Shown here piece after piece: positions 1 to 64,000 of a stretch of DNA of 64,000 nucleotides (positions within the stretch are counted from its first letter, which is position 1; each line of letters starts with the position of its first letter). This DNA is from Lacrimispora amygdalina. Lineage in GTDB: Bacteria; Bacillota; Clostridia; Lachnospirales; Lachnospiraceae. The position numbers were made by a program, and so were the translations under genes. Where the stretch lies: NCBI RefSeq assembly GCF_003432035.1, contig NZ_QOHO01000052.1, positions 1-64,000 on the forward strand. Direction: 5' to 3'. Below the pieces are notes generated by a model that did not search any database, had not been told where the DNA came from, and was given only the letters and a program-made list of their open reading frames with translations.

Positions 1-10
1 AAATCCTTCA

Positions 11-81
11 GGCGCCTTCCGGGCGCAGGCAGGGAAAAGCCCCTTATAGGGGCAGAGCAAACCACCGGCTAAGCCGGTGGT
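11..81 (+). promoter_or_regulatory. Leader with three consecutive hairpins before spoVG-like gene
   Basis: Three inverted repeats follow one another: GCGCC/GGCGC at 12-26, GCCCC/GGGGC at 39-53, and ACCACCGGCT/AGCCGGTGGT at 61-81. The last is a perfect 10-bp stem ending 32 bases before the start codon. None is followed by a long T run, so these are more likely mRNA stabilising or processing elements than terminators. This type of stem recurs upstream of other ribosome sites in the element. Confidence 0.5.
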
Positions 82-112
82 CATGATTTATAAAGGTAAA
101 GGAGAAATTGCC

Positions 113-388
113 ATGAAAGTAACCGCTAAAATCGTTGCGAATTTAAGTGACGAAGGCAGACTCAAGGCTATTGCCACGGTCTGCTTAAACAATGAGTTTT
201 TGATTACCGGGGTGCGCATTGTCGAATGCGAAAAAGGCCCCTGCGTATTCATGCCCAGCAGGAAAACCAATGCCGGGGAATACCGGGACATTTGCTTTCC
301 CATTACGCCGGAGCTGCATGGTCAAATCAAAGACACCGTGCTGGAGGTTTATCACAGTCAAGGGGAAGAAACGACCCCGGCAGAGTGA
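113..388 (+). CDS. spoVG: SpoVG-family protein
   Basis: A 91-residue protein matching the SpoVG family along its length: an N-terminal beta strand beginning MKVTAKIV, the central MPSRKT motif near residue 48, then GEYRDICFPIT. SpoVG proteins bind RNA or DNA and act as small global regulators in Firmicutes; ICEs and phages often carry copies. The start at 113 follows AAAGGAG with normal spacing; an in-frame ATG at 77 has no such site and would add 12 unconserved residues. It is the first gene of the transfer operon visible here, so a regulatory role over transfer is a reasonable inference. The last ten residues are acidic and probably flexible. Confidence 0.85.
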   Translation: MKVTAKIVANLSDEGRLKAIATVCLNNEFLITGVRIVECEKGPCVFMPSRKTNAGEYRDICFPITPELHGQIKDTVLEVYHSQGEETTPAE

Positions 389-403
389 GCCGTGTGAAAC
401 TTA

Positions 404-428
404 TGCCCTGCGGGAGATCCGCAGGGCA
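404..428 (+). promoter_or_regulatory. Stem-loop abutting virB6 ribosome site
   Basis: TGCCCTGCGG at 404-413 pairs perfectly with CCGCAGGGCA at 419-428 around a five-base loop. The stem ends one base before the AGGAGG ribosome site of the virB6-like gene. There is no T run, so a translational or mRNA-stability role is more likely than termination. Confidence 0.5.
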
Positions 429-443
429 AGGAGGTGATTTTGA

Positions 444-1286
444 TTGGAAATAATTCTTGTACTGCTGATTGTTGCCGTTCTAAATGGTGCGGTGGCATTT
501 ATTGATGAAATGCTCTCCGGTCTTGTCCCCATGACATTAAACGCCGACCAGTATATGACGGCGGCAGGCGGCGGCAGTATGGTAAGCGTGCTGTTTGATA
601 TTCTGCTGGGATTTGGCGTGTCCCTAATTATTCTCAAGTTTTTGAAAAAAGGGTTTGAGTGCTATGTCATGTGGACGGACGGCGACCCAGACGCAGAACC
701 GGCCTATTTGGTCATTCGCTTTATTCAGGCCATAGCCGTGGCAGTCTGCTTTCCGGTCATGTATGGCTGGCTTGCCGAGATTACCCAAAGCCTGACCGAT
801 GAACTGATGGCAGCCATCAGTGCAAGCACAAGCTATGACTGGAATGCTTGGGTCAACGGGATCAGCTCCCTTGGACTGGTGACAGCCATTTTCGGGTTGA
901 TTTTCGTGATATGCTACTTTGTGCTGTATTTCCAATTCCTGATGAGAGGACTGGAAATCATGATTTTGCGTATCGGTCTGCCCCTTGCCTGTGTCGGCTT
1001 GTTAGACAGTGATAAGGGTGTTTTCAAGACCTATATCAACAAATTCTTTCAGACCACCTTTGCGGTGGTGGTGCAGATATGCCTTTGCAAGCTGGGTGTC
1101 GGCATGATGATGAATGTAAGCATCATGAATATCTTTTGGGGCATTGCCTGCATCGTGCTTGCCATCAAGACCCCCCGTTTCCTCAGTGAATTTATGGTTC
1201 CCACAGGTGGCGGCGGTGCGGGTGTCATCAACAATATGTATCATTCCGTCCGGCTGGTAGGCATGGCAAAGGGTATGGTCAAATAA
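444..1286 (+). CDS. VirB6/TrbL-like conjugation membrane protein
   Basis: A 280-residue polytopic protein with about six hydrophobic helices (near residues 1-20, 45-65, 85-110, 140-175, 180-195 and 215-245). Length, topology and position just before PrgI fit the VirB6-like inner-membrane channel component of Gram-positive type IV secretion systems, which helps move DNA through the membrane. The C-terminus has a glycine run (GGGGAG) followed by a short basic tail. The start is TTG at 444, nine bases after AAGGAGG. Sequence similarity among VirB6 proteins is low, so the call rests on topology and context. Confidence 0.75.
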   Translation: MEIILVLLIVAVLNGAVAFIDEMLSGLVPMTLNADQYMTAAGGGSMVSVLFDILLGFGVSLIILKFLKKGFECYVMWTDGDPDAEPAYLVIRFIQAIAVAVCFPVMYGWLAEITQSLTDELMAAISASTSYDWNAWVNGISSLGLVTAIFGLIFVICYFVLYFQFLMRGLEIMILRIGLPLACVGLLDSDKGVFKTYINKFFQTTFAVVVQICLCKLGVGMMMNVSIMNIFWGIACIVLAIKTPRFLSEFMVPTGGGGAGVINNMYHSVRLVGMAKGMVK

Positions 1287-1302
1287 AGGCGGTGATGATG
1301 AA

Positions 1303-1515
1303 ATGATAACCCTCGACGATATTTCCATAGCAGTCATTTCCCTCATCCGCTTGGGTGCGGTGTTCCGCTTTATTTACTGTATGGTCTGCCTGCAATCGGC
1401 AGAGGAAGAACAGGCACGGTTTAAGAAGCGGGCAAAAAACACCGTAGTTTTCTATGTGATTGCCGAGTGTATCTGGCAAATCAAGGAGATTGTATTTTAC
1501 TACTATGGAGGGTAA
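1303..1515 (+). CDS. Small membrane protein of transfer operon
   Basis: A 70-residue protein with one hydrophobic stretch in the first half, a charged middle (EEEQARFKKRAK) and a second hydrophobic, tyrosine-rich end (IVFYYYGG). It lies between the VirB6-like and PrgI genes with short gaps, so a structural role in the conjugation channel, such as a VirB2- or VirB3-sized part, is possible. I see no motif that fixes the family. Confidence 0.6.
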   Translation: MITLDDISIAVISLIRLGAVFRFIYCMVCLQSAEEEQARFKKRAKNTVVFYVIAECIWQIKEIVFYYYGG

Positions 1516-1526
1516 GGAGGAATGAC

Positions 1527-1850
1527 GTGAACAATGAAATTAACCTTTACATCCCCACCGGAGTAAAGGCCGAAAATGAGCTGTTCAACGGTTTTGGCAG
1601 GCGGGAGCTTATGCAAAGCGTTGTCGGTTCCCTGTTCGGCGGCGCAGTTTCGGCACTCCTTTGGCTGATTGCAGGGAATGTGGCGCTGACCGTAGTGGCG
1701 GTCCTGTCCGGCATTTTCGGCTCGGTGATGATGTGTACCAAAGACCAAAATAACCAAAGTGTGGTTGACCAAGTCGGAGATATGCTCCGGTTTCGGCGCA
1801 GCCAGCAGATTTACCCCTACCGTATGCAGGATGAATGGGGTATGAGATAA
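1527..1850 (+). CDS. prgI: PrgI-family conjugation protein
   Basis: A 107-residue protein starting NEINLYIPTGVKAEN, with two adjacent hydrophobic helices around residues 30-70 and a short basic, tyrosine-containing tail. This matches the PrgI family of Gram-positive type IV secretion systems, small membrane proteins equivalent to VirB3 that are usually encoded just before VirB4. Here the VirB4 genes come much later (15.6 kb), because methylases and pilus genes have been placed in between. The start is GTG at 1527, six bases after GGTAAGGAGG; an upstream in-frame ATG at 1467 lies inside the previous gene. Confidence 0.8.
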   Translation: MNNEINLYIPTGVKAENELFNGFGRRELMQSVVGSLFGGAVSALLWLIAGNVALTVVAVLSGIFGSVMMCTKDQNNQSVVDQVGDMLRFRRSQQIYPYRMQDEWGMR

Positions 1851-1862
1851 GGAGGTAGAATT

Positions 1863-3383
1863 TTGACGTTTCTCGACCTTTTTGCGGGAGTCGGCGGATT
1901 CCGTAGAGGTCTCGAAAGAAGCGGACATACCTGTGTAGGTCATGTCGAAATTGATAAATACGCAAATAAAAGCTATATGGCAATGTACGAGCTTGCACCT
2001 TGCCCTTACCGGGAGGACGCAGGCTCTAATTTTTCTATGATGTGTAAACCGGAGGTGAGAAAAAACTGTGATGGAAAAAACTGCAAAGGCGAATGGTACG
2101 CCAAGGATATTAAACAAATCCGAGCAGGAGAAATTCCAAAAGCTGAAATCTGGACTTTTGGATTTCCTTGCACTGACATTTCCATCGCAGGACGCATGGA
2201 AGGTCTTAGAGGAAGCCGAAGCGGACTGTTTTTTACAGTCGTTGGCCTGCTCAAAAGCACGAGTCCCGAAAATCGACCCCAGCAGCTTATCGTTGAGAAT
2301 GTTAAGCATCTGCTGTCAAGCGAGAATGGTGGGGCATTTACCACCGTTCTCGCTGAACTATGGGAAGCTGGGTATGACTGCGAATGGCAAGCCGTCAATT
2401 CAAAGCACTTCGGCGTTCCCCAGCACAGGGAACGAGTGTACCTTGTTGGACATTTTGGAGGAATCCGTGGACGAAAGGTATTTCCTATCGGCGGATCAAA
2501 CACGGCGCCTGTTAAGCAGCTTATCGGAGGAAATCAAGGAAAACGGGTCTACGACATAAGCGGTGTTTCCGTCACCCTGACAGCGGAGGGCGGCGATTTT
2601 GCCGGACGAACGGGGCTTTACGCCGTATCGGTCAACCGCAGGGAGGGTATCACCGGGGCTATCAATCAGGCCCATACCTTGAACGCCAGTGATACCCGTG
2701 GCTTAAACCGCAATCAGGATCAAAATGCGGTATTATCAGAAATCGCTCCTTGTGCAGCATTCATTGATTTAAGCGTAGAGCCGAAAATCACGGAAACTGC
2801 CCGGTGTATTCGGGCAAGGCAGCATTCAGGCATCGGCAATCACCGGGGGGAAACTTCCGGTGTATTTTTATGCCATGGACACCCGGACTGCGTGATGGCT
2901 GCCATTACTCCCGACCGCATGGAAAAGCGGCAGAACGGCAGGCGCTTTAAGGAGCCGGGAGAACCCAGCTTTACGCTGACAACGCAGGATCAGCACGGCA
3001 TTCTGCTGTGCTGCTGCGAGAGCTGGAAAGATGGTCTGCCTATCAGGGAGGACAAAAAAGACGGCTGCACGATGGCGTATCCCGGCGATGGCATCAATCT
3101 GTCCTATCCCAACAGCCACCGGAGCAGGGGGCGTGTCGGCCGCCAGTGTTCCCAAACCCTGATGACAGGTGGGAGCATGGGGGTTCTCCTATGCTGCCGT
3201 ATCCGCAGGCTGACACCGAGAGAGTGCTTCAGGCTGCAAGCCTTTGAGGACTTTCTGTTTGACAGGGCAAAAGCGGCGGGCATCAGCGACGCTCAGCTTT
3301 ATCGGCAAGCTGGAAATGCTGTCACGGTAAATATTGTTTATGAGATTGGGGTTCAGCTTTGGGAAAGTGCGGTGGATGTATGA
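1863..3383 (+). CDS. DNA (cytosine-5) methyltransferase
   Basis: A 506-residue C5-cytosine methyltransferase. Visible motifs are motif I, DLFAGVGGFRRG (residues 5-16); motif IV, GFPCTDIS with catalytic Cys103; motif VI, ENV (145-147); motif VIII, QHRERVYLVGH (187-197); and motifs IX-X at the C-terminus (RRLTPRECFRLQAFEDF and QAGNAVTVNI). The roughly 250 residues between VIII and IX should hold the target-recognition domain. An unusual four-cysteine cluster sits at residues 47-74. No restriction enzyme gene is adjacent, so it is an orphan methylase that probably protects transferred DNA from host restriction. The start is TTG at 1863 after AAGGAGG. It overlaps the next gene by four bases. Confidence 0.93.
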   Translation: MTFLDLFAGVGGFRRGLERSGHTCVGHVEIDKYANKSYMAMYELAPCPYREDAGSNFSMMCKPEVRKNCDGKNCKGEWYAKDIKQIRAGEIPKAEIWTFGFPCTDISIAGRMEGLRGSRSGLFFTVVGLLKSTSPENRPQQLIVENVKHLLSSENGGAFTTVLAELWEAGYDCEWQAVNSKHFGVPQHRERVYLVGHFGGIRGRKVFPIGGSNTAPVKQLIGGNQGKRVYDISGVSVTLTAEGGDFAGRTGLYAVSVNRREGITGAINQAHTLNASDTRGLNRNQDQNAVLSEIAPCAAFIDLSVEPKITETARCIRARQHSGIGNHRGETSGVFLCHGHPDCVMAAITPDRMEKRQNGRRFKEPGEPSFTLTTQDQHGILLCCCESWKDGLPIREDKKDGCTMAYPGDGINLSYPNSHRSRGRVGRQCSQTLMTGGSMGVLLCCRIRRLTPRECFRLQAFEDFLFDRAKAAGISDAQLYRQAGNAVTVNIVYEIGVQLWESAVDV

Positions 3384-3901
3384 TAATTGACCGCTTTTGG
3401 GCAATGCCCAACCGATATACCTTTTCCATCAAGCCCATAGCAGAGTTGATTGAGCGATACCGTCCGCAGGGACTTAGCATTGACCCTTTTGCAAATTCTT
3501 CACGGTTTGCGGATATAACAAATGATTTAGACCCCGACTGTGACAGCGACTATCACATGGATGCAGAAGATTTTCTCAGGCAGTTTGCGGACAACAGTGT
3601 TTCGCTGGTGCTGTATGATCCGCCATATTCTTCTCGTCAGGTGAGTGAATGCTATAAACGGTTAGGCTATACCGTCAATATGGAAAAAACGCAAAGTAGC
3701 TATTGGAGGAAGCAAAAGGAGCAAATCAGCCGTATTGTACGTCCGGGAGGTGTCGTTGTAACCTGTGGCTGGAACAGCGGCGGCATGGGCATGAAGTATG
3801 GCTTTGAAAAAGAGCATATCCGCTTAATCCCGCATGGGGGTAACCACTATGATACGATTATTGTAGTGGAGAGAAAGCGGGGTGATTACCCTGCAATTTA
3901 A
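3380..3901 (+). CDS. N6-adenine-type DNA methyltransferase (DPPY)
   Basis: A 173-residue protein with a catalytic DPPY motif at residues 80-83 and a motif-I-like SIDPFANS at 33-40. This order and the small size fit stand-alone amino-methyltransferases of mobile elements. The ATG at 3380 overlaps the preceding stop as ATGA, implying translational coupling to the cytosine methylase. It overlaps the following MT-A70 gene by 20 bases, so three methyltransferases form one block. Base specificity (adenine or N4-cytosine) cannot be settled by eye; DPPY favours adenine. Confidence 0.8.
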   Translation: MIIDRFWAMPNRYTFSIKPIAELIERYRPQGLSIDPFANSSRFADITNDLDPDCDSDYHMDAEDFLRQFADNSVSLVLYDPPYSSRQVSECYKRLGYTVNMEKTQSSYWRKQKEQISRIVRPGGVVVTCGWNSGGMGMKYGFEKEHIRLIPHGGNHYDTIIVVERKRGDYPAI

Positions 3902-4463
3902 GGTGCTGTATATAGACCCTCCGTGGTCTTACAAGGTTTATTCAAAAAAAGGACAGGGGCGCAGCGCTGAAAACCATTACCACACCATGAGCGCCGAGGA
4001 TATTTTCAATCTCGATGTGGCAGGAATTGCAGATAAGGACTGTGTGCTGTTTCTGTGGGTGACCTTTCCCTGCCTGTTGGCGGGGCTGGAAGCCATTGAG
4101 CGTTGGGGATTTACCTATAAGACCCTCGGCTTTTGCTGGGTCAAGCGATGTAAAAAGCAGCAGGAAAAATGGTTTTGGGGGCTTGGCTTTTGGACACGTT
4201 CCAACCCCGAACTGTGCCTGATCGCATCAAAGGGCAGACCGAAACGCCTATCCAAAGCGGTTCACTGCATTGTCGATACGCCGGTGGAATATCACAGCAA
4301 AAAACCGGATGAGGTTCGTCGCCGCATTGAGCAGCTCATGGGGGATGTTCCCCGTGCGGAGATGTTTGCAAGGCAGCGGTATGACGGCTGGGTGAGCCTT
4401 GGCGATGAAATCGACGGCCTTGATATACGGGAGGCGATTGAAAGAGTTAAAAAATTACAATAG
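3882..4463 (+). CDS. MT-A70 family adenine methyltransferase
   Basis: A 193-residue protein with the MT-A70 hallmark DPPW at residues 12-15, followed by ENHYHTMS, LFLWVTFP, a GFCWVKR strand and TRSNPELCL with a RPKRLSKAV stretch. These are the conserved order of the bacterial and phage MT-A70 family, which methylates adenine N6 in DNA. The start is GTG at 3882, inside the end of the preceding methylase. It completes the trio of orphan methylases in the transfer operon; protection from restriction on entry to a new host is the likely role. Confidence 0.88.
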   Translation: MITLQFKVLYIDPPWSYKVYSKKGQGRSAENHYHTMSAEDIFNLDVAGIADKDCVLFLWVTFPCLLAGLEAIERWGFTYKTLGFCWVKRCKKQQEKWFWGLGFWTRSNPELCLIASKGRPKRLSKAVHCIVDTPVEYHSKKPDEVRRRIEQLMGDVPRAEMFARQRYDGWVSLGDEIDGLDIREAIERVKKLQ

Positions 4464-4476
4464 GAGGAGTTTCAAT

Positions 4477-4764
4477 ATGAACGCCAATGAAATGTGTAAG
4501 GGTGATGAGCAAGAACAGCTTATCAAAATATTGCTTGAAGAAGCGTGCAGGCAATGGTGCGACTTTATAGATGAGTGTCCTGACAGAGCAACGGGCGAAG
4601 GTTTTGGAGATTTCTTTTTTGAAATTTACGCCGAGAAAAAGGATGAGTACGCAACAGAACTTAGAGAAATCCGTTTAGGAATGAAGGAACAAACAACAAG
4701 GCTTTGTGATGAAATTGGAAGGTGCAATGGTTCGGGAGAGCTACAAGATGAACTGGAACGCTGA
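4477..4764 (+). CDS. Small acidic protein, unknown
   Basis: A 95-residue, acidic, probably helical soluble protein with four cysteines (residues 7, 22, 29 and 82 or nearby). The start at 4477 follows TAGGAGGAG. It lies between the methylase block and the prepilin peptidase gene, overlapping the latter. I do not recognise a family. Confidence 0.6.
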   Translation: MNANEMCKGDEQEQLIKILLEEACRQWCDFIDECPDRATGEGFGDFFFEIYAEKKDEYATELREIRLGMKEQTTRLCDEIGRCNGSGELQDELER

Positions 4765-5314
4765 TGGCTGGAGCCATTTCCTTACCTGCCTACTCCTTGC
4801 TTTGTTTGTGGGCAGTCTGTGCGATATGGCTATCAGCAGAATATTAAAGCAATCTACACCTAACACCGCCGTCCTCAGTATGACTGTGACGGCGGTGTTT
4901 CTCTGTGTGTACGGATTTACCCCAACAGCTCTGCGCTGTGTCCTGCTGTGCCAGGTCCTGATGGTGGCCGGGGTCTTTGACCTTATGACCTATGAAATCC
5001 CCGACTGCCTGCATTTGATGATTGCAATGGCGGGGCTGATCCACTTTCAGCCCCTGCCTGCGCTTTTCGGGTTTCTGATTGTCCCTTTGCCATTCCTGAT
5101 TGCCGCACTGAAAACGGCGAAAATCGGCGGCGGTGATGTAAAGCTCATGGCGGCCAGCGGCTTTGCCCTCGGCGTAACAGGCGGTATCTGGATGATGATA
5201 TGGGGGCTTGCAATCGCCCTGCTTTGGAACCGTGCATTTTACAGGGAGCAAAAAAGCCTGCCCCTTGCACCCTTTCTTGCTTTCGGGGTGTTTCTGACCC
5301 TTTTCCCAACTTAA
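4727..5314 (+). CDS. Prepilin peptidase (A24 family, TadV/CpaA-like)
   Basis: A polytopic membrane protein of about 190 residues. It carries both aspartate motifs of type IV prepilin peptidases: FDLMTYEIPD in the first half and GGGDVKLM (the GxGD site) in the second. These enzymes cut the leader peptides of pilins and pseudopilins at the cytoplasmic membrane face. The short length without an N-methyltransferase domain matches the Tad/Flp subtype. Two starts are possible, ATG 4727 after GGAAGG and ATG 4748 (MNWNADGW). It opens the pilus gene cluster; likely substrates are the TadE-like proteins at 11.6-12.5 kb and a pilin encoded upstream of the window. Confidence 0.85.
   Translation: MVRESYKMNWNADGWSHFLTCLLLALFVGSLCDMAISRILKQSTPNTAVLSMTVTAVFLCVYGFTPTALRCVLLCQVLMVAGVFDLMTYEIPDCLHLMIAMAGLIHFQPLPALFGFLIVPLPFLIAALKTAKIGGGDVKLMAASGFALGVTGGIWMMIWGLAIALLWNRAFYREQKSLPLAPFLAFGVFLTLFPT
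4862..4899 (+). repeat. Perfect 12-bp inverted repeat inside prepilin peptidase gene
   Basis: AACACCGCCGTC (4862-4873) and GACGGCGGTGTT (4888-4899) are perfect reverse complements around a 14-base loop, within the first third of the coding region. It belongs to a set of start-proximal intragenic stems in this operon. Confidence 0.6.
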
Positions 5315-5338
5315 TAACGATATGGAGGATAAACCAAT

Positions 5339-6190
5339 ATGAAAGATTTACTCAAAAACAGAATTGTGGTGGGGCTGCTGTGCATTATCACAGCCCTCAT
5401 CATTTGCTTTGGATTGACGCCCATGTTCAATGACGCCCTTAAATCCAAGGTGGAGCTGGTGCGCGTCACCACTGAAATCAAAAAGGGCGATGAAATTACG
5501 GCAGGCATGATTACCACAGTGGAAACCGGCGGCTACAATCTGCCCTCTGATGTGATCTATCAAAAAGAGGATGTCATCGGCAAATTCGCCAATGCCGACC
5601 TCTACAAAGGCGATTATATTCTGAAAAGCAAACTCTCGGATACTCCCCAACTAAAAAACGAATATCTCAGCGGGCTGGACGGCACGAACAGAGCCATTTC
5701 CGTTACCATTAAGAGCTTTGCGTCCGGTTTGTCCGGCAAACTGGAGCGCGGGGACATTGTTTCCTTGATTGCCAGTGATGTGGGCGAGGCCCGAAAAACC
5801 CTTATACCTGATGAACTGCAATATGTAGAGATTATCGCCACCACCGACAGTAGTGGCAAAGACAGCAATATTCAGGAGCAGCCCAAGAATAATGAGGATA
5901 CCGAGCTTGCCAGCACTATCACCGTCCTTGCAACACCGCAGCAGGCAAGGCTTCTTGCGGAGCTTGAGCAGACGGGAAAACTCCATGCCGCCCTGGTCTA
6001 CCGTGGCGGTACAGAGAACGCACAGAAGTTTTTGGACGAGCAAGCCAAGCTGCTGGAGGCTTTGTATCCTGTGAAAAGCGAGGGCTTAACCTATGAAACC
6101 GAAAATAATGACAGCACACAGGCATCGGCTCCCGACAGTGTGGCTGGGGGTGTGCCTGCAAACGGCGATATTCCAGATGTGCAGGACTAA
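5339..6190 (+). CDS. cpaB: CpaB/RcpC-like Flp pilus assembly protein
   Basis: A 283-residue protein with one N-terminal transmembrane helix (about residues 8-28), then a SAF-type domain beginning VELVRVTTEIKKGDEITAGMI and a second domain around residues 110-165 containing GLSGKLERGDIV. This is the CpaB/RcpC arrangement, a periplasm- or wall-side component of Tad pilus machines. The C-terminal 60 residues are polar and low-complexity. The start at 5339 follows ATGGAGG. It lies between the prepilin peptidase and ATPase genes, the usual Tad order. Confidence 0.8.
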   Translation: MKDLLKNRIVVGLLCIITALIICFGLTPMFNDALKSKVELVRVTTEIKKGDEITAGMITTVETGGYNLPSDVIYQKEDVIGKFANADLYKGDYILKSKLSDTPQLKNEYLSGLDGTNRAISVTIKSFASGLSGKLERGDIVSLIASDVGEARKTLIPDELQYVEIIATTDSSGKDSNIQEQPKNNEDTELASTITVLATPQQARLLAELEQTGKLHAALVYRGGTENAQKFLDEQAKLLEALYPVKSEGLTYETENNDSTQASAPDSVAGGVPANGDIPDVQD

Positions 6191-6208
6191 GAAAAGGAGG
6201 CCAAAACC

Positions 6209-7060
6209 ATGGAAGAAAGCAAAGTAATTGCCGTCATGGGCAGTCAGGGCAGCGGTAAAACCACCGCTGCCCTGAAACTTGCCCTTGCGCTTTCGGCGGC
6301 GAAGAAGAATGTGATTGTGGTATTTTGCGACCCTTTTACGCCGGTGATCCCTGCCGTACTTCCCGCCCATATCACGCATGACACCTCGCTGGGCAGTCTT
6401 TTAACGGCTCCTGCGCTTGCACAGACCACTATCCTAAACGCCTGTGTGCCTACGGAAAAAAGCGATTATATCAGTCTGTTGGGATATTGCGCAGGGGAAA
6501 GCCTGATGCACTACCCGCAGATTACAAGGGAAAAAGCGGTGGAGTTTTTTGTCCTGCTCCGCTATCTGGCGGATTACATCATCGTTGACTGTACCTCTAC
6601 CTTTGAAGCAGACCCGGCATCCATCGTCGCCATTGAACTGGCGGACAGGGTGCTAAAGCTGGGAACCGCCAATCTGAAAGGCGTTTCTTATTACCTGACC
6701 CACAATCCCATGCTGGCGGACAGCCGGTTCCGTAAGGATACCCACAGCACCGTCATCGGAAATCTCAAGACAGGACAGGATTGGGAGGCTGCGGCACAGC
6801 AGCTTGGCGGCGCTGATCTTGTGCTGCCCTATGCACCTGAACTGGAACAGCAGTTTGACGAACTTGCCCTGCTGGTTCCGCTGACACAGCCGGAAAGTGC
6901 CGGGTACTCGGCAGCAATCAACCGAATTTTAGGGATACAGCCGGTGAAATCCAAGGCCAAGGTCACATCTGAAGCTGCCCCGGCACCGAAGTCCCCAAAA
7001 AAGGCAAAGGGCAAGACGGCGTTTCGGCTGCCTTTCGCCAAAGGTCGGGGGGAGTTTTGA
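6209..7060 (+). CDS. ParA/TadZ-like P-loop ATPase
   Basis: A 283-residue ATPase with a Walker A-type loop GSQGSGKTTAAL at residues 11-22 and a Walker B-like strand YIIVDCTS around residue 128. The fold pattern is that of the ParA/MinD/CpaE group; TadZ members place Tad pili at the cell pole. It ends with a basic, Ala/Pro/Lys-rich tail that could bind membrane or DNA. The start at 6209 follows AAAGGAGG. The last bases overlap the next gene. A second protein of this general group is encoded at 18948-19952. Confidence 0.7.
   Translation: MEESKVIAVMGSQGSGKTTAALKLALALSAAKKNVIVVFCDPFTPVIPAVLPAHITHDTSLGSLLTAPALAQTTILNACVPTEKSDYISLLGYCAGESLMHYPQITREKAVEFFVLLRYLADYIIVDCTSTFEADPASIVAIELADRVLKLGTANLKGVSYYLTHNPMLADSRFRKDTHSTVIGNLKTGQDWEAAAQQLGGADLVLPYAPELEQQFDELALLVPLTQPESAGYSAAINRILGIQPVKSKAKVTSEAAPAPKSPKKAKGKTAFRLPFAKGRGEF
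6245..6274 (+). repeat. Perfect 12-bp inverted repeat at the start of the ParA-like gene
   Basis: CAGGGCAGCGGT (6245-6256) pairs exactly with ACCGCTGCCCTG (6263-6274) around a six-base loop. It begins 36 bases after the start codon and coincides with the P-loop codons. Codon choice, not protein sequence, allows the perfect pairing. Confidence 0.6.
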
Positions 7061-7503
7061 CGCTCTCCACCGGACACATAGAGCTAAAGGACGCCAATGC
7101 CTATGTGACGGAGCATCATCGTCACCATAAAGCCGTAAGGGGACACCGCTTTTCTCTTGCCTGCTATGAAAATGGCAGGCTCTGCGGTGTTGCCATCGTT
7201 GGCAGACCCCGATCACGCCGTATTGACCAGCACATGACTGTGGAGGTTCTGCGGCTTTGTACGGACGGAACACGCAATGCCTGCTCCAAGCTGTACGGAG
7301 CCTGCCGCCGTGCGGCGAGGGCATTGGGTTATAGCAGGCTCATCACTTACATTTTGGACAGAGAAAACGGAAAAAGCCTTTTGGCAAGCGGCTTTTCCTA
7401 CTGCTACACCAGTAAAGGCGGGAGCTGGAACCAACCGGGCAGGCCGAGAACCGACAAGGCTCCGGTCTGTCCGAAACATTTATATGAAATCATCCTGAAT
7501 TGA
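7057..7503 (+). CDS. XF1762-family protein (GNAT-like)
   Basis: A 148-residue protein with the pattern seen in the XF1762 family of phage and ICE proteins: HHRHHKAVRGHRFSLAC near the N-terminus, GVAIVGRPRSRRID in the middle, then VLRLCTDGTRNACSKLYGACRRAARALGY. The family resembles GNAT acetyltransferases (GY-containing helix, beta strand ITYIL), but no reaction is established. The start is TTG at 7057, overlapping the preceding stop. It is inserted between two pilus ATPase genes and is unlikely to be part of the pilus. Confidence 0.75.
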   Translation: MTLSTGHIELKDANAYVTEHHRHHKAVRGHRFSLACYENGRLCGVAIVGRPRSRRIDQHMTVEVLRLCTDGTRNACSKLYGACRRAARALGYSRLITYILDRENGKSLLASGFSYCYTSKGGSWNQPGRPRTDKAPVCPKHLYEIILN

Positions 7504-7517
7504 AGGGAGGGCGTAAA

Positions 7518-8873
7518 TTGCAAAATGTCTTAAATATTCATAACAATGTGGGGTTGATGGGCGGGGAAATCCGCCTGCGCCCCTTTGCCGAGGTCTTGAA
7601 GGATGTGCAGGAGTACATCACCAAGAACTATGCCGACCAGTTAAAAGATGACCCGGAGCAGAGCCGGACGCTGATCGGCAGCTACATCCGCAAATATCTT
7701 GAAGAAAAGCAGCTCGGCGTGGACGGCATGGAACCGGATGAGCTTGCCGAACTCCTGTATGGAGAAATGACCGGCTTTTCCTTTCTCTCCAAGTACCTCT
7801 ATCGTGATGATGTAGAGGAAGTCAACATCAACCAGTGGGACGATGTGAAGGTCATCTATGCAAGCGGCGAGGTACTCCCCACCAAGGAGTCCTTTACCTC
7901 ACCCCAGCACGCCCTTGATGTCATCAAGCGTATGCTGCACAAGTCCGGCATGATACTGGACAATGCCAAGCCCTATGTCATCGGGCATCTTTCCAATAAA
8001 ATCCGTATTACCGCCACATCCCCCGGCATTGTGGACGAGGATAAGGGGCTGTCCGTGTCCATTCGTATCGTCAACCCCCGCAAGCTCAAAAAAGAGGAAT
8101 TTGTCGGCTATGGGACTGCCACCGCCGAAATGCTGGATATGCTTTCGGTGTTTTTTAATTATGGTGTTTCCATGTGCATGACCGGGGCGACTTCCTCCGG
8201 CAAAACGACGCTGATGAGCTGGATACTCGATCAGATACCCAACGATAAGCGGCTGATTACCATTGAAAAGGGCTGCCGTGAGTTTGACAGCGTGAAGCGT
8301 GATGAATTGGGCAGGGTTCTGAACAATGTCATTCACTTCATTACCAAGGAGTCCGACGATCCCAAACAGGTGGTGTCCATGGTAAAGCTCTTGGAGCTTG
8401 CACTTACCATGCACCCGGACTTCCTTGTGGTGGCGGAAATGAAAAGTGAGGAAAGCCTGCAAGCCATCAAAGCGGCAAACACCGGCCATACCTCCCTGAC
8501 CACCATTCACGCCAACGGCTGTGAAGATACCTATTACCGCATGGCGGCGCTGTGCAAGGAAAGCAGCTCTATGGATGACGCCACCTTGATGGGGCTTGCC
8601 ACAAGGGGCTTTCCTGTCGTGGCCTTTGCAAAGAAGCTGGAGGACAACAGCCGCCGCCTGATGGAGATTGCCGAGTGCGTGGGTGTAAAGGCGGGGGTGC
8701 CTGTCATGCGTACCCTGTACCGCTTCAATATCACCGACACCCTCACGGAAAATGGAAAACCCAAAATCATCGGCCACTATGAAAAGGTCCACGAACCGTC
8801 CGAGAGCCTGTGCAAGCGGCTCCGGGAGAACGGTATGCCGCTGAAATTACAGCAGCGGCTTTTAAGTGCGTAA
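7518..8873 (+). CDS. cpaF: CpaF/TadA-type secretion ATPase
   Basis: A 451-residue secretion ATPase of the VirB11/CpaF/TadA family. It has an N-terminal helical domain, the family core EVNINQWDDVKV, Walker A GATSSGKTT (residues 223-231), an Asp-box-like region ITIEKGCREFDS, Walker B FLVVAEMKSEE and the His-box GHTSLTTIHAN. It powers pilus assembly or conjugative secretion at the inner membrane. The start is TTG at 7518, seven bases after GGGAGGG; an earlier in-frame TTG at 7500 precedes that site. With TadB, TadC and CpaB nearby it is best read as the Tad-type motor. No VirB11 gene is seen elsewhere here, so it could also serve conjugation. Confidence 0.9.
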   Translation: MQNVLNIHNNVGLMGGEIRLRPFAEVLKDVQEYITKNYADQLKDDPEQSRTLIGSYIRKYLEEKQLGVDGMEPDELAELLYGEMTGFSFLSKYLYRDDVEEVNINQWDDVKVIYASGEVLPTKESFTSPQHALDVIKRMLHKSGMILDNAKPYVIGHLSNKIRITATSPGIVDEDKGLSVSIRIVNPRKLKKEEFVGYGTATAEMLDMLSVFFNYGVSMCMTGATSSGKTTLMSWILDQIPNDKRLITIEKGCREFDSVKRDELGRVLNNVIHFITKESDDPKQVVSMVKLLELALTMHPDFLVVAEMKSEESLQAIKAANTGHTSLTTIHANGCEDTYYRMAALCKESSSMDDATLMGLATRGFPVVAFAKKLEDNSRRLMEIAECVGVKAGVPVMRTLYRFNITDTLTENGKPKIIGHYEKVHEPSESLCKRLRENGMPLKLQQRLLSA

Positions 8874-8887
8874 GGGAGGTGTATGTA

Positions 8888-9757
8888 ATGAGCATGGTAG
8901 CCTATAAAGCGCCCTATCTTCTGCAAATTATGATGGATGATGAACCGCTGAACCCCCGCACCGACTACGACAATTTCGGGCATATGATTTGCTGGCACAG
9001 CCGGTATAACCTTGGGGATCAGCATAATTTCGAGGACACCAACGATTTTCTTAGGGAGCTTGTGAGCAACAGCTTTTCTGCTGATATAGTGATTGATTAT
9101 GTTAAATCCGGTAAGCTGGAGGGGATCAAATTAGAGTATGACCCATCTGAGAGCAGTTGGGACATTAGCACCTATGACAGTCGCTCGAATAAATGGTGTC
9201 TTGAAATCTCGTTTTTCGGTAGCCTTGAAGAACATAAACAGGAGGTTTTTGAGGGCCTATTAGATGAATTTGTAGTTTCCGAACTTTATATGCTGGCGGC
9301 GGAGAAAAATATCATCCTGCCCCTGAACCTATATGACCACTCCATGCTCAGTATGTCGGTCAGCTCTTTTCTTGGCAGGGCGCAGCACGCGCAGTGGGAT
9401 TCCGGTCAGGTGGGCTGGATTTATGCCACAGCGGAGGACATCGAAAAGGAGTACGGCAACCTGACACCGGAGAGCTATGACAAAGCAAAGGCGCTTTTGA
9501 AATCCGAGGTGGAGTGCTACGACTACTACCTCTCCGGGCAATGCTATGGCTTCCGGCTTTATGAAAACGGCGAGGAAACCGATAGCTGCTGGGGCTTTTT
9601 AGGGAGCTTTTCAGATATGGCGAAAGAGATTGCGTCCCAAAGCCTGCCGGAAACCCATCAGGACATGGTAGATGATTTGCAGGAGGTATCCGATACCGTG
9701 ACGAGGTATAAAGGCTATGAGGACTTGATGGAAGATTTAGAGGAAATGGAGGTTTGA
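8888..9757 (+). CDS. Conserved-looking ICE protein, unknown function
   Basis: A 289-residue acidic soluble protein. The N-terminal region has NPRTDYDNFGHMICWHSRYNLG, a pattern I associate with uncharacterised Firmicutes phage and ICE proteins. The middle (about residues 50-125) looks like an insertion relative to that pattern and uses more AT-rich codons than its flanks. The start at 8888 follows AAGGGAGG. It separates the ATPase gene from tadB, but has no membrane helices or secretion signals and is probably a cytoplasmic accessory protein. Confidence 0.6.
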   Translation: MSMVAYKAPYLLQIMMDDEPLNPRTDYDNFGHMICWHSRYNLGDQHNFEDTNDFLRELVSNSFSADIVIDYVKSGKLEGIKLEYDPSESSWDISTYDSRSNKWCLEISFFGSLEEHKQEVFEGLLDEFVVSELYMLAAEKNIILPLNLYDHSMLSMSVSSFLGRAQHAQWDSGQVGWIYATAEDIEKEYGNLTPESYDKAKALLKSEVECYDYYLSGQCYGFRLYENGEETDSCWGFLGSFSDMAKEIASQSLPETHQDMVDDLQEVSDTVTRYKGYEDLMEDLEEMEV

Positions 9758-9761
9758 CACA

Positions 9762-10694
9762 GTGACAATACTCATAACGATTGCGTTTTTATTGGCGGTA
9801 ACGGGCAGTTTTATCCTGCTTTCGTTATCGCCCTTTTCTTTTTTGGAGGGACTTGCGGATTATGTGAGGCCCCGAAACACCACACTCAAAAGCAGGATCA
9901 GTAGAAGCCGAAAGAACAAGCAGCCCAAAGGACTGAAGCTGCTTTTCCTTGAAACCAAGGAGATTTTACGCATCACCGGCAAAAGCGGGCAATTTACGGT
10001 ACTCTGCATCCTGTCCATGTTTCTGTTTGTGGTGGGGGCTATGATTGCCCTCACCATGAAAAACAACTTTCTTGTGCCGGTGCTGGCGGCAGGATTTGCG
10101 CTTTTGCCGTTCTATTATGTGAAGCTGACCGCAGGCAGGCATAAGAAGCAGATCAACACCGAACTGGAAACGGCCCTGTCCATCATCACCACCAGCTACC
10201 TTCGGGGGAAAAATACGATTATCCGTGCCATTGAGGAAAACCAGCCGTACCTAAATCCCCCGGTGGCCGAGGTGTTCCGGGGCTTCTTGTTGCAGGCAAA
10301 GCTCATCAATTCCAATACCAAGGAAGCCTTGGAAGGCTTGAAAGCCGGAATTGACAACAGCGTTTTCCATGAATGGGTGGACGCGGTGATAGCGTGTCAG
10401 GATGATTACAACTTGAAAAACATTCTGCCGCCCATTGTCGCCAAGCTGTCGGATATGCGTGTGGTATCGGCTGAATTGGACTTGCTTTTGTTTGAGCCGG
10501 TCAAAGAGTATATCACGATGGTGGTGCTCCTTTTGGGCAGCATCCCATTGATGTACTTTCTGAATAAGGACTGGTATCACACCCTGATGTTTACCGACTT
10601 TGGGAAGATACTGCTTGCCATCTGCGCCGGAATGATTTTTGTATCGGTGGGCGCCGTTGCCAAGCACACGCGCCCCATTGAATATAAGCGATAG
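9762..10694 (+). CDS. tadB: TadB-like pilus assembly membrane protein
   Basis: A 310-residue protein with an N-terminal membrane helix, a pair of helices around residues 85-120 and a pair near the C-terminus (about 250-295). The cytoplasmic region between has the type II secretion F pattern (ETALSIITTSYLRG ... FRGFLLQAKLI). Such proteins form the inner-membrane platform of type IV pilus machines. The start is GTG at 9762 just after the preceding stop. The following gene is its TadC partner, as in Tad loci. Confidence 0.8.
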   Translation: MTILITIAFLLAVTGSFILLSLSPFSFLEGLADYVRPRNTTLKSRISRSRKNKQPKGLKLLFLETKEILRITGKSGQFTVLCILSMFLFVVGAMIALTMKNNFLVPVLAAGFALLPFYYVKLTAGRHKKQINTELETALSIITTSYLRGKNTIIRAIEENQPYLNPPVAEVFRGFLLQAKLINSNTKEALEGLKAGIDNSVFHEWVDAVIACQDDYNLKNILPPIVAKLSDMRVVSAELDLLLFEPVKEYITMVVLLLGSIPLMYFLNKDWYHTLMFTDFGKILLAICAGMIFVSVGAVAKHTRPIEYKR

Positions 10695-10708
10695 GAGGCG
10701 CGATAAAA

Positions 10709-11584
10709 ATGCAGAATATGATTTTAATTCTCTTTGCCCTGTTTCTGACCGCAGGGCTTTATCTCATCTTGGCGGAGCTTCTCAGTGTTCCGACCTACAA
10801 GGCGACTAAGGTGATTCTCGGCATGGGCAAAAAGACGAGAAAGCAGGCGCGGGATTCCGACGCCTTTATCATGGAGCTGGCGGTTAAGCTGTCAAAAATC
10901 CTGCCTATGGACGAATACAAAAAGCGCAAGCTAACCGCCATTCTGAAATCCGCTGAAATCCCCATGACTGCTGAGGTCTATGCGGCACAGGCAATCGTAA
11001 AGGCAGGACTGATTTTTTCAGGTGTCATTCCATGCCTGCTGTTTTTGCCGATTCTGTCGCCGGTGTTCGTGATTATTGGGATTGCCGTGTACTTCACGGA
11101 AAGCACCAAGGCGGAAAAGCTCATTACAGCAAGGAAGCAGGACATTGAATACGAGTTGCCCCGTTTTGTGTCTACGCTGGTACAGGAGCTGAAAGCAAGC
11201 CGTGATGTGCTTTCCATTTTGGAGCATTATCAGAAGAACGCAGGAAAAGCCATGAAAAACGAACTTGCCATCACCACCTCCGATATGCGCACCGGCAATT
11301 ATGAGGGAGCATTGACCCGGTTCGAGGCAAGAGTGTCCAGTGCCATGCTGTCGGATATTGTGCGGGGATTGATTGGTGTACTCCGTGGTGATGATGGCGT
11401 GGTATTTTTCCAAATGCTATCTCATGACCTCAAGCAACTGGAATTGCAAAGGCTAAAGCGGCTGGCAATGGAACGCCCGCCCAAAATTCGCAAGTTTTCC
11501 TTCCTGCTCCTTGGCTGTATGCTGCTCCTGTATATGGGTGTCATGGGGTATCAGATTCTCGGCGCCATGTCGGGAATGTTTTAG
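10709..11584 (+). CDS. tadC: TadC-like pilus assembly membrane protein
   Basis: A 291-residue protein with an N-terminal helix, a central helical hairpin (about residues 90-130) and a C-terminal membrane helix, enclosing a type II secretion F-like domain (YELPRFVSTLVQELKASRDVLSILEHY). It pairs with the TadB-like protein as the pilus platform. The start at 10709 follows AGGAGGCG. A 6-bp stem (GCCCTG/CAGGGC) lies about 27 bases into the gene. Confidence 0.8.
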   Translation: MQNMILILFALFLTAGLYLILAELLSVPTYKATKVILGMGKKTRKQARDSDAFIMELAVKLSKILPMDEYKKRKLTAILKSAEIPMTAEVYAAQAIVKAGLIFSGVIPCLLFLPILSPVFVIIGIAVYFTESTKAEKLITARKQDIEYELPRFVSTLVQELKASRDVLSILEHYQKNAGKAMKNELAITTSDMRTGNYEGALTRFEARVSSAMLSDIVRGLIGVLRGDDGVVFFQMLSHDLKQLELQRLKRLAMERPPKIRKFSFLLLGCMLLLYMGVMGYQILGAMSGMF

Positions 11585-11595
11585 GGGGTGCGGCT

Positions 11596-11994
11596 ATGCT
11601 GAAAACATTGAAATCAAAACGAGGCGAGGGTTATTTGGATGTGGCTGTGGGCATTCTCTGCCTGCTGCTGGTGGTATCTTTCGCCGTTTCCCTGTTTCCG
11701 GTTTTTACCACAAAACAGCAGCTTGATATTTTCGCCGCAGAGATTGTGCGTGAAGCGGAAATCAAGGGAAGCACCAGCGTGGAGTCCCGTATTTTGGATA
11801 TGCAGGAGCAGACCGGCCTTGACCCGGATATCCGTTGGGATTGTGACTATTACAGCGGACGAAAGGTACAGCTTAACGGAGATATTGAGGTGGTTCTGAC
11901 CGATACGGTGGACATCGGCTTTTTCATCTTTGGTCCGTTCCCCATTGAGCTTCACGCCAAAGCAACCGGGAAATCCGAAGTCTATTACAAGTAA
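11596..11994 (+). CDS. DUF4320/TadE-like pseudopilin
   Basis: A 132-residue protein with a short basic leader, a prepilin-like junction RGEGYLDVAVG and one long hydrophobic helix (residues 14-36), then a small globular domain. This is the DUF4320 pattern found in Firmicutes ICEs and resembles TadE pseudopilins; the prepilin peptidase at 4.7 kb is the likely processing enzyme. The start at 11596 follows GGGGGTG. Confidence 0.78.
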   Translation: MLKTLKSKRGEGYLDVAVGILCLLLVVSFAVSLFPVFTTKQQLDIFAAEIVREAEIKGSTSVESRILDMQEQTGLDPDIRWDCDYYSGRKVQLNGDIEVVLTDTVDIGFFIFGPFPIELHAKATGKSEVYYK

Positions 11995-12008
11995 AGGGGG
12001 CGGAGCTT

Positions 12009-12545
12009 ATGCGACTGAAAAAAATAATAAAAGACAGAAAGGGCGGCTCTACACCTCTGACGGTTGCCCTGATTTTAGGGCTGCTGCTTCTGATTTGCGC
12101 CGTTTCGGAGTTTTTCAGGCTGGGGATCATCGTGCAGGGTGTCCGTGACGGACTCCAGCAGGCGGTCATCACCGTAGTCACCACCAATTATGACGAAGCC
12201 TATAACGGACTGCGTGAGGGGTACTCCGGTGGTTATATCCTGTCCGGCGATAGCTGGCAGGAGAACCTTGACTATGATGATGTGTATTACCGCCTTGACA
12301 ATCTGCTTGGCACGGATGAGCAGGACGGCTACCACATCAAGCGGCAGGCGGAGGGTTACGAATACCGCCTGTCGGGGCTTTCTGTGGAATTGTCCAACGC
12401 ACCCCTGACACCGGGGAACGCCGACAACAATCTGGAAGCGGACGCCCGTATTACCATTGAAATCCCTTTATCCTTTGGCTGGGGCAATCTCCCGCCGCTT
12501 CAAATGGAATTGCGTACACGGTCAGCCTATATGCCCAAATTCTAA
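12009..12545 (+). CDS. TadE/TadF-like pseudopilin
   Basis: A 178-residue protein with a basic leader, a KGGSTPLTVALILG junction and a hydrophobic helix (about residues 18-40), typical of TadE-like proteins. The remainder is a soluble, tyrosine- and aspartate-rich domain. It follows the DUF4320 gene by 14 bases with a GGGGGCGG ribosome site, so both minor pilins are made together. Confidence 0.72.
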   Translation: MRLKKIIKDRKGGSTPLTVALILGLLLLICAVSEFFRLGIIVQGVRDGLQQAVITVVTTNYDEAYNGLREGYSGGYILSGDSWQENLDYDDVYYRLDNLLGTDEQDGYHIKRQAEGYEYRLSGLSVELSNAPLTPGNADNNLEADARITIEIPLSFGWGNLPPLQMELRTRSAYMPKF

Positions 12546-12567
12546 AGACGATTGCTGCCCGCTGAAA

Positions 12568-12600
12568 TGTCTGGACGCGCAGGAAGATTCAGGATATAAT
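12568..12600 (+). promoter_or_regulatory. Promoter-like TGTCTGGACGC / TATAAT site
   Basis: A -35-like TGGACG (12572-12577) and a perfect TATAAT (12595-12600) are 17 bases apart. The block TGTCTGGACGC around the -35 recurs with the same spacing before the large recombinase genes at 52.5 kb. It would give the DUF6550 and surface-protein genes their own transcript. Confidence 0.55.
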
Positions 12601-12674
12601 GAAGTTGGGTAAAAACAGCGATACGGGTAAATAGGGCTGAACCATTCATAACAATATGAAAGTGAGGCCATCAT

Positions 12675-13190
12675 ATGAAAAAGAATTATACAGCCAAGAA
12701 AAAAGCGGTTATCACCGCATTGTCCCTTGTGGCAGTCTGCCTTGCAGGAGGACTTTTCTATTATATCAGCAATATGGGCGGTCAGCCGCCGGAAACCCCT
12801 GTGGGGAGTACGCCCCCTGCCGAGGTTGAGGTTTTTGTGCCAGAAATTAAGCCGCAAACAACGCCGGAGGTCAAGCAGGACAGTAACACATCTGAGGTCA
12901 CGCCGTCAGAAACACCGGAACAGCCTGCCAGCACTGAAACGCAGGGACAGGTAAGCAAGCCGTCTGATGGAAAACCAAAGTCACCGTCAGAGGCCGTTCC
13001 TCCCTCCAGTCCTCCGCCAGCCAATTCTCCTAAGACCGAACCTAAGCAGGAGCAGCCGCAGGGTGGAGAAAAGCGTTCAGATGGCGCAATCTACGTTCCG
13101 GGCTTTGGTTGGATTGAAGATAGCGGCGAAGAAAACGAAACAAAAACTGCCCCCAACGCCGGAACCGGCGAACCGGTTGGCGATATGTAA
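12675..13190 (+). CDS. DUF6550-like membrane-anchored Pro-rich protein
   Basis: A 171-residue protein with an N-terminal signal-anchor helix (about residues 13-32), a long Pro/Ser/Thr/Glu-rich segment (residues 37-130) and a short conserved C-terminal piece (GAIYVPGFGWIEDSGEENE). That architecture suggests a wall-spanning linker displaying a small motif outside the membrane. It resembles ICE proteins labelled DUF6550. Its own promoter lies 75 bases upstream and a strong terminator follows. Confidence 0.65.
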   Translation: MKKNYTAKKKAVITALSLVAVCLAGGLFYYISNMGGQPPETPVGSTPPAEVEVFVPEIKPQTTPEVKQDSNTSEVTPSETPEQPASTETQGQVSKPSDGKPKSPSEAVPPSSPPPANSPKTEPKQEQPQGGEKRSDGAIYVPGFGWIEDSGEENETKTAPNAGTGEPVGDM

Positions 13191-13207
13191 AACGGAATAA
13201 CCTATTC

Positions 13208-13248
13208 AGAGGGATACAGCTATTGATTGGCTGTATCCCTCTTTTTTT
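13208..13248 (+). terminator. Strong intrinsic terminator, directly before next ribosome site
   Basis: AGAGGGATACAGC (13208-13220) pairs perfectly over 13 bases with its complement at 13230-13242, followed by a T7 run. The T run touches the GGAGGTGG ribosome site of the following surface-protein gene, so it separates DUF6550 from that gene or gates read-through into it. Confidence 0.9.
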
Positions 13249-13260
13249 GGAGGTGGAAAC

Positions 13261-14937
13261 TTGAAACGATTGATTTGTGCATTGCTTTTACTGGCAATGC
13301 TTTTTTCTTTATCCGTCCCTGCCTTTGCCGCTGACCCCAACATTGACGGCGGCGGTGGCGGTATGGGACAGGGAACCGGACAGAACTCATGGACGCCGGG
13401 GCGTGATGGTGTACGCATTACGATTGTTCGTGACAGCGACAACACACCTGTATCAACGCCGATTGATTTGTCGAATGGCGCAAATGGCGATATAGCCATT
13501 CACTTTCAATATCAAAACAAAATTGGCTATAAAAATGGTTCTACACTGTCACCAAAGCAAAACGGCTATACATCTTTTAAGCCAGCAAATGCCATGCCCC
13601 GCATTATCAGCTCAAATGGTTCCAGCAATATTACGGCTATCCGAAACTACTTCTGCCGTGAAGGAACTATTCGGGACATAGCCAATGCCGCAGGCTTTGA
13701 CTATGACACCCTGATCGGTGGGGATTACAAAATTCTTTTGGAGCCGGTAGCGTATTTTAAGTACACCGGGGTCATGTTTGCCATGACTGCCACCGAAGCC
13801 GCCCTTTACAACAAACAGGTGGGAAACGGTCTGCGGAGCAAGATGGTATCCCTATCTCACAAAAATCTGCCGCTGTCCATGTTCCTTGAAACCCCGGATT
13901 TAGGGTTTCCTGCATGGGGCGGCTCTACCACACAGGCGCAGAATGATGAAACCATTATTGCAAACTTGGGGTTGGGAATTATTCGCTTTTCTGCTCCTGA
14001 CCCTGAACCGCCAAGGGAGAGTAATGTGACCTACCGTTGTGATACTGAAGTAATCACGGCCGTTACGCTTTCGACCGGCTCACAAAAAACGCCGGATAAT
14101 CCCGCATACGCAAGGTTCGCCATCGACGGCAGAACCTATTCACATAACAGCATCTATATCCCTGACGGCGGTTCGCAGCTTGCGTGGGTGAAATGGCGTA
14201 CCCCCAAGGAACCGGGATATATCACCATTACTGTTTCCAGCAACTGCTCTGTGAGCAGCAGCGAGATTGTGGCACAGATTGTAGACCTTGATAAAAACCC
14301 GCCGCCCGATCCGCAGGCCAATGACCGCAATGATGGATTTTCCATCCCAGCCAAGCCCAGCAAGCCGAACGTGACCTCCCTCACATGGGGAGAATGGGAC
14401 TGCTGGTGGCATGAGTATTGGGTGTGGTACAGTGACGGCGAAGGCGGCGGTTGGTGGGTAGATGAGGGCTGGTGGGAATATGCCTGGCTCTCTTATTCGG
14501 CTACCCTGACCGCCGAGATGCAGACTAAGCCGGATGCAAAATCGCCTACGGCTTCCGGCAAGACAATGAAAAGCGGATATGGACTAAACGCCAATGTGTC
14601 GGCACAGGTCCGTTCCTCCGCACCCAGCAGCCACATCACCGGTGCGCAGAATGTGGTGGCGTACTTCCCTGAATTTAACTACACGGCTTATTGGCGGCTG
14701 CTGAAACGGCTAAATACAGGATATTCCAGCACCTTTGAATTTCAGAAAAACAAGTACAGCACCTATGGCCGTCCCTGTCACTTTTCGCCGGTTTGGTTCC
14801 CTGACGGACGATATACGACCTATGCCGAGTGTTTAGACGCATGGACACCGGCCGGAATGCTGCAAATCAACCTGACGGACGATTTGACCATCCGGGATTC
14901 ACTTTTCAGCGACTGGCACATTCGCCCTGTGCGATAG
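13261..14937 (+). CDS. Secreted Trp-rich surface protein of transfer module
   Basis: A 558-residue exported protein. A classic signal peptide ends AFA|ADP near residue 21, followed by a Gly-rich stretch and beta-rich domains. Around residues 377-410 is a striking aromatic segment with eleven tryptophans in about 35 residues (pattern WGEWDCWWHEYW ... GGGWWVDEGWW). There is no LPXTG motif or C-terminal membrane anchor. The position between minor pilins and VirB4 suggests a pilus tip protein or mating adhesin, but that is inference. The start is TTG at 13261 after GGAGGTGG. A terminator-like stem with T6 lies at 13279-13306, inside the signal-peptide codons. Confidence 0.7.
   Translation: MKRLICALLLLAMLFSLSVPAFAADPNIDGGGGGMGQGTGQNSWTPGRDGVRITIVRDSDNTPVSTPIDLSNGANGDIAIHFQYQNKIGYKNGSTLSPKQNGYTSFKPANAMPRIISSNGSSNITAIRNYFCREGTIRDIANAAGFDYDTLIGGDYKILLEPVAYFKYTGVMFAMTATEAALYNKQVGNGLRSKMVSLSHKNLPLSMFLETPDLGFPAWGGSTTQAQNDETIIANLGLGIIRFSAPDPEPPRESNVTYRCDTEVITAVTLSTGSQKTPDNPAYARFAIDGRTYSHNSIYIPDGGSQLAWVKWRTPKEPGYITITVSSNCSVSSSEIVAQIVDLDKNPPPDPQANDRNDGFSIPAKPSKPNVTSLTWGEWDCWWHEYWVWYSDGEGGGWWVDEGWWEYAWLSYSATLTAEMQTKPDAKSPTASGKTMKSGYGLNANVSAQVRSSAPSSHITGAQNVVAYFPEFNYTAYWRLLKRLNTGYSSTFEFQKNKYSTYGRPCHFSPVWFPDGRYTTYAECLDAWTPAGMLQINLTDDLTIRDSLFSDWHIRPVR
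13279..13306 (+). promoter_or_regulatory. Terminator-like hairpin inside signal-peptide codons
   Basis: GCATTGC (13279-13285) and GCAATGC (13294-13300) flank an eight-base loop and are followed by six Ts. It starts 18 bases after the start codon. A translating ribosome would cover it, so it could act as a polarity checkpoint. Confidence 0.45.
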
Positions 14938-14946
14938 GAGGAACTT

Positions 14947-15582
14947 ATGGGAAACAGAGCTGTTTTTCTCTTGCACGAACAAGGCGAAAGCTATTATTTT
15001 ACCGCCCATCACGGGGCAAATGCCTTATCGCCCCTGCTCCGTCTGACACAGGCAAAACAGTTGCAGGAGCAGCTCCCGCAGCCACAGTCCATTGCACATA
15101 TCTTTGAGCATCTGGACTATGATGGCAAGTATCAGCCGGAGCGTTTGCAGGATTCAGATATGTTTTTTCAGGCGATCTCTTTACCGGAAATGAAAGTATG
15201 CCTGAAGGATTTTCAGAATCGGAGCAATTTTGAAATGCGGTTTATCATCGACCTTGACCGCAACGATTTTCAGATGACCTACAACCCCAACTGCCCATGG
15301 TATCGCACCATGGGCAGTTTCACCATCGATCTTGATGTAGGGATTGACAATGTTAAAAAGCTGCTTGCCCATGCCGAGGAACGGAATATAAAGGATTTTG
15401 GCAGGCTGCTTACTATTTATGAGAACAGCACCGGCCTTGCGGATAAGCTGGAGTCTGCCCGTGGCTATATGCGCTTTGAGGAATATCTGGACTCACCGCA
15501 GGCAGAGGAAGATCGCCGCCGTTACCGTGAGTTGATAGACCGTCAGGCAGAGCCGGACGAGGAAGAAATGGAGGAACGATAA
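14947..15582 (+). CDS. Unknown soluble protein between adhesin and virB4
   Basis: A 211-residue acidic protein without membrane segments. The first half contains MGNRAVFLLHEQGESYYFTAHHGA, and the C-terminus is charged and helical (about residues 165-211). The ATG at 14947 follows TAGGAGG; the stop abuts the start of the VirB4 N-terminal gene. I do not recognise a family. The gene contains a perfect 13-bp inverted repeat at 15289-15319. Confidence 0.6.
   Translation: MGNRAVFLLHEQGESYYFTAHHGANALSPLLRLTQAKQLQEQLPQPQSIAHIFEHLDYDGKYQPERLQDSDMFFQAISLPEMKVCLKDFQNRSNFEMRFIIDLDRNDFQMTYNPNCPWYRTMGSFTIDLDVGIDNVKKLLAHAEERNIKDFGRLLTIYENSTGLADKLESARGYMRFEEYLDSPQAEEDRRRYRELIDRQAEPDEEEMEER
15289..15319 (+). 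repeat. Perfect 13-bp intragenic inverted repeat
   Basis: AACTGCCCATGGT (15289-15301) and ACCATGGGCAGTT (15307-15319) flank the loop ATCGC. It lies mid-gene, with no T run, so a terminator is unlikely. Confidence 0.6.
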
Positions 15583-16278
15583 ATGGAGGGACTTTTATTC
15601 CCGATTATTATGCTGACCGTCACCCTTGTGGGTGGCGGTCTTTTGCTTTTGTTCCTGAAAACGGCGAAGAAACGGCCGGTATCAGACGAAACGGCAATCT
15701 CCGTACAGACTGCACAGCAGTTTATCAATGTGCGGGATGTGAAAGACAAGTACCTATACACCAAGGATGGTTTGGTTTTGACCTATCTGCGTGTCCATGC
15801 AATCAGCATTGACTTATACAGCAAAGCCGAAAAAAACAACCTGATCAAGCAAATCACCGCCGAGCTTTCGGACATTCAGTATCCGTTCAAGTTTATGGCG
15901 GTAAGCCGCCCTGTGGATATTTCGCCCTTGATTTCTGATATGCAGGGAATGTTAAAGACCGCTGATGATAAGCGGAAAGAGCTTTTGCGGCAGGAGATTT
16001 TACAGATGAGCAGCTTTGCCCTGTCCGGCGAAATTGTCGAGCGCCAGTTTTATATTTCCCTTTGGGATCGCTATGAGGACGGCGTGGAAAAGGATTTGCT
16101 CAAACGGGCATCCCTGCTGGCGGAGAAGTTTACCACCAATGGAGTCGGCTGTGACATATTGACGGAAAAGGAAATCGTGCGGCTTTTGAACCTTGTCAAC
16201 AACCCCTCCTATACCCACTTGGAGGATACGGATTTTGAGGCCGGTATTCCCATGCTAAAGGAGGACATTTATGCCTAA
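15583..16278 (+). CDS. VirB4/TrbE N-terminal-domain protein
   Basis: A 231-residue protein with one N-terminal membrane helix (residues 5-26) and then a domain resembling the N-terminal part of VirB4/TrbE ATPases (QFINVRDVKDKYLYTKDGLVLTYLRVHAISIDL), without a P-loop. The next gene supplies the motor domain and overlaps it by eight bases, so VirB4 is made as two polypeptides with an extra membrane anchor on the first. A GC-rich stem followed by TTTT sits at 15615-15644, 32 bases after the start. Confidence 0.75.
   Translation: MEGLLFPIIMLTVTLVGGGLLLLFLKTAKKRPVSDETAISVQTAQQFINVRDVKDKYLYTKDGLVLTYLRVHAISIDLYSKAEKNNLIKQITAELSDIQYPFKFMAVSRPVDISPLISDMQGMLKTADDKRKELLRQEILQMSSFALSGEIVERQFYISLWDRYEDGVEKDLLKRASLLAEKFTTNGVGCDILTEKEIVRLLNLVNNPSYTHLEDTDFEAGIPMLKEDIYA
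15615..15644 (+). promoter_or_regulatory. Terminator-like hairpin early in the VirB4 N-terminal gene
   Basis: GACCGTCACCC (15615-15625) and GGGTGGCGGTC (15630-15640) form an 11-bp stem with one G-U pair and a TTGT loop, followed by TTTTGCTTTTG. It lies 32 bases into the reading frame. It could stop transcription when translation fails. Confidence 0.45.
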
Positions 16279-18109
16279 AAAACAAGCAATACAGGAACGG
16301 GATATTATAAATGCCGCCCTGCTCAATGTGATTACCCCTGTGGGGCTGGAGTTTACCAAGAACAGCCTTTCCGTGGGGGAAAACCTCGGTAAGATTTACG
16401 GGCTGATCCGTTATCCGCAAAAGGTGGAAACGGAGTGGCTTTCTAAAATAACCAATATCCCCTCAACCATTGCATCCATTGGCTTTAAGCCGGTGGACAA
16501 TGCTACCCTCATCAATGCCATCTCCCGAAGTGTGGTGCAGCAAAGAGGACTGGCAGAGGGCGCCAAAGACCCTCTATCTCGTCAGCGTGCGGAAAAAGCT
16601 GCCGAGGACGGCGAAAAAATTATCATGCAGATCGACCGTGAAGGGGAAACGGTGGGGCTGATGAGCGTGTCCGTCATGCCGATTGCCAAGGACGAGCGCA
16701 CGTTCAAAAAGGTATGCCGCCGTGCGGAGAGTATCATCAGCGTTCTCAAATGTAAAATGCGTGTCATCCCCAATCTGCAAAAGGAGTGCTTTCAGCACCT
16801 TTCCCCGTCTTTTCCCACCAACGGAAAGATTGAAAGCATCCTGCAAAAAATCGTGCCGCTGTCCACCTTTGTGGGCGGCTTTCCTTTTGCCAGCTCCGGT
16901 TTCAATGACGGAGAGGGTTACTACCTTGCACTGGACGCCAGCGGCAGCCTTGTTATTGTGGACATCTGGCGGCGCGGCAGCGATAGGACAAACAGTAATT
17001 TTGTCATTATGGGCAATTCCGGCGTAGGCAAAAGCACCGCCATCAAACATATCATCATGTCCGAGTACATGAAAGGCACAAAAATTATTGTAATCGACCC
17101 GGAAAGTGAATATAAAGACCTCTGCTATAATCTCGGCTGCGGCGGCGATTGGGTCAACGCTGTGGGCGGCGCCGGTGGCCGGTTCAATCCTCTCCAGGTC
17201 CGCCCGTCCCCCCGTGATGATGAGCAGGAAAATGAAGCCGACCGGCTGTACCGTGATGAAGGCTACGGCATGAACGATCTTGCCCTGCACATGAAGAACC
17301 TTGAAATCTTTTTCAGCCTTTATATTCCGTCGCTGACCGATATGCAAAAGGCGGTCCTTAAAAAGAGCCTTGTGGAGCTGTACCGGAATTTCAACATCAC
17401 ATGGGACACCGACGTGGCGGCACTTTCGCCGGAGGACTTTCCCATCTTTTCCGATCTGTATAAGTTGGTAAAAGAAAAAGCGGATACCGAACAGGACAGG
17501 CAGGCTTATGCCGACCTTTCTCTGCTGCTTTATGACATTGCCGAAGGCTCAGACAGCTTTATTTGGAACGGCCACACTACCATTAAAAGCGAAAGCCGGT
17601 TCGTTTGTCTGGACACCAATGCCCTCCAAGGAACCAGCGATAATATCAAGAGAACACAGTATTTTAACCTCTTGACATACTGCTGGGAGCAGATGAGCCG
17701 AAACCGGGATGAACGGGTGCTTTTGATTTGCGACGAGGCGTATTTGATGATCGACCAAAAAGTGCCGCAATCCCTTGTTTATCTGAGAAATGCCATGAAA
17801 CGTGCAAGGAAATACGAGTCTGCCTTGGTCATTATCTCCCATAGCGTTATCGACTTCTTATCTGAGAGCATCAAGCAGTATGGGCAGGCACTTCTTGACA
17901 TCCCGTGCTATAAGCTCCTGATGGGAACAGACGGCCCCAATCTAAAGGAAACAGCCAAGCTCTACGACCTCACCGAAGCCGAACAGGAACTTTTGCTGGC
18001 TCGGAAGCGTGGACACGCCCTCTTTATGGTAGGGGCGAAACGCCTGCACATCAACTTTGAGATTCCTGACTACAAGATGATGTATATGGGTAAGGCGGGT
18101 GGTCGCTGA
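16271..18109 (+). CDS. virB4: VirB4-like conjugation ATPase
   Basis: A 612-residue ATPase with Walker A GNSGVGKST (residues 249-257), Walker B VLLICDEAYLMI near residue 493 and the conserved VirB4 block YFNLLTYCWEQMSRNRDER before it. VirB4 energises type IV secretion at the membrane. The length and the NSLSVGENLGKIYG start match the VirB4-like ATPases of clostridial ICEs (CD1110 type). The ATG at 16271 has its own AAAGGAGGAC site inside the end of the previous gene. The stop overlaps the next start by one base. Confidence 0.93.
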   Translation: MPKKQAIQERDIINAALLNVITPVGLEFTKNSLSVGENLGKIYGLIRYPQKVETEWLSKITNIPSTIASIGFKPVDNATLINAISRSVVQQRGLAEGAKDPLSRQRAEKAAEDGEKIIMQIDREGETVGLMSVSVMPIAKDERTFKKVCRRAESIISVLKCKMRVIPNLQKECFQHLSPSFPTNGKIESILQKIVPLSTFVGGFPFASSGFNDGEGYYLALDASGSLVIVDIWRRGSDRTNSNFVIMGNSGVGKSTAIKHIIMSEYMKGTKIIVIDPESEYKDLCYNLGCGGDWVNAVGGAGGRFNPLQVRPSPRDDEQENEADRLYRDEGYGMNDLALHMKNLEIFFSLYIPSLTDMQKAVLKKSLVELYRNFNITWDTDVAALSPEDFPIFSDLYKLVKEKADTEQDRQAYADLSLLLYDIAEGSDSFIWNGHTTIKSESRFVCLDTNALQGTSDNIKRTQYFNLLTYCWEQMSRNRDERVLLICDEAYLMIDQKVPQSLVYLRNAMKRARKYESALVIISHSVIDFLSESIKQYGQALLDIPCYKLLMGTDGPNLKETAKLYDLTEAEQELLLARKRGHALFMVGAKRLHINFEIPDYKMMYMGKAGGR

Positions 18110-18933
18110 TGGCAGTAGACCCATTGACCGCCAAGATTTTGGCGCAGATAGCGGCACAGGCCGTAACGGATGAGCAGGCGCGGAAGCGCCTGCTCATTCT
18201 CATCTTAGGCCCGGCAGTTGCTTTTTTAATGCTCATCGCCTTAATCCTCTACCTGATTACCAGTCCCTTTTCTGTACTGGCGCAGTGGCTGATTGGTGAT
18301 GAATTGTCAGTGGTGGAGGATTTTCAAAAGGAGTATGGCTACAATCAGACCTTGGGTATTCACGAGCAGGATTATATGGAGGGCATTGGACAGTCCTACG
18401 AGGGGGTTGTGTTTACAGACGGCGGCATGGAGGTGGTTTATTACAACCAGCTTGATGAACGCTGGGCGAATGTTCTGTACGGCCAGTCAAGCACCATTGG
18501 CGAGGCTGGGTGCGGCCCTACCTCCATGTCTATTGTGATTTCCACCTTGACCGGAACGGCGCATGACCCGGTTGAATTGTCAAATTGGTCTGTAAAAAAC
18601 GGACACCGCTGCGAGGGCAACGGTTCCTACCACAGCCTGATACCCGGCGCCGCCAAAGGGTACGGACTATCCTGCGAGGGAGATTTGTCCGCACAGGACA
18701 TTGTGGACGCTCTATCCGGCGGCAAGCTGGTGGTCGCCATAATGAGCAAGGGGCATTTTACCACAGGGGGACATTTTATTGTTTTAAGGGGAGTGACCGC
18801 CGAGGGCAAAATCCTTGTGGCAGATCCCGCCAGCCATAGGCGCAGCAATCAGGAGTGGGATCTGTCGCTGATTATGAACGAAGCCCGGAAAGGCGCCGCA
18901 GCAGGCGGCCCATTTTGGGCGATTGGAAACTGA
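18109..18933 (+). CDS. Membrane-anchored C39-type cysteine peptidase
   Basis: A 274-residue protein with one membrane helix (about residues 30-55), an extracellular linker and a C39-like papain-fold domain from residue 105. The catalytic Cys lies in GCGPTSMSIV, the His in GGHFIVLRGV and a supporting Asp in VADPAS. In Gram-positive conjugation systems a bifunctional lysozyme/peptidase (VirB1-like) opens the wall for the channel; this one keeps only the peptidase half, so a partner muramidase may lie upstream of the window. It overlaps virB4 by one base. A perfect 12-bp stem with a GGAA loop is at 18170-18197. Confidence 0.8.
   Translation: MAVDPLTAKILAQIAAQAVTDEQARKRLLILILGPAVAFLMLIALILYLITSPFSVLAQWLIGDELSVVEDFQKEYGYNQTLGIHEQDYMEGIGQSYEGVVFTDGGMEVVYYNQLDERWANVLYGQSSTIGEAGCGPTSMSIVISTLTGTAHDPVELSNWSVKNGHRCEGNGSYHSLIPGAAKGYGLSCEGDLSAQDIVDALSGGKLVVAIMSKGHFTTGGHFIVLRGVTAEGKILVADPASHRRSNQEWDLSLIMNEARKGAAAGGPFWAIGN
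18170..18197 (+). repeat. Perfect 12-bp inverted repeat with GGAA tetraloop
   Basis: ATGAGCAGGCGC (18170-18181) pairs exactly with GCGCCTGCTCAT (18186-18197) around a GNRA-type loop, 61 bases after the peptidase start codon. Confidence 0.6.
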
Positions 18934-18947
18934 CAAGGAGGCTAAAT

Positions 18948-19952
18948 ATGATTTTATACCTTTCATCTACACAGCACACCAATCTGCTGGACTTTGCCGG
19001 TTGGTACAATTCTGAAAGCGAAATGCCCATCAAGAAAATGGTGGGCAATTTTGTTCTGAAGCAATTTATCGTCTACGATATGCGAAACTTCTCTCATGTG
19101 AGCGAGGTGGTTCTGGATCGCATTGCCTTTGGGGACAGCGACGAAGAATTTGCCCAGGCCATAGAAGAATTTCTGACCATGTATAATCCCCGTATCAGCG
19201 TAATCTGCGAGGGGCTTTTACAGGACAGCTCTTTGTTCCGTTCTCTGCTGGAAAGCGGTGTGGGCAATATCGTCTGCTCTACTGATATTGCAGAAATCCA
19301 GCGTGAGATTTTAGAGTGCCTGAGCGAACAGGGCATGGCTCGTTATGCTGCCAAGGAACGCACGAAAAAAGCAGGCGGCAGGAAAACCTATCGCTTTGAC
19401 TGCGAGAATATCCATGTCGCCGTGCTTTCCTCACAGCCGAGAATGGGAGCAACCACAACAGCAATCGGTCTTTGTGCATGGCTGGCGGCGGTGGGGGCTT
19501 CTGTCTGCTATGTGGAGGAGAATGAAAGCGGTATCTTAACCACCATGGCGGCCGCCTATGAAATGGAACCGGCTGGCGGGGGCTGGCGGCTGGATGGTGT
19601 CCGGTACGGTACTGTGCCAGCGGCAGAACCGGTGAATTTTATCATCCATGACTTTGGCTATCAGCCAAATCCAAATGAAAAGGCGAAGGATGCGGGTCTG
19701 CTGCTGCTCGTATGCGGCACAAAGCCCTATGAGCTGCCCAACTCCATGCGGCTTTTGAAACGGTTGGATACCATAGATGCCTATGTACTCTGCCCCTTTA
19801 CCCATGAGGCGGTTAAAAGCGACTATGCTGGCATTCTGCATAACGATTTTCATAAGGTGCTGTTTTTGGACTATCAGCCCGAACCTACGGACAGCATGAG
19901 TAATTCCAAGCAGTACAAAACGATGATGACAAAATATATCGCCGGGGCATAA
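18948..19952 (+). CDS. TadZ/CpaE-like protein with degenerate P-loop
   Basis: A 334-residue protein. The first 130 residues alternate strands and helices like a receiver-type domain. A ParA-like ATPase domain follows with SSQPRMGATTTAIGL near residue 164, where the usual GKTT lysine-glycine pattern is altered to GATT. CpaE/TadZ proteins show just this layout and guide pilus machines to their site, some without ATP hydrolysis. The start at 18948 follows AAGGAGG. It is the second such protein in the cluster. Confidence 0.65.
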   Translation: MILYLSSTQHTNLLDFAGWYNSESEMPIKKMVGNFVLKQFIVYDMRNFSHVSEVVLDRIAFGDSDEEFAQAIEEFLTMYNPRISVICEGLLQDSSLFRSLLESGVGNIVCSTDIAEIQREILECLSEQGMARYAAKERTKKAGGRKTYRFDCENIHVAVLSSQPRMGATTTAIGLCAWLAAVGASVCYVEENESGILTTMAAAYEMEPAGGGWRLDGVRYGTVPAAEPVNFIIHDFGYQPNPNEKAKDAGLLLLVCGTKPYELPNSMRLLKRLDTIDAYVLCPFTHEAVKSDYAGILHNDFHKVLFLDYQPEPTDSMSNSKQYKTMMTKYIAGA

Positions 19953-19962
19953 CGCCCCGGCG
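19940..19962 (+). promoter_or_regulatory. GC-rich stem-loop over stop codon, before HTH gene
   Basis: CGCCGGGGC and GCCCCGGCG form a perfect 9-bp stem around ATAAC, spanning the stop codon of the TadZ-like gene and ending two bases before the AAGGAGG ribosome site of the next gene. Confidence 0.55.
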
Positions 19963-19976
19963 TAAGGAGGATTTTG

Positions 19977-20609
19977 ATGATGACCAAGCAAGCGGAATTG
20001 AAACAACAAGCATATGCCAGTAATCTGAAAAGCCGTGCCCTTTCTATACTAATTTACCTGATCGACCGGTCGAATAAAGACCTAACCTGTTTTCCGGCGA
20101 TTCCTACAATGGCCGAGCAGCTTCATATATCTGTTTCGACGGTGAAGCGTGCCCTGAAGGAACTGGCTGACGCAGGCTACATTCAAAAGGAAGCACGTTT
20201 CCGTGAAAAAAACCGTGGGCAAAGTTCCAATCTGTATACCTTGCTTTTCGTGGGGCAGATGCCTACGCCTGACGATGATAATGTCCTTGCTCATGAGGAT
20301 TACATAGAGCCTGTTACTCCAAAATCAGAGACAGGCAAGCATAATACCGAAGTGGTTCATATCACCTTTGACTATTTGAAAAATGAAAAGCAGGAAAAAC
20401 AAATAGGAGCAGAGGTAAAAAGCGAACCCGTCTCAGCCGCACTTTCAACACAGAAAAAGGCGAGCGCCCCCATTCATTTTGCAGTATTTGAAAAGATGCC
20501 CATCCACAATTTATCAAAACAGATAAGAGAAGTTGTAGGTCAATTTCTGCCCTGTTCTGCCCTATCTTTTCAGTGGACGGGGGTGGAGTCCATTTTGCAG
20601 CCCCCTTGA
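19977..20609 (+). CDS. Winged-helix DNA-binding protein
   Basis: A 210-residue protein whose first 80 residues form a clear winged helix: LKSRALSILIYLIDRSN, TFFP-like CFPAIPTMAEQLHISVSTVKRALKELADAGYIQKE. This is the helix-turn-helix type seen in replication initiators and transfer regulators of mobile elements. The rest is polar and poorly structured. The ATG at 19977 (or 19980) follows AAGGAGG. As the last gene of the transfer module it could regulate transfer or take part in element replication. Confidence 0.75.
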   Translation: MMTKQAELKQQAYASNLKSRALSILIYLIDRSNKDLTCFPAIPTMAEQLHISVSTVKRALKELADAGYIQKEARFREKNRGQSSNLYTLLFVGQMPTPDDDNVLAHEDYIEPVTPKSETGKHNTEVVHITFDYLKNEKQEKQIGAEVKSEPVSAALSTQKKASAPIHFAVFEKMPIHNLSKQIREVVGQFLPCSALSFQWTGVESILQPP

Positions 20610-20930
20610 ACTACTCAGGTGAACTGATATAAAAAGTGGAAAAGAAGTTTATGTAGGCGGTATATTCAGATGAGAACCACTTGTTTTGGTGGCATAAAGG
20701 GGTATGATTGAAAAATACACTTTGGAAACATCGGAAAGACTGAGGGATTTTAATGGAGGTGTATATGCGCACTCCCTGTTATTGCCATTACAACTATCAA
20801 TTTCTAAAATAATATCTATAAAAGTAATTACTATTACAAAATATATTAACATTAATATATAGTATCTATTTTTTTATTGGAATTATACTTACTATATGAT
20901 ATAATTGATTCTGCATAAGTGTGAAAGGCG
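20610..20930 (+). promoter_or_regulatory. AT-rich spacer with promoter and palindrome
   Basis: About 320 bases without a credible gene. Base composition drops sharply to AT-rich, marking the edge of the defence-like cargo. ATATATTAA/TTAATATAT (20841-20860) is a perfect palindrome with a two-base centre. TTGGAA (20877-20882) and TATAAT (20900-20905), 17 bases apart, form a good sigma-A type promoter for the antitoxin-like gene. The palindrome lies 16 bases upstream of the -35 and may be an operator. Confidence 0.6.
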
Positions 20931-20939
20931 GTGGAGCTA

Positions 20940-21152
20940 TTGGCTGATAAAAAAGTGAAATTCAAAGTACCGATGGAGCAACTTAACATAGCCGAGTTCA
21001 ATCGCGGTCAATCCTCGAAGCTGATACGAAGCTTGGTCGAAGAGGACAAGGTGGCCGAAATACTAAAACACGGAAAGACGATAGCAGTAGTTCTGTCCTA
21101 CGAACGTTATAAGCGCTTACTTGAAAAAGGAATCGATATAAATGATTTTTAA
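20940..21152 (+). CDS. Phd/YefM-like antitoxin, no visible toxin
   Basis: A 70-residue protein whose second half matches Phd-type antitoxins: RSLVEEDKVAEILKHGKTIAVVLSYERYKRLLEKG. It starts at TTG 20940 after GGTGGAG; a GTG at 20931 is the alternative. Normally a toxin gene (Doc, YoeB or RelE type) follows directly, but here the next sequence is a broken hsdM fragment, so either the toxin was lost or this is a restriction-associated regulator. The promoter at 20877-20905 fits. Confidence 0.6.
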   Translation: MADKKVKFKVPMEQLNIAEFNRGQSSKLIRSLVEEDKVAEILKHGKTIAVVLSYERYKRLLEKGIDINDF

Positions 21153-21153
21153 T

Positions 21154-21352
21154 ATGTCTGAAAAATACGATTTTATATGGAAAATCGCCGATCTGCTCCA
21201 CCAGCAAAGCAAGTAATGGTAATGTGATATTGCCGTTCACGCTTCGCTCAAGTTTAGATAGCGTTCTTGCACCACGAAGGATAAGGTGTTGGAGTTTGAG
21301 AAAACATTGCAGTACAAAATAAGATGCTCAAGGAGGCCGCAGTATGGCAAGC
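21154..21352 (+). pseudogene. hsdM: Relic of type I restriction methylase gene hsdM
   Basis: An ATG two bases after the antitoxin stop opens MSEKYDFIWKIADLL, the standard HsdM N-terminus, but a stop follows at codon 21. Further on, in other frames, VILPFT (about 21222-21240), then SVLAP, VLEFEKTLQYK and NKMLKEA follow in HsdM order up to the WYL gene start. Several small deletions and frameshifts are needed to read it. So a type I restriction system once occupied this position and was replaced by the WYL-led operon. Confidence 0.7.
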
Positions 21353-22333
21353 TCATCAAACCAAAAGTTGAAGCTCCTGTATCTGATGAAGATATTATTT
21401 GAACGGACTGATGTACAAGTACCCATGACGATTGCTGAAATCGTAGAGTCGCTTGCCGGATATGATATCAAGGCAGAGCGCAAATCCCTTTATAGCGACA
21501 TGGAGCTCTTACGGCAGTTCGGTGTTGATATTGAAATGCAGCGCGGCAAGACGGTCGGGTATTACATTGCCGAACGGCAGTTTGAATTGCCGGAATTGAA
21601 GCTACTGGTTGACGCCGTGCAAAGCTGTCGCTTTATTACCAAGAGGAAAAGCGAAGAACTGATAAAAAAGCTCTCCTCGCTCACAAGCAGCCAGCAGGCC
21701 AAACAGCTTCGCCGTCAGGTTTTTGTGGCAGATCGTGCAAAGACTATCAATGAAACAGTCTATTACAGCATCGATCAGATCCATCATGCCATCGGCGAAG
21801 GCAAAAAAATCGCCTTCCAGTATTTTGACTATGATGTTAAGAAGAAACGGGTTTTCCGGAGGCGGGGAGAATTATACCTCACTACCCCTGTCAGCCTTTG
21901 TTGGAACAACGACAATTACTATCTGATCGCTTACAGCGCAAAATATGATGATTTTACACATTACCGGGTTGACCGAATGAGCGGCGTTGAGGTGTTGGAT
22001 GAGGATGGCGACTCGTTTGATATGGACAAGTTTAATATTGCCGAGCACGCAAAGCGCGCCTTCGGTATGTACGACGGAGAGCTTGTGCGGGCAAGGTTGG
22101 CATTTGATAAGAGCCTTGTCAATGTAGTGCTCGACCATTTTGGCAAGGATGTCCTCATGCTCCCTTCCACGGACGGCTGGTTTGAAATCTCGGTTCATGT
22201 GTCGATCAGCCCGGTATTTCTGGCATGGGTGTTCCAGTTTGGCGATTGCGCCGAGATAAAGGAACCTGACAGCTTGATTGTGGCTATGAGAGAGCTTGCG
22301 GAAAAAAGCATACGGAGATACTCCGCAGAATGA
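21344..22333 (+). CDS. WYL-domain transcriptional regulator
   Basis: A 329-residue protein: N-terminal winged helix (residues 1-80, LKLLYLMKILFERTD ... DIKAERKSLYSDMELLRQFG), WYL domain (about 145-230, FQYFDYDVKKKRVFRRRGELYLTTPVSLCWNNDNYYLIAY, HYRVDRM) and a C-terminal WCX-like domain. WYL regulators of this layout often stand before anti-phage operons (BrxR/CapW type) and repress them until a ligand appears. The start at 21344 uses CAAGGAGG, which lies in the hsdM relic. A TATAAT element follows the gene, just before the putative defence operon. Confidence 0.88.
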   Translation: MASSSNQKLKLLYLMKILFERTDVQVPMTIAEIVESLAGYDIKAERKSLYSDMELLRQFGVDIEMQRGKTVGYYIAERQFELPELKLLVDAVQSCRFITKRKSEELIKKLSSLTSSQQAKQLRRQVFVADRAKTINETVYYSIDQIHHAIGEGKKIAFQYFDYDVKKKRVFRRRGELYLTTPVSLCWNNDNYYLIAYSAKYDDFTHYRVDRMSGVEVLDEDGDSFDMDKFNIAEHAKRAFGMYDGELVRARLAFDKSLVNVVLDHFGKDVLMLPSTDGWFEISVHVSISPVFLAWVFQFGDCAEIKEPDSLIVAMRELAEKSIRRYSAE

Positions 22334-22350
22334 AATTACTGTCCGTACCA

Positions 22351-22373
22351 TTGGACACTATTTTTGGTATAAT
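22351..22373 (+). promoter_or_regulatory. Extended -10 promoter before defence-like operon
   Basis: TGG-TATAAT (22365-22373) is an extended -10 element 46 bases before the first operon gene. A TTGGAC at 22351 is too close to serve as a -35, which suits an extended -10 promoter under control of the WYL regulator encoded just upstream. Confidence 0.5.
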
Positions 22374-22418
22374 GATTATAAGGGGAGGTATCTGAACCTC
22401 TCCGGAAGGAGGGATTTT

Positions 22419-23462
22419 ATGAATCTGGCAGGTCAGCTTGTCATTCATAAGACATTCGGCGAGGGAAAGGTGATAGACCATACAGGAGGCTATCTTTCCG
22501 TTCTGTTTGGCGAGAGTGAGAAGCGATTCATATATCCCGACTCATTTCAGGTGTTTTTGCGGGCGAAAGACGAAACGCTTCACACCGCTATCCAAAATGA
22601 ACTGGCAGAAGCGCAGGCCCAAAAACAACTGCTACAACATGAAAAAGATAGTGTCGCATTGCTTGAAAGAGAAAAAGTGGCTGAAAAACGCTTTGTACCA
22701 ACAAAGCCAAAAGAAAGGGTTTACCCACGCGCCAATATCGCTTTCAAATGTAATTATTGCAATGGCGGCAAGTCATCGGAGCGGATCGGCTTTCATGGCG
22801 TATGCTCCGAGGCGGTCATCCGCTATAACATAAAAGAAAAGAATCATGTTTGGTGCTCATCGCCGGATTCGCCCTGCCGCCAGTATTATGACGGAATGAT
22901 CTCGTCCTACTCTGAGCTTGAAGATGTTTTTAACCGGGACGGGTCTGTTTGCTATGAAAGTGCCATGCTGCGTGATTGGAGCGCCTTTGCGGGTATTACT
23001 CATACAGGTGAAAATAAAGGGCGGCCCATGAAGCTAAAACAGGTTCAGATCAACAGCCTGGCCGTGCTGACCACAAGATTGCCGAATGAGCCGGAGGAAA
23101 ATAGATTCATCTTTGCTGTTTTCTTGGTGGATGATACATATGAGGGCGATGCGCGGGAGGAAGGGTATGTATCGACTACTTCTCGCTATAAAATCGAAAT
23201 GATGCCGAACGAGGCGCAAAAGCTAAGATTTTGGAACTACTACTCCTGCCCCAATGCCCCCGATGTGGTTAAGTTCGGGTCGGGACTTCACAGATACTTG
23301 TCTGATGAACAAGCGGCTCAGATTCTCAGGGACATTACCGCAATCAAAAAGGGGACGGCGCAGGAAGCCCTCGCCGGGGAGTTCTTAGCTCACTTTAGCA
23401 GGGTCAACGGCATCGACATTGAGGGAATCCCGCAAAACGGCGGTGCCTTGGCATTCAAATAA
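22419..23462 (+). CDS. Cys-rich protein, first gene of defence-like operon
   Basis: A 347-residue protein. Residues 1-45 (LVIHKTFGEGKVIDHTGGYLSVLFG, RFIYPDSF) look like a small beta-barrel of the CarD/RapA type that often binds nucleic acid or polymerase. A charged helical region follows, then a probable zinc site CNYC ... HGVCSEA ... WCSSPDSPC around residues 110-155. The C-terminal half is a mixed domain with no motif I know. The start at 22419 follows GGAAGGAGG; the longer open frame overlaps the WYL gene. Similar proteins may carry misleading metabolic labels in databases. Function unknown. Confidence 0.7.
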   Translation: MNLAGQLVIHKTFGEGKVIDHTGGYLSVLFGESEKRFIYPDSFQVFLRAKDETLHTAIQNELAEAQAQKQLLQHEKDSVALLEREKVAEKRFVPTKPKERVYPRANIAFKCNYCNGGKSSERIGFHGVCSEAVIRYNIKEKNHVWCSSPDSPCRQYYDGMISSYSELEDVFNRDGSVCYESAMLRDWSAFAGITHTGENKGRPMKLKQVQINSLAVLTTRLPNEPEENRFIFAVFLVDDTYEGDAREEGYVSTTSRYKIEMMPNEAQKLRFWNYYSCPNAPDVVKFGSGLHRYLSDEQAAQILRDITAIKKGTAQEALAGEFLAHFSRVNGIDIEGIPQNGGALAFK

Positions 23463-23481
23463 CACGAAAGAAGGGTAAGCC

Positions 23482-24651
23482 ATGCAGCTTGGATGGATAG
23501 ATTTTTCGCGCAGTGAACGCAACAAGATCATACAGACTCTAAAAATGCTTGAGGAATCCACCGCGCTGGACGAGCTTGGGATTGGTGTGGTCCGTGACGG
23601 GTATGCCGATATTCTCTTTCCGGGCATTTCAACGCTTCAAACGAGAGCCAAATACTTTGTGCTTCTCCCATATTTGTTCGCAATGGCGGAGCGGCAAAGC
23701 TTTAAGCGCAGCAGCGAGATATTGCCGTGGATGCACAGGCAGGAGGATTTGCTTGTTCCCACGCTTATTAAAAACAGCGAGGATACCACCGGCGTGATCG
23801 GCCTTCGGGCGCATAAGCAAGGAAAATCGGTGAAGGTGAAATCCTCAAGTATTTATTGGAACGGGATGCGAACCTTTGAGATTTTAAGGGACGAGCATCT
23901 GTCCATATCCAATGTTTGCAATATCATTTATGGTAAACAGCTGCGCAGAAATTCGGTTGAAATTAAGACCGAAGCAAAATCAGGCGGCACCGAAGGGTTT
24001 GACGATGAAACAGCGGGTAACGAAAATATGCCGTTGTTTTCGAGCATCACGCCAGACTATGCAATCATGACCGAGGCGGCGATAGAACTGACCAAAACGG
24101 AGGCCGAGTATCTGTATCAGAAGATGACCACGGCTGTCGGGTCTCGCGCTTCCTTGCTTGCTTTCATGTTAAGAGAGAAGTGTCTGTTTCCGAGTTTCCA
24201 AGACATCAATGAGGAAATCCTGCCGGATGATCTGCGGCGTTCCGTTGAGCTTGCGAAGGCCTTCGCTCATTTTATTTCGGGCGCGCACACCCGCTACAAT
24301 GTGATTTTTTCAAACGGCGAGGATGCAGACCAAACCGAGAGATACCGCGAATGGCAGGGAACCTTTGATTTTGACGGCTTTCATTTATCGGACGTTCTTT
24401 CGAGGATAAATGGGAACCTGCTTACCAATGCGTTTTTGAAGGAATTTTATGAGGTCTCTAAGGCAGGAAATGACCAGGCCGTTGACAGGCTGATTATCCA
24501 GCGCGAGAAATCCATTAAGCGGGAGCGGGCGAAGCTGGGCAAGCCGCAAGAGTATCGGTATGACAAGCCGGTACACGATTATTTGCTAAATTATCGCTAT
24601 GGTACAGCGTACACGATTGTAAACGATATTTTGAGAGGATTGGAGGGATAG
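23482..24651 (+). CDS. DUF6361-family protein
   Basis: A 389-residue soluble protein starting MQLGWIDFSRSERNKIIQTLKMLEES, then TALDELGIGVVRDGYADILFPGISTLQTRAKYF, the pattern I associate with DUF6361. No catalytic motif is evident; the C-terminal third is helical and charged. It sits between the Cys-rich protein and the phospholipase D-like protein, two bases from the latter, so it is probably an obligate part of the same machine. The association with a helicase and a nuclease-like protein supports a role in DNA-targeting defence, by inference. Confidence 0.75.
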   Translation: MQLGWIDFSRSERNKIIQTLKMLEESTALDELGIGVVRDGYADILFPGISTLQTRAKYFVLLPYLFAMAERQSFKRSSEILPWMHRQEDLLVPTLIKNSEDTTGVIGLRAHKQGKSVKVKSSSIYWNGMRTFEILRDEHLSISNVCNIIYGKQLRRNSVEIKTEAKSGGTEGFDDETAGNENMPLFSSITPDYAIMTEAAIELTKTEAEYLYQKMTTAVGSRASLLAFMLREKCLFPSFQDINEEILPDDLRRSVELAKAFAHFISGAHTRYNVIFSNGEDADQTERYREWQGTFDFDGFHLSDVLSRINGNLLTNAFLKEFYEVSKAGNDQAVDRLIIQREKSIKRERAKLGKPQEYRYDKPVHDYLLNYRYGTAYTIVNDILRGLEG

Positions 24652-24653
24652 GT

Positions 24654-26390
24654 ATGGCCAGAACTCTGTTTGACTATGAAGAGAATCGCCTTGACTACGG
24701 CGGTTTGCTGACGCCGGACATCGGCTACGATGTCGATTTTGCTGTCGCATTTACCTATTCCCTCGACTTGGAAGCCTTATTGGGTGTTCCCGTGTCTCTG
24801 GGGCTGCTGGATGATGATATGGATACAGGACTAATCGACAATCCCTTTTTCCTATTGGAAGCCATCAGAAAAAGCAGCGATAAGATCGCCATCTTCTGCA
24901 ATGCCGGAAGCATCGCCCTCCCTCGCAATATCCGCAGTGTGTTCGCTCTGTTGGAAAACAGCGTTTTTGAAGTCGATCTCAGCGGGATGAACAGCTTTCA
25001 CCCGAAAATGTGGTTTATCAAATACACCAATGATGCGGGCGATTCCTACATAAAGCTGATTGTTCTCAGTCGGAACCTCACCTTTGACCGCAGCTTTGAC
25101 TATGCCGTGGAGATGACAGGCAAAATTGGGAATCGAAAGCTGAGTAAAAACAAGCCGCTTTCGGATATGCTCCAGTTCACCGCCAAATATGCCGGAGCTC
25201 AGAAGAGAAAGAAGCTACTCGCTTTGGCTGAGGATATTATGCGCGTGAAACGGTTTGAATTGGACGACCGATTTGAGGACTATGATTTTCTTCCGCTCGG
25301 TATCACACCCGGCGCGGCAGAAAGCACAGGGCTTTTTGAGAGCTGCAATGATCTCATTGTTTTCTCGCCATTTTTAAGCTCCAATATGGTCGGGAACTTG
25401 GCGAACAATGCGAGGTACAGGAAAACCCTCTTTACCCGCAAGAGTTCTTTGAACCGAAAGATCATTGGTCTGTATGATGATGTCTATATTACGAAGGACA
25501 TTGTAATGGACAATGAAATCATGTCCGAGGGCGAGGCTGAGCCAAAAGGGTGCGATATTCATGCCAAACTATATTTTACGCGCGGCGGCAATGGAAACTT
25601 CCTGTATGTCGGGTCAGCCAACGCCTCCGATAAAGCCTTTTATAACAATGTTGAATTCTTGCTGAAGCTGAAATACAAGCCGTATATGGCAAGCTATGAT
25701 GCCTTGCTCAAAGAACTATTGCCGGAGGACGGCTGCCCGTTTGAGCGCATTGCGGACATTGAAACGGAAGAACAGGCGGAAGATACGAGCCTTTTGGACA
25801 AGTCCTTCCGTGAGGCGCTGCGCAGTATAAAAAACGCAACCGTCACCGCCGATGGCGAACGCTTCTCTATTACTCTGCGGACAAATGGAAAGCCCTTAGA
25901 AAAGGCGGTATATATTGCTCCATTGTTTCGGGCGGGTAGCTTTGCCCCGTTGACAGATGGACTTGTTTTTACGGATATGCTGCTAAAAGAACTGAGCGAG
26001 TTTTTTATCATAAAAATTGAGGATAAGCAGATTGTAACAAAAGTCACTTTGGTCGGCATTCCCGAAGGCCGCGATCAGGCAATTTATAAAAGCATCATCC
26101 AAGATAAAAACGGGTTTTTGGCCTATGTTTCGTTCATGCTTTCGGATAACTACTCCGAGAGCTGCTTTGAGCAATATGAACTGGCAAAACAGCTTTTGGA
26201 CGACGCCGACACGCCGCAGGCTGTCATTCCCGCCGCACTCTATGAGAGAATGTTAAGCTGCACCGTAAATAACCCCTCCCGCTTGCTCGACCTTGATCAC
26301 CTGATGAGCAAGCTGGGTGACGATATTGTAGGCGATTTTGTGGCGATGTACCAGCCGTTTAAGGAAATCGCAAAGAGGATGATAAGATGA
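24654..26390 (+). CDS. Phospholipase D-like nuclease (two HKD motifs)
   Basis: A 578-residue protein with two phospholipase D-type active-site motifs: FHPKMW (His116, Lys118) followed by LSRNLT, and IHAKLY (His303, Lys305) followed by VGSANASDKAF. Two HKD motifs in one chain can form one complete active site, as in PLD nucleases. Family members in defence loci (for example DISARM DrmC) sit next to helicases, as here. The helicase gene overlaps by four bases. Residues 390-578 form an additional, unrecognised C-terminal domain. Nuclease rather than lipase activity is inferred from the company it keeps. Confidence 0.83.
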   Translation: MARTLFDYEENRLDYGGLLTPDIGYDVDFAVAFTYSLDLEALLGVPVSLGLLDDDMDTGLIDNPFFLLEAIRKSSDKIAIFCNAGSIALPRNIRSVFALLENSVFEVDLSGMNSFHPKMWFIKYTNDAGDSYIKLIVLSRNLTFDRSFDYAVEMTGKIGNRKLSKNKPLSDMLQFTAKYAGAQKRKKLLALAEDIMRVKRFELDDRFEDYDFLPLGITPGAAESTGLFESCNDLIVFSPFLSSNMVGNLANNARYRKTLFTRKSSLNRKIIGLYDDVYITKDIVMDNEIMSEGEAEPKGCDIHAKLYFTRGGNGNFLYVGSANASDKAFYNNVEFLLKLKYKPYMASYDALLKELLPEDGCPFERIADIETEEQAEDTSLLDKSFREALRSIKNATVTADGERFSITLRTNGKPLEKAVYIAPLFRAGSFAPLTDGLVFTDMLLKELSEFFIIKIEDKQIVTKVTLVGIPEGRDQAIYKSIIQDKNGFLAYVSFMLSDNYSESCFEQYELAKQLLDDADTPQAVIPAALYERMLSCTVNNPSRLLDLDHLMSKLGDDIVGDFVAMYQPFKEIAKRMIR

Positions 26391-29359
26391 GACCGAAGGA
26401 TTTTCAAGAAGCGACGGCACGACGGATCGTCGAAATATTTGAAAAAGAGAAGCAGAATCGGGTTTTGCTCGCCGATGAGGTCGGTCTTGGCAAGACCATT
26501 GTTGCGCGCGCAGTTGTTGGTAAGGTGTCGGATTGGCACAGGAAGATGGGCGACAAGCATTTTAAGGTCGTATATATTTGCTCCAACATTAACATTGCCA
26601 ACCAAAACTCAAAAAAGCTGGGCATTCGTGACGAGGACTGTTTGAGAGTATCGGAGAGCCGTTTGTCCATGCAGCATTTGAAGATATATCAAAATCAAGG
26701 CCGAGACCACAGCTTTCAGCAGCTCATTCCCCTTACCCCCGCAACCTCCTTTTCGATGACAGGGGGCTGTGGAAACCAAGAGGAACGTGCGCTAATGTTC
26801 GTCCTGTTGCGCCGCCTTCCGGCATTTCGGGAGCTATCCGGGTTTTCGGACTTCATGCGTTATTATGAGCTAAAAAATTGGGATTACTTTGTCAACCTGT
26901 ATGAAGGACAGGTTGTGTCCTGTGATGAAAATGGAAGCGGGTACATTTCCATCATGATGGCGGCTCTGAATCAGGCAATCCCAAACGGGATGATCCGTGA
27001 AATACAGGCTGTCTGCCATAAAGCCGCCCCGGAGGACAGATGGCGCAGCCGCGACATGATCAATTCGCTTCGCCGCATCTTTGCGCAGATCAGCCTTGAT
27101 AAGTTAGAGCCGGATCTTGTTATCATGGATGAGTTTCAGCGTTTTCGAGATTTAATCGCCCCGGCCGACGATGAAACGGGTATGCTCTCCAAGAAGTTCT
27201 TGCAGGACAGCGCCACAAAGGTTCTGCTTCTGTCGGCAACCCCTTACAAGCCGTACTCGACGCTTGAGGAAATCGGCCAGAATGAATCCTTTGACCACTA
27301 CCGGGAGTTTATGCAGGTGATGGACTTCCTTCTGTATGACGCTCGAAAAAACGCCGAGTTCAAAAGCGTTTGGCGAGACTTTTCGCATTCCCTCTCGGAG
27401 CTAAACACCGAAAGGCTCACCGTCCTCTATGCCAACAAGTCCAATGCGGAAAACGCCTTATACGGCAGTATTTGCCGCACAGAGCGGTTCAGGGCGGGGA
27501 TGATCGACGCTTCAAAAGCCGCAGAGATTGAGATTGGCCGGAACGATATCCTCTCCTTTGCCGAGATGCAGAGGTTTTTGAATGAATATAATATCGGCAA
27601 TGTGCCGGTTGACTATGTGAAATCCGCGCCTTACCTTTTGTCATTCATGGAGAGCTATAAGCTGAAAGAAAACATCGTGAAGCAGTACAAGGCAAGGCCT
27701 AACGCTCAGCTATTAAAGCATTACAAGACCATGCTGCTGCGTAAAATCGACTTGAATACCTATAAGAAGGTGGACTCCGGCAATGCGAGGCTCCAATACC
27801 TAATGGACACCGTATTCGACGGTGGAAGGTCGTGCATGGAGAAATTGCTGTGGCTGCCGCCGAGCAAGCCGTATTACAAAACCGCCAGAGTGTTTCGGGT
27901 CGGCAGTCCTCTCTCAAAGGTGCTTGTTTTTTCAAGCTGGGAGATGGTTCCCCGTATGATTGCCAGTATGCTGTCTTATGAGGCGGAACGGCTGAACTGT
28001 GTAAAAATCAATGAGAACAAAGAAAATAAACCCAAACGTTACTTCGCCGCCGACAGCCTTGAAGCTGATAGCAAGCGCAAGCGCCGCATTGTGGTTGTGC
28101 GTCTAAGGGACTACGCGGAAAAGGTTGTATCGTATCCCTGCAAGAAGCTGGGCGAGCTTTACGATCCCCTTGAATATCTTGGGCGCGGCCTTGATTCTGT
28201 TCAAAAAGATGTCGCTAAAAAAGTACGCGCACTGCTTGGGCAGATCAAAATTAAGTATGGACTTTCTGAGGGGCGCGGCAGCGCAAAAGACTATTTCAAC
28301 GTTATGTACCACCTGTTTGACGGCTTTGAGGGAGAAATGCCGTCCGTCATCCCCCATAACGCGGAGGCTGTTTTTACCAACATAGCTATTGCTTCGCCTG
28401 CGGTATGCGCCTATCGGCTGTTTAAAAACGATGAGCAGGCGGATACCTTAGCGGAGAACTTTGTATCGCTTTTTAACAAAACCGAGTCAATGGACATTTT
28501 GGATGTTCTCTACGGAAAGAGCGATGACTTTTATTATGAGGCTGTCCTTCGTTACTGTGCGGAGGGGAATTTGCAGGCTGTCCTTGATGAGTGGGCATAT
28601 GTCTTGGGTGAGAAGGGTGATGACCTATTAGAATCCATGCAGGGCTCGTTTCTTGGCACGGCATCGGTTCAGGTGGATACCTACGAATCGTTTTCCGGCC
28701 AATCGGCAAAGCCGAGGATGAGAAACCATTTTGCCGTAGGCTATTTTAACGCTCGGTTGGATGATAAAAATGTTCAGCGGACGGAAAGCATACGCTTGGC
28801 TTTCAATTCACCGTTCAGGCCCTTTGTCCTTGCAACTACATCAATCGGGCAGGAGGGCTTAGACTTTCACCTGTACTGCCGGAAAATATGCCATTGGAAC
28901 TTGCCCTCAAATCCTGTTGATCTGGAGCAGCGCGAGGGGCGCATCAACCGCTATCTGTGCCTTGCGATCCGCCAAAGCATCGCACAGAAGTATGGAAGCA
29001 TAGCGTTCCACACCGACGTCTGGGACGAGATGTTTCATGCGGCCAGTGAAGCCGAAAAGCAAGACCTTTCCGACTTAGTCCCCTTTTGGTGTCTGCCTGA
29101 CGATGGCAGTAACGCGGTGAAGATTGAGCGTATTGTACCGATGTATCCGCTCAGTAAGGATCGCCTTGTATACGAACGCTTGGTAAAGGTACTCACGCTT
29201 TACCGTCTTACATTGGGGCAGCCGCGCCAAGAGGAACTCCTTGACGCAATTCATGCCGCCGAGCTGGATGACGAGGCCCTCGACAAGCTGTTCATAAATC
29301 TCAGTCCGTATTTCAGAAACGGACAGGCTTGCGGCAAGAAAGTGGAGGCGCTGATATGA
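26387..29359 (+). CDS. SNF2/DEAD-type superfamily 2 helicase
   Basis: A 990-residue helicase. Motif I is LLADEVGLGKT (residues 27-37), motif II is MDEFQRF (247-253, DEFQ in place of DEAH), motif III is LLSATPYKPY (281-290), and motifs V-VI are SIGQEGLDF and LEQREGRINR near residues 825-855. An N-terminal QEATARRIV resembles a Q-motif. About 500 residues between SAT and the C-terminal helicase lobe form a large insertion. Such helicases are core parts of several anti-phage systems. It is coupled by ATGA overlaps to the PLD gene before and the HD gene after. Confidence 0.9.
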   Translation: MRPKDFQEATARRIVEIFEKEKQNRVLLADEVGLGKTIVARAVVGKVSDWHRKMGDKHFKVVYICSNINIANQNSKKLGIRDEDCLRVSESRLSMQHLKIYQNQGRDHSFQQLIPLTPATSFSMTGGCGNQEERALMFVLLRRLPAFRELSGFSDFMRYYELKNWDYFVNLYEGQVVSCDENGSGYISIMMAALNQAIPNGMIREIQAVCHKAAPEDRWRSRDMINSLRRIFAQISLDKLEPDLVIMDEFQRFRDLIAPADDETGMLSKKFLQDSATKVLLLSATPYKPYSTLEEIGQNESFDHYREFMQVMDFLLYDARKNAEFKSVWRDFSHSLSELNTERLTVLYANKSNAENALYGSICRTERFRAGMIDASKAAEIEIGRNDILSFAEMQRFLNEYNIGNVPVDYVKSAPYLLSFMESYKLKENIVKQYKARPNAQLLKHYKTMLLRKIDLNTYKKVDSGNARLQYLMDTVFDGGRSCMEKLLWLPPSKPYYKTARVFRVGSPLSKVLVFSSWEMVPRMIASMLSYEAERLNCVKINENKENKPKRYFAADSLEADSKRKRRIVVVRLRDYAEKVVSYPCKKLGELYDPLEYLGRGLDSVQKDVAKKVRALLGQIKIKYGLSEGRGSAKDYFNVMYHLFDGFEGEMPSVIPHNAEAVFTNIAIASPAVCAYRLFKNDEQADTLAENFVSLFNKTESMDILDVLYGKSDDFYYEAVLRYCAEGNLQAVLDEWAYVLGEKGDDLLESMQGSFLGTASVQVDTYESFSGQSAKPRMRNHFAVGYFNARLDDKNVQRTESIRLAFNSPFRPFVLATTSIGQEGLDFHLYCRKICHWNLPSNPVDLEQREGRINRYLCLAIRQSIAQKYGSIAFHTDVWDEMFHAASEAEKQDLSDLVPFWCLPDDGSNAVKIERIVPMYPLSKDRLVYERLVKVLTLYRLTLGQPRQEELLDAIHAAELDDEALDKLFINLSPYFRNGQACGKKVEALI

Positions 29360-30615
29360 AGGGTGATTACATTACCACTTATACAAAGCTATCCTTCTCG
29401 CCGCTTGACCCAAAGCCGGAGGACATACGCATTGCCGACATAGCCCATGCCCTGTCTTTGATGACACGGGCAAACGGCCATTTTAAGTGGTTTTATTCCG
29501 TTGCCCAGCACTCCATTAATTGCGCCCTTGAAGCGCAGGCAATGGGATGTGACAGAAAGGTACAGCTTGCTTGTCTTTTACATGATGCAAGCGAGGCCTA
29601 TCTATCTGACATAACGCGCCCCGTCAAAAAGCACTTGCCGTCATACCTTGAAATTGAAAACAAACTGCAAGGCACGATCCATCAGGTGTATGGACGTTCT
29701 CCGACGGATGCGGAACACGCTGTTGTAAAGCAAATTGATGATACGATGCTATGGCATGAGTTTTTCGTGTTGATGGATGAACGGGTTTACGAGCCAAAGC
29801 CTATCATACATAGCAGGCCGGATTTTTCTGAACGTCCATTTCGGGATGTGGAAAATCAGTTTCTTTGGCTGTTTAACTCGTTGTCCAGAGAGGGCAAAAC
29901 GCACAAATGTGTTGGGATTGATGGAACAAAGGGCGGTTGGATTGCGGCGTGTATAAAGGCTGATGCAGTCAGCATTCAGTTGTATCGCACAATCCATGAG
30001 CTGTGTGCGGAGTATTCCGATGCCGATAGTATTCTAATCGACATTCCGATTGGGTTGCCGGAAAGCGATACGGATATTCGTCCTGACAATATGTTGAGAA
30101 ACCATCTAAAAGGTAAAGCATCCAGCGTCTTTAATACCCCTTGCAGACAGGCTGTATATGCTGCCGATTACGAAGGCGCTAACGCCACAAACAAGGCTGT
30201 GATGGGAAAAGGCCTCAGCAAACAATCTTTTGCGATTTGCGAAAAAATTGAGGAAGTGGATGCGTTTTTACAAAGCAATCCTGCTTGGAAAAACAGGCTT
30301 GTAGAAAGCCACCCTGAATATGGGTTTGCCATCCTCAATGTCGGCGCTCCTGTTTTGGAAAGCAAAAAGGAACAAGCTGGGGTGAGCGCCCGAATCTCCT
30401 TGCTGCGTCCGCAAATCGCCGACCTTGACGGCCTTCTCACCAAAGTATCCGGTGATGCTGCCGTTAAAAATCGTCTCCACGATATTCTTGACGCGCTTTG
30501 TCTTGCTGTCATCGGAGAATTGGGGATAACACATGGATTCTGCACATTGCCTGATCTGCCCCCAACAGACAGCAAGGGCTTGAAAATGCAGATTGTTGGC
30601 TCAAAAGTAGAGTAG
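29356..30615 (+). CDS. HD phosphohydrolase fused to DUF429 domain
   Basis: A 419-residue two-domain protein. The first 130 residues form an HD domain with His31, His52, HD at 76-77 and Asp129, close to YfbR-like 5'-deoxynucleotidases and phage HD proteins. Residues 185-415 match DUF429 (CVGIDGTKGGWIAA, ILIDIPIGLP, FNTPCRQAVY, ESHPEYGF), an RNase H-fold family with a predicted nuclease role. A nucleotide hydrolase joined to a possible nuclease within a defence-like operon suggests nucleotide depletion or nucleic-acid processing. The start at 29356 overlaps the helicase stop. Confidence 0.82.
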   Translation: MKGDYITTYTKLSFSPLDPKPEDIRIADIAHALSLMTRANGHFKWFYSVAQHSINCALEAQAMGCDRKVQLACLLHDASEAYLSDITRPVKKHLPSYLEIENKLQGTIHQVYGRSPTDAEHAVVKQIDDTMLWHEFFVLMDERVYEPKPIIHSRPDFSERPFRDVENQFLWLFNSLSREGKTHKCVGIDGTKGGWIAACIKADAVSIQLYRTIHELCAEYSDADSILIDIPIGLPESDTDIRPDNMLRNHLKGKASSVFNTPCRQAVYAADYEGANATNKAVMGKGLSKQSFAICEKIEEVDAFLQSNPAWKNRLVESHPEYGFAILNVGAPVLESKKEQAGVSARISLLRPQIADLDGLLTKVSGDAAVKNRLHDILDALCLAVIGELGITHGFCTLPDLPPTDSKGLKMQIVGSKVE

Positions 30616-30641
30616 ATATTGGTTTGAATGGAGGGATAGAA

Positions 30642-32276
30642 ATGCTTGGAGCAATTGTCGGCGACATCGTAGGGTCGCGGTTTGAGTTTAATAATCACAG
30701 AAGCAAGGATTTTGAACTGTTCGGTGAGAGCTGCTTCGCTACCGATGACAGCATTATGACACTTGCCGTCGCCAAGGCCATTATGGAAGCAGCCAAGGTT
30801 AAGGTGTCCTCCGAGAGCGACTATCATGCCCTTCTATCCAGCCTAACCGTGAAGTATATGCAGGAGATCGGCCGCAAGTACCCGAACTGTGGCTACGGCG
30901 GGATGTTTTCCCGTTGGATATTCGGCCACCACCCGGAGCCGTATCACAGTTTCGGCAACGGCGCGGCCATGCGGGTCAGTCCCGCGGGGTTTGCCGCCGC
31001 TACGGAGCTGGAGGCGGAAGCTCTCTCGGAAACAGTAACCGCCGTAACCCACAACCACAACGAGGGAATCAAAGGCGCAAACGCAGTGACGATTGCGATT
31101 TATTTGGCTCGCCAAGGCGCATTGAAAAGCGAAATACACGAGCGCATTGAGCGTGATTATTACCCATTGAATTTTGGGATTGACAATATTCGTCAGTCCT
31201 ATCGCTTTAACGAAACTTGTCAGGAAACTGTGCCGCAAGCGATCAAGTGCTTTCTAGAATCCGACTCCTTTGAAGACGCCATTCGTACGGCTGTATCCCT
31301 CGGCGGCGACAGCGATACCATTGCCGCTATCACGGGGGCTATCGCCGAGGCTTACTACGGCGTTCCCGCCGACATAAAAGAAAAAGCCCTCGCCTTTTTG
31401 GAAGAGGAGCTTCACGCGATTTATGATGAATGGCTGGCGTTTGTCCCTGCGGGCGACGAGAAGTTCAAGGTGCTTACAAAGTATATCGGCAAGCTTGATG
31501 TGGCCGATTCATTCGGCGAATGGATGATTGACCGTGAAAATGACGGAACACCTGAACATCCGATACAAATGCCGTGGGTCGGATACAGTGGGTTGGTTAG
31601 AGCTTTTGAGAACGAGTTCTATCGGTTTGCGGAAGACCATCCTGAGTACGAGCATACCCGTTACGGCGAAATACTGGAAAAACACAATATTCCTTGGGGC
31701 TGGGGCAGCCGAGAAATGCACGAAGCAGATGTTTCGGGTTTTGACGCACAGTGTGTCCTCGCCCTTATTACAGGCGCAATCCGGGCCGAACGGTTCTGTG
31801 ACGGCGCTTTGCTTGCGTTCTTCAAGGATGGTTCGATCTCACGATGGCTGAAACGGCTGAAGGACATTGACTGGAACAGGCGTCCAAAGCGGATTGAAGA
31901 AATTGTCTTTGAGCTCGGCGGCTCCTTTGGCGGGCATACCGTTTATCGCCTGTCCTTTACCGATTCCGGCGCAAAGCTGATCCAATCTGATAGACGGGAT
32001 GAAGATAACATCTTCGATACAGAGGAATACTCAGAAAGCGAAGCTATCCTGTTGTCGGAACAGTTTTCCGCAATTCACACCGAGTATTGGAACGCCGATT
32101 ACGTTGTCCCTCATATTTGCGATGGGGAGCAATGGGGCTTGGCGGTGCGGTATTCGGACAGGCAAACCCTTGAACACGGCGGGAGTAATGCATATCCTTC
32201 CAACTGGTTTAAACTGCTTGACTTTTTTGGAATTGAGCATGAAGAAAGCGAGGACGCTAATGAATCCCCTGATTGA
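30642..32276 (+). CDS. ADP-ribosylglycohydrolase fused to DUF6508-like domain
   Basis: A 544-residue protein. Residues 1-255 are an ADP-ribosylglycohydrolase: GAIVGDIVGSRFEF, metal-binding TDDS (34-37) and GGDSDTIAAITGAIAEAYYG. Residues about 270-395 match a DUF6508-type domain (FGEWMIDRENDGTPEHPIQMP ... AERFCDGALLAFF). The last 150 residues are a third, unknown domain. The enzyme would remove ADP-ribose from proteins or nucleic acids; in a defence setting it could reverse a toxin's modification or counter a phage ADP-ribosyltransferase. The start at 30642 follows GGAGGG. Confidence 0.8.
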   Translation: MLGAIVGDIVGSRFEFNNHRSKDFELFGESCFATDDSIMTLAVAKAIMEAAKVKVSSESDYHALLSSLTVKYMQEIGRKYPNCGYGGMFSRWIFGHHPEPYHSFGNGAAMRVSPAGFAAATELEAEALSETVTAVTHNHNEGIKGANAVTIAIYLARQGALKSEIHERIERDYYPLNFGIDNIRQSYRFNETCQETVPQAIKCFLESDSFEDAIRTAVSLGGDSDTIAAITGAIAEAYYGVPADIKEKALAFLEEELHAIYDEWLAFVPAGDEKFKVLTKYIGKLDVADSFGEWMIDRENDGTPEHPIQMPWVGYSGLVRAFENEFYRFAEDHPEYEHTRYGEILEKHNIPWGWGSREMHEADVSGFDAQCVLALITGAIRAERFCDGALLAFFKDGSISRWLKRLKDIDWNRRPKRIEEIVFELGGSFGGHTVYRLSFTDSGAKLIQSDRRDEDNIFDTEEYSESEAILLSEQFSAIHTEYWNADYVVPHICDGEQWGLAVRYSDRQTLEHGGSNAYPSNWFKLLDFFGIEHEESEDANESPD

Positions 32277-32715
32277 GTTTGATGAGATAATCCTTGAAGT
32301 AACAAAGCTGCTGGGCAAGCCTGTTGATAAAAAGCGATATGAGATTGTCGACAGAGGTATGCCGCATGAGCCCAAAATGTTGCCGTTCGGCAAGATGGGA
32401 ATTTACACCTTTTGGCATAACGGAATTGCTTTGAAAATCGGCAAAGCTGGCCCTAAGAGCAACGCAAGATTTTTGAGCCAGCATTACAACCCCAAGTCTG
32501 CACAAAGCACGTTAGCAGCCTCAATCCTGTCGGATCAGTCGATGACGCACCTTGATGTTTCAGAAGCCACCACCGGCGATTGGATAAAAAGAAATTGCAG
32601 AAGAATCGACATCCTGTTAGATGCTGATTTAGGGGTTTTTACATTGGAGCTGATTGAGGCGGCTCTCCATTATAAGTACGAGCCAAAGTATGAAGGCTTT
32701 TTGGCGCAGCGGTAA
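32260..32715 (+). CDS. GIY-YIG-like nuclease domain protein
   Basis: A 151-residue protein. MGIYTFWHNG (residues 46-55) then ALKIGKAGPKSNARF (57-71) fit the GIY and YIG strands with the conserved Arg70; a Glu in TLELIEAALHYKYEPKYEG (128-146) fits the metal-binding position. This is a divergent GIY-YIG endonuclease-type domain. It starts inside the end of the glycohydrolase gene (ATG 32260; ATG 32239 is the alternative), so translation is coupled. Confidence 0.55.
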   Translation: MNPLIEFDEIILEVTKLLGKPVDKKRYEIVDRGMPHEPKMLPFGKMGIYTFWHNGIALKIGKAGPKSNARFLSQHYNPKSAQSTLAASILSDQSMTHLDVSEATTGDWIKRNCRRIDILLDADLGVFTLELIEAALHYKYEPKYEGFLAQR

Positions 32716-32757
32716 GCCGTATTACATAAAAATTATTGAGGAACGGGGTGAAAAGCC

Positions 32758-35142
32758 ATGATAGATACTACTACCGAGCTTCAAATCGAAATCATGTCCT
32801 ATGACAACTTAGAAAAATCTGTTGCGTATGATTTGGACAGGATACTCTTTGATTTGGATAGCAAAATAGCTTTATTATCGAACCAAGCGGATAACCTTGA
32901 CTACCTGGTTGCTATCGGCAGCGGGGTGCTGTGTGGTTTGCTCGACGTTCTTTGGGTTGGCGATTTTAGTTTGGAGCGAGGTCGTGGCATTGCGAGCGAG
33001 GAAATAGATAGCCTTGTCACAAAAACAGCGAAGCTATTGGGTTGCAAAGAGGATGATTTAAAATCAGCCGTAGGATTTCTTGAAAAGAAATTTCAGATAC
33101 CAAGCGACGGCAACACGCCGGACTTTGGAGGCGGCTTACAGCATCATCTTCGTGACTTCGCACATCACCCGACTATTGTCGGACTGGTATTTTCGTTCCT
33201 TACGCAGTTTACTTATAGGTCATACGGCACAGATGTCAACGGAGTATTTAAAATTGCAGATGTTACAGAAGCGAGCAAACAGTTCATCGGCAAGGATGTC
33301 CCATCGAAAATACTCTTTGGAACAATCACTTGGTTCTTTCACCTTGTAAGCGATGTGGCCGGTTCAAGCGGTTCTGTTGGCAAAAGCGGCGGCACCGGAA
33401 TACCCGGTCCCCTACTTGCTTTGGCGAAGGAACTGTCCGTGCTTCCTGTTTTTAAGAACATAAATGTCGGCGACAATTCACTATCCGTTTTTTTATCAAA
33501 ACTCTTTAACGGCACTTTGCTCGCAGGGCATGACGAATCCGGCAGGATTATCAAAGACACCGTGGTGAAGTTTGATTTGCGGGGCGAACTCGGCGTTGGA
33601 ATCGAACTTGGCCGGCAGGCGATTCCTGTTGTCGCAAATGAATGCATCGTAAGAAGTTTCTATTTCATTCGCCGCCTTGCAATGGAAATACGCGAAAACG
33701 ATATTTGCTCTGTCACAGGTTTAAAACAGATTGAATGGAGCAAAGTTAAGCCGCTGAATAATCCCACCATAAGCAGAATGCTTACGATTTCAACAGGCGT
33801 ATTTACTACCGTCGATGTCGGCGAAGCAATTATCGCTCAAAAATACTGGGTGTCTATCAACTACGTTGGCATTGGACGGTTCGCCGTTGCTATCGGCGAG
33901 GATGTTACTTGGTGTTTGAAAGCCAGAAACATCAAGAACATAAGGCAAATGTATGAGGATATCAAACGGTTTACGTACACGCAATCCGATGAAAACATTT
34001 ATAAAAGAATGGGTGCCGATATGAATATAGATAAGCTCGGCTTAACCGTTGAGCAAACGGAGATTCTATACAATCTCGAATACTACAAAACCCTAAACGA
34101 CATACAGTCCACGAAATTACTTGTTAACAACGAAGGTGTAAAACGTCTGAAACAGGACTGGCTTGATGAGTGGAAAGGATATATCTCAAAGGGTTTTTCA
34201 AGCTTCTTGCAAATTGAGGACGCTGAACTTCACTGGTATACGGAGCAAGAGCTGATCCGGAAATTCGAGGAAAATGAGCCGCAGAACACATGGTTCAGAC
34301 TGGTTCTTCTTGAAGCAATGCTTTTTGAGCCTTATTATCCTTTGGAGCTTGAAAAAGACAAAAAAGGCAATGATATACCGAGCAAAAAATTTAAAGATTT
34401 GCAGAACATTATTAACGGCTATAAAAAAGGCATCGGCGACGACTACCTTGATTCGTTTTTCTCTGGAAGCTATTATTCGAAAGGCTACATCAAGAGGCTT
34501 CGGAAGTGCTATGACAAAGTGCTGCGCGAACTGAATGAGGTTCTCAAAACAGTGATTACTTCGTTATCCATCACGGCCGTGATAGCGATTGCCGCTATTG
34601 CAACAGCAGGGGCATTCGCTCCGGCGATTGCCGTTGCGTTGGTCGGTTCGAATTTTGCGGGACTTAGCGGAGCCGCCTTAACAAGCGCTTGTCTTGCCTA
34701 TCTTGGCGGCGGTGCGATTGCGATCGGTGGTGGCGGAATGGCTGGCGGTACGATAGCTGTTGTCGGTGGCGGTGCAGTTTTGGGATTCGGTGTCGGTGCC
34801 GGTATCGGTGGTGCTGTCGGTGCTGTCGGCTTGCTTGGAAAGCAAAACACCATTTTACAGTCTGCAAAGCTCCTTATTTCAATCAGGGAAATATTCCTCA
34901 ATGACGAACATGATACCGTGTATTCAAACAGCGTATATGAGCAGTATGTGCAGAACATCATGGATATCGAAAAAGGTATAGTCGAATTGAAACTTCAAGC
35001 AGATGTGGCAAGTGGCAAAGAAAAGAAAGACCTAAAGGGTAGGATAAAGAAAGCTGAAGAGTCCGCTGAGGCTATGAAAATCGCAAGGAAAAACTTGAGA
35101 AAATTCATGAGTTCATTTGAAATTGGATTGTCACAAGAATAA
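32758..35142 (+). CDS. Large Gly-zipper membrane protein, unknown
   Basis: A 794-residue protein. Hydrophobic stretches near residues 50-75 and 135-150 precede a soluble middle. Residues about 595-700 are a long Gly/Ala-rich hydrophobic region (SITAVIAIAAIATAG ... GGGAIAIGGGG ... GVGAGIGGAVG), a glycine-zipper pattern found in pore-forming or membrane-inserting proteins. The C-terminus is a charged coiled-coil-like helix. Position and coupling to the next gene suggest a two-protein module. A membrane-disrupting abortive-infection effector is one possibility, by inference. I recall no named family. Confidence 0.6.
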   Translation: MIDTTTELQIEIMSYDNLEKSVAYDLDRILFDLDSKIALLSNQADNLDYLVAIGSGVLCGLLDVLWVGDFSLERGRGIASEEIDSLVTKTAKLLGCKEDDLKSAVGFLEKKFQIPSDGNTPDFGGGLQHHLRDFAHHPTIVGLVFSFLTQFTYRSYGTDVNGVFKIADVTEASKQFIGKDVPSKILFGTITWFFHLVSDVAGSSGSVGKSGGTGIPGPLLALAKELSVLPVFKNINVGDNSLSVFLSKLFNGTLLAGHDESGRIIKDTVVKFDLRGELGVGIELGRQAIPVVANECIVRSFYFIRRLAMEIRENDICSVTGLKQIEWSKVKPLNNPTISRMLTISTGVFTTVDVGEAIIAQKYWVSINYVGIGRFAVAIGEDVTWCLKARNIKNIRQMYEDIKRFTYTQSDENIYKRMGADMNIDKLGLTVEQTEILYNLEYYKTLNDIQSTKLLVNNEGVKRLKQDWLDEWKGYISKGFSSFLQIEDAELHWYTEQELIRKFEENEPQNTWFRLVLLEAMLFEPYYPLELEKDKKGNDIPSKKFKDLQNIINGYKKGIGDDYLDSFFSGSYYSKGYIKRLRKCYDKVLRELNEVLKTVITSLSITAVIAIAAIATAGAFAPAIAVALVGSNFAGLSGAALTSACLAYLGGGAIAIGGGGMAGGTIAVVGGGAVLGFGVGAGIGGAVGAVGLLGKQNTILQSAKLLISIREIFLNDEHDTVYSNSVYEQYVQNIMDIEKGIVELKLQADVASGKEKKDLKGRIKKAEESAEAMKIARKNLRKFMSSFEIGLSQE

Positions 35143-35187
35143 ATTGAGTTGTTGAATCCTTGTGAAATTGAAAGAGAGGTTTGTCTG

Positions 35188-36237
35188 ATGAAAATTGAAA
35201 TGGGAGAATCCCTTATTATGTCGTGGCTTCGCCATGTTAAAGAATGCCAAATCGTTCAGACGAACTGGAAGGCATCGGCCAGATGGGAGCTAAAAAACAA
35301 AGAGGTCCTTGTCGATCTTTTGAAATGTTCCGATGAACTATTCAAGAGCAAATACGGCTATGACATTTACAAGGGCAACAGCGGCATAGAACAGATACTT
35401 GCACAAGCTGAGATAGATGTGCTTGGCTTGTCTTTCGGTGATGAGGAAACACCCATATATGCCGTTGATGTTGCCTTTCACGAAGCGGGGCTTAACTACG
35501 GTTCAAAAGACGAAACCATTTCAAGGGTGGTCAAGAAGTGTATTAGGGCGGCAATGTGTATTTATGGGTACTTTGGCTATACAGAAGGCTCTATCATTTT
35601 TGCTTCGCCGAAAGTCAATCCCGCCGTTTCTGAGCCGATTTTAGAGAGTATAAACGACATCAGCACCGTGTTTAATAAGGTTGGGCTTTCATACAACACA
35701 CGAATTATCGCTAATAGTGATTTTAGCGAGAGCATCTTGCAGCCTGTTTTGAACACGATGGGCGAGGTCGCCGATACATCAGAATTGTTCATGCGGAGCT
35801 TACAGATGTATAACCTTTTTACCGATAAAAAGCCGAAGTCTGTTGTCGGAAGCTCAAAGGCCGAGCCGAAAAAAATTAGCAAAGAGCTTGAGGCCATAAA
35901 CTACGAGGGGCTTGATGGGCTGAAAGAAATGAAAATCGGGGTCATCGTTCGGACGGTATTACGCAAGATGTTGGAAGATGGCGCTGTTTCATCAGATGAA
36001 GTTGAGCTTATGCAGACAAGGGAATATTCCAAAGAAACCTTTGATATTCAATACCCTCTGCTTATAAAAGCGGATGATACCAATGGCGAAAGCCCCAAAA
36101 GATATTACTCTACGCCGGTGGTAGTAAGAGGGGTCCGTTACTTTGTTTGCTCCGAGTGGTTTGAGGTTGCCGCCAATAATGACAGGCCGTATCTGCTGAA
36201 ATGGCTAACACTTCGTACATATACATCCTCATCATAA
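35188..36237 (+). CDS. Possible PD-(D/E)XK-fold protein, partner of preceding gene
   Basis: A 349-residue soluble protein. Residues 70-150 have a nuclease-like pattern: AQAEIDVLGLSFGDEETPIYAVDVAFHEAGLNYG, then helices and GSIIFASPKV. The acidic positions E/D and D in adjacent strands resemble a PD-(D/E)XK core, but a clear catalytic lysine is not seen. The C-terminal half has a winged-helix look (IGVIVRTVLRKMLEDGAVSSDEVELM). The ATG at 35188 follows GAGAGG. It is the last gene of the long operon, ended by the terminator at 36369-36412. Confidence 0.5.
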   Translation: MKIEMGESLIMSWLRHVKECQIVQTNWKASARWELKNKEVLVDLLKCSDELFKSKYGYDIYKGNSGIEQILAQAEIDVLGLSFGDEETPIYAVDVAFHEAGLNYGSKDETISRVVKKCIRAAMCIYGYFGYTEGSIIFASPKVNPAVSEPILESINDISTVFNKVGLSYNTRIIANSDFSESILQPVLNTMGEVADTSELFMRSLQMYNLFTDKKPKSVVGSSKAEPKKISKELEAINYEGLDGLKEMKIGVIVRTVLRKMLEDGAVSSDEVELMQTREYSKETFDIQYPLLIKADDTNGESPKRYYSTPVVVRGVRYFVCSEWFEVAANNDRPYLLKWLTLRTYTSSS

Positions 36238-36238
36238 C

Positions 36239-36328
36239 GAGAAATGCAATACCGGGGACGCAAAGCCGAGGGTCTAAGGAACTTTATGTGCTATGACAAG
36301 GATAATCTGAGGCAATGAGGTATTTCTC
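36239..36328 (+). ncRNA. Degenerate c-di-GMP-I (GEMM)-like RNA
   Basis: The stem GAGAAATGC (36239-36247) pairs with a 9-base complement at 36320-36328. Inside is GGGACGCAAAGCC and GGGTCTAAGG, the most conserved GEMM core, about 40 of 42 bases matching the riboswitch at 48.3 kb. However, the hairpin that normally sits between CAAACC and GGGACGC is reduced to CCGGGG, so ligand binding is doubtful. It begins right after the stop codon of the preceding gene. Confidence 0.5.
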
Positions 36329-36368
36329 CACGCCCGAATTGCATCATTAAGGCTATTTGAGCACAGGG

Positions 36369-36412
36369 AAAAGCGGCATAACCAGTTGCACAAATTGGTT
36401 ATACCGCTTTTT
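36369..36412. terminator. Bidirectional intrinsic terminator
   Basis: A 16-bp stem with one mismatch (AAAAGCGG-ATAACCA and its complement) with A and T runs on the two sides. It would end the rightward operon and the leftward ribbon-helix-helix gene. Confidence 0.88.
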
Positions 36413-36423
36413 GTATCTGCGGT

Positions 36424-36630
36424 TTATTTCTTTTGTGAGCTGCTGTCAATAAACTCTATATGGTCAAAAGCAAACTTAATCGCCATATTGATCAGCTCGT
36501 TGCGGGAGCGCCCGCTTTTTAACGCCATTTCTTCCAGCTTTTGATTGTATTGTGTTTCAATACGAATGGTCATCGTCACAGACCGTTCAGTCTTGGGCGT
36601 GACTACAAACTTCTCATTCATCGCATTCAC
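36424..36630 (-). CDS. Ribbon-helix-helix (Arc-type) repressor
   Basis: A 68-residue protein, the only convincing minus-strand gene. MTIRIETQYNQKLEEMALKSGRSRNELINMAIKFAFD is the strand-helix-helix DNA-binding fold of Arc/MetJ-like repressors. A 7-bp palindrome (36635-36659) overlaps its -10 box, so it probably represses itself. It may also control the SLOG gene transcribed in the other direction. Confidence 0.8.
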   Translation of the reverse strand: MNAMNEKFVVTPKTERSVTMTIRIETQYNQKLEEMALKSGRSRNELINMAIKFAFDHIEFIDSSSQKK

Positions 36631-36634
36631 CTCT

Positions 36635-36659
36635 GGTTACAATTATATTTGCTGTAACC
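36635..36659 (-). promoter_or_regulatory. Operator and -10 box of ribbon-helix-helix gene
   Basis: GGTTACA (36635-36641) and TGTAACC (36653-36659) form a palindrome with an 11-base centre. On the minus strand the centre contains TATAAT (36642-36647), so repressor binding here would block the promoter of the adjacent gene. Confidence 0.6.
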
Positions 36660-36739
36660 AACGAACATAAGAACACAAATAGCAAACGAAATTAATTGCA
36701 ATAGATGCGTGTATTGTGTAAACTATACATCAGGCTCAA

Positions 36740-36792
36740 TCATTGGCAGCGACATAATCTTGTACCCATAATAAGCTGCGGACTGCCAATGA
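36740..36792. repeat. 10-bp inverted repeat upstream of SLOG gene
   Basis: TCATTGGCAG (36740-36749) and CTGCCAATGA (36783-36792) are exact reverse complements 33 bases apart, ending 48 bases before the SLOG start. It may be a regulator site or a stem in the 5' untranslated RNA. Confidence 0.45.
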
Positions 36793-36839
36793 CGACAGGC
36801 GCTTTATACAATTTCAAAATATAGTGAAGAGGTGGTCAG

Positions 36840-37307
36840 ATGAAAGGAGTATGTATTACCGGTCACAGAAATATCCCCAAGGAGAAGATCGACTATGTGA
36901 GAGAACAGCTTCGGTGGGAGATCGGACAGGCTATTGAGGACGGATTCACATTGTTTCTTTGCGGTATGGCTGATGGCGCCGACTTGGAATTTGGCGCTAT
37001 CGTGGCTGAAGAAAAGATGGAGCATCCCCATCTCTTTTTGGAGGCCGCCATCCCCTACGCGAACAGGCTTAAAAGTAAAAACCCGCTGTTTGGGCAAGTG
37101 CTTGCCCAGTGCAATGGTATCAAGGTTATTTCAAAAGAGTACAATCCCAATTGCTATTTTGCGAGAAACCGCTATTTAGTGCAGAACAGCCAACGGGTGA
37201 TTGCGGTATTTGACGGCCGCGAAAGAAGCGGTACTGCGCAGACCATACGCATAGCTTCGGCAGAGAAAAGGGACATACGGATCATAGACATCAGTCTACC
37301 ACACTAA
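36840..37307 (+). CDS. SLOG/DUF1273-family nucleotide-binding protein
   Basis: A 155-residue Rossmann-like protein: VCITGHRNIP at the start, FLCGMADGADLEFGAI (residues 38-53), LEAAIPYANR, and FARNRYLVQNSQRVIAVFDGRERSGTAQTI. These are the nucleotide-binding hallmarks of the YpsA/DUF1273 branch of the SLOG superfamily. SLOG proteins sense or produce nucleotide-derived signals and are often found on mobile elements and beside defence genes. The start at 36840 follows AGAGGTGG. Confidence 0.82.
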   Translation: MKGVCITGHRNIPKEKIDYVREQLRWEIGQAIEDGFTLFLCGMADGADLEFGAIVAEEKMEHPHLFLEAAIPYANRLKSKNPLFGQVLAQCNGIKVISKEYNPNCYFARNRYLVQNSQRVIAVFDGRERSGTAQTIRIASAEKRDIRIIDISLPH

Positions 37308-37449
37308 CACCTTTATCAGACAGCATTGGTCTGGCAAAGCCGGGCCTTGAAAAAAAGAAACATAGGCGCATTTCATTTATTTTGAAGGAGCTATTGTCTC
37401 TGAGTTAAAATCATATGTGCAAACATGAGATTTTTGGAGGAGCAATAGC

Positions 37450-38067
37450 ATGAATTGTACATACGGATACGTTAGGGTGTCGAGCAAGGATCAAAACGAA
37501 GATCGCCAACTGATTGCCATGAGGGAGTTTGGAGTACTGGAGCGGAATATTTTCCGCGACAAGCAATCCGGGAAAGATTTTAACCGGCCGGCTTATCAAA
37601 AGCTTTTGAAAAAAATAAGGCCCGGCGATACCTTTGTGATCAAAAGCATCGACAGGCTGGGCAGGGATTATGAAGAAATTATCGAGCATTGGCGGGTGAT
37701 TTCAAAGGAGCGCGGAGTCGGAATCGTTGTCCTTGATATGCCGCTACTGGACACGCGGAAAAAAGACCGGGATTTGACAGGAACCTTCATTGCCGATTTA
37801 GTGCTCCAAATCCTCAGCTATGTCGCTCAAAAAGAGCGTGAGTTTAACCGGCAGCGTCAAGCTGAGGGCATTGCAGCGGCAAAAGCAAAGGGCGTCAAGT
37901 TCGGGCGTCCACCCAAGGAGCGCCCCGCCGAATTCTATGGCATATTAAAGGATTGGAGATGCGGCAAGTTATCCGCGCGAAAGGCAGCCAGACAATTGGG
38001 GATTGCCCATAAAACTTTTACGAGATGGGCCTCGGAGTGTCCATCAAAACAAACGATACAAGGGTGA
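37450..38067 (+). CDS. Resolvase/invertase-type serine recombinase
   Basis: A 205-residue small serine recombinase with the catalytic Ser in YGYVRVSSKDQNEDRQ (residues 6-21), the YxKxxRxGR-like IKSIDRLGRDYEEI and a C-terminal helix-turn-helix (LSARKAARQLGIAHKTFTRWA). It is the Pin/Hin/resolvase type. The start at 37450 follows TGGAGGAGC. Inverted 14-bp repeats 50-220 bases downstream (38117-38285) are candidate substrates, and the chemoreceptor operon begins just beyond them. Confidence 0.87.
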   Translation: MNCTYGYVRVSSKDQNEDRQLIAMREFGVLERNIFRDKQSGKDFNRPAYQKLLKKIRPGDTFVIKSIDRLGRDYEEIIEHWRVISKERGVGIVVLDMPLLDTRKKDRDLTGTFIADLVLQILSYVAQKEREFNRQRQAEGIAAAKAKGVKFGRPPKERPAEFYGILKDWRCGKLSARKAARQLGIAHKTFTRWASECPSKQTIQG

Positions 38068-38116
38068 TGCATGGCCTGACTTGTTGTTAGCGTTCGACAA
38101 AATTATAGAAAAAAGC

Positions 38117-38285
38117 AGGCTTTTCGCCCCGCTGAGAACACCGGCCCTCATACAACGAAAGAGAGAACCTCCTCTCTTTTCCTCCGTGAATTTGTGGAAA
38201 ATATGCATAGAGCCTGATAAATTCAGTTTAGTTTTATTTTACCATACCAAAATTGGAAGCACAAGAAGAATGGGGCGAAAAGCCT
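38117..38285. repeat. 14-bp inverted repeats flanking a 141-bp segment
   Basis: AGGCTTTTCGCCCC (38117-38130) and its exact reverse complement (38272-38285) flank an AT-rich segment with no gene. The segment holds a terminator-like stem with T run (about 38156-38181, AGAGAG/CTCTCT) and a weak promoter-like TTGTGG-N18-GATAAA. The first 13 bases recur at 43574-43586. With an invertase gene adjacent, this could be an invertible switch. The gap 38068-38456 otherwise holds only a stem TGGGTGC/GCACCCA near 38292-38333. Confidence 0.5.
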
Positions 38286-38456
38286 ACTTTGGGTGCCAAT
38301 CTATACGCGGATATAAGAGATATGCACCCACATCCCGGCTCTCAACGCCTCCATTCATGCAGTCCACAGGCTATACCGGAACAGCAATTATTTATGAAAG
38401 CAACAGAACCAATGGGGTGGCGAAGCTCCGTTATCAAACATTTGGAGGAAAACAAC

Positions 38457-40238
38457 ATGAAAAACCTATCGATTAGCAAAAAACTTATCATTGGATTCGG
38501 CGCCATTTTAGTCATGCTCCTGATCACCATCGGAATGTCCATTTATAGCATTAACGGAATTAACGAGCAAATTCATTCTTACGCGCAGTATACATTGCCC
38601 AACACCGAGAACATTTGGATGATTCGGCGCAACACGGTATCTGTACAGCGAGATTTGGTCAGCGCTCTGGCTGAGACCGATACGCAGAAAATTGGAAAAT
38701 GGCTCGACTCTGCCCAGCAGGACTCTGCGGCGCTGTTAAGCGAGCTCGAACAATACGCGGGCAACCAAAGAGATACAAGCCGCGACGCAAACATAGCGAC
38801 ATTGCGGGAGCTGCTTGGCAAGGCGGGAGATGCACGACGGGAAATCGAAAAGCTCTTACAATCTCCCACGGACGCCAATGTGCTCCTTGCAAAAGAAAAG
38901 TATGAGGGTACCTATGTTCCTTTTATGGATCAAGCTTCAGAAATTTTAGTCGACTTTACTACAACTGCGGATGCGCGTGCCGCAGCACAGGAGCAGGATG
39001 CAGAGGCTGCGGTTCAGCTTGCCTGGATCATCCTCGCATTGTGCGGCGTCGCAGCGGTTGTTCTTTCCGTGGTATTGATGATGATTATCCGAAAGTCCAT
39101 CCTCACCCCGGTCAATGAAATTGTGGATGCTTATGGCGAAATTGCCAAGGGCAATATGAAAACTGAAATCAGATATGAAAGTCGCGATGAGCTCGGACAG
39201 ATGGTAACACTCATCCAGAAAACCAATGCGATGCAAAATAAAATTGTCGAGGACGTCATCGATAAGTTTACCAAGATATCTCACGGAGATTTGAGGCTTC
39301 GGGTGGATTTAGAATACCCCGGAGATTTTGCGATCCTTAAGCAGACGATTGAGGACACGGTTTCCACGCTTAACGGTACGATGCTGAACATCAACACGGC
39401 CGCCGAACAGGTGGCGACGGGCTCCGATCAAGTATCCAGCGGAGCGCAGGCGCTTGCGTCAGGCTCCACCGAGCAGGCGGCCTCTGTGGAGGAGCTGGCC
39501 GCTTCCGTGGAAAGAATCGCGGAGCAGGCGGAGGAAAATTCATCGGCGGTCATGGCTGCGGCCAGGTCCGTGCAACAGGCAGGCGCGGGTGTAAACGCCG
39601 GAAACGAGCATATGGAGCAGCTCTCGCAGGCCATGACGGACATCAGCTCCGCCTCCAACCAGATTGCCAACATTACAAAGGTAATTGAGGATATCGCCTT
39701 CCAGACTAATATTCTTGCCCTGAACGCTGCGATTGAAGCGGCCCGTGCCGGAAATGCCGGAAAAGGCTTTGCCGTTGTAGCCGACGAGGTTCGCAGCCTT
39801 GCCGCAAAATCAGCGGAAGCCGCTAAGCAGACGGGCGCGCTGATCCAGACCTCCGTTTCCACGGTAGCAAGGGGGATGGAGATCAGCGGCCAGACAGCGC
39901 AGATTCTCCGGGATGTGGGCACGAGCGCAGGCGAAGTAACGGTCAGCTTCGGAAAGATCGAGCAGTCTATCGCGGAGCAGACGATAGCAATCGAACAGAT
40001 CAAGGACGGTCTGTCCCAAATCTCCGCCGTGGTGCAGACCAATGCTGCCACCGCAGAAGAAAACTCCGCTACCAGTGAGGAAATGTCCGCTCAGGCCGCA
40101 ACGCTGCGCCAGGAGGTGGGCAGGTTCAGGCTGAACGAGGGCAAGGGTTACGGCAAAGGCTACATTCCCGCGCTTCCCGATCAAAAGGAAAGTTCGGAGA
40201 TTTTACTGTCTGCCGGCATGTCACTGGGAAAATATTGA
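38457..40238 (+). CDS. Methyl-accepting chemotaxis protein
   Basis: A 593-residue chemoreceptor: a membrane helix at about residues 10-32, a four-helix-bundle sensor domain outside, a second helix near 185-212, a HAMP linker and a long cytoplasmic coiled coil. The signalling tip is clear: [20 protein letters not shown] then [15 protein letters not shown]. The start at 38457 follows GGAGG; the frame is open further upstream but lacks a ribosome site. With a CheW just downstream and no CheA or CheR nearby, it probably plugs into the host chemosensory array or feeds the cyclic-di-GMP enzymes that follow. Confidence 0.93.
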
Positions 40239-40254
40239 TCGGAGGAAATTGAAG

Positions 40255-40779
40255 ATGAACAGTTCAGCATTACCTGATCTTTCGGATATGCAGGATGCCG
40301 GGATGGAACAGCGGTATCTTACCTTTTGGTCCAACAATCAGTTGTTTGGCACGCCCATAGCGGATATTGTTCAAATCGTGGGGATTCAGGAGATCACTCC
40401 GCTCCCGGACTTCCCAGCCTATGTAAAAGGGATTATCAGTCTGCGGGGGGACGTTCTGCCCATCCTTAATATGCGCCTTCGCATGGGAAATCCAGAAACG
40501 CCCTATACGGAGCGTTCCTGCATCATTATTGCAAATATTCAGAATACCCTGTTCGGTTTTATTGCGGACGAGGTGGATGAAGTTCTGGATATTCCGCAGG
40601 AGCAGATATCTTCTCCGCCGCGGCTTTCCGACAATGTGTCCAACGCTTATCTGTCTGGAATTGGCCGGCTGGAAAAAGGCGAAGGCAAAAAAGAAAGAGT
40701 TGCTCTGATTTTGGATTTGTCCAAGCTTCTGAACGAGAGTGAATTTTCGGCCTTAGCGCAGGCGGTGCAGCCGGAATAA
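40255..40779 (+). CDS. cheW: CheW-like coupling protein
   Basis: A 174-residue CheW-domain protein: YLTFWSNNQLFGTPIADIVQIVG, LPDFPAYVKGIISLRGDVLPILNMRLRMG and FIADEVDEVLDIPQEQI are the conserved blocks. CheW couples receptors to the CheA kinase. The start ATG 40255 is eight bases after GGAGGA. It follows the receptor gene by 16 bases and shares its transcript; no CheA gene is present. Confidence 0.9.
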   Translation: MNSSALPDLSDMQDAGMEQRYLTFWSNNQLFGTPIADIVQIVGIQEITPLPDFPAYVKGIISLRGDVLPILNMRLRMGNPETPYTERSCIIIANIQNTLFGFIADEVDEVLDIPQEQISSPPRLSDNVSNAYLSGIGRLEKGEGKKERVALILDLSKLLNESEFSALAQAVQPE

Positions 40780-40861
40780 TGGCAAGGCAAGATCACGCAT
40801 CCGAGAAACTGTAAAAGCGGCGTCCGATTTTCCTCCGGGGATTCTGTAAATCACAATTGTT

Positions 40862-40902
40862 TCGGCTGTATTTTCTGCAACTGCGCTTGAAAATACAGCC
40901 GA
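40862..40902 (+). promoter_or_regulatory. Perfect 14-bp stem-loop between cheW and GGDEF gene
   Basis: TCGGCTGTATTTTC (40862-40875) pairs exactly with GAAAATACAGCCGA (40889-40902) around a 13-base loop. There is no T run, so it is more likely an mRNA processing or stability element, or an operator, than a terminator. The gap 40780-40967 holds nothing else notable. Confidence 0.6.
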
Positions 40903-40967
40903 TTCTAATAGAACCGGTTTTTGCGAAGTCAGGCGTGGCGAAGCAAAATAGAAAGGGAGGTAACACG

Positions 40968-43565
40968 ATGAACCATCACATTCAGAATACGCTGGATATC
41001 CTGCCCTACGGCATCGGATATCTAAGGCTGCTTGTAGGCAGCAAGGGTGAAGCCGTAGATTATGTGCCCCTCGCCGTCAATTCTGCCTTTGAAACGCTGA
41101 CAGGCTGGCAGGGTGCGAATATATTGGGGGAAAGAGACTCTGAGACCCCCGGTATCGTAAGCTTCGGGCCGTACTGGCTTACCTATTTTGAATGCGCGAT
41201 CCGCTCGGGACAAGCGCAGGAAACGACCCAATGGATTGAGGATATCAAGCGATACCTGAAGATTACGGTTATTCCGGATCAAGAATTGACGTTTACACTG
41301 ATTCTTCGCGAAGCCTCCGACGAAACAACGCAGCCCGGCCGAGAGGATTACGAAGACCCGCTTCCGGAGGACATGAGCATTCTTTTTGATAAAACCCATG
41401 ACGCAATTAGTTTGGTTGAATACCACAATGGCGGATTCCGTTTTATCCGAAACAATGCCTTACATCAGCGCTTAACTGGCGTCAGTAACATTCACGGCGT
41501 GACGCCCGTCCAACTGGCGGGCGAGGAGGTGGGCGCAAAGCTTGAAACGTATTACGAACAGTGTCTGCGTACCAGCCGTCCAGTCAGCTATGAGCAGAGC
41601 TTCCAATTTGAGCCGGGACATCGGGTGTGGCAGACAGAGGTCACACCGGTCTTTTCCGGTGGCACCATACGCTATCTTTTATGCTCCAGCAAGGATGTGT
41701 CGGAGCTTAAAAAGGTTCAGGGCGAAAAGGAAGTGCTGGCTCAGCGTCTGAACGCAATGTTTGATCGGCACACCGCTATCATGCTGATTGTAGAACCATT
41801 CAGTGGTAAAATCCTTGACGCCAATCCTGCCGCCTGTGAATTTTACGGGTATTCCAAGGAGGAATTTGGGGCTCTGTTGGTCAACGATATCAACACGCTG
41901 CCTCCGGAAGAAGTAAAGAAGAACCGTATGATGACATATGAGGGAAAGCGACGGTTCTTTACCTTACCGCACCGTTTGAAAAACGGGGATACCCGATTGG
42001 TTGATATTTGCTCCTGCCCGATTTCCGATGGAGAGAACACCTTGCTCTATTCCATTATTTTTGACGTCACGGATCGGGAGATTTACCGGGAAGAACTGTA
42101 TACGGAAAAGGAGATGCTGCGCACAACGCTGCGCTCCATCGGCGACGGCGTGGTGACTACGGACAATTTCGGCGTAATCGGCAGTCTGAACGATGTTGCT
42201 CAGGAGATGACGGGGTGGACCAATGACGAGGCAAAAGGCAAGCTGTTTACGGAGGTCTTCTGCCTGCTCAACGAAGAAACCGGCGCGCCCGTGGAAAACC
42301 CCATACGGAAGGTGCTGGATACGGGCCGTATCGTGGGGCTTGCCAATCATACGGTGCTGGCAAACCGTCACGGCCAGTACATCCCCATTGCGGACAGTGC
42401 TGCGCCCATTCAAACAGAAAATGGAGAAACATTCGGCGTGGTCATGGTTTTCCGCGATGTAAGCGTTATAAAAGAACATAGCAGACAGATTGAGTTTCTA
42501 AGTGATCACGATCCCTTAACGGGGCTTTTTAACAGACGCTACGTAGAAAAAATCATGGACGGTCTGGATGTTGCGGAAAATCTGCCGATCTCCGTCATCA
42601 TAGGCGATGTGAACGGCCTCAAGATCACAAACGACGTTTTTGGGCCAAGAGCCGGCGATACCCTGCTACAAAATGTGACGAGTCTGCTCAAAGAAACTTG
42701 CAATTCGGACGATCTGATTGCTCGCTGGGGTGGTGATGAATTTGTTGTGTTCATGCTGCGGACAAGCCTGAAGGATGCGGAAGAAGTGGTGCATCAAATT
42801 ATGGATACCCGTATCCCTATCAATGGGAGCGGTTTGCTTCTGAGCATGTCGCTTGGGTGCGCCAGTAAGGAGGGCCTGGATATCGGCATCGAGGACGTTA
42901 TGCGCGAGGCGGAAGAATCCATGTACCATAAGAAGCTGCTGAACGGCCAGAGCTATCGAAATGCCGTCATCAATACCCTGCTTGCGACACTTTACGAAAA
43001 GAGCAATGAGACCGAGGAGCACTCCAACAGAATGGAAAGACATTGCCATTCCATCGGGCGTGCGCTGCGGCTCTCGTCGAAAGAAATGGCCGAGCTGTCT
43101 TTGCTTGCGCTCCTGCACGATATTGGAAAGGTTGGTATTCACCTTGATATTCTACGAAAGCCCGGACCGCTTACGAGCGTGGAATGGGAGGAAATGAAAC
43201 GGCACCCTGAAATCGGCTGCCGAATCGCCCAGGCGACGCCTGAGCTTTCTTCCGTAGCAGACCTCATTTTGGCCCACCATGAACGGTGGGACGGGACAGG
43301 CTATCCGTATGGGCTAAAAGAGGAAGAAATCCCCCTCGCCTGCCGAATTCTGGCCGTTACAGACGCGTATGACGCCATGACAAACGATAGGACGTATAGG
43401 GCGGCAAAAAGCCGTGAAGACGCCATTTCTGAGCTGCTTGACAACGCAGGATCACAGTTTGATCCCGAAATCACGACACTCTTTATTGATATTTTGCATG
43501 CGGAACAGGAAACAGACCCATATATAGAACTTGAAGATGCGCAAGAGGTAAGGAGGGATCACTGA
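40968..43565 (+). CDS. PAS-GGDEF-HD-GYP cyclic-di-GMP enzyme
   Basis: An 865-residue soluble protein with about four PAS-like sensor regions (roughly residues 10-120, 140-245, 255-370 and 385-500). A GGDEF domain (RWGGDEFVVFM near 590) and an HD-GYP domain (LLHDIGKVG near 720 and HHERWDGTGYPYGL near 770) follow. It could both make and break cyclic-di-GMP. I see no RxxD inhibitory site in the expected place. The start at 40968 follows AAAGGGAGG, and its stop overlaps the next start (TGATG), so it is coupled to the next enzyme. Confidence 0.9.
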   Translation: MNHHIQNTLDILPYGIGYLRLLVGSKGEAVDYVPLAVNSAFETLTGWQGANILGERDSETPGIVSFGPYWLTYFECAIRSGQAQETTQWIEDIKRYLKITVIPDQELTFTLILREASDETTQPGREDYEDPLPEDMSILFDKTHDAISLVEYHNGGFRFIRNNALHQRLTGVSNIHGVTPVQLAGEEVGAKLETYYEQCLRTSRPVSYEQSFQFEPGHRVWQTEVTPVFSGGTIRYLLCSSKDVSELKKVQGEKEVLAQRLNAMFDRHTAIMLIVEPFSGKILDANPAACEFYGYSKEEFGALLVNDINTLPPEEVKKNRMMTYEGKRRFFTLPHRLKNGDTRLVDICSCPISDGENTLLYSIIFDVTDREIYREELYTEKEMLRTTLRSIGDGVVTTDNFGVIGSLNDVAQEMTGWTNDEAKGKLFTEVFCLLNEETGAPVENPIRKVLDTGRIVGLANHTVLANRHGQYIPIADSAAPIQTENGETFGVVMVFRDVSVIKEHSRQIEFLSDHDPLTGLFNRRYVEKIMDGLDVAENLPISVIIGDVNGLKITNDVFGPRAGDTLLQNVTSLLKETCNSDDLIARWGGDEFVVFMLRTSLKDAEEVVHQIMDTRIPINGSGLLLSMSLGCASKEGLDIGIEDVMREAEESMYHKKLLNGQSYRNAVINTLLATLYEKSNETEEHSNRMERHCHSIGRALRLSSKEMAELSLLALLHDIGKVGIHLDILRKPGPLTSVEWEEMKRHPEIGCRIAQATPELSSVADLILAHHERWDGTGYPYGLKEEEIPLACRILAVTDAYDAMTNDRTYRAAKSREDAISELLDNAGSQFDPEITTLFIDILHAEQETDPYIELEDAQEVRRDH

Positions 43566-46500
43566 TGCGAAAAAGGCTTTTCGCCCTTGCTAAAACGGCA
43601 AAATCCCCAAGGGATACCTCAATGCGTAAACGCTTTACAATACCCTCCGTGCTTCAATTGCTGATCACCATTGGCCTCATCGGATTCTTTCTGATCCAGG
43701 CGGGTATGAATAGCTCCCAATTGATTTTGAAGGAATTACAGCAGCAGATGATGCGGCAGGTCAACGACCAGCTCTCCGGGCATATGCATACGGCGATGCA
43801 CTTAAATCAGATGCACGCCGATCTGATGCAATGTGGGCTTCTGGATCTGGAATCCACAGTCCAGCGTGAACGGTATTTTTCGAGTCACATCAAATCCTAT
43901 CCGGATGTGGCAATGACCTTCATCGGTCAGCCGGATGGGTCATTTTATGGCGCGCGCCGTACTATGGACGGTGAAATACAGGTTGTACGCAACGACAGCA
44001 CAACACAGGGGGCTTCCCGGTATTATCGGATCACAAGCTCGGGGGAAGGCGTGGCGCTGGCTGATGAGTTCCCCAACTTTGACCCGCGCACGCGCCCCTG
44101 GTATACCCAGGCCGTGGAGACGGGAAAGCCTGTTTTCAGCAGTGTATACAGCCATTTTGTTTTCCGCGAGCCAACCATTTCGGCCAGTCATCCGGTTTAT
44201 GATCAAAATGGTCGGTTGATTGGCGTTTTTGGCGTCGACTACCTTTTGTCCTGGCTTGGAGAGACTTTGGGCAGCTTACCCATCGGCGATTCCGGGCAGG
44301 TGTTTGTGACCGACAATATGGGCATGCTCATCGCCACCTCTTTTGACGGCCCCGCCTATCGAATGTCGGAGGGGGGTTCCCAGCTAATTCCGGCCAAGGA
44401 CAGCGACAGCACGCTGATACAGGCCGCATTGGATTTGCGGGAAGAAGAATATGAAAAAAGCCTGCCGGGGTTCACTGTTGCCGGGGAGAAATATTTTGTC
44501 GGACGCTCAACTTTTCAAGAGCGTGGCGTTAACTGGAATATTTATGTCGTTTCGGCGGAAAACGATTTTCTCGGCGGAGTGAAGCAGTCGGTGGTACATA
44601 CCGTAATCATCTTGGCGGTTTCGCTGCTCATCTCTGTTTTTCTGATGTCCTGGATTGGCCGGCGGGTGACACGGCCCCTTGTTACATTAAGCAAAGCCGC
44701 CGATGAACTGGCCGGAGGAAATCTGACTCCTATCCCCGATAGCGGCCGAAGGGATGAGATCGGCGCGCTGACACGGGCTTTTAACGACATGGGATTGCGG
44801 TTGACCAATATGGTCACCCATTTGGAGGATGAGGTGGCAACGCGGACGCAGGAGCTGAAAGAACGCAACGAGGAATTGGGACAGCTCAATGAGTTGCGAG
44901 AAACTTTTTTTGACGCGGACACCAGCTATGTATTCCTCAAGGACGAGAATCTAAAATACGTATTTGTCAACAAGGCCATGAAGGAATTTATGCAGCTCCC
45001 CTACGACGCCATCATCGGCCACGACGATTTTGCACTGGTGGAGAGGGAGTTTGCGGAAATATGCACAGGGTCGGATCGTGACGCGCTTGAGCAGTGCAGG
45101 CTCATCATCAGCACGACCGCGTGGAACAACCGCTTTTTCAGAACCACAAAGTTTCCCGTGCGTATGCCGAACGGTGTCTTTGGTGTGGGCGCCTACATCA
45201 GCGACATCACGGAAGAATATAAAAATCAGCAAATCCGGGAACGGATGCTCAAAGGAAACGAACTGCTGCTGGATGTACTTGGCCGCAGCTTTGGCAGCAC
45301 ACAGGAGCAGCTTGATTATGCGCTGCATGGGCTTTTAGAGCTGTCGCAAAGTCAGTACGGCTACATCTATTTTTATGATGAGAAAAAAGAGGAATTTACC
45401 CTGAATTCATGGACACAAGGCGTTATGGCGGAATGCGCAGTGCAGGGAGAGCCTAAGATATATCAGCTTGCGCATACAGGCATTTGGGGCGAAGTGGTCA
45501 GACAGCGCAAACCCATTATCGTCAATGATTTTAATACGCCGAATCCGCTGAAGAAAGGATATCCCGAAGGGCATGTGGCGCTGAAAAGGTTCATGTCAGT
45601 TCCCGTTTTTATTGACGATCAGATCGTTGCGGTTGTTGGTTTCGGTAACAAGCAGACGGATTACAACGATACGGATGTGTATGAAATGACCATGCTCATG
45701 AGCGGCGTATGGAACGCGGTGCAACGCCGGGAATCGTTGGAGACGCTTGCCTATGAGCGAGGTAAATACTTTCAGACGCTTCTATCCATTGGTGATGGCG
45801 TTATTGTGATTGACAGGAACAGAAATATTGAAATGCTCAACGAAGTGGCATGTGACCTGACCGGCTGGCGGCCCGAGGAAGCCGCGGGCGTCGATTACAA
45901 GAAAGTCTTTGTTTTATCTTATGAGCAGGAAGGCTTTACCGTCGATGACCCAATTGAGAAGGTGTTCTTAACAGGTGAAACCCAGGAACTGGGGAACCAT
46001 GCAATTCTGACCTCTAAAAACGGCATGCAATTCCATTTGGAGGACAGCGCCGCTCCAATTATGGATAACAAAGGTACCCTTGCCGGTGTTGTGCTGGTTT
46101 TTAGGGATGTCACCGAGAAAAAGGAGCAGCGAAAGAAAATTGAATATATCAGCTTCCACGACTCGCTGACAGGGCTGTACAACAGGCGGTTTTTTGAGGA
46201 TGAACTGCGCCGTATTGACACAGAGCGCAATCTTCCGATTTCGATCCTGATGGGTGACGTCAACAGCTTAAAGCTGACAAACGATATCTTTGGGCACGCG
46301 TTCGGCGACATGCTGCTGGAACGGATTGCCGAGGTGATGCGGAGCGTTTGCCGCGCGGATGATATCATTGCGCGCTGGGGCGGAGACGAATTCGTGCTGC
46401 TGCTGCCGAAAACAAGTCCTGAAGAAGCTGAGAGGATTGCTGAGCGGATCAAACAAGAGGTTTCCACCCAACAAATCCGTGCAGTGAAAGGCAGTATTTC

Positions 46501-47173
46501 CCTTGGGCACGATGCAAAAATTGATCCTTCCGACGACATCACGCAGGTGCTGAGCAGCGCAGAAGCCAAAATGTACACAATCAAAGCGCTGGAACGCGAC
46601 GAAACGCTCAGTCAGGAGCTGGACACCTTGATCTCCACGCTTTTTGAAAAAAGCGAATACGAAAAAGAGCACGCCGCGCGGGTGAGCAGCCTGTGTCAAA
46701 GGCTTGGCAGGGCACTGCGTTTGCCCGAATCTGATATTCAAATGGTCACGGAGTCCGGGCGATTGCATGATATTGGAAAGATCGTACTGGACCCCGCCCT
46801 GTTGAAAAAAGGTTATCAACTGAATCCGGAAGAATGGCATGAGATGAACCAACACCCGATCATAGGCTACCGAATACTCAATTCCTTTCATGACACGCTG
46901 AAATTGGCGGAAGTGGTTCTCTCACATCACGAGAATTGGGATGGCTCCGGCTACCCCAAAGGGCTCAAAGAGGAAAGTATCCCGCTGCTGGTCCGTATCA
47001 TATCGGTTGCGGAAAGCTATGATCGAATGGTGCATACACCTGACGGCCCCCGGATTAAAAGCTCCGCGGAAGCGATACAGGAGCTCCAGCGTTGTGCGGG
47101 AGCGCAATTTGATCCGGATATCGTTGCTGCGTTCGTAAATTGCGTTGGAGCTGATGGCAACCCGAATTGTTAG
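43565..47173 (+). CDS. dCache-HAMP-PAS-GAF-PAS-GGDEF-HD-GYP receptor enzyme
   Basis: A 1202-residue membrane receptor. Helix 1 near residues 20-45, an extracellular double-Cache sensor (DPRTRPWYTQAVETGKPVFSSVY, GVFGVDYLLSWL) to about 340, helix 2 near 345-365, HAMP, PAS (LREEFF-like LRETFFDADTSYVFLKDENLKYV), a GAF region (about 570-720), a second PAS, GGDEF (RWGGDEFVLLLP near 940) and HD-GYP (LHDIGKIVLD, HHENWDGSGYPKGL). It should sense an external small molecule and adjust cyclic-di-GMP. It overlaps the previous gene by one base. A 7-bp stem (GCGAAAA/TTTTCGC) directly follows the start. Confidence 0.9.
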   Translation: MRKRLFALAKTAKSPRDTSMRKRFTIPSVLQLLITIGLIGFFLIQAGMNSSQLILKELQQQMMRQVNDQLSGHMHTAMHLNQMHADLMQCGLLDLESTVQRERYFSSHIKSYPDVAMTFIGQPDGSFYGARRTMDGEIQVVRNDSTTQGASRYYRITSSGEGVALADEFPNFDPRTRPWYTQAVETGKPVFSSVYSHFVFREPTISASHPVYDQNGRLIGVFGVDYLLSWLGETLGSLPIGDSGQVFVTDNMGMLIATSFDGPAYRMSEGGSQLIPAKDSDSTLIQAALDLREEEYEKSLPGFTVAGEKYFVGRSTFQERGVNWNIYVVSAENDFLGGVKQSVVHTVIILAVSLLISVFLMSWIGRRVTRPLVTLSKAADELAGGNLTPIPDSGRRDEIGALTRAFNDMGLRLTNMVTHLEDEVATRTQELKERNEELGQLNELRETFFDADTSYVFLKDENLKYVFVNKAMKEFMQLPYDAIIGHDDFALVEREFAEICTGSDRDALEQCRLIISTTAWNNRFFRTTKFPVRMPNGVFGVGAYISDITEEYKNQQIRERMLKGNELLLDVLGRSFGSTQEQLDYALHGLLELSQSQYGYIYFYDEKKEEFTLNSWTQGVMAECAVQGEPKIYQLAHTGIWGEVVRQRKPIIVNDFNTPNPLKKGYPEGHVALKRFMSVPVFIDDQIVAVVGFGNKQTDYNDTDVYEMTMLMSGVWNAVQRRESLETLAYERGKYFQTLLSIGDGVIVIDRNRNIEMLNEVACDLTGWRPEEAAGVDYKKVFVLSYEQEGFTVDDPIEKVFLTGETQELGNHAILTSKNGMQFHLEDSAAPIMDNKGTLAGVVLVFRDVTEKKEQRKKIEYISFHDSLTGLYNRRFFEDELRRIDTERNLPISILMGDVNSLKLTNDIFGHAFGDMLLERIAEVMRSVCRADDIIARWGGDEFVLLLPKTSPEEAERIAERIKQEVSTQQIRAVKGSISLGHDAKIDPSDDITQVLSSAEAKMYTIKALERDETLSQELDTLISTLFEKSEYEKEHAARVSSLCQRLGRALRLPESDIQMVTESGRLHDIGKIVLDPALLKKGYQLNPEEWHEMNQHPIIGYRILNSFHDTLKLAEVVLSHHENWDGSGYPKGLKEESIPLLVRIISVAESYDRMVHTPDGPRIKSSAEAIQELQRCAGAQFDPDIVAAFVNCVGADGNPNC

Positions 47174-47266
47174 AAGATATTGGAGGTGAAGTTTTCCGAT
47201 GGTACAATATATAACCCTTCCGAACATCCGCGACATATGGAAAGATCAGATGAATGGAGCGATTGT

Positions 47267-48121
47267 ATGAGTTCAGCAAATCAAAAATTGATTTTCAGGT
47301 TGCTCTGTGTTCCCTTAATGATGTTATTTATCTTTATTGTAAATATATTACGCATACCAAACCCCATGATGATTCTGGTGATCCCCGTGGTCTACTATAC
47401 CTATTCCGACGGCTATGTAAGCGGCATACTAAGCGGGACAACGGCAACCATCTACGCGTCGTATTTCTTTCTGGTTGAAACGCATGATCCGGCCGGTATG
47501 GTAAAAATGGCGACGATTGTTTTGAACGTCTTCACGGTGATATTGCTGATCGGAAAGCTGAAGGCGAGGGATAAAAAGAATATGGGCGAATTATTGCGCC
47601 TGAACGATTCACTGGTTCTGGCCGCCACAACGGATAAGCTGACGGGAGCCACGAATCGTCAAGCCTTTTTAGAAGCGGCGCAAGCTGTATTTGAAAACAA
47701 TACTCGCCTTCAAAACCCTGTATCCGTACTTTTTATTGATGTGGATCATTTCAAGCAGGTAAACGATATTTACGGGCACGCATTCGGAGACAGCGTCTTA
47801 ACCCGGATTTCAGAAATAATCGCTCGTTGTCTTCGAAACAGTGATTTAAGCTGCAGATACGGAGGGGATGAATTTATTGCTTTGCTGTTCCACACCGATT
47901 GCAGCATTACCCAAATTGCTGCGAATCGGATTATGAGCGAAGTGCAGCAGGCACAATTTGATATGCATCCTGATTTCCGTTTATCCGTAAGTATCGGAAT
48001 TTCTTCCGGCATTCCAACAACCACGCAGGATTTGGACGATTTGATTAATAGCGCAGACGAGAATATGTATCAAGCAAAACAGAAAGGACGCAACCAAATC
48101 GTTCAAAACCAAATAAACTAA
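47267..48121 (+). CDS. Membrane GGDEF diguanylate cyclase
   Basis: A 284-residue protein with about four membrane helices in the first 100 residues and a GGDEF domain (DKLTGATNRQAF, FIDVDHFKQVNDIYGHAFGD, RYGGDEFIALLF, SVSIGISSGI). The catalytic residues look intact, so it should make cyclic-di-GMP. The start ATG 47267 follows TGGAG; the frame is open back to 47180, but that stretch is hydrophilic and unconserved. It is the third cyclic-di-GMP enzyme in a row and lies just before the riboswitch. Confidence 0.88.
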   Translation: MSSANQKLIFRLLCVPLMMLFIFIVNILRIPNPMMILVIPVVYYTYSDGYVSGILSGTTATIYASYFFLVETHDPAGMVKMATIVLNVFTVILLIGKLKARDKKNMGELLRLNDSLVLAATTDKLTGATNRQAFLEAAQAVFENNTRLQNPVSVLFIDVDHFKQVNDIYGHAFGDSVLTRISEIIARCLRNSDLSCRYGGDEFIALLFHTDCSITQIAANRIMSEVQQAQFDMHPDFRLSVSIGISSGIPTTTQDLDDLINSADENMYQAKQKGRNQIVQNQIN

Positions 48122-48305
48122 CCGTAAACACTGGTGTTTAGCAAAATGAGATTACATGCTATGGATTATTGCCGGGGAAGTTGCAAGATTACTGCAATTT
48201 CGAGAGATTATGGATAAAATTCCTCCGAAAGCGATATTGAAACTGCGGCTATTTGGACGATGCAATCCAAGTACCAGAGAAACAAGCAGAAACAACAAAT
48301 CAATA

Positions 48306-48392
48306 AAGCTATGGGCAAACCTGTCTAAAGGCAGGGACGCAAAGCCGAGGGTCTAAGGCACTTAATGTGCTATGATAGTCTGGCTGCTAAAA
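48306..48392 (+). ncRNA. Cyclic-di-GMP-I (GEMM) riboswitch aptamer
   Basis: The conserved order is intact: GGGCAAACC, a short hairpin with CTGTC/GGCAG arms, GGGACGCAAAGCC, GGGTCTAAGG, a hairpin GCAC-TTAAT-GTGC and then ATGATAGTCTGGCTGCT, corresponding to the conserved 3' half. It lies 185 bases after the third GGDEF gene. Downstream is a hairpin region and, at 48611, a very strong terminator. The regulated gene is unclear: no sizeable gene lies between aptamer and terminator, and the sigma-like gene follows. Confidence 0.88.
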
Positions 48393-48610
48393 GTCAAGCG
48401 AAGCCCGCCCTCTTACTTTGGAAGGTAGGCTTTTGCGGCTTTTAACGGATGTTTTGGACTTCGTGATACCGGCTTTCGCTATGGCTATGGCGAGAGAGGT
48501 ATCCATATGAAGATATTCAGGTGTTATCCCTTTTCGGGGTGTAAATAGAGACAGAACAACCTATAAATACTCCAGTTCAAACCTACAATTTAATCATGTA
48601 AACCTAAAAA
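48393..48610 (+). other. Riboswitch downstream region with tiny open frame
   Basis: This stretch holds an imperfect stem AAGCC/GGCTT (about 48412-48441), a stem GATACC/GGTATC (about 48463-48504) and a 13-codon open frame at 48507-48548 (MKIFRCYPFSGCK) seven bases after AGAGG. The frame may be a leader peptide or the remnant of a lost target gene. Evidence is too thin to call it a gene. Confidence 0.3.
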
Positions 48611-48652
48611 AGTTAGCATTTTGCCAAGGGCGAAGTGCTGACTTATTTTTTT
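48611..48652 (+). terminator. Very strong intrinsic terminator
   Basis: AGTTAGCATTTTGCC pairs over 15 bases (three G-U pairs) with GGCGAAGTGCTGACT around a three-base loop, followed by TATTTTTTT. It ends the transcript carrying the riboswitch before the sigma-like gene. Confidence 0.9.
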
Positions 48653-48788
48653 CGACAAATTTCCTTTTTGTTTTACAAATAATCCCATTCTATCGGTTTT
48701 GGTGTAACCTTTCTGGCAAACCATGTTGCCGTTCCCCACCCTCCGATCTGTTTTCGCATTTTCGCAAAACAGATCGGAGGAAAGGAAC

Positions 48789-49280
48789 ATGAAAAATTAT
48801 AAAGACAGTGATTATGCCCTGAATAAATTCAGCGAAGGCATTGTTTACCGTTTCGCAGACCGCATTATAGAAATCACACTGGAGGACTACCTTGCGGAGA
48901 ACCCCGGCAGGACGGCACAGGACTTTTTGGAGCTGAAAGCCTTGTCGGATGAAATCTACCATGAGCAAGTCACACATGAAAATCGGACAAGCCGTTTGGA
49001 TGTGAGCATCAATGGGCTGGAGGAAACAGAGCAGCTTTCCGTGCCAGCCCTTGACTTGGACTTGATACATAAAAGCGATACCAGAAAAGCCAAGGAAGCC
49101 GCAAGGCGGTTGCTGGACAGTGGGAAATTGACAGAAATCCAGCGACGTAGGTTTATCCTGCACTTCTTCCAAGGTTTGTCTACCCGGCAAATTGCAAGGC
49201 TGGAGTCTGTTAAGCAACATTCAGTCTGGATGAGCTTGCAGTGGTCGGCAAAAAAGTTAAAAAAATTTTTTGATGAATGA
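48789..49280 (+). CDS. Sigma-70-like ICE regulator
   Basis: A 163-residue protein whose last 60 residues form a sigma region 4-like helix-turn-helix (LTEIQRRRFILHFFQGLSTRQIARLESVKQHSVWMSLQWSAKKLKKFF). The first 100 residues are less typical, so it is a short sigma-like factor of the type common on Firmicutes ICEs. The start at 48789 follows CGGAGGAAAGG. It may direct transcription from the TGTCTGGACGC-type promoters seen at 12.6 and 52.5 kb; that link is a guess. Confidence 0.75.
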   Translation: MKNYKDSDYALNKFSEGIVYRFADRIIEITLEDYLAENPGRTAQDFLELKALSDEIYHEQVTHENRTSRLDVSINGLEETEQLSVPALDLDLIHKSDTRKAKEAARRLLDSGKLTEIQRRRFILHFFQGLSTRQIARLESVKQHSVWMSLQWSAKKLKKFFDE

Positions 49281-49790
49281 TGTGTCACCCCCCCTGTTTT
49301 TTTGACATTGGGTGAAAGGATTCCAATTTCCTTTCGCCTGAACATTGAAAACAGAATACGGGTGTGATGGGTACATCACCGGCAGGGGGAGCGACACGCT
49401 GGGACACGCCAAGACGGGGGCAATGCCCTCCGAGCGATTATGTCTGCGGCAGTTACGCCCCGTGGTGGGACGGATTGCGACGATCCCTGCCGGTTATCAT
49501 GGTACTTCTGCTTTGAACGCCTCACCGCATTGAGCAGCCCGGTAGACGGCCGGGAAAACGCATCACCCTCGTTTGAGATAGAATGAGGGGCGGCTTTTAT
49601 GGAGTCCGGCAACACCAGCCGGATCGCTTGTCACACCTTTGCTTTTCTATAAAAATCTATCGTGTTCTATTGGAGCGATAGAAACCATGCGGCGGAACAG
49701 GTCTTTTCAGTCAGCAGACTTTCAAAACGGTTCCTGATTCCGCCGCATTCTTGTGTCGCTCCTTTAGGCAAGCAAAGGAGGCAAAATATT
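49281..49790 (+). ncRNA. Structured non-coding region upstream of helicase gene
   Basis: About 500 bases with unusual secondary structure. ACCGGCAGGG (about 49378-49387) pairs with CCCTGCCGGT (about 49483-49492); CCGGC/GCCGG sits near 49605-49621; TCTATCG/CGATAGA near 49656-49683; and ATGCGGCGGAA (49687-49697) pairs perfectly with TTCCGCCGCAT (49738-49748). A 62-codon open frame from TTG 49345 crosses the first part but lacks a ribosome site. Possibilities are a long mRNA leader, an element-encoded RNA or a single-strand origin. Confidence 0.5.
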
Positions 49791-52052
49791 ATGGAACAAC
49801 CTATCTATATGGCAGATATTCAAAATATGATTTATGAAGCAGGCTTGATCCGGCAAGAGGAACGCATTGTGCTGACCGCCGAAAACTGCGTACTTTTGGA
49901 ATACTACACCGGAAAAACATACAGCTACCGCATGGTGGAGCTTTCGACCTTAAAGGCAAAGCGGCTTTTTTCCAAAGCGGCGCCGCTGAATGAAAGCGGC
50001 TATCAAAAAGCGATGGACAAAATGCTTTCACAGGCAGTATCGGAACCGGAAAGCACCTTTTCCATCAAGCCTGTCGTGAGAGCAAGAAATCTGCTGGAAC
50101 ACATTTTTTCAAACATTCTGCCGGAACATGGCATGGACTTGAGAGAAAATCAGGCGGCTCTTGCGCTGGAAATGCTGGAGTCCTTGCAGGGAAACCGGCT
50201 GGCGCTCTGTGAGGCCGAGGTGGGTACGGGAAAAACCCATGCCTACATCCTGGCCGTAACGGTCCATAACCTGTTCAGCAACAATAAGCTGCCGACCATT
50301 ATCTCTACTTCCACCATTGCGCTGCAAAAGGCATTGACGGAGGAATACATCCCTCAGATTTCCGATATTCTGATGGAACACCGTATCATTGACAAGCCCC
50401 TGTCTTTTGTGGTTCGCAAGGGGAAATCCCATTATGCCTGCGACAGCCGGGTAAAGGGGTATCGTTCCTCTATCGCACACAATGACCGCCATGAGGACGA
50501 GGAACTGCTTTCTGTCCTGACCGGACTTTTCACCGGAGCCTGCCCCCTTGATTTGGATAAGCTACCTTTAACGGACTATGTGAAATCCTGCATCAATGTG
50601 GAGCACTGCCATCTGAACTGCCCGCTGTCCTCGGTCTGCCGATACCGTGACTTTATCCGAAAGGCACAGTCCCTTGGATATGATTTTCAGATTGCCAACC
50701 ACAACCTTGTGCTGGCGGATGTCCTTGGCAGGAAGAATGGGAGAAGATCCTTGTTCCCTCCCCGTGGCGTGGTGATTTTTGACGAGGCTCACAAGCTCCT
50801 TGACGCCGCAAGGCAGATGTACGGTATGACAATGGAAAACGTGGAGATGGAACGGCTGGTGGCAAGCATTTACCATGCCATAGGTTCAGGCAATCCCGAT
50901 AAGGCCGAGATCGTCAGACTGTGTGAAACCATGCAGGAACAAAATGCCCTGCTCTTTGAAGCCCTGCGGTATGCCGCAGGCACAAGCTATGATAAAAACT
51001 GCTATGCCGTACAGATTGACTTAAACTGCATACGGGCTTTGAAAACGCTGATGGCTGTGCTGCGCAGGCTGTCGGTGCTTTTTTATACGACCGCCCGTGA
51101 GAAAAGGGATCGGTATGACCGATTGGTGAATCGCATGGAGCAGCAGGAAACCAAGCTATCCATCCTGTTTCATCATGCCAATTCTATTCTTTGGCTGGAA
51201 ATGACCGGGGCAACGGCCTGCCGGGTCTGCGCCCTGCCAAAGCAGCTTGATTTTCTATTGTCGGAGGATATTTGGCAGGAAGAAATTCCGTATATCCTTA
51301 CCTCCGGTACACTCTCTGTGGGGGGCGACTTTTCGCATTTTAAGCGAAATAACGGAATTATACTGGCAGAGAAACGCCGTATCTTTGAAACCAGCAAGGC
51401 TTCTCCCTTTGATTATCCGAACCATGCCCTGTTGTATCTTCCGCAGGATATGCCATTGCCTTCAGACAAAGACAGCGGTTATTTTCAGGCGGTGGTCAGT
51501 CGGCTGGTGGAACTGATTGAAGTGACCCATGGGCATACCCTCATTCTGTTTACGTCCTACCGCATGATGGAGCAGGCGTATGACGAGCTGTGCGGACGAA
51601 TTACTTCATTTCCCATGTTCCGCATGGGCAAAGGCCGTCTGGACGCCCTCGACGCTTTCCGTAAAAGCGGAAACGGCATCCTCTGTGCCAGCGATAGCGC
51701 GGGAGAGGGCATTGATCTTGCCGGGGATATTTTATCATCCCTCATTGTGGTAAGGCTCCCGTTTCCGGCTCCCGATCCGGTGCTGGAATATGAAAAGACC
51801 CTGTATCCTGACTTCTACGGCTATCTGAACGAGGTCATCGTGCCGGGTATGCTCATCAAGCTGCGCCAGTGGTTTGGCCGGGGCATTCGCAGAGAAACGG
51901 ATACCTGTGTTTTTTCTATCCTCGACAGTCGGGCAAGCAGACGCTACCGGAACGATATACTGGCGGCATTGCCTGATATGCCGGTTACGCACCAGCTTTC
52001 TGATGTGAACCGCTTTATTGCGGCCAAGAAGTCGGGCGCCTACTTTGAATGA
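49791..52052 (+). CDS. dinG: DinG/Rad3-type superfamily 2 helicase
   Basis: A 753-residue helicase of the DinG/XPD group. Walker A is CEAEVGTGKTHAYI (about residues 141-154) and the DEAH box is VVIFDEAHKLLDAA (about 327-340). Four cysteines between them (HYACDSR, CINVEHC, CPLSSVC) fit an iron-sulphur cluster. C-terminal motifs are LFTSYRMMEQAYDEL, SDSAGEGIDLAGD and QWFGRGIRR. It unwinds DNA 5' to 3' and may act in element replication or transfer. The ATG at 49791 follows AAAGGAGG; the frame is open upstream but runs through the structured leader. Confidence 0.9.
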   Translation: MEQPIYMADIQNMIYEAGLIRQEERIVLTAENCVLLEYYTGKTYSYRMVELSTLKAKRLFSKAAPLNESGYQKAMDKMLSQAVSEPESTFSIKPVVRARNLLEHIFSNILPEHGMDLRENQAALALEMLESLQGNRLALCEAEVGTGKTHAYILAVTVHNLFSNNKLPTIISTSTIALQKALTEEYIPQISDILMEHRIIDKPLSFVVRKGKSHYACDSRVKGYRSSIAHNDRHEDEELLSVLTGLFTGACPLDLDKLPLTDYVKSCINVEHCHLNCPLSSVCRYRDFIRKAQSLGYDFQIANHNLVLADVLGRKNGRRSLFPPRGVVIFDEAHKLLDAARQMYGMTMENVEMERLVASIYHAIGSGNPDKAEIVRLCETMQEQNALLFEALRYAAGTSYDKNCYAVQIDLNCIRALKTLMAVLRRLSVLFYTTAREKRDRYDRLVNRMEQQETKLSILFHHANSILWLEMTGATACRVCALPKQLDFLLSEDIWQEEIPYILTSGTLSVGGDFSHFKRNNGIILAEKRRIFETSKASPFDYPNHALLYLPQDMPLPSDKDSGYFQAVVSRLVELIEVTHGHTLILFTSYRMMEQAYDELCGRITSFPMFRMGKGRLDALDAFRKSGNGILCASDSAGEGIDLAGDILSSLIVVRLPFPAPDPVLEYEKTLYPDFYGYLNEVIVPGMLIKLRQWFGRGIRRETDTCVFSILDSRASRRYRNDILAALPDMPVTHQLSDVNRFIAAKKSGAYFE

Positions 52053-52150
52053 GTGGGTGCCCGTCTTTTCTCCAAGAAAAAGGACGGAGCCTATTCATTG
52101 CTTTTTTCCCTCGGCTGTCACCTGACAAGCTGGCCCGGAATACACTGTAT

Positions 52151-52183
52151 CAGGGCGGTAAGGCAGGGAGCCTTATCGCCCTG
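52151..52183 (+). promoter_or_regulatory. 14-bp stem-loop upstream of DUF6870 gene
   Basis: CAGGGCGGTAAGGC (52151-52164) pairs with GCCTTATCGCCCTG (52170-52183), with one G-U pair, and ends seven bases before the AAAGGAG ribosome site. It is another case of the hairpin-before-ribosome-site pattern in this element. Confidence 0.6.
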
Positions 52184-52204
52184 CGCCCCGAAAGGAGTGA
52201 TTGG

Positions 52205-52462
52205 GTGGACTCATTACCAAACATAGACTTTGAAGCTATGAAAAATATAGACATCCGAACAGTCAACCCGGATACTCTGGTTGACATTAACGATACAAAG
52301 GTCAATGCGAAATTGCCCATAGAGGAACGGATACTGGACTTTATCCAGCAGATTAAAAATCCATACTGCTACAAGTGTGGAAAAGTAGTAGTCAAAATCA
52401 GCTTTAATGATAGTGGCGCCACGCTGGAGGATAGGATGGAAAGTTTTTTGAGGATGATGTGA
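52205..52462 (+). CDS. DUF6870-like small protein
   Basis: An 85-residue protein containing MKNIDIRTVNPDTLVDI, LPIEERILDFIQQIKNPYCYKCGKVVVKISF and TLEDRMESFLRMM. This pattern, including the CxxC pair, fits the small ICE proteins called DUF6870. Function unknown. The GTG at 52205 is eight bases after AAAGGAG; the frame upstream overlaps the helicase end and the stem-loop. Confidence 0.72.
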   Translation: MDSLPNIDFEAMKNIDIRTVNPDTLVDINDTKVNAKLPIEERILDFIQQIKNPYCYKCGKVVVKISFNDSGATLEDRMESFLRMM

Positions 52463-52519
52463 TATGGGTGGTTTGCTTCGGGCGGAGCCTGACCGTGTGG
52501 GTTCGGATATATGGCAATA

Positions 52520-52553
52520 TTGTCTGGACGCATCCTGAAAGGGGTGCTATAAT
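52520..52553 (+). promoter_or_regulatory. Promoter-like TGTCTGGACGC / TATAAT site before recombinases
   Basis: TGGACG (52525-52530) and TATAAT (52548-52553) are 17 bases apart, within TGTCTGGACGC, the same block and spacing as at 12568-12600. It lies about 82 bases before the first large recombinase gene and should drive the recombinase operon. Confidence 0.6.
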
Positions 52554-52634
52554 TATACATGGACTAATATTAGCGGACGCCCATTGATTAGGTCAGGTTT
52601 TGCTTCTTGACTTTTTCAATCGGGAGGTTTCGTT

Positions 52635-54302
52635 ATGCCATTAAATAAGGATACAATCATATACAATGCCGTGGACTATTTGCGCCTGTCAAAAGAAGAT
52701 GGCGATAAAGTAGAAAGCGACAGCATTGCCAATCAAAGAGATTTAATAACCAATTTTGTGAAGTCAATGCCCGAAATCCGCCTCTGTTCGGAAAGAATAG
52801 ATGACGGATTTAGTGGTGTTGACTTTAATCGTCCTGCGTTCAATTTGATGATGGAGGATGTAAGAGCCGGACGGATCAACTGCATCATCGTCAAAGACCT
52901 GTCCCGTTTCGGCAGAAACTACATCGAAGCAGGGCGATACATTGAACGGATTTTTCCGTTTTTAGGTGTGCGTTTCATTGCCATCAACGACGGTTACGAC
53001 AGCGCAAAGGAAAAATCTCCGTCAGACGATATTATCATTCCTTTTAAGAACCTCGTCAACGATGCGTATTGCAGGGACATCTCCGTTAAAATCAGGAGCC
53101 AGCTTGATGTAAAGCGCAAGAACGGCGAGTTTATCGGTTCCTTTGCCGTTTACGGCTACATGAAATCAACAGAGAACAAAAACCAACTGGTGGTAGACCC
53201 CTATGCCGCAAAGATTGTACGGGATATTTTTGCATGGAAGCTGGATGGACTCAGCCAGCAAGGGATAGCTGACAGGCTGAATGAGATCAGCGAGCCGTCC
53301 CCCATGGAATACAAGCGCTTTTCAGGGCTTAACTTTGCCACCAGCTTTCAGGTAAACCCCAAGGCAAAGTGGACTGCTGTGGCGGTTGGCCGCATCTTGA
53401 AAAACCCTATCTATGCAGGGCATCTTGTGCAGGGTAAGGAAAGTACGCCAAACTACAAGATTAAACAGCGGATTATGAAACCGGAGGATAAATGGGTTCG
53501 GGTGGAAAATACCCATGAGCCTATTATCCCCCAAGAAATTTTTGACACAGTAAACCGTGTGCTGGCGCAGGACACCCGTATCGCTCCAGACGGAGAAGCT
53601 GTCTATCCGTTTTCTGGCTTGCTTTTTTGTGCTGACTGCAAAAGCGGTATGGTGCGAAAGATTGTACCCGCAGGCGGGAAAAAGTATGCCTATTATTATT
53701 GTTCAAAGAATAAGGCCGGGGACGGCTGCACTACCCACTGCATCAGTGAAAAAGTGCTGGAAAAGGCAGTCCTGCAAGCCCTTCAAAATCATATCGCTTC
53801 TATTCTTGACATTGAACGGATTCTCTCGTTTATCGACACCCTTCCTATGCAGCAGGAGGAAGTCCGAAAAATTGATACCCAACTGCTGATGAAACAGGAG
53901 GAAATCGAAAAGTATAAAAACCTCAAAGTGTCAATCTATGAGGACTTGAAAAGCGGTGTCATTGATGCAGATGAGTACAGGGAATTCAAAGAAATCTATG
54001 GAAAGAAGTGTGAAGAAGCAGAGAAAGCCGCCGCACGGCTGAAACAGGATATTACTCTGATCCTTGCGGGTAAGGGAGCAAACAGCGTTTGGATTGAAGC
54101 ATTTAAGAAGAATCGCAACATCACCGAGCTGTCCCGAAAGGTAGTTGTTTCCCTGATTGAGTGGGTCAATATCTATTCTGGCAGCCGAGTGGAAATCCGG
54201 TTCCGGTATCAGTATGAATATGAAAGAGCTTTGTTCTTTGCCGAGAACGCAAAAGACCTGATTGCAACAGCTTCACCGGCTCCCATTAAGGGGGTGGTGT
54301 GA
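52635..54302 (+). CDS. Large serine recombinase 1
   Basis: A 555-residue large serine recombinase. The catalytic domain covers residues 1-150 (DYLRLSKEDGDKVESDSIANQRD with the nucleophile Ser, then IIVKDLSRFGRNYIE), followed by a recombinase domain (about 170-290), a zinc ribbon (CADCKSGM ... YYCSKNKAGDGCTTHC) and a coiled-coil arm (about 390-480). These enzymes integrate and excise ICEs at short sites. The start ATG 52635 follows CGGGAGG. It is the first of three in a coupled operon. Confidence 0.93.
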   Translation: MPLNKDTIIYNAVDYLRLSKEDGDKVESDSIANQRDLITNFVKSMPEIRLCSERIDDGFSGVDFNRPAFNLMMEDVRAGRINCIIVKDLSRFGRNYIEAGRYIERIFPFLGVRFIAINDGYDSAKEKSPSDDIIIPFKNLVNDAYCRDISVKIRSQLDVKRKNGEFIGSFAVYGYMKSTENKNQLVVDPYAAKIVRDIFAWKLDGLSQQGIADRLNEISEPSPMEYKRFSGLNFATSFQVNPKAKWTAVAVGRILKNPIYAGHLVQGKESTPNYKIKQRIMKPEDKWVRVENTHEPIIPQEIFDTVNRVLAQDTRIAPDGEAVYPFSGLLFCADCKSGMVRKIVPAGGKKYAYYYCSKNKAGDGCTTHCISEKVLEKAVLQALQNHIASILDIERILSFIDTLPMQQEEVRKIDTQLLMKQEEIEKYKNLKVSIYEDLKSGVIDADEYREFKEIYGKKCEEAEKAAARLKQDITLILAGKGANSVWIEAFKKNRNITELSRKVVVSLIEWVNIYSGSRVEIRFRYQYEYERALFFAENAKDLIATASPAPIKGVV

Positions 54303-54303
54303 G

Positions 54304-55980
54304 ATGGCGAGAACGAGCAGAAAACAAATAGATAGTATTGCCCATGTCCCCCATGAAACGATATGGGATACCTGTATTTATGGACGGCTGTCGGATGAAG
54401 ATGAGCGAAAAAAAGAAAACGATTCTATCGGCAATCAAATTTCCATGTTGGAGCGTTATATCGCTGAAAGACCGTACCTGAAGCTCACCTCTGTTTTTAA
54501 GGATGTCAATCAGACAGGAACGAACTTCGACCGCCCCGGCTTCAATGAAATGATGGACGCCATCAAGGGTGGGAAAATCAACTGCATTGTGGTCAAAGAC
54601 CTGTCCCGTTTCGGCAGGAATTACATCGAAACCGGAACCTATCTTGAAAAAATACTGCCATTTTTTAACGTCCGCTTTATCTCCGTGAACGATGGATATG
54701 ACAGTTTGAACGCCAACAGTCAGGATGAAGGGTATGCTGTTCCTTTGAAGAACCTGATCCATGATATATATGCCAGAGATATATCGCAAAAGACGAAATC
54801 AGGGCTTGCGGTTATGAGAAGCAAAGGAGAGTTTACCGGCTGTGTGGCAGCCTATGGTTATCTAAAAACAGATGGAAATAGGCTGGTAATCGACGAGGAA
54901 ACCGCACCGGTTGTCAGGAATATTTTCAAATGGGCAGCGGACGGCATGGGTGATATGTGTATCGCTCAAAAACTCAATGCGCTCAGTATTCCCTCCCCAA
55001 GCCATTATCGCTACATGAAGGGGATTTTGAAAAACGAGCGTTATGCCAATATGCGATATTGGTACAAAAGCGCCGTCCGCAGGATTTTAATCAACCCGGT
55101 TTATCTCGGACATATGGTGCAGGGCAAAACCAAATCTGACCTATGGGGCAAGGGCGGCTGCGTGGAGCTGCCGCAGGATCAGTGGGTGGAAATCAAAAAT
55201 ACCCATGAACCGCTGGTGGATGAAGAAACCTTTTTGGCTGTACGGCAAATCAAGCAGGAACGGGAGTCCAGCGAAAGAAAAGAAATGGAGCCGGGGCGGT
55301 CAAATATCTTGAAAGGGCTTGTGTTCTGTGGTGATTGCAAGCGAAGTATGAAACGCCGAAAAATGCCAAAATCAAACGGTTCGGCACTCTATTATTTTAG
55401 CTGTGCCACCTACGAGGATATTGCCAAAAATGACTGCGTTAGAAAACGTATGGACGAACCGGATTTACTCTCTATTCTCTATACGGCTATCCGCAAGCAG
55501 ATTGACCTTGCTGTTGACATGGATCGAATGGTGTCTAAGCTCAATGCAAAGGAAGGATTTTGCCAGCACCAAAGCGAGGTTGACGCAGAAATAACCGAAA
55601 CTGAAAAGAAGCTGTCCAGACTGTCCATGCTCAGAAGCTCTTTGTATGAGGACTATCAGGAAAAGCTCCTTGATGAAGCGGAATATCTCTTTACAAAAGC
55701 AAAGTATGAGAAAGATGTCACTCTTTTGCGCAGCCGACTTGATGAGTTGTCCATGCAAAAGCACCGTCTTGATACCATGCTGACCCCTCAAAACCCATGG
55801 ATCACAGCCTTGAAGAAATTTAAGAAGAATAAAGCCATAACGGGAGAAATGATTTCCGAGCTGATAGAACGAGTGGAAATATTCAGCGATCAAAGCGTGT
55901 CCATCTGCTTCAGGTATAGGGATGAGTTTGAAAGTTTGCTTGGCTTTATTGAGGCGGAGAGTGAGGTGAGGGTTTCGTGA
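54304..55980 (+). CDS. Large serine recombinase 2
   Basis: A 558-residue large serine recombinase: IYGRLSDEDERKKENDSIGNQ (catalytic Ser in RLS), IVVKDLSRFGRNYIETGTYLE, a recombinase domain, a zinc ribbon (CGDCKRSM ... FSCATYEDIAKNDC) and a C-terminal coiled coil. The ATG at 54304 follows the previous stop by one base. Its catalytic core differs enough from its neighbours to be an old paralogue rather than a recent copy. Confidence 0.93.
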   Translation: MARTSRKQIDSIAHVPHETIWDTCIYGRLSDEDERKKENDSIGNQISMLERYIAERPYLKLTSVFKDVNQTGTNFDRPGFNEMMDAIKGGKINCIVVKDLSRFGRNYIETGTYLEKILPFFNVRFISVNDGYDSLNANSQDEGYAVPLKNLIHDIYARDISQKTKSGLAVMRSKGEFTGCVAAYGYLKTDGNRLVIDEETAPVVRNIFKWAADGMGDMCIAQKLNALSIPSPSHYRYMKGILKNERYANMRYWYKSAVRRILINPVYLGHMVQGKTKSDLWGKGGCVELPQDQWVEIKNTHEPLVDEETFLAVRQIKQERESSERKEMEPGRSNILKGLVFCGDCKRSMKRRKMPKSNGSALYYFSCATYEDIAKNDCVRKRMDEPDLLSILYTAIRKQIDLAVDMDRMVSKLNAKEGFCQHQSEVDAEITETEKKLSRLSMLRSSLYEDYQEKLLDEAEYLFTKAKYEKDVTLLRSRLDELSMQKHRLDTMLTPQNPWITALKKFKKNKAITGEMISELIERVEIFSDQSVSICFRYRDEFESLLGFIEAESEVRVS

Positions 55981-57596
55981 GTATCAAGAAAATCCTTGCC
56001 GAGTATATCCGCTTATCCCAAGAGGACGAGAACGAGGGTGAAAGCAACAGTATTATAAATCAGCGGGATCTTCTGAACGCCTTTGTGAAAAGCTCCCCTG
56101 ACCTCTCACAGTATGAAGTGGTTGAGTTTTGCGACGATGGTTACAGCGGTACGAATTTTGACCGTCCGGGCGTGAAAGCCCTGCTGGATGAAGTGCGTGC
56201 TGGAAACATACAGTGTATCATCGTGAAAGACCTATCCCGTTTCGGCAGGAACTACATTGACATCGGAGATTATTTGGAGCAGATATTCCCCTTTTTAGGG
56301 GTACGCTTTATCTCCGTAAACGACCGTTTTGATAGCAATGATTTTGACGGCACGACCGGCGGACTTGATGTGGGTTTCAGAAACCTGATTTACTCCCTTT
56401 ACAGCAAAGACCTGTCACAAAAGGTACGGAGTGCAAAGAAAACCCGCATGGAGAAAGGCGAATTTATCGGCAGCCACGCCCCTTATGGCTATGCAAAGTC
56501 GCCGGAAAACCGCAAGAAACTTGTGATTGACGAAAAGGCTGCCGCCGTTGTCAGGCGTATCTTTGCGATGGCGGATGAGGGTAAAAACGCCGTGCAAATT
56601 GCCAATGTTCTAAACGCAGAAAACATTCCAACACCATATGTCTATAAACGGCTTATGGGCTGTGACCGCAAATACAATGTGGTTGGGAATACAAACCACT
56701 GGATGAACACAACCGTCCTGACCATTATCCGTGACGAACGCTACACAGGAAAAATGGTTAACGGGAAAAATCGCAGCCCCTTTGTCGGGAGTAAGCACGG
56801 TAAACGCATCCCGAAAAGTGAGTGGATTGTCGTAGCGAACACCCATGAACCTATTATTTCGGAAGAATTATTTGCTTCGGTTCAGGAGCGTTTCTCTGCC
56901 CCTGCGAGGATAAGGACAGAACCGGCCGAGATCAGACCACTGATGGGTAAAGTGAAATGTGGAGTTTGTCGGCACGTTATGCGAAGAAGCAATAGCCCCT
57001 CGGCTACGGCATATTATTATTGTGAAAGCCATCAGTATGTGGCTGATAGCACTTGCACAAAGGATAGAATTTCCGAAGTCAGTTTGATACAGACCGTCCT
57101 ATCTGTGATACATAAGCAAATAGAGGTCATGCTTGATATGGCACAGCTTTTTGACAGGGTGAAAACGCAAAGCCATAATGATATAACCACTCTGACAGAG
57201 CAGATCAGGCAGACCCAAGCCGTCCTCACCAAGTTGAAGGCATCCAAAGTTAAGGCATACGAAAGATACAAAGATGGGGCTTTGGATAGGGACAGCTACG
57301 CAAGTCAAAAGGCGGATATTAGCAAGGAGATTGCGGAAACAGATGCCCAAGTCGCTGAACTTGAAACGGCATTGCAAAGCCGTTATCAGGAAAAAGGACA
57401 GCCGGTTTCGATCATTGAGAGCTTTAAGCGATATGAAGGCTTTACGGAGCTTTCAAGAGAAATGGCAGATGAGCTGATCGACAGTATCTATATCTACGGA
57501 AGTGAAGCGATTGAAATTGTGTGGAACCATATGGATGAGTATATGAGACTTGTCCAATGTGTCGAAAAAGGGGTGCGCATAGATGAAAACAGATAA
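55977..57596 (+). CDS. Large serine recombinase 3
   Basis: A 539-residue large serine recombinase: EYIRLSQEDENEGESNSIINQRD, IIVKDLSRFGRNYIDIGDYLEQIFPFLG, a recombinase domain, a zinc ribbon (CGVCRHVM ... YYCESHQYVADSTC) and a coiled coil. The GTG at 55977 overlaps the previous stop by four bases, so the three are translationally coupled. Which of the three performs integration, and whether they act together, cannot be read from sequence. Confidence 0.93.
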   Translation: MSIKKILAEYIRLSQEDENEGESNSIINQRDLLNAFVKSSPDLSQYEVVEFCDDGYSGTNFDRPGVKALLDEVRAGNIQCIIVKDLSRFGRNYIDIGDYLEQIFPFLGVRFISVNDRFDSNDFDGTTGGLDVGFRNLIYSLYSKDLSQKVRSAKKTRMEKGEFIGSHAPYGYAKSPENRKKLVIDEKAAAVVRRIFAMADEGKNAVQIANVLNAENIPTPYVYKRLMGCDRKYNVVGNTNHWMNTTVLTIIRDERYTGKMVNGKNRSPFVGSKHGKRIPKSEWIVVANTHEPIISEELFASVQERFSAPARIRTEPAEIRPLMGKVKCGVCRHVMRRSNSPSATAYYYCESHQYVADSTCTKDRISEVSLIQTVLSVIHKQIEVMLDMAQLFDRVKTQSHNDITTLTEQIRQTQAVLTKLKASKVKAYERYKDGALDRDSYASQKADISKEIAETDAQVAELETALQSRYQEKGQPVSIIESFKRYEGFTELSREMADELIDSIYIYGSEAIEIVWNHMDEYMRLVQCVEKGVRIDENR

Positions 57597-57984
57597 TAAA
57601 AAGAGCATTTCGAGGAATGCTTGGATATATTGCAGGGTTGCCAGCAATGAGAATAACAGTATAGAGATGCAGCGTGACAGGCTTATCCGCTTTGCCAATG
57701 AGCGCGGGTTCAATATCGCCGGGATTTCTCAGGATATTGGCAGCGGTCTTGACTTTTCACGCAAAGGCTTATCTGAAACTAAGCAGGCCGTCTGCTCGAA
57801 GAACGCAGATGTTGTTTTAGTTTTCAATGTATCCCGCATCGGACGGGATACATTGAAAACCACTGCTTACATGAAAGAACTAAATACGCTGGGTGCAGAA
57901 TTTCTTTCCCCGACAGACGGCATAATTGACATAGATTTCTTAGAAGATGCCATTTTAAGATACTACATAAAAGGATTATCCTAA
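57583..57984 (+). CDS. Small serine-recombinase catalytic domain protein
   Basis: A 133-residue protein consisting only of the catalytic domain: [31 protein letters not shown] (the motif is RVAS rather than RVS), [24 protein letters not shown] and [18 protein letters not shown]. It has no DNA-binding domain, so it either helps the large recombinases or is a degenerate copy. It overlaps the third recombinase by 14 bases. A perfect 17-bp inverted repeat lies in it at 57820-57860, close to the element end. Confidence 0.75.
57820..57860. repeat. Perfect 17-bp inverted repeat near element end
   Basis: GTTTTCAATGTATCCCG (57820-57836) and CGGGATACATTGAAAAC (57844-57860) are exact reverse complements around seven bases. 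It lies within the small recombinase gene over its SRIGRD codons and about 150 bases from the inferred element end. It is the longest perfect inverted repeat I saw in the window and may be a protein-binding site for excision or integration. Confidence 0.75.
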
Positions 57985-58018
57985 TCAAATATTTTTTAGT
58001 CCTGACTTGACACCAGCA
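57985..58018. other. Right junction of the element (attachment region)
   Basis: The last element gene stops at 57984, and collagen Gly-X-Y codons begin by 58016-58019. The 26 bases between are AT-rich (ATTTTTTAG) on the left and coding-like on the right, so the crossover lies here. The core sequence cannot be fixed without the left junction or the empty site. Confidence 0.6.
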
Positions 58019-59176
58019 GGCCCTGCTGGACCCACAGGTCCCATTGGCCCTGCTGGACCCACAGGTCCCATTGGCCCTGCTGGACCTACCGGCCCTATTG
58101 GCCCTGCTGGACCCACAGGCCCCATTGGCCCTGCTGGCCCTACCGGCCCTATTGGACTTATTGGTCCTACGGGGGATACCGGACCATCTGGAACTCCTGC
58201 TGCGCTTACGAATTTGGTTGATGGAAACCAGATTGGGGCAGTCAGAGGAGTAGGTACGAAAAATGACTATGATATGGGGGGCTATGCATTTGCCGAAGGC
58301 TGGCAAACAGCTGCCAGAGCAGGATATTCTCATGCGGAGGGTTATTTATCAGAAACTTACCAGTACTGTTCCCATGCAGAAGGACATGAAACAAAAGCCA
58401 GCGGTCACGGTTCCCATGCAGAGGGAGTTAATACAGAAGCCAGCGGGGATGAATCCCACGCAGAAGGATTTTATACTTCTACAAATCAGAGGGAAGGTTC
58501 CCATATTATGGGCTTATTTGGGGAGGCTGACAATATATATTCCTGGTTTCTGGCCAACGGAATAAACCCAGATGCAAAAAGCCTGGCTGCAAAAATACTA
58601 TACGATGGAAATGCTTATATCGATGTAGCTTGGAACGCTGGAGGGGCGGATTATGGGGAATTATTTGAGACTGCTGACGGCAAGACCATAGAACCAGGTT
58701 ATTTTGTCACTTTTGATGGCGCAGGTCAGAAAATCAGAAAAACTGCTGACTCGGACAGTTACGTTCTGGGAGTAGTTACCGGCACTTCGGGTATTGTGGG
58801 AGATACGGGAGAGCTGCGTTGGAAGGGGAAATATCTGACTGACGAGTGGGGAAGGATACAATACCATGAGGTAACGGTGCCTGGCATAAAGGATGATAAA
58901 GGAAATGTTCTGTTGCCGGAGCATGTGGAAATACAACCAATTTTAAATCCTCAATGGGATAATACCAGAACGTATATACCGCGTTTAAAACGGCCGGAAT
59001 GGGTAATAGTGGGGCTTTTAGGAAAACTTCGGGTTCGTGATGATGGAACCTGTATTCCCGGAGGATATTGCCGTTCTTCCGATAACGGTATTGCATCGGC
59101 ATCTGAGAGCGGATACCGGGTTTTGGAGCGTTTAAGTGAAAATCGGATTTTGATCCTGTACGCTAAGAGCAGTTAA
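58007..59176 (+). CDS. Collagen-like protein with peptidase G2 domain, 5' end lost
   Basis: A 389-codon remainder of a host gene. It starts with five 9-residue collagen repeats (GPAGPTGPI) and two variants, then YadA-head-like repeats ([36 protein letters not shown]). The C-terminal domain, with [26 protein letters not shown] and DEWGR, fits the peptidase G2 autoproteolytic domain of phage and spore-surface proteins. The only starts are a TTG at 58007 without a ribosome site, so the original N-terminus was cut off by element insertion. A terminator follows at 59189. Confidence 0.85.
58019..58153 (+). repeat. Five 27-bp tandem collagen repeats
   Basis: Five 27-base units beginning GGCCCTGCTGG encode GPAGPTGPI, with silent differences only. 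Such tandem repeats vary in copy number by slippage. The element junction lies right at their left edge, so the original array may have been longer. Confidence 0.9.
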
Positions 59177-59188
59177 AATAAGACAAGG

Positions 59189-59217
59189 GTGGGATTCGTA
59201 TGAATCCCACTCCATTT
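59189..59217 (+). terminator. Intrinsic terminator after collagen-like gene
   Basis: GTGGGATTC (59189-59197) and GAATCCCAC (59202-59210) form a perfect 9-bp stem with a four-base loop, followed by TCCATTTTG, 13 bases after the stop codon. The stretch 59218-59440 holds nothing I recognise. Confidence 0.8.
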
Positions 59218-59441
59218 TGTAAAAAAGTTACGGCTGGATGTCAAAGGATCCGATGTATGTTTTTGTGGTTCCACGAGAAAAACATCTTATAAGTCCAGGT
59301 ATGCTTTACTAAATCAGGGTACATATATAAGTGGTCATCTCCGCAACATAAAATTTTGGTCAGGATAATAGGTTTTGGAGGCCTTGGAAGTGTACTTTTT
59401 AAACTCACCCAAACATTTAGTTTAGAACTATCAATTATTGC

Positions 59442-59469
59442 TTGATTTTTTTCCAGAATTTATTATACT
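59442..59469 (+). promoter_or_regulatory. Promoter of the serine hydrolase operon
   Basis: TTGATT (59442-59447) and TATACT (59464-59469), 16 bases apart, fit a sigma-A type promoter. The predicted transcript starts near 59476 and has a leader of about 120 bases. Confidence 0.6.
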
Positions 59470-59527
59470 AAATAGTAAATGACATAAGAAAATTTAATAA
59501 AAAAGTCTGAATCAGGTGCAACGAGGT

Positions 59528-59566
59528 AGCTGTCAACAATGGGTGCAGTGCCTCTTTTTTTATATC
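59528..59566 (+). terminator. Leader attenuator-like hairpin before serine hydrolase gene
   Basis: GAGG-TA-GCTG pairs with CAGT-G-CCTC around a loop and is followed by seven Ts, all upstream of the start codon at 59598. Placed between promoter and gene it looks like an attenuator. The preceding sequence (GGTGCAACGAGG) could form an alternative pairing with GGGTGCAGTGCC. Confidence 0.5.
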
Positions 59567-59597
59567 AGCTGATAATGACTGACGGGAGTTTTACTAA

Positions 59598-60386
59598 ATG
59601 ACACTAGATGAGATGCTCAGGAAATTTGAAAAGCTGCCTGGAAAAATCAGTTTTCTTTATGAAAATCTGGAGACAGGAGAGCGCGTGGGATACAGGGAAG
59701 ATCAGCCGCTCATGGCTGCCAGTGTGATTAAACTGTTTGTTATGGCATCTGTTTTTGATCAGTTTGAAAAAAGGAAGCTGAAACAGGATTTTTCATTACC
59801 CATATACAAAAAGGATTGTGTACCGTCCTGTGGTGCGCTTACCTATCTTCACGAAGGAATCTGTGTTACAGCATTGGACCTGGTTACGCTTATGATTATA
59901 TTTAGTGATAATACGGCAACGAATGTGCTGATTGATTTACTGGGGATGGAGGAGATTAATCGGTATATCGAATCTCTTGGATTTAAAAATACCCGTCTTA
60001 ACAGGAAGATGTATGATGTTGAGAAATCAGCACAGGGGATTCAGAATTACATAACGGCATCTGAGACGGGAAGGCTGCTTACGATGATGCATCGGGGTGA
60101 ATTGGTCAGCGAAGCTGCAAGCAGTCAGATGATCTCGATTTTAAAGAATCAACAGCTTTGCAGTAAGATTCCATTTTATCTTCAGGCTTTGGAAGAGGAG
60201 CCTGAAATAGCCCATAAGACAGGTGAGGATCGTGGAATTACTCATGATGTGGGGATAGTATATGGAAAAGTTCCATTTCTGGTGTGCTTTTGCGGAAACG
60301 AAACGGATACCCCTGCATTTGAACGGATTATGGGAGAACTGTCGCTGGAGTTATACAAAAAAGTTAATGGGACAGGTCAGAAATAA
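59598..60386 (+). CDS. Class A beta-lactamase-like serine hydrolase
   Basis: A 262-residue protein with the three class A motifs: SVIK (SxxK, near residue 42), SDN (near 103, SDNTATN) and KTG (near 211, HKTGEDRG). There is no signal peptide, so it is probably cytoplasmic. It sits before a dipeptide epimerase and oligopeptide transporter genes, so it more likely acts on peptidoglycan-derived peptides or other amides than as a resistance enzyme. It lacks a clear Glu of the omega loop, which argues against efficient beta-lactam hydrolysis. Confidence 0.8.
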   Translation: MTLDEMLRKFEKLPGKISFLYENLETGERVGYREDQPLMAASVIKLFVMASVFDQFEKRKLKQDFSLPIYKKDCVPSCGALTYLHEGICVTALDLVTLMIIFSDNTATNVLIDLLGMEEINRYIESLGFKNTRLNRKMYDVEKSAQGIQNYITASETGRLLTMMHRGELVSEAASSQMISILKNQQLCSKIPFYLQALEEEPEIAHKTGEDRGITHDVGIVYGKVPFLVCFCGNETDTPAFERIMGELSLELYKKVNGTGQK

Positions 60387-60422
60387 AGCATAGTCAGATC
60401 GGATTATAGGAAGGAAATAAAA

Positions 60423-61508
60423 ATGAAAATTGCAAAAATTGAGACGGCAGAAGTAAACATTCCTCTTGTAACTCCATTTAAAACAGCCCTCAGGACTGTG
60501 GAGACTGTAAATGATATCGTAGTCAGAATTACGGCAGATGACGGGCAGACCGGATACGGCGAAGCGCCGCCTACGGCTGTGATTACGGGAGAGACGAAAG
60601 GGTCAGTCCGCTGCGCCATTGAGGAATTTATTGCACCTGGATTAATTGGGATGGAGATTGAAAATCTGGATGGGATTATGAGAATACTCCATAAATCCAT
60701 GGTTAAGAATACTTCAGCTAAAGCGTCTGTGGATATGGCAGTCTATGATTTGTTCGCGAAATCCTGCGGGAAGCCCCTCTATAAGGTACTGGGAGGCTGT
60801 AAAGGGGAGATAGAGACGGATCTTACCATCAGCGTAAATGGGACAGAAGAGATGGTAAGAGACAGTCTCCGCGCGATCCAACAGGGATTTCGAATACTTA
60901 AGATTAAGGTTGGCAAAGAGGGGCAAAAGGACGTGGAACGGATCAAAGCCATTCGCCAGGCTGTGGGACCCGATATTAAGCTTAGGATTGATGCAAACCA
61001 GGGGTGGACGGCGAAAGATGCAGTGAGGATTATACGAAAACTGGAAGACATGGGTATTGATATGGATCTGGTGGAACAGCCGGTAAATGCTCACGATTTT
61101 GAGGGGCTGAAGCTTGTTACCAGTCAGGTGCAGACTCCGATTCTGGCAGATGAGAGCGTGTTTTCAGCTATGGATGCCATACATATTATTAAAGAACGTG
61201 CAGCAGATTTGATCAATATAAAGCTGATGAAAACCGGGGGGATTTACGAAGCTTTAAAAGTCTGTGCCATAGCAGAATGTTATGAAGTGGAGTGTATGAT
61301 CGGATGTATGCTGGAGAGCAAGATCGCGGTCAGCGCAGCCGCCCATCTGGCGGCGGCAAAGGGTATTATTACCAGAGCAGATTTAGATGGACCGTCTTTA
61401 TGCAGAGAAGATCCGTATGCCGGAGGACCCTCATTTCTTGGACACAGGATTATAATGAATACGGAGCCTGGGCTTGGAATTTTTAAGGTACCTGTGTTTG
61501 GGGAGTAA
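60423..61508 (+). CDS. Dipeptide epimerase (enolase superfamily)
   Basis: A 361-residue enzyme of the muconate lactonising/enolase superfamily. Visible active-site elements are LKIKVGKEG (the KxK pair), RIDANQGW (first metal Asp), DLVEQPV (Glu), ILADES (Asp) and INIKLMKTGG (second catalytic Lys). The DES pattern fits L-Ala-D/L-Glu and related dipeptide epimerases, which convert peptidoglycan dipeptides for catabolism. The start at 60423 follows AGGAAGG. It shares an operon with the hydrolase and the peptide transporter, a cell-wall peptide salvage set. Confidence 0.88.
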   Translation: MKIAKIETAEVNIPLVTPFKTALRTVETVNDIVVRITADDGQTGYGEAPPTAVITGETKGSVRCAIEEFIAPGLIGMEIENLDGIMRILHKSMVKNTSAKASVDMAVYDLFAKSCGKPLYKVLGGCKGEIETDLTISVNGTEEMVRDSLRAIQQGFRILKIKVGKEGQKDVERIKAIRQAVGPDIKLRIDANQGWTAKDAVRIIRKLEDMGIDMDLVEQPVNAHDFEGLKLVTSQVQTPILADESVFSAMDAIHIIKERAADLINIKLMKTGGIYEALKVCAIAECYEVECMIGCMLESKIAVSAAAHLAAAKGIITRADLDGPSLCREDPYAGGPSFLGHRIIMNTEPGLGIFKVPVFGE

Positions 61509-61575
61509 TAGGAACAGACCAATGAGGACACTAATCCCTGACGGGTTTAGAAATAAGAAAAAATGGAGGAAAATT

Positions 61576-63510
61576 ATGAAGAAAAAAAGATTGGCAGCTG
61601 GTATTCTCTGTGCAGCTCTTGCGGCAGCAACTGTGCTCAGCGGGTGCAGTACAAAAAAAACTTCTGAGAGCAATGCGGGAACTGCTGAGGGTGGAGCAAA
61701 GACGGAAGGAAGCAACGAGCCGGCAGTTTATAAAAAGCTTTATGGTGCAGAGGCAGCAACCCTTAATTATCTCACTTCATCCTCAGAAGTTGATTACAAA
61801 ATCGGCGCAAATGTGATTGATACTCTGGTGGAATACGACAACAAGGGGCAGATTAAACCGGGCCTGGCAACAGAGTGGACTTATGATGATGCAACTCTTA
61901 CCTGGACGTTTAAACTCAGAGATGCAAAATGGGTTGACAATACAGGCAAAGAGGTAGGAGCTGTGACAGCTCAGGATTTTGTGGATGCAATGAAGTATGA
62001 ACTGACTCCGGAATATGAAAGTTCTAATGTACAGAATTTATTCGGTATCATTGCCAATGCCGAAAATTACTACAATGGACTGGTTTATAACGGCGGGGCA
62101 GATAAAGATGGCAAGGTATGGCAGCCGGTTGAGTTTTCAGAGGTTGGTGTTAAGGCGGTGGATGAACACACCCTTACCTATACTCTTGAAAAAGAGGTTC
62201 CTTATTTCCTTTCTTCCCTGGCTTACGTGGTTTATATGCCGGCGTATGGCCCTCAGCTGGAGGAGCTTGGAAAAGACTTTGCAACAGCAGCAGATAAGAT
62301 GTATTATAACGGTGCTTACTATCTGGAAGAGTTTTCTCCTCAGGAAAAGCATATTATGAAGAAAAATCTTTTAAATTATGATGCAGCTCTGGTTTATATT
62401 GATGAAATCCAGGAAATTTACAATGCGGAATACAATACAATCGGACCTGAGATGGTAAAGCGGGGCGAGGTGGATTACGCGGAGCTCTCTTCTGATATTC
62501 TGGATGACTGGCTGAGCAGTGAAGATACAAAGAATTTAATCAGCAGGGAGAGACCGAAAACCAGCTACTCCTATTTTTACTGCTTTAACTTTAATCCCCA
62601 GTTTGATGCCCAGTATGAGCCGGAGAACTGGAAAAAGGCAGTAAATAATGAAAACTTTCGTAAGGCTTTATCCTCAGCACTTAATAAGTCCAAGGAAGTG
62701 TCTGTTTTAGAATCAGCCACTCCGGATGATTTTGTTATTAACTCCATTACTCCTCCAAACTTTACCTTTAATGCCGAAGGTAAGGATTACACAAAGGTAG
62801 GGGATATGGCGAACTTAACCCAGACATTTGATGAGACAAAGGCAAAAGAATACAGGGATCTGGCAAAGAAGGAGCTGCAAGCATCTGGAGTGACTTTCCC
62901 CGTGAAGGTGCTGATGCCTTACAATCCGTCTGAAGTGAACTGGGATAAAGAATGCCAGGTAGTGGAACAGCAGATGGAAAGCCTTCTTGGCAGCGATTTT
63001 ATTGATATCGTTGTGGAAGCAGGTCCTGCAGACGGATTTTTAACGGAAGTCCGCAGAAATGGCAAATTTGCATTTATGAAATGCAACTGGGGTGCAGATT
63101 ATGCAGATCCTGAGACCTGGACAGATCCGTTTTATCAGAAAAAGGGAGAAAGCGGATATGAACTGGGCTATAAGTATGGAAATATTGCTAAGGCAATCGA
63201 AGAAGGAACTCCTTCTGCGGATGCGGCACTGGAATACTTTACTCTGGTCGATCAGGCAAAAGACTTGAAAGTGGATATTAATGCAAGGTATGAGGCATTT
63301 GCCAAGGCAGAGGCAAGTCTGGTTGGTCATGCATTTGTGATTCCTTACAGTATTTCCGTCAGCAAGTATATTGCGAACAAGCTGGATGTATTTGAAGGTC
63401 AGTATGCACCTTTTGGAGTATCCAATCTCCGGTATAAGGGTCAGCATTTAAATGATCATTTCATTTCCATGGATGAGTATAAGGCTAACCAGGATGCAAA
63501 TGAGAAATAA
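61576..63510 (+). CDS. oppA: Oligopeptide-binding lipoprotein (SBP family 5)
   Basis: A 644-residue extracellular solute-binding protein. It has a lipoprotein signal ending LSGC near residue 22, then a Ser/Thr/Gly-rich linker, YGAEAATLNYLTSSSEVDYKIGANVIDTLVEYD and LATEWTYDDATLTWTFKLRDAKW, the family 5 (OppA/DppA) blocks. It captures peptides for the ABC transporter whose permease gene follows. The ATG at 61576 follows TGGAGG. A longer in-frame start overlaps the epimerase gene and would bury the signal peptide. Confidence 0.92.
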   Translation: MKKKRLAAGILCAALAAATVLSGCSTKKTSESNAGTAEGGAKTEGSNEPAVYKKLYGAEAATLNYLTSSSEVDYKIGANVIDTLVEYDNKGQIKPGLATEWTYDDATLTWTFKLRDAKWVDNTGKEVGAVTAQDFVDAMKYELTPEYESSNVQNLFGIIANAENYYNGLVYNGGADKDGKVWQPVEFSEVGVKAVDEHTLTYTLEKEVPYFLSSLAYVVYMPAYGPQLEELGKDFATAADKMYYNGAYYLEEFSPQEKHIMKKNLLNYDAALVYIDEIQEIYNAEYNTIGPEMVKRGEVDYAELSSDILDDWLSSEDTKNLISRERPKTSYSYFYCFNFNPQFDAQYEPENWKKAVNNENFRKALSSALNKSKEVSVLESATPDDFVINSITPPNFTFNAEGKDYTKVGDMANLTQTFDETKAKEYRDLAKKELQASGVTFPVKVLMPYNPSEVNWDKECQVVEQQMESLLGSDFIDIVVEAGPADGFLTEVRRNGKFAFMKCNWGADYADPETWTDPFYQKKGESGYELGYKYGNIAKAIEEGTPSADAALEYFTLVDQAKDLKVDINARYEAFAKAEASLVGHAFVIPYSISVSKYIANKLDVFEGQYAPFGVSNLRYKGQHLNDHFISMDEYKANQDANEK

Positions 63511-63569
63511 ACGGTAAGGGAAAACGCCGGATCACAGGCTGTGCTTTTGGTCCGGCGGAAAAATACCGT
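63511..63569 (+). promoter_or_regulatory. Compound stem-loop between binding protein and permease
   Basis: Nested pairs ACGGTA/TACCGT, CGCCGGA/TCCGGCG and CACAG/CTGTG form a long structure directly after the stop codon, without a T run. Such hairpins often protect the abundant binding-protein mRNA and lower permease output. Confidence 0.6.
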
Positions 63570-63646
63570 CTGAAGGGGAGGTGGGCCTGTATTACGTCAT
63601 CTTCAGAGAGTATTTTTACAAACAAAACAAAGGAGTCTGAAAACTG

Positions 63647-64000
63647 ATGTTACTATACTTAAGCAAAAGAATCGCACGTTCATTTCTTACACTAATCATC
63701 ATTCTGACCGCTGTATTCTGTCTTCTCCGTCTCATGCCGATTGAAGGTTATTTCCAGAACTTTGATAAAATGACGCCTCAGCAGATCGAAGTGGGATTAA
63801 AGGAGATGGGATTATCGGATCCCCTGCCGCTTCAGATTGCTCATTTTTTTCAGAGCCTGCTTCATGGAGATCTTGGAATTTCAAGGATTTACCGCTCCAA
63901 TGTCCCTGTATCGGATATTCTGGCTGATAAGGTTCCTGTGTCCATTAAGCTGGGAATCTGGTCTATGATTGTGTCTCTTCTCGTGGGACTCCCCATGGGG
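63647..64000 (+). CDS. oppB: Peptide ABC transporter permease (OppB-like), cut by window end
   Basis: The first 118 codons of a permease. MLLYLSKRIARSFLTLIIILTAVFCLLRLMP is the typical OppB/DppB N-terminal helix, followed by a DPLPLQIAHFFQSLLHGDLGIS region and VPVSIKLGIWSMIVSLLVGLPMG. It forms the channel with a second permease expected downstream. The ATG at 63647 follows AAAGGAG. The frame is open to the last base. Confidence 0.9.
   Translation, partial: MLLYLSKRIARSFLTLIIILTAVFCLLRLMPIEGYFQNFDKMTPQQIEVGLKEMGLSDPLPLQIAHFFQSLLHGDLGISRIYRSNVPVSDILADKVPVSIKLGIWSMIVSLLVGLPMG

Follow-up and report, generated by a model that had tools for sequence, protein, structure and literature searches.

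Relation to described defence systems

Azaca is a known anti-phage system encoded by ZacA, ZacB and ZacC. Two papers (PMC12629846 and PMC13379101) name it as one among several systems, in passages that do not describe its mechanism. Literature searches found nothing under DUF6361 and nothing on topic for the names ZacA, ZacB and ZacC. We analyzed a window of 64,000 nucleotides from Lacrimispora amygdalina (contig NZ_QOHO01000052.1), in which a sequence-only reading had proposed a separable core of four genes, encoding a Cys-rich protein, a DUF6361 protein, a PLD protein and a helicase. Judged by sequence, the DUF6361, PLD and helicase genes are ZacA, ZacB and ZacC. Compared with other Azaca loci, this one has an extra gene for the Cys-rich protein between a WYL regulator and ZacA, and it carries ADP-ribose-type and other add-on genes downstream.

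The DISARM system likewise includes a PLD protein, and part of the SF2 helicase in the window matches the helicases of DISARM and Dpd in PADLOC (DrmD, E 8.7e-14; DpdE, E 7.2e-12). However, these matches lie far below that to the ZacC model (49 versus 936 bits), and the proteins adjoining the helicase match ZacA and ZacB. In a search for the DrmA/DrmB/DrmC core at E 0.01, only DrmD and DrmA were matched among the DISARM models, weakly and on ZacC alone, while none of these models matched the other nine proteins at the same threshold. Membership in DISARM was ruled out by these PADLOC scores.

Gene layout and the constant ZacABC triad

The four genes proposed as a core are real open reading frames on the forward strand, encoding the Cys-rich protein (22419-23462), ZacA (23482-24651), ZacB (24654-26390) and ZacC (26387-29359), and their spacing had been read exactly: the first three genes are separated by 19 and then 2 bases, and the last two overlap by 4. 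The frame containing the Cys-rich gene opens at 22296 and position 22419 is an internal ATG, which we took as the gene start because GGAGG lies just 5' of it and the homologues begin at the equivalent position. That these four genes are the most tightly joined, as had been claimed, was not confirmed. The ATG of the next gene, HD-DUF429, is at 29356 within the helicase stop, which again gives a 4-base overlap, so spacing cannot part a core from add-ons and was dropped as evidence for one.

The family assignments of the sequence-only reading were correct. In Pfam, DUF6361 was matched with an E value of 1.5e-27 and ResIII and Helicase_C above cut-off, while PLDc_2 was matched at E 7e-06, 0.7 bits below cut-off. 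Moreover, the PADLOC models matched the predicted helical protein ZacA (E 3.5e-85, residues 2-388), the putative PLD-type nuclease ZacB with its two HxK motifs (E 2.1e-139) and the putative SF2 helicase/translocase ZacC (E 9.3e-282). The model of ZacA is confident (mean pLDDT 91.0, pTM 0.87) and has no clear match in the PDB (best Foldseek E 0.43; best VIA Z 3.2), which does not make the fold new.

We found the triad to be constant. The genes stand in the order A-B-C on one strand in the window, as they do in 72 of the 79 loci retrieved via the helicase, and the remaining 7 are interrupted by a contig end. The catalytic residues are intact. In ZacB, the first HxK motif (H116/K118) is present in 70 of 72 alignment rows, with gaps in the other 2, and the second (H303/K305) in all 72. 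In ZacC, K36, D248 and E249 are found in 72/72 rows, R849 in 69 (3 gaps) and R852 in 71 (1 gap). The distance matrices of ZacA, ZacB and ZacC are correlated (Mantel r 0.85 to 0.91), whereas no null value exceeded 0.18. The proposal that the helicase is the motor and the PLD protein the nuclease is consistent with the conserved residues: ZacC would translocate on DNA and ZacB would cut it, while ZacA may act as a helical structural or coupling subunit.

Occurrence of the Cys-rich gene

The idea of a separable core stood for these three genes, and the Cys-rich gene was not part of it. It is absent from all 92 loci retrieved via ZacB or ZacC (89 + 3). One further Azaca locus carries a homologue (L173, 48% identity, 18 bases 3' of ZacC), and this locus was retrieved via the Cys-rich gene itself, outside the 92. 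If the four genes of the proposed core formed one obligatory machine, the tight operon in the window and the second four-gene operon in L173 would be natural. However, every one of the 72 loci holding a complete triad lacks the gene, as do the closest relatives of the window (L063, L064, L065 and L103), which retain ZacABC. The absence from the 92 loci contradicts the four-gene core as a general rule, and we consider an obligatory four-gene machine highly improbable.

The Cys-rich gene is an optional add-on, found also beside a few other DNA-targeting defence systems. One homologue follows HsdR and closes a type I restriction operon (L195), and another is flanked by a PDC-S11 nuclease and WYL-JetDABC of Wadjet (L165). 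When we inspected the surroundings of 15 Zn-type homologues by eye, 3 adjoined a recognised defence operon, 1 a UvrD/GajB-like helicase and 11 neither. One relative of the Cys-rich protein was found on viral contigs (L197; query A6), where the queries A3, A1 and the ZacC of L173 had no relatives.

Such a distribution could also be that of a passenger, unrelated cargo that entered a mobile defence island at a variable position. The absence from the 92 loci and the 11 homologues with neither kind of neighbour would fit this, and so would the slot before ZacA, which has other content in the closest relatives: nothing after WYL in L063, three genes in L064 and a 350-aa gene in L103. It is countered by the separate operon joins to Azaca in L173 and to type I restriction in L195, and by a barrel of the type found at the N-terminus of the Cys-rich protein, which is fused to the end of ZacC in L081 and, weakly, in L086. 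We regard simple cargo as unlikely. On balance, the locus is probably a WYL-controlled Azaca with a portable accessory for recognition or recruitment, namely the Cys-rich protein.

Structure of the Cys-rich protein

The Cys-rich accessory has 347 amino acids (AlphaFold2 mean pLDDT 90.7, pTM 0.69). The N-terminal beta-barrel and cysteine-rich segment described earlier are both present. In the model, a Tudor-like barrel (residues ~1-50) is followed by a long helix (52-90), a six-cysteine segment and a C-terminal domain. The six cysteines (C111, C114, C129, C146, C153 and C178) are conserved among the homologues.

Residues 1-50 resemble the barrels of CarD and of the C-terminal Tudor domain of PcrA/UvrD (5dma: Z 6.9, 47 residues at 1.5 A). 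Unlike the latter, the barrel is N-terminal, and the protein that carries it has no helicase domain. Foldseek aligned it to the Tudor structure 7egt_B with an E value of 0.013, and no Foldseek hit for the Cys-rich protein reached E 0.001. The Pfam family of the PcrA/UvrD Tudor (PF21196) weakly matches 5 of the 22 members of the Cys-rich family (best E 0.0018), the only score given being 13.9 bits against a gathering score of 23.9, and it does not match the protein of the window at E 1. Barrels of this kind are common, and the similarity to Tudor is weak.

Residues ~101-310 of the predicted model align in VIA-align to seven EVE/THYN1-type entries with Z from 5.6 to 7.7, all below the value of 8 under which the program flags possible chance arrangements. 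The best is 2p5d (Z 7.7, 126 residues, 3.8 A). The entries 2p5d, 1wmm, 2hd9, 2ar1 and 1zce are EVE structures, and the THYN1 label comes from structure titles. The protein differs from these readers in its added six-cysteine segment and in lacking sequence-profile similarity: hhalign of the family against EVE (PF01878 members) gave a probability of 0.15%, within the range of unrelated controls (0.35% and 0.09%), and none of the 22 members has a Pfam EVE match. EVE membership is therefore unsupported by sequence. A PtuB1 match (PADLOC E 0.0017, residues 49-121), which spans the long helix, was judged to be chance.

The earlier suggestion that this protein is a sensor or DNA-recruiting part is plausible. 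By analogy with PcrA/UvrD, the Tudor barrel might bind a partner, either a helicase or RNA polymerase, and the cysteine-rich and C-terminal parts might contact DNA, perhaps modified DNA, so that the protein would act as an optional recognition or recruitment accessory.

WYL regulator and shared palindrome

A WYL-WCX transcriptional regulator of 329 aa, the probable regulator of the operon, is encoded upstream (21344-22333, forward strand; Pfam WYL E 4.4e-11, WCX E 9.9e-11). It is followed by an imperfect palindrome, TGTCCGTACCATTGGACA (22340-22357, forward strand), a candidate WYL operator. We built a pattern from the window, L064 and L165 and scanned it over 209 loci, where it matched only the copies of these three and of L063. 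The pattern is not exclusive: across 20 genomes of Hungatella, the genus to which the analysis assigned the genome, it has 40 sites versus 21 for the reversed control. An extended -10 promoter-like element, TGGTATAAT, precedes the Cys-rich gene (22365-22373, forward strand; recognised from sequence only), and a TG-N plus TATAAT-like hexamer stands 7 bases 3' of the palindrome in all four loci. A consensus promoter scan of the region gave 16 promoter-like sites against 14.0, which is chance level. The window shares the palindrome-promoter arrangement with three further loci that have a closely related WYL protein. At the palindrome, WYL would either repress or activate the Azaca operon, of which it is the probable regulator.

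Another reading pairs the Cys-rich gene functionally with WYL rather than with Azaca, as a regulatory pair heading different defence operons. The two genes are neighbours once more in G409, upstream of Wadjet JetDABC (52% identity to the window for WYL and 49% for the Cys-rich protein), and the titles of several solved relatives of the Tudor/CarD-type barrel indicate binding to RNA polymerase or UvrB. Against this pairing, no WYL relative accompanies the Cys-rich gene of L173, L195 or L053 within the stretch read, and in L063 and L064 both WYL and Azaca are present but the Cys-rich gene is missing. We give it little credence and retain the accessory of a WYL-controlled Azaca as our preferred reading.

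Downstream genes

The downstream genes are separable from the triad, as had been proposed, and much less constant, each being found in 0 to 6 of the 79 helicase-retrieved loci. The HD-DUF429 gene (29356-30615, forward strand, 419 aa; DUF429 E 5.3e-51, HD_3 E 0.00067, below cut-off) was found in none of them at a match threshold of E 1e-5. The next gene encodes a 544-aa protein with ADP-ribosylglycohydrolase and DUF6508 domains (30642-32276, forward strand; PF03747 E 1.2e-37, PF20118 E 2e-11), whose glycohydrolase has relatives in 6 of the 79. L090 carries a fusion of an ADP-ribosylglycohydrolase with HsdM. A small open reading frame of uncertain start (32260-32715, forward strand) has no Pfam match above cut-off and appears GIY-YIG-like by eye. 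The last add-on, a protein of 794 aa that includes a hydrophobic glycine-rich stretch, is BnzB-like (32758-35142, forward strand; PADLOC BnzB E 1.7e-45, best stretch 39-250). Its gene was found in none of the 79 loci, and the genome carries it twice, at distances of 3.4 and 3.7 kb from an Azaca locus. The downstream genes may belong to an exchangeable set that is recurrently of the ADP-ribose or NAD type and has a function of its own.

Implications

The analysis defines a constant three-gene Azaca machine, in which the residues of motor and nuclease are intact and ZacA is helical, and splits it from its add-ons. The common palindrome offers a testable switch. As a speculative and doubtful extension, the Cys-rich protein could represent a putatively undescribed family of portable adaptors, combining a Tudor barrel, a six-cysteine segment and an EVE-like reader, which would plug into immune machines that target DNA but are otherwise unrelated (Azaca, type I restriction, BREX/PDC-S11 and perhaps UvrD/GajB-like helicases) and allow them to act on base-modified phage DNA as well, partly under a common WYL operator. 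The accessory poses the questions of whether a helicase-nuclease system gains a wider range from an optional reader, and whether a single accessory may serve several systems.

Conservation of the Azaca genes

The sequence-only reading had proposed a four-gene core made of the Cys-rich gene (22419–23462, + strand, 347 aa) and the three genes after it (DUF6361, PLD and helicase), as the most tightly joined of the island. The positions and spacing it gave are exact (gaps of 19 and 2 bases, then a 4-base overlap). The tightness does not set the four apart, as the ATG of the HD-DUF429 gene (29356) sits inside the ZacC stop, again with a 4-base overlap. Judged from sequence, genes two to four of this set make up the Azaca system: ZacA (23482–24651), ZacB (24654–26390) and ZacC (26387–29359), all on the + strand, with PADLOC matches at E 3.5e-85, 2.1e-139 and 9.3e-282. 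In 2022, Millman and colleagues reportedly introduced Azaca as a system of just this gene triplet. One paper, which cites Millman et al. 2022, counts Azaca as a PLD-like-domain system (PMC10952713), and a second names ZacC as its helicase (PMC12278908).

We analyzed 79 loci from a ZacC-alignment scan of species genomes (the best 80 of 467 relatives). ZacA, ZacB and ZacC were found in this order on one strand in 72 of them, where found does not mean intact (two frames are needed to cover ZacB in L069 and in L095, and ZacC in L109) and near copies are included (e.g. L104, L105, L114 and L117); in the other seven, the contig stops no more than 166 bases from the first of the genes that was found. 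The protein distance matrices of ZacA, ZacB and ZacC correlate with one another, with Mantel r of 0.90, 0.85 and 0.91 over 73 rows and 0.18 as the largest value in 300 permutations. A second Azaca is present in the window's genome (L052, G000:C10:28000-47999, at 2273–12424), with the ZacC frame cut to 351 aa.

The Cys-rich gene and the variable slot

At E 1e-5, the Cys-rich gene, the HD-DUF429 gene, the small ORF and the BnzB-like gene have no relative in the 79 loci. A Cys-rich profile found no copy when run on the six-frame ORFs of these 79 loci plus ten taken from whole genomes (89 in all), and the gene is absent among the called ORFs of L161, L169 and L170, giving 0 of 92 loci with flanks of at most about 10 kb per side, often shorter; L168, the same locus as L103, was left out of this count. 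In two loci, the C-terminal extension of ZacC weakly matches the N-terminal barrel of the Cys-rich protein, at E 8.3e-06 for L081 and 3.6e-04 for L086.

The stretch upstream of ZacA is a variable slot in the closest relatives. ZacA lies 41 bases from the WYL gene with no gene between in L063. L064 carries WYL, three other genes and then ZacABC; a 350-aa gene precedes ZacA in L103, and an HNH protein lies 0.8 kb ahead of it in L065.

Other neighbours of Azaca

WYL relatives were present in five and ADP-ribosylglycohydrolase relatives in six of the 79 loci (E 1e-5). When macro, NADAR, PARG and Sir2 genes are counted too, 10 of 79 loci have an ADP-ribose or NAD gene, downstream of ZacC in nine, including L127, where it is on the opposite strand. 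As background, 54 of 101 phylum genomes had an ADP-ribosylglycohydrolase match, with 85 match rows in total, some of them split; this is roughly 0.3 per Mb, versus six in 0.90 Mb of Azaca flanks. The Poisson probability is about 5e-7 at an expectation of 0.28 and 6e-4 at 1.0, values that serve as a guide only because the background genomes belong to a single phylum, unlike the 79 loci. L090 has, 1.3 kb past ZacC, a single protein that combines an ADP-ribosylglycohydrolase domain with a type I DNA methyltransferase (HsdM_N, N6_Mtase; 14583–17006). In L141, Azaca is followed by a gene for a DUF6508-macro-NADAR fusion (11595–13241); DUF6508 is part of the window's ADP-ribosylglycohydrolase protein too, and in L197 it adjoins the Cys-rich gene.

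HsdR relatives occur upstream on the same strand in nine of 79 loci, and in five of 79, two of them near copies (L104 and L117), HsdR overlaps ZacA or lies within 63 bases of it. Loci with this same-strand arrangement are L081, L104, L112, L117, L141 and L173, and the closeness suggests joint restriction-Azaca operons.

A BnzB-like gene, 64% identical, lies about 3.7 kb from the second Azaca; among 12 genomes searched, near-full-length matches were confined to the window's genome, where both copies have an Azaca locus nearby. In the window, the island is preceded by pilus-type and VirB4-like genes (5339–18109) and followed by four serine recombinase-like ORFs (52635–57984), all labelled by eye, which suggests that it lies within a mobile element.

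The Cys-rich family outside Azaca

Cys-rich relatives were found in 25 and ZacB in 10 of 398 phylum genomes, and the window's genome alone has both. Among 145 closer relatives the numbers were 20 and five, with both in the window's genome and in G458, whose Cys-rich form and ZacB are on different contigs and whose Cys-rich match excludes the cysteine segment. Many relatives are shorter and without this segment.

For 15 Zn-type homologues we inspected the neighbouring genes, running those of four (L053, L165, L173 and L195) through PADLOC and assessing the other 11 by eye from translations. A recognised defence operon adjoins three of the 15. L173, on the faecal contig MT835621.1 (filed as phage), has the order HsdR, ZacA, ZacB, ZacC, Cys-rich gene and ADP-ribosylglycohydrolase, the Cys-rich gene lying 18 bases past ZacC and being 48% identical to the window's; found via the Cys-rich gene, this locus adds no unbiased count. 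In L195, HsdM, HsdS and HsdR are followed 15 bases on by a form without the barrel. L165, from the window's genus, has BrxL, a DUF4011 helicase, PDC-S11, the Cys-rich gene, WYL and JetDABC; the WYL and Cys-rich pair thus recurs at 9078–11222, with PDC-S11 and BrxL before it and Wadjet III after it. A UvrD/GajB-like helicase lies 255 bases upstream of the homologue in L053. By eye, no recognised defence neighbour was seen in the other 11 (L054, L166, L167, L189–L194, L196 and L197). The L167 homologue has internal stops, and that of L054 has an additional C-terminal part, nuclease-like by eye, with no Pfam match. In L192, a 217-aa ORF (10674–11327) overlapping the homologue's end has a match, at E 2.5e-11, to the ADP-ribosylglycohydrolase/DUF6508 protein of the window, so these two add-ons may be linked in a third way.

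Predicted structures

The Cys-rich protein had no Pfam match at E 0.1, no NCBIfam match at E 0.01 and, in PADLOC, nothing but a weak hit to PtuB1 (E 0.0017); PF21196 matches five of 22 family members, the window's copy not among them. Its model (22-row alignment) has a mean pLDDT of 90.7 and a pTM of 0.69, so each domain is well defined, with less certainty about how they are placed to one another. In this model, residues 1–50 match the PcrA/UvrD Tudor and CarD barrels, and residues of about 101–310 match 2p5d (Z 7.7), 1wmm and 2hd9 (7.3), 2ar1 (6.6) and 1zce (5.9), which are EVE-type. The same region matches THYN1 with 5mC DNA (5j3e, Z 5.6; THYN1 and the bound 5mC are named in the titles) and 3eop (5.6), and DISARM DrmAB (7s9v) also matches the model at Z 5.8. 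Foldseek gave nothing at E 0.001 or better, and hhalign of the family against nine EVE sequences gave a probability of 0.15%, like the controls. The predicted EVE-like fold is a lead only, because hhalign stayed at control level and all Z values are below 8, where the tool warns of a possibly common arrangement. Earlier papers already connect EVE and ASCH/PUA readers with defence (PMC7641849, PMC12839542). The ZacA model (mean pLDDT 91.0, pTM 0.87) is nearly all helical, with no clear PDB match.

Candidate regulatory site and proposed mechanism

Between the WYL and Cys-rich genes lie the imperfect palindrome TGTCCGTACCATTGGACA (22340–22357) and a promoter-like extended -10 (22365–22373). The same site is located before WYL in L064 and L165, and the pattern built from these three loci was searched in 209 loci. 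Apart from these three, a single distinct locus among the 209 had it: L063, 125 bases ahead of a 348-aa gene leading into WYL-ZacABC. The window has two matches at two or fewer mismatches versus 0.8 expected. Across 20 genomes of the genus, 40 sites fit the 16-base pattern, with at least one in 18 genomes, against 21 for the reversed control; the pattern thus also occurs outside these loci.

From conserved motifs and family knowledge, ZacC would be the motor and ZacB the nuclease, with ZacA, as a guess, the coupler. Domain types and recurrence point to the Cys-rich protein as a putative accessory for recognition or recruitment. If the palindrome and promoter are in use, this accessory would head the regulated unit in the window's copy.
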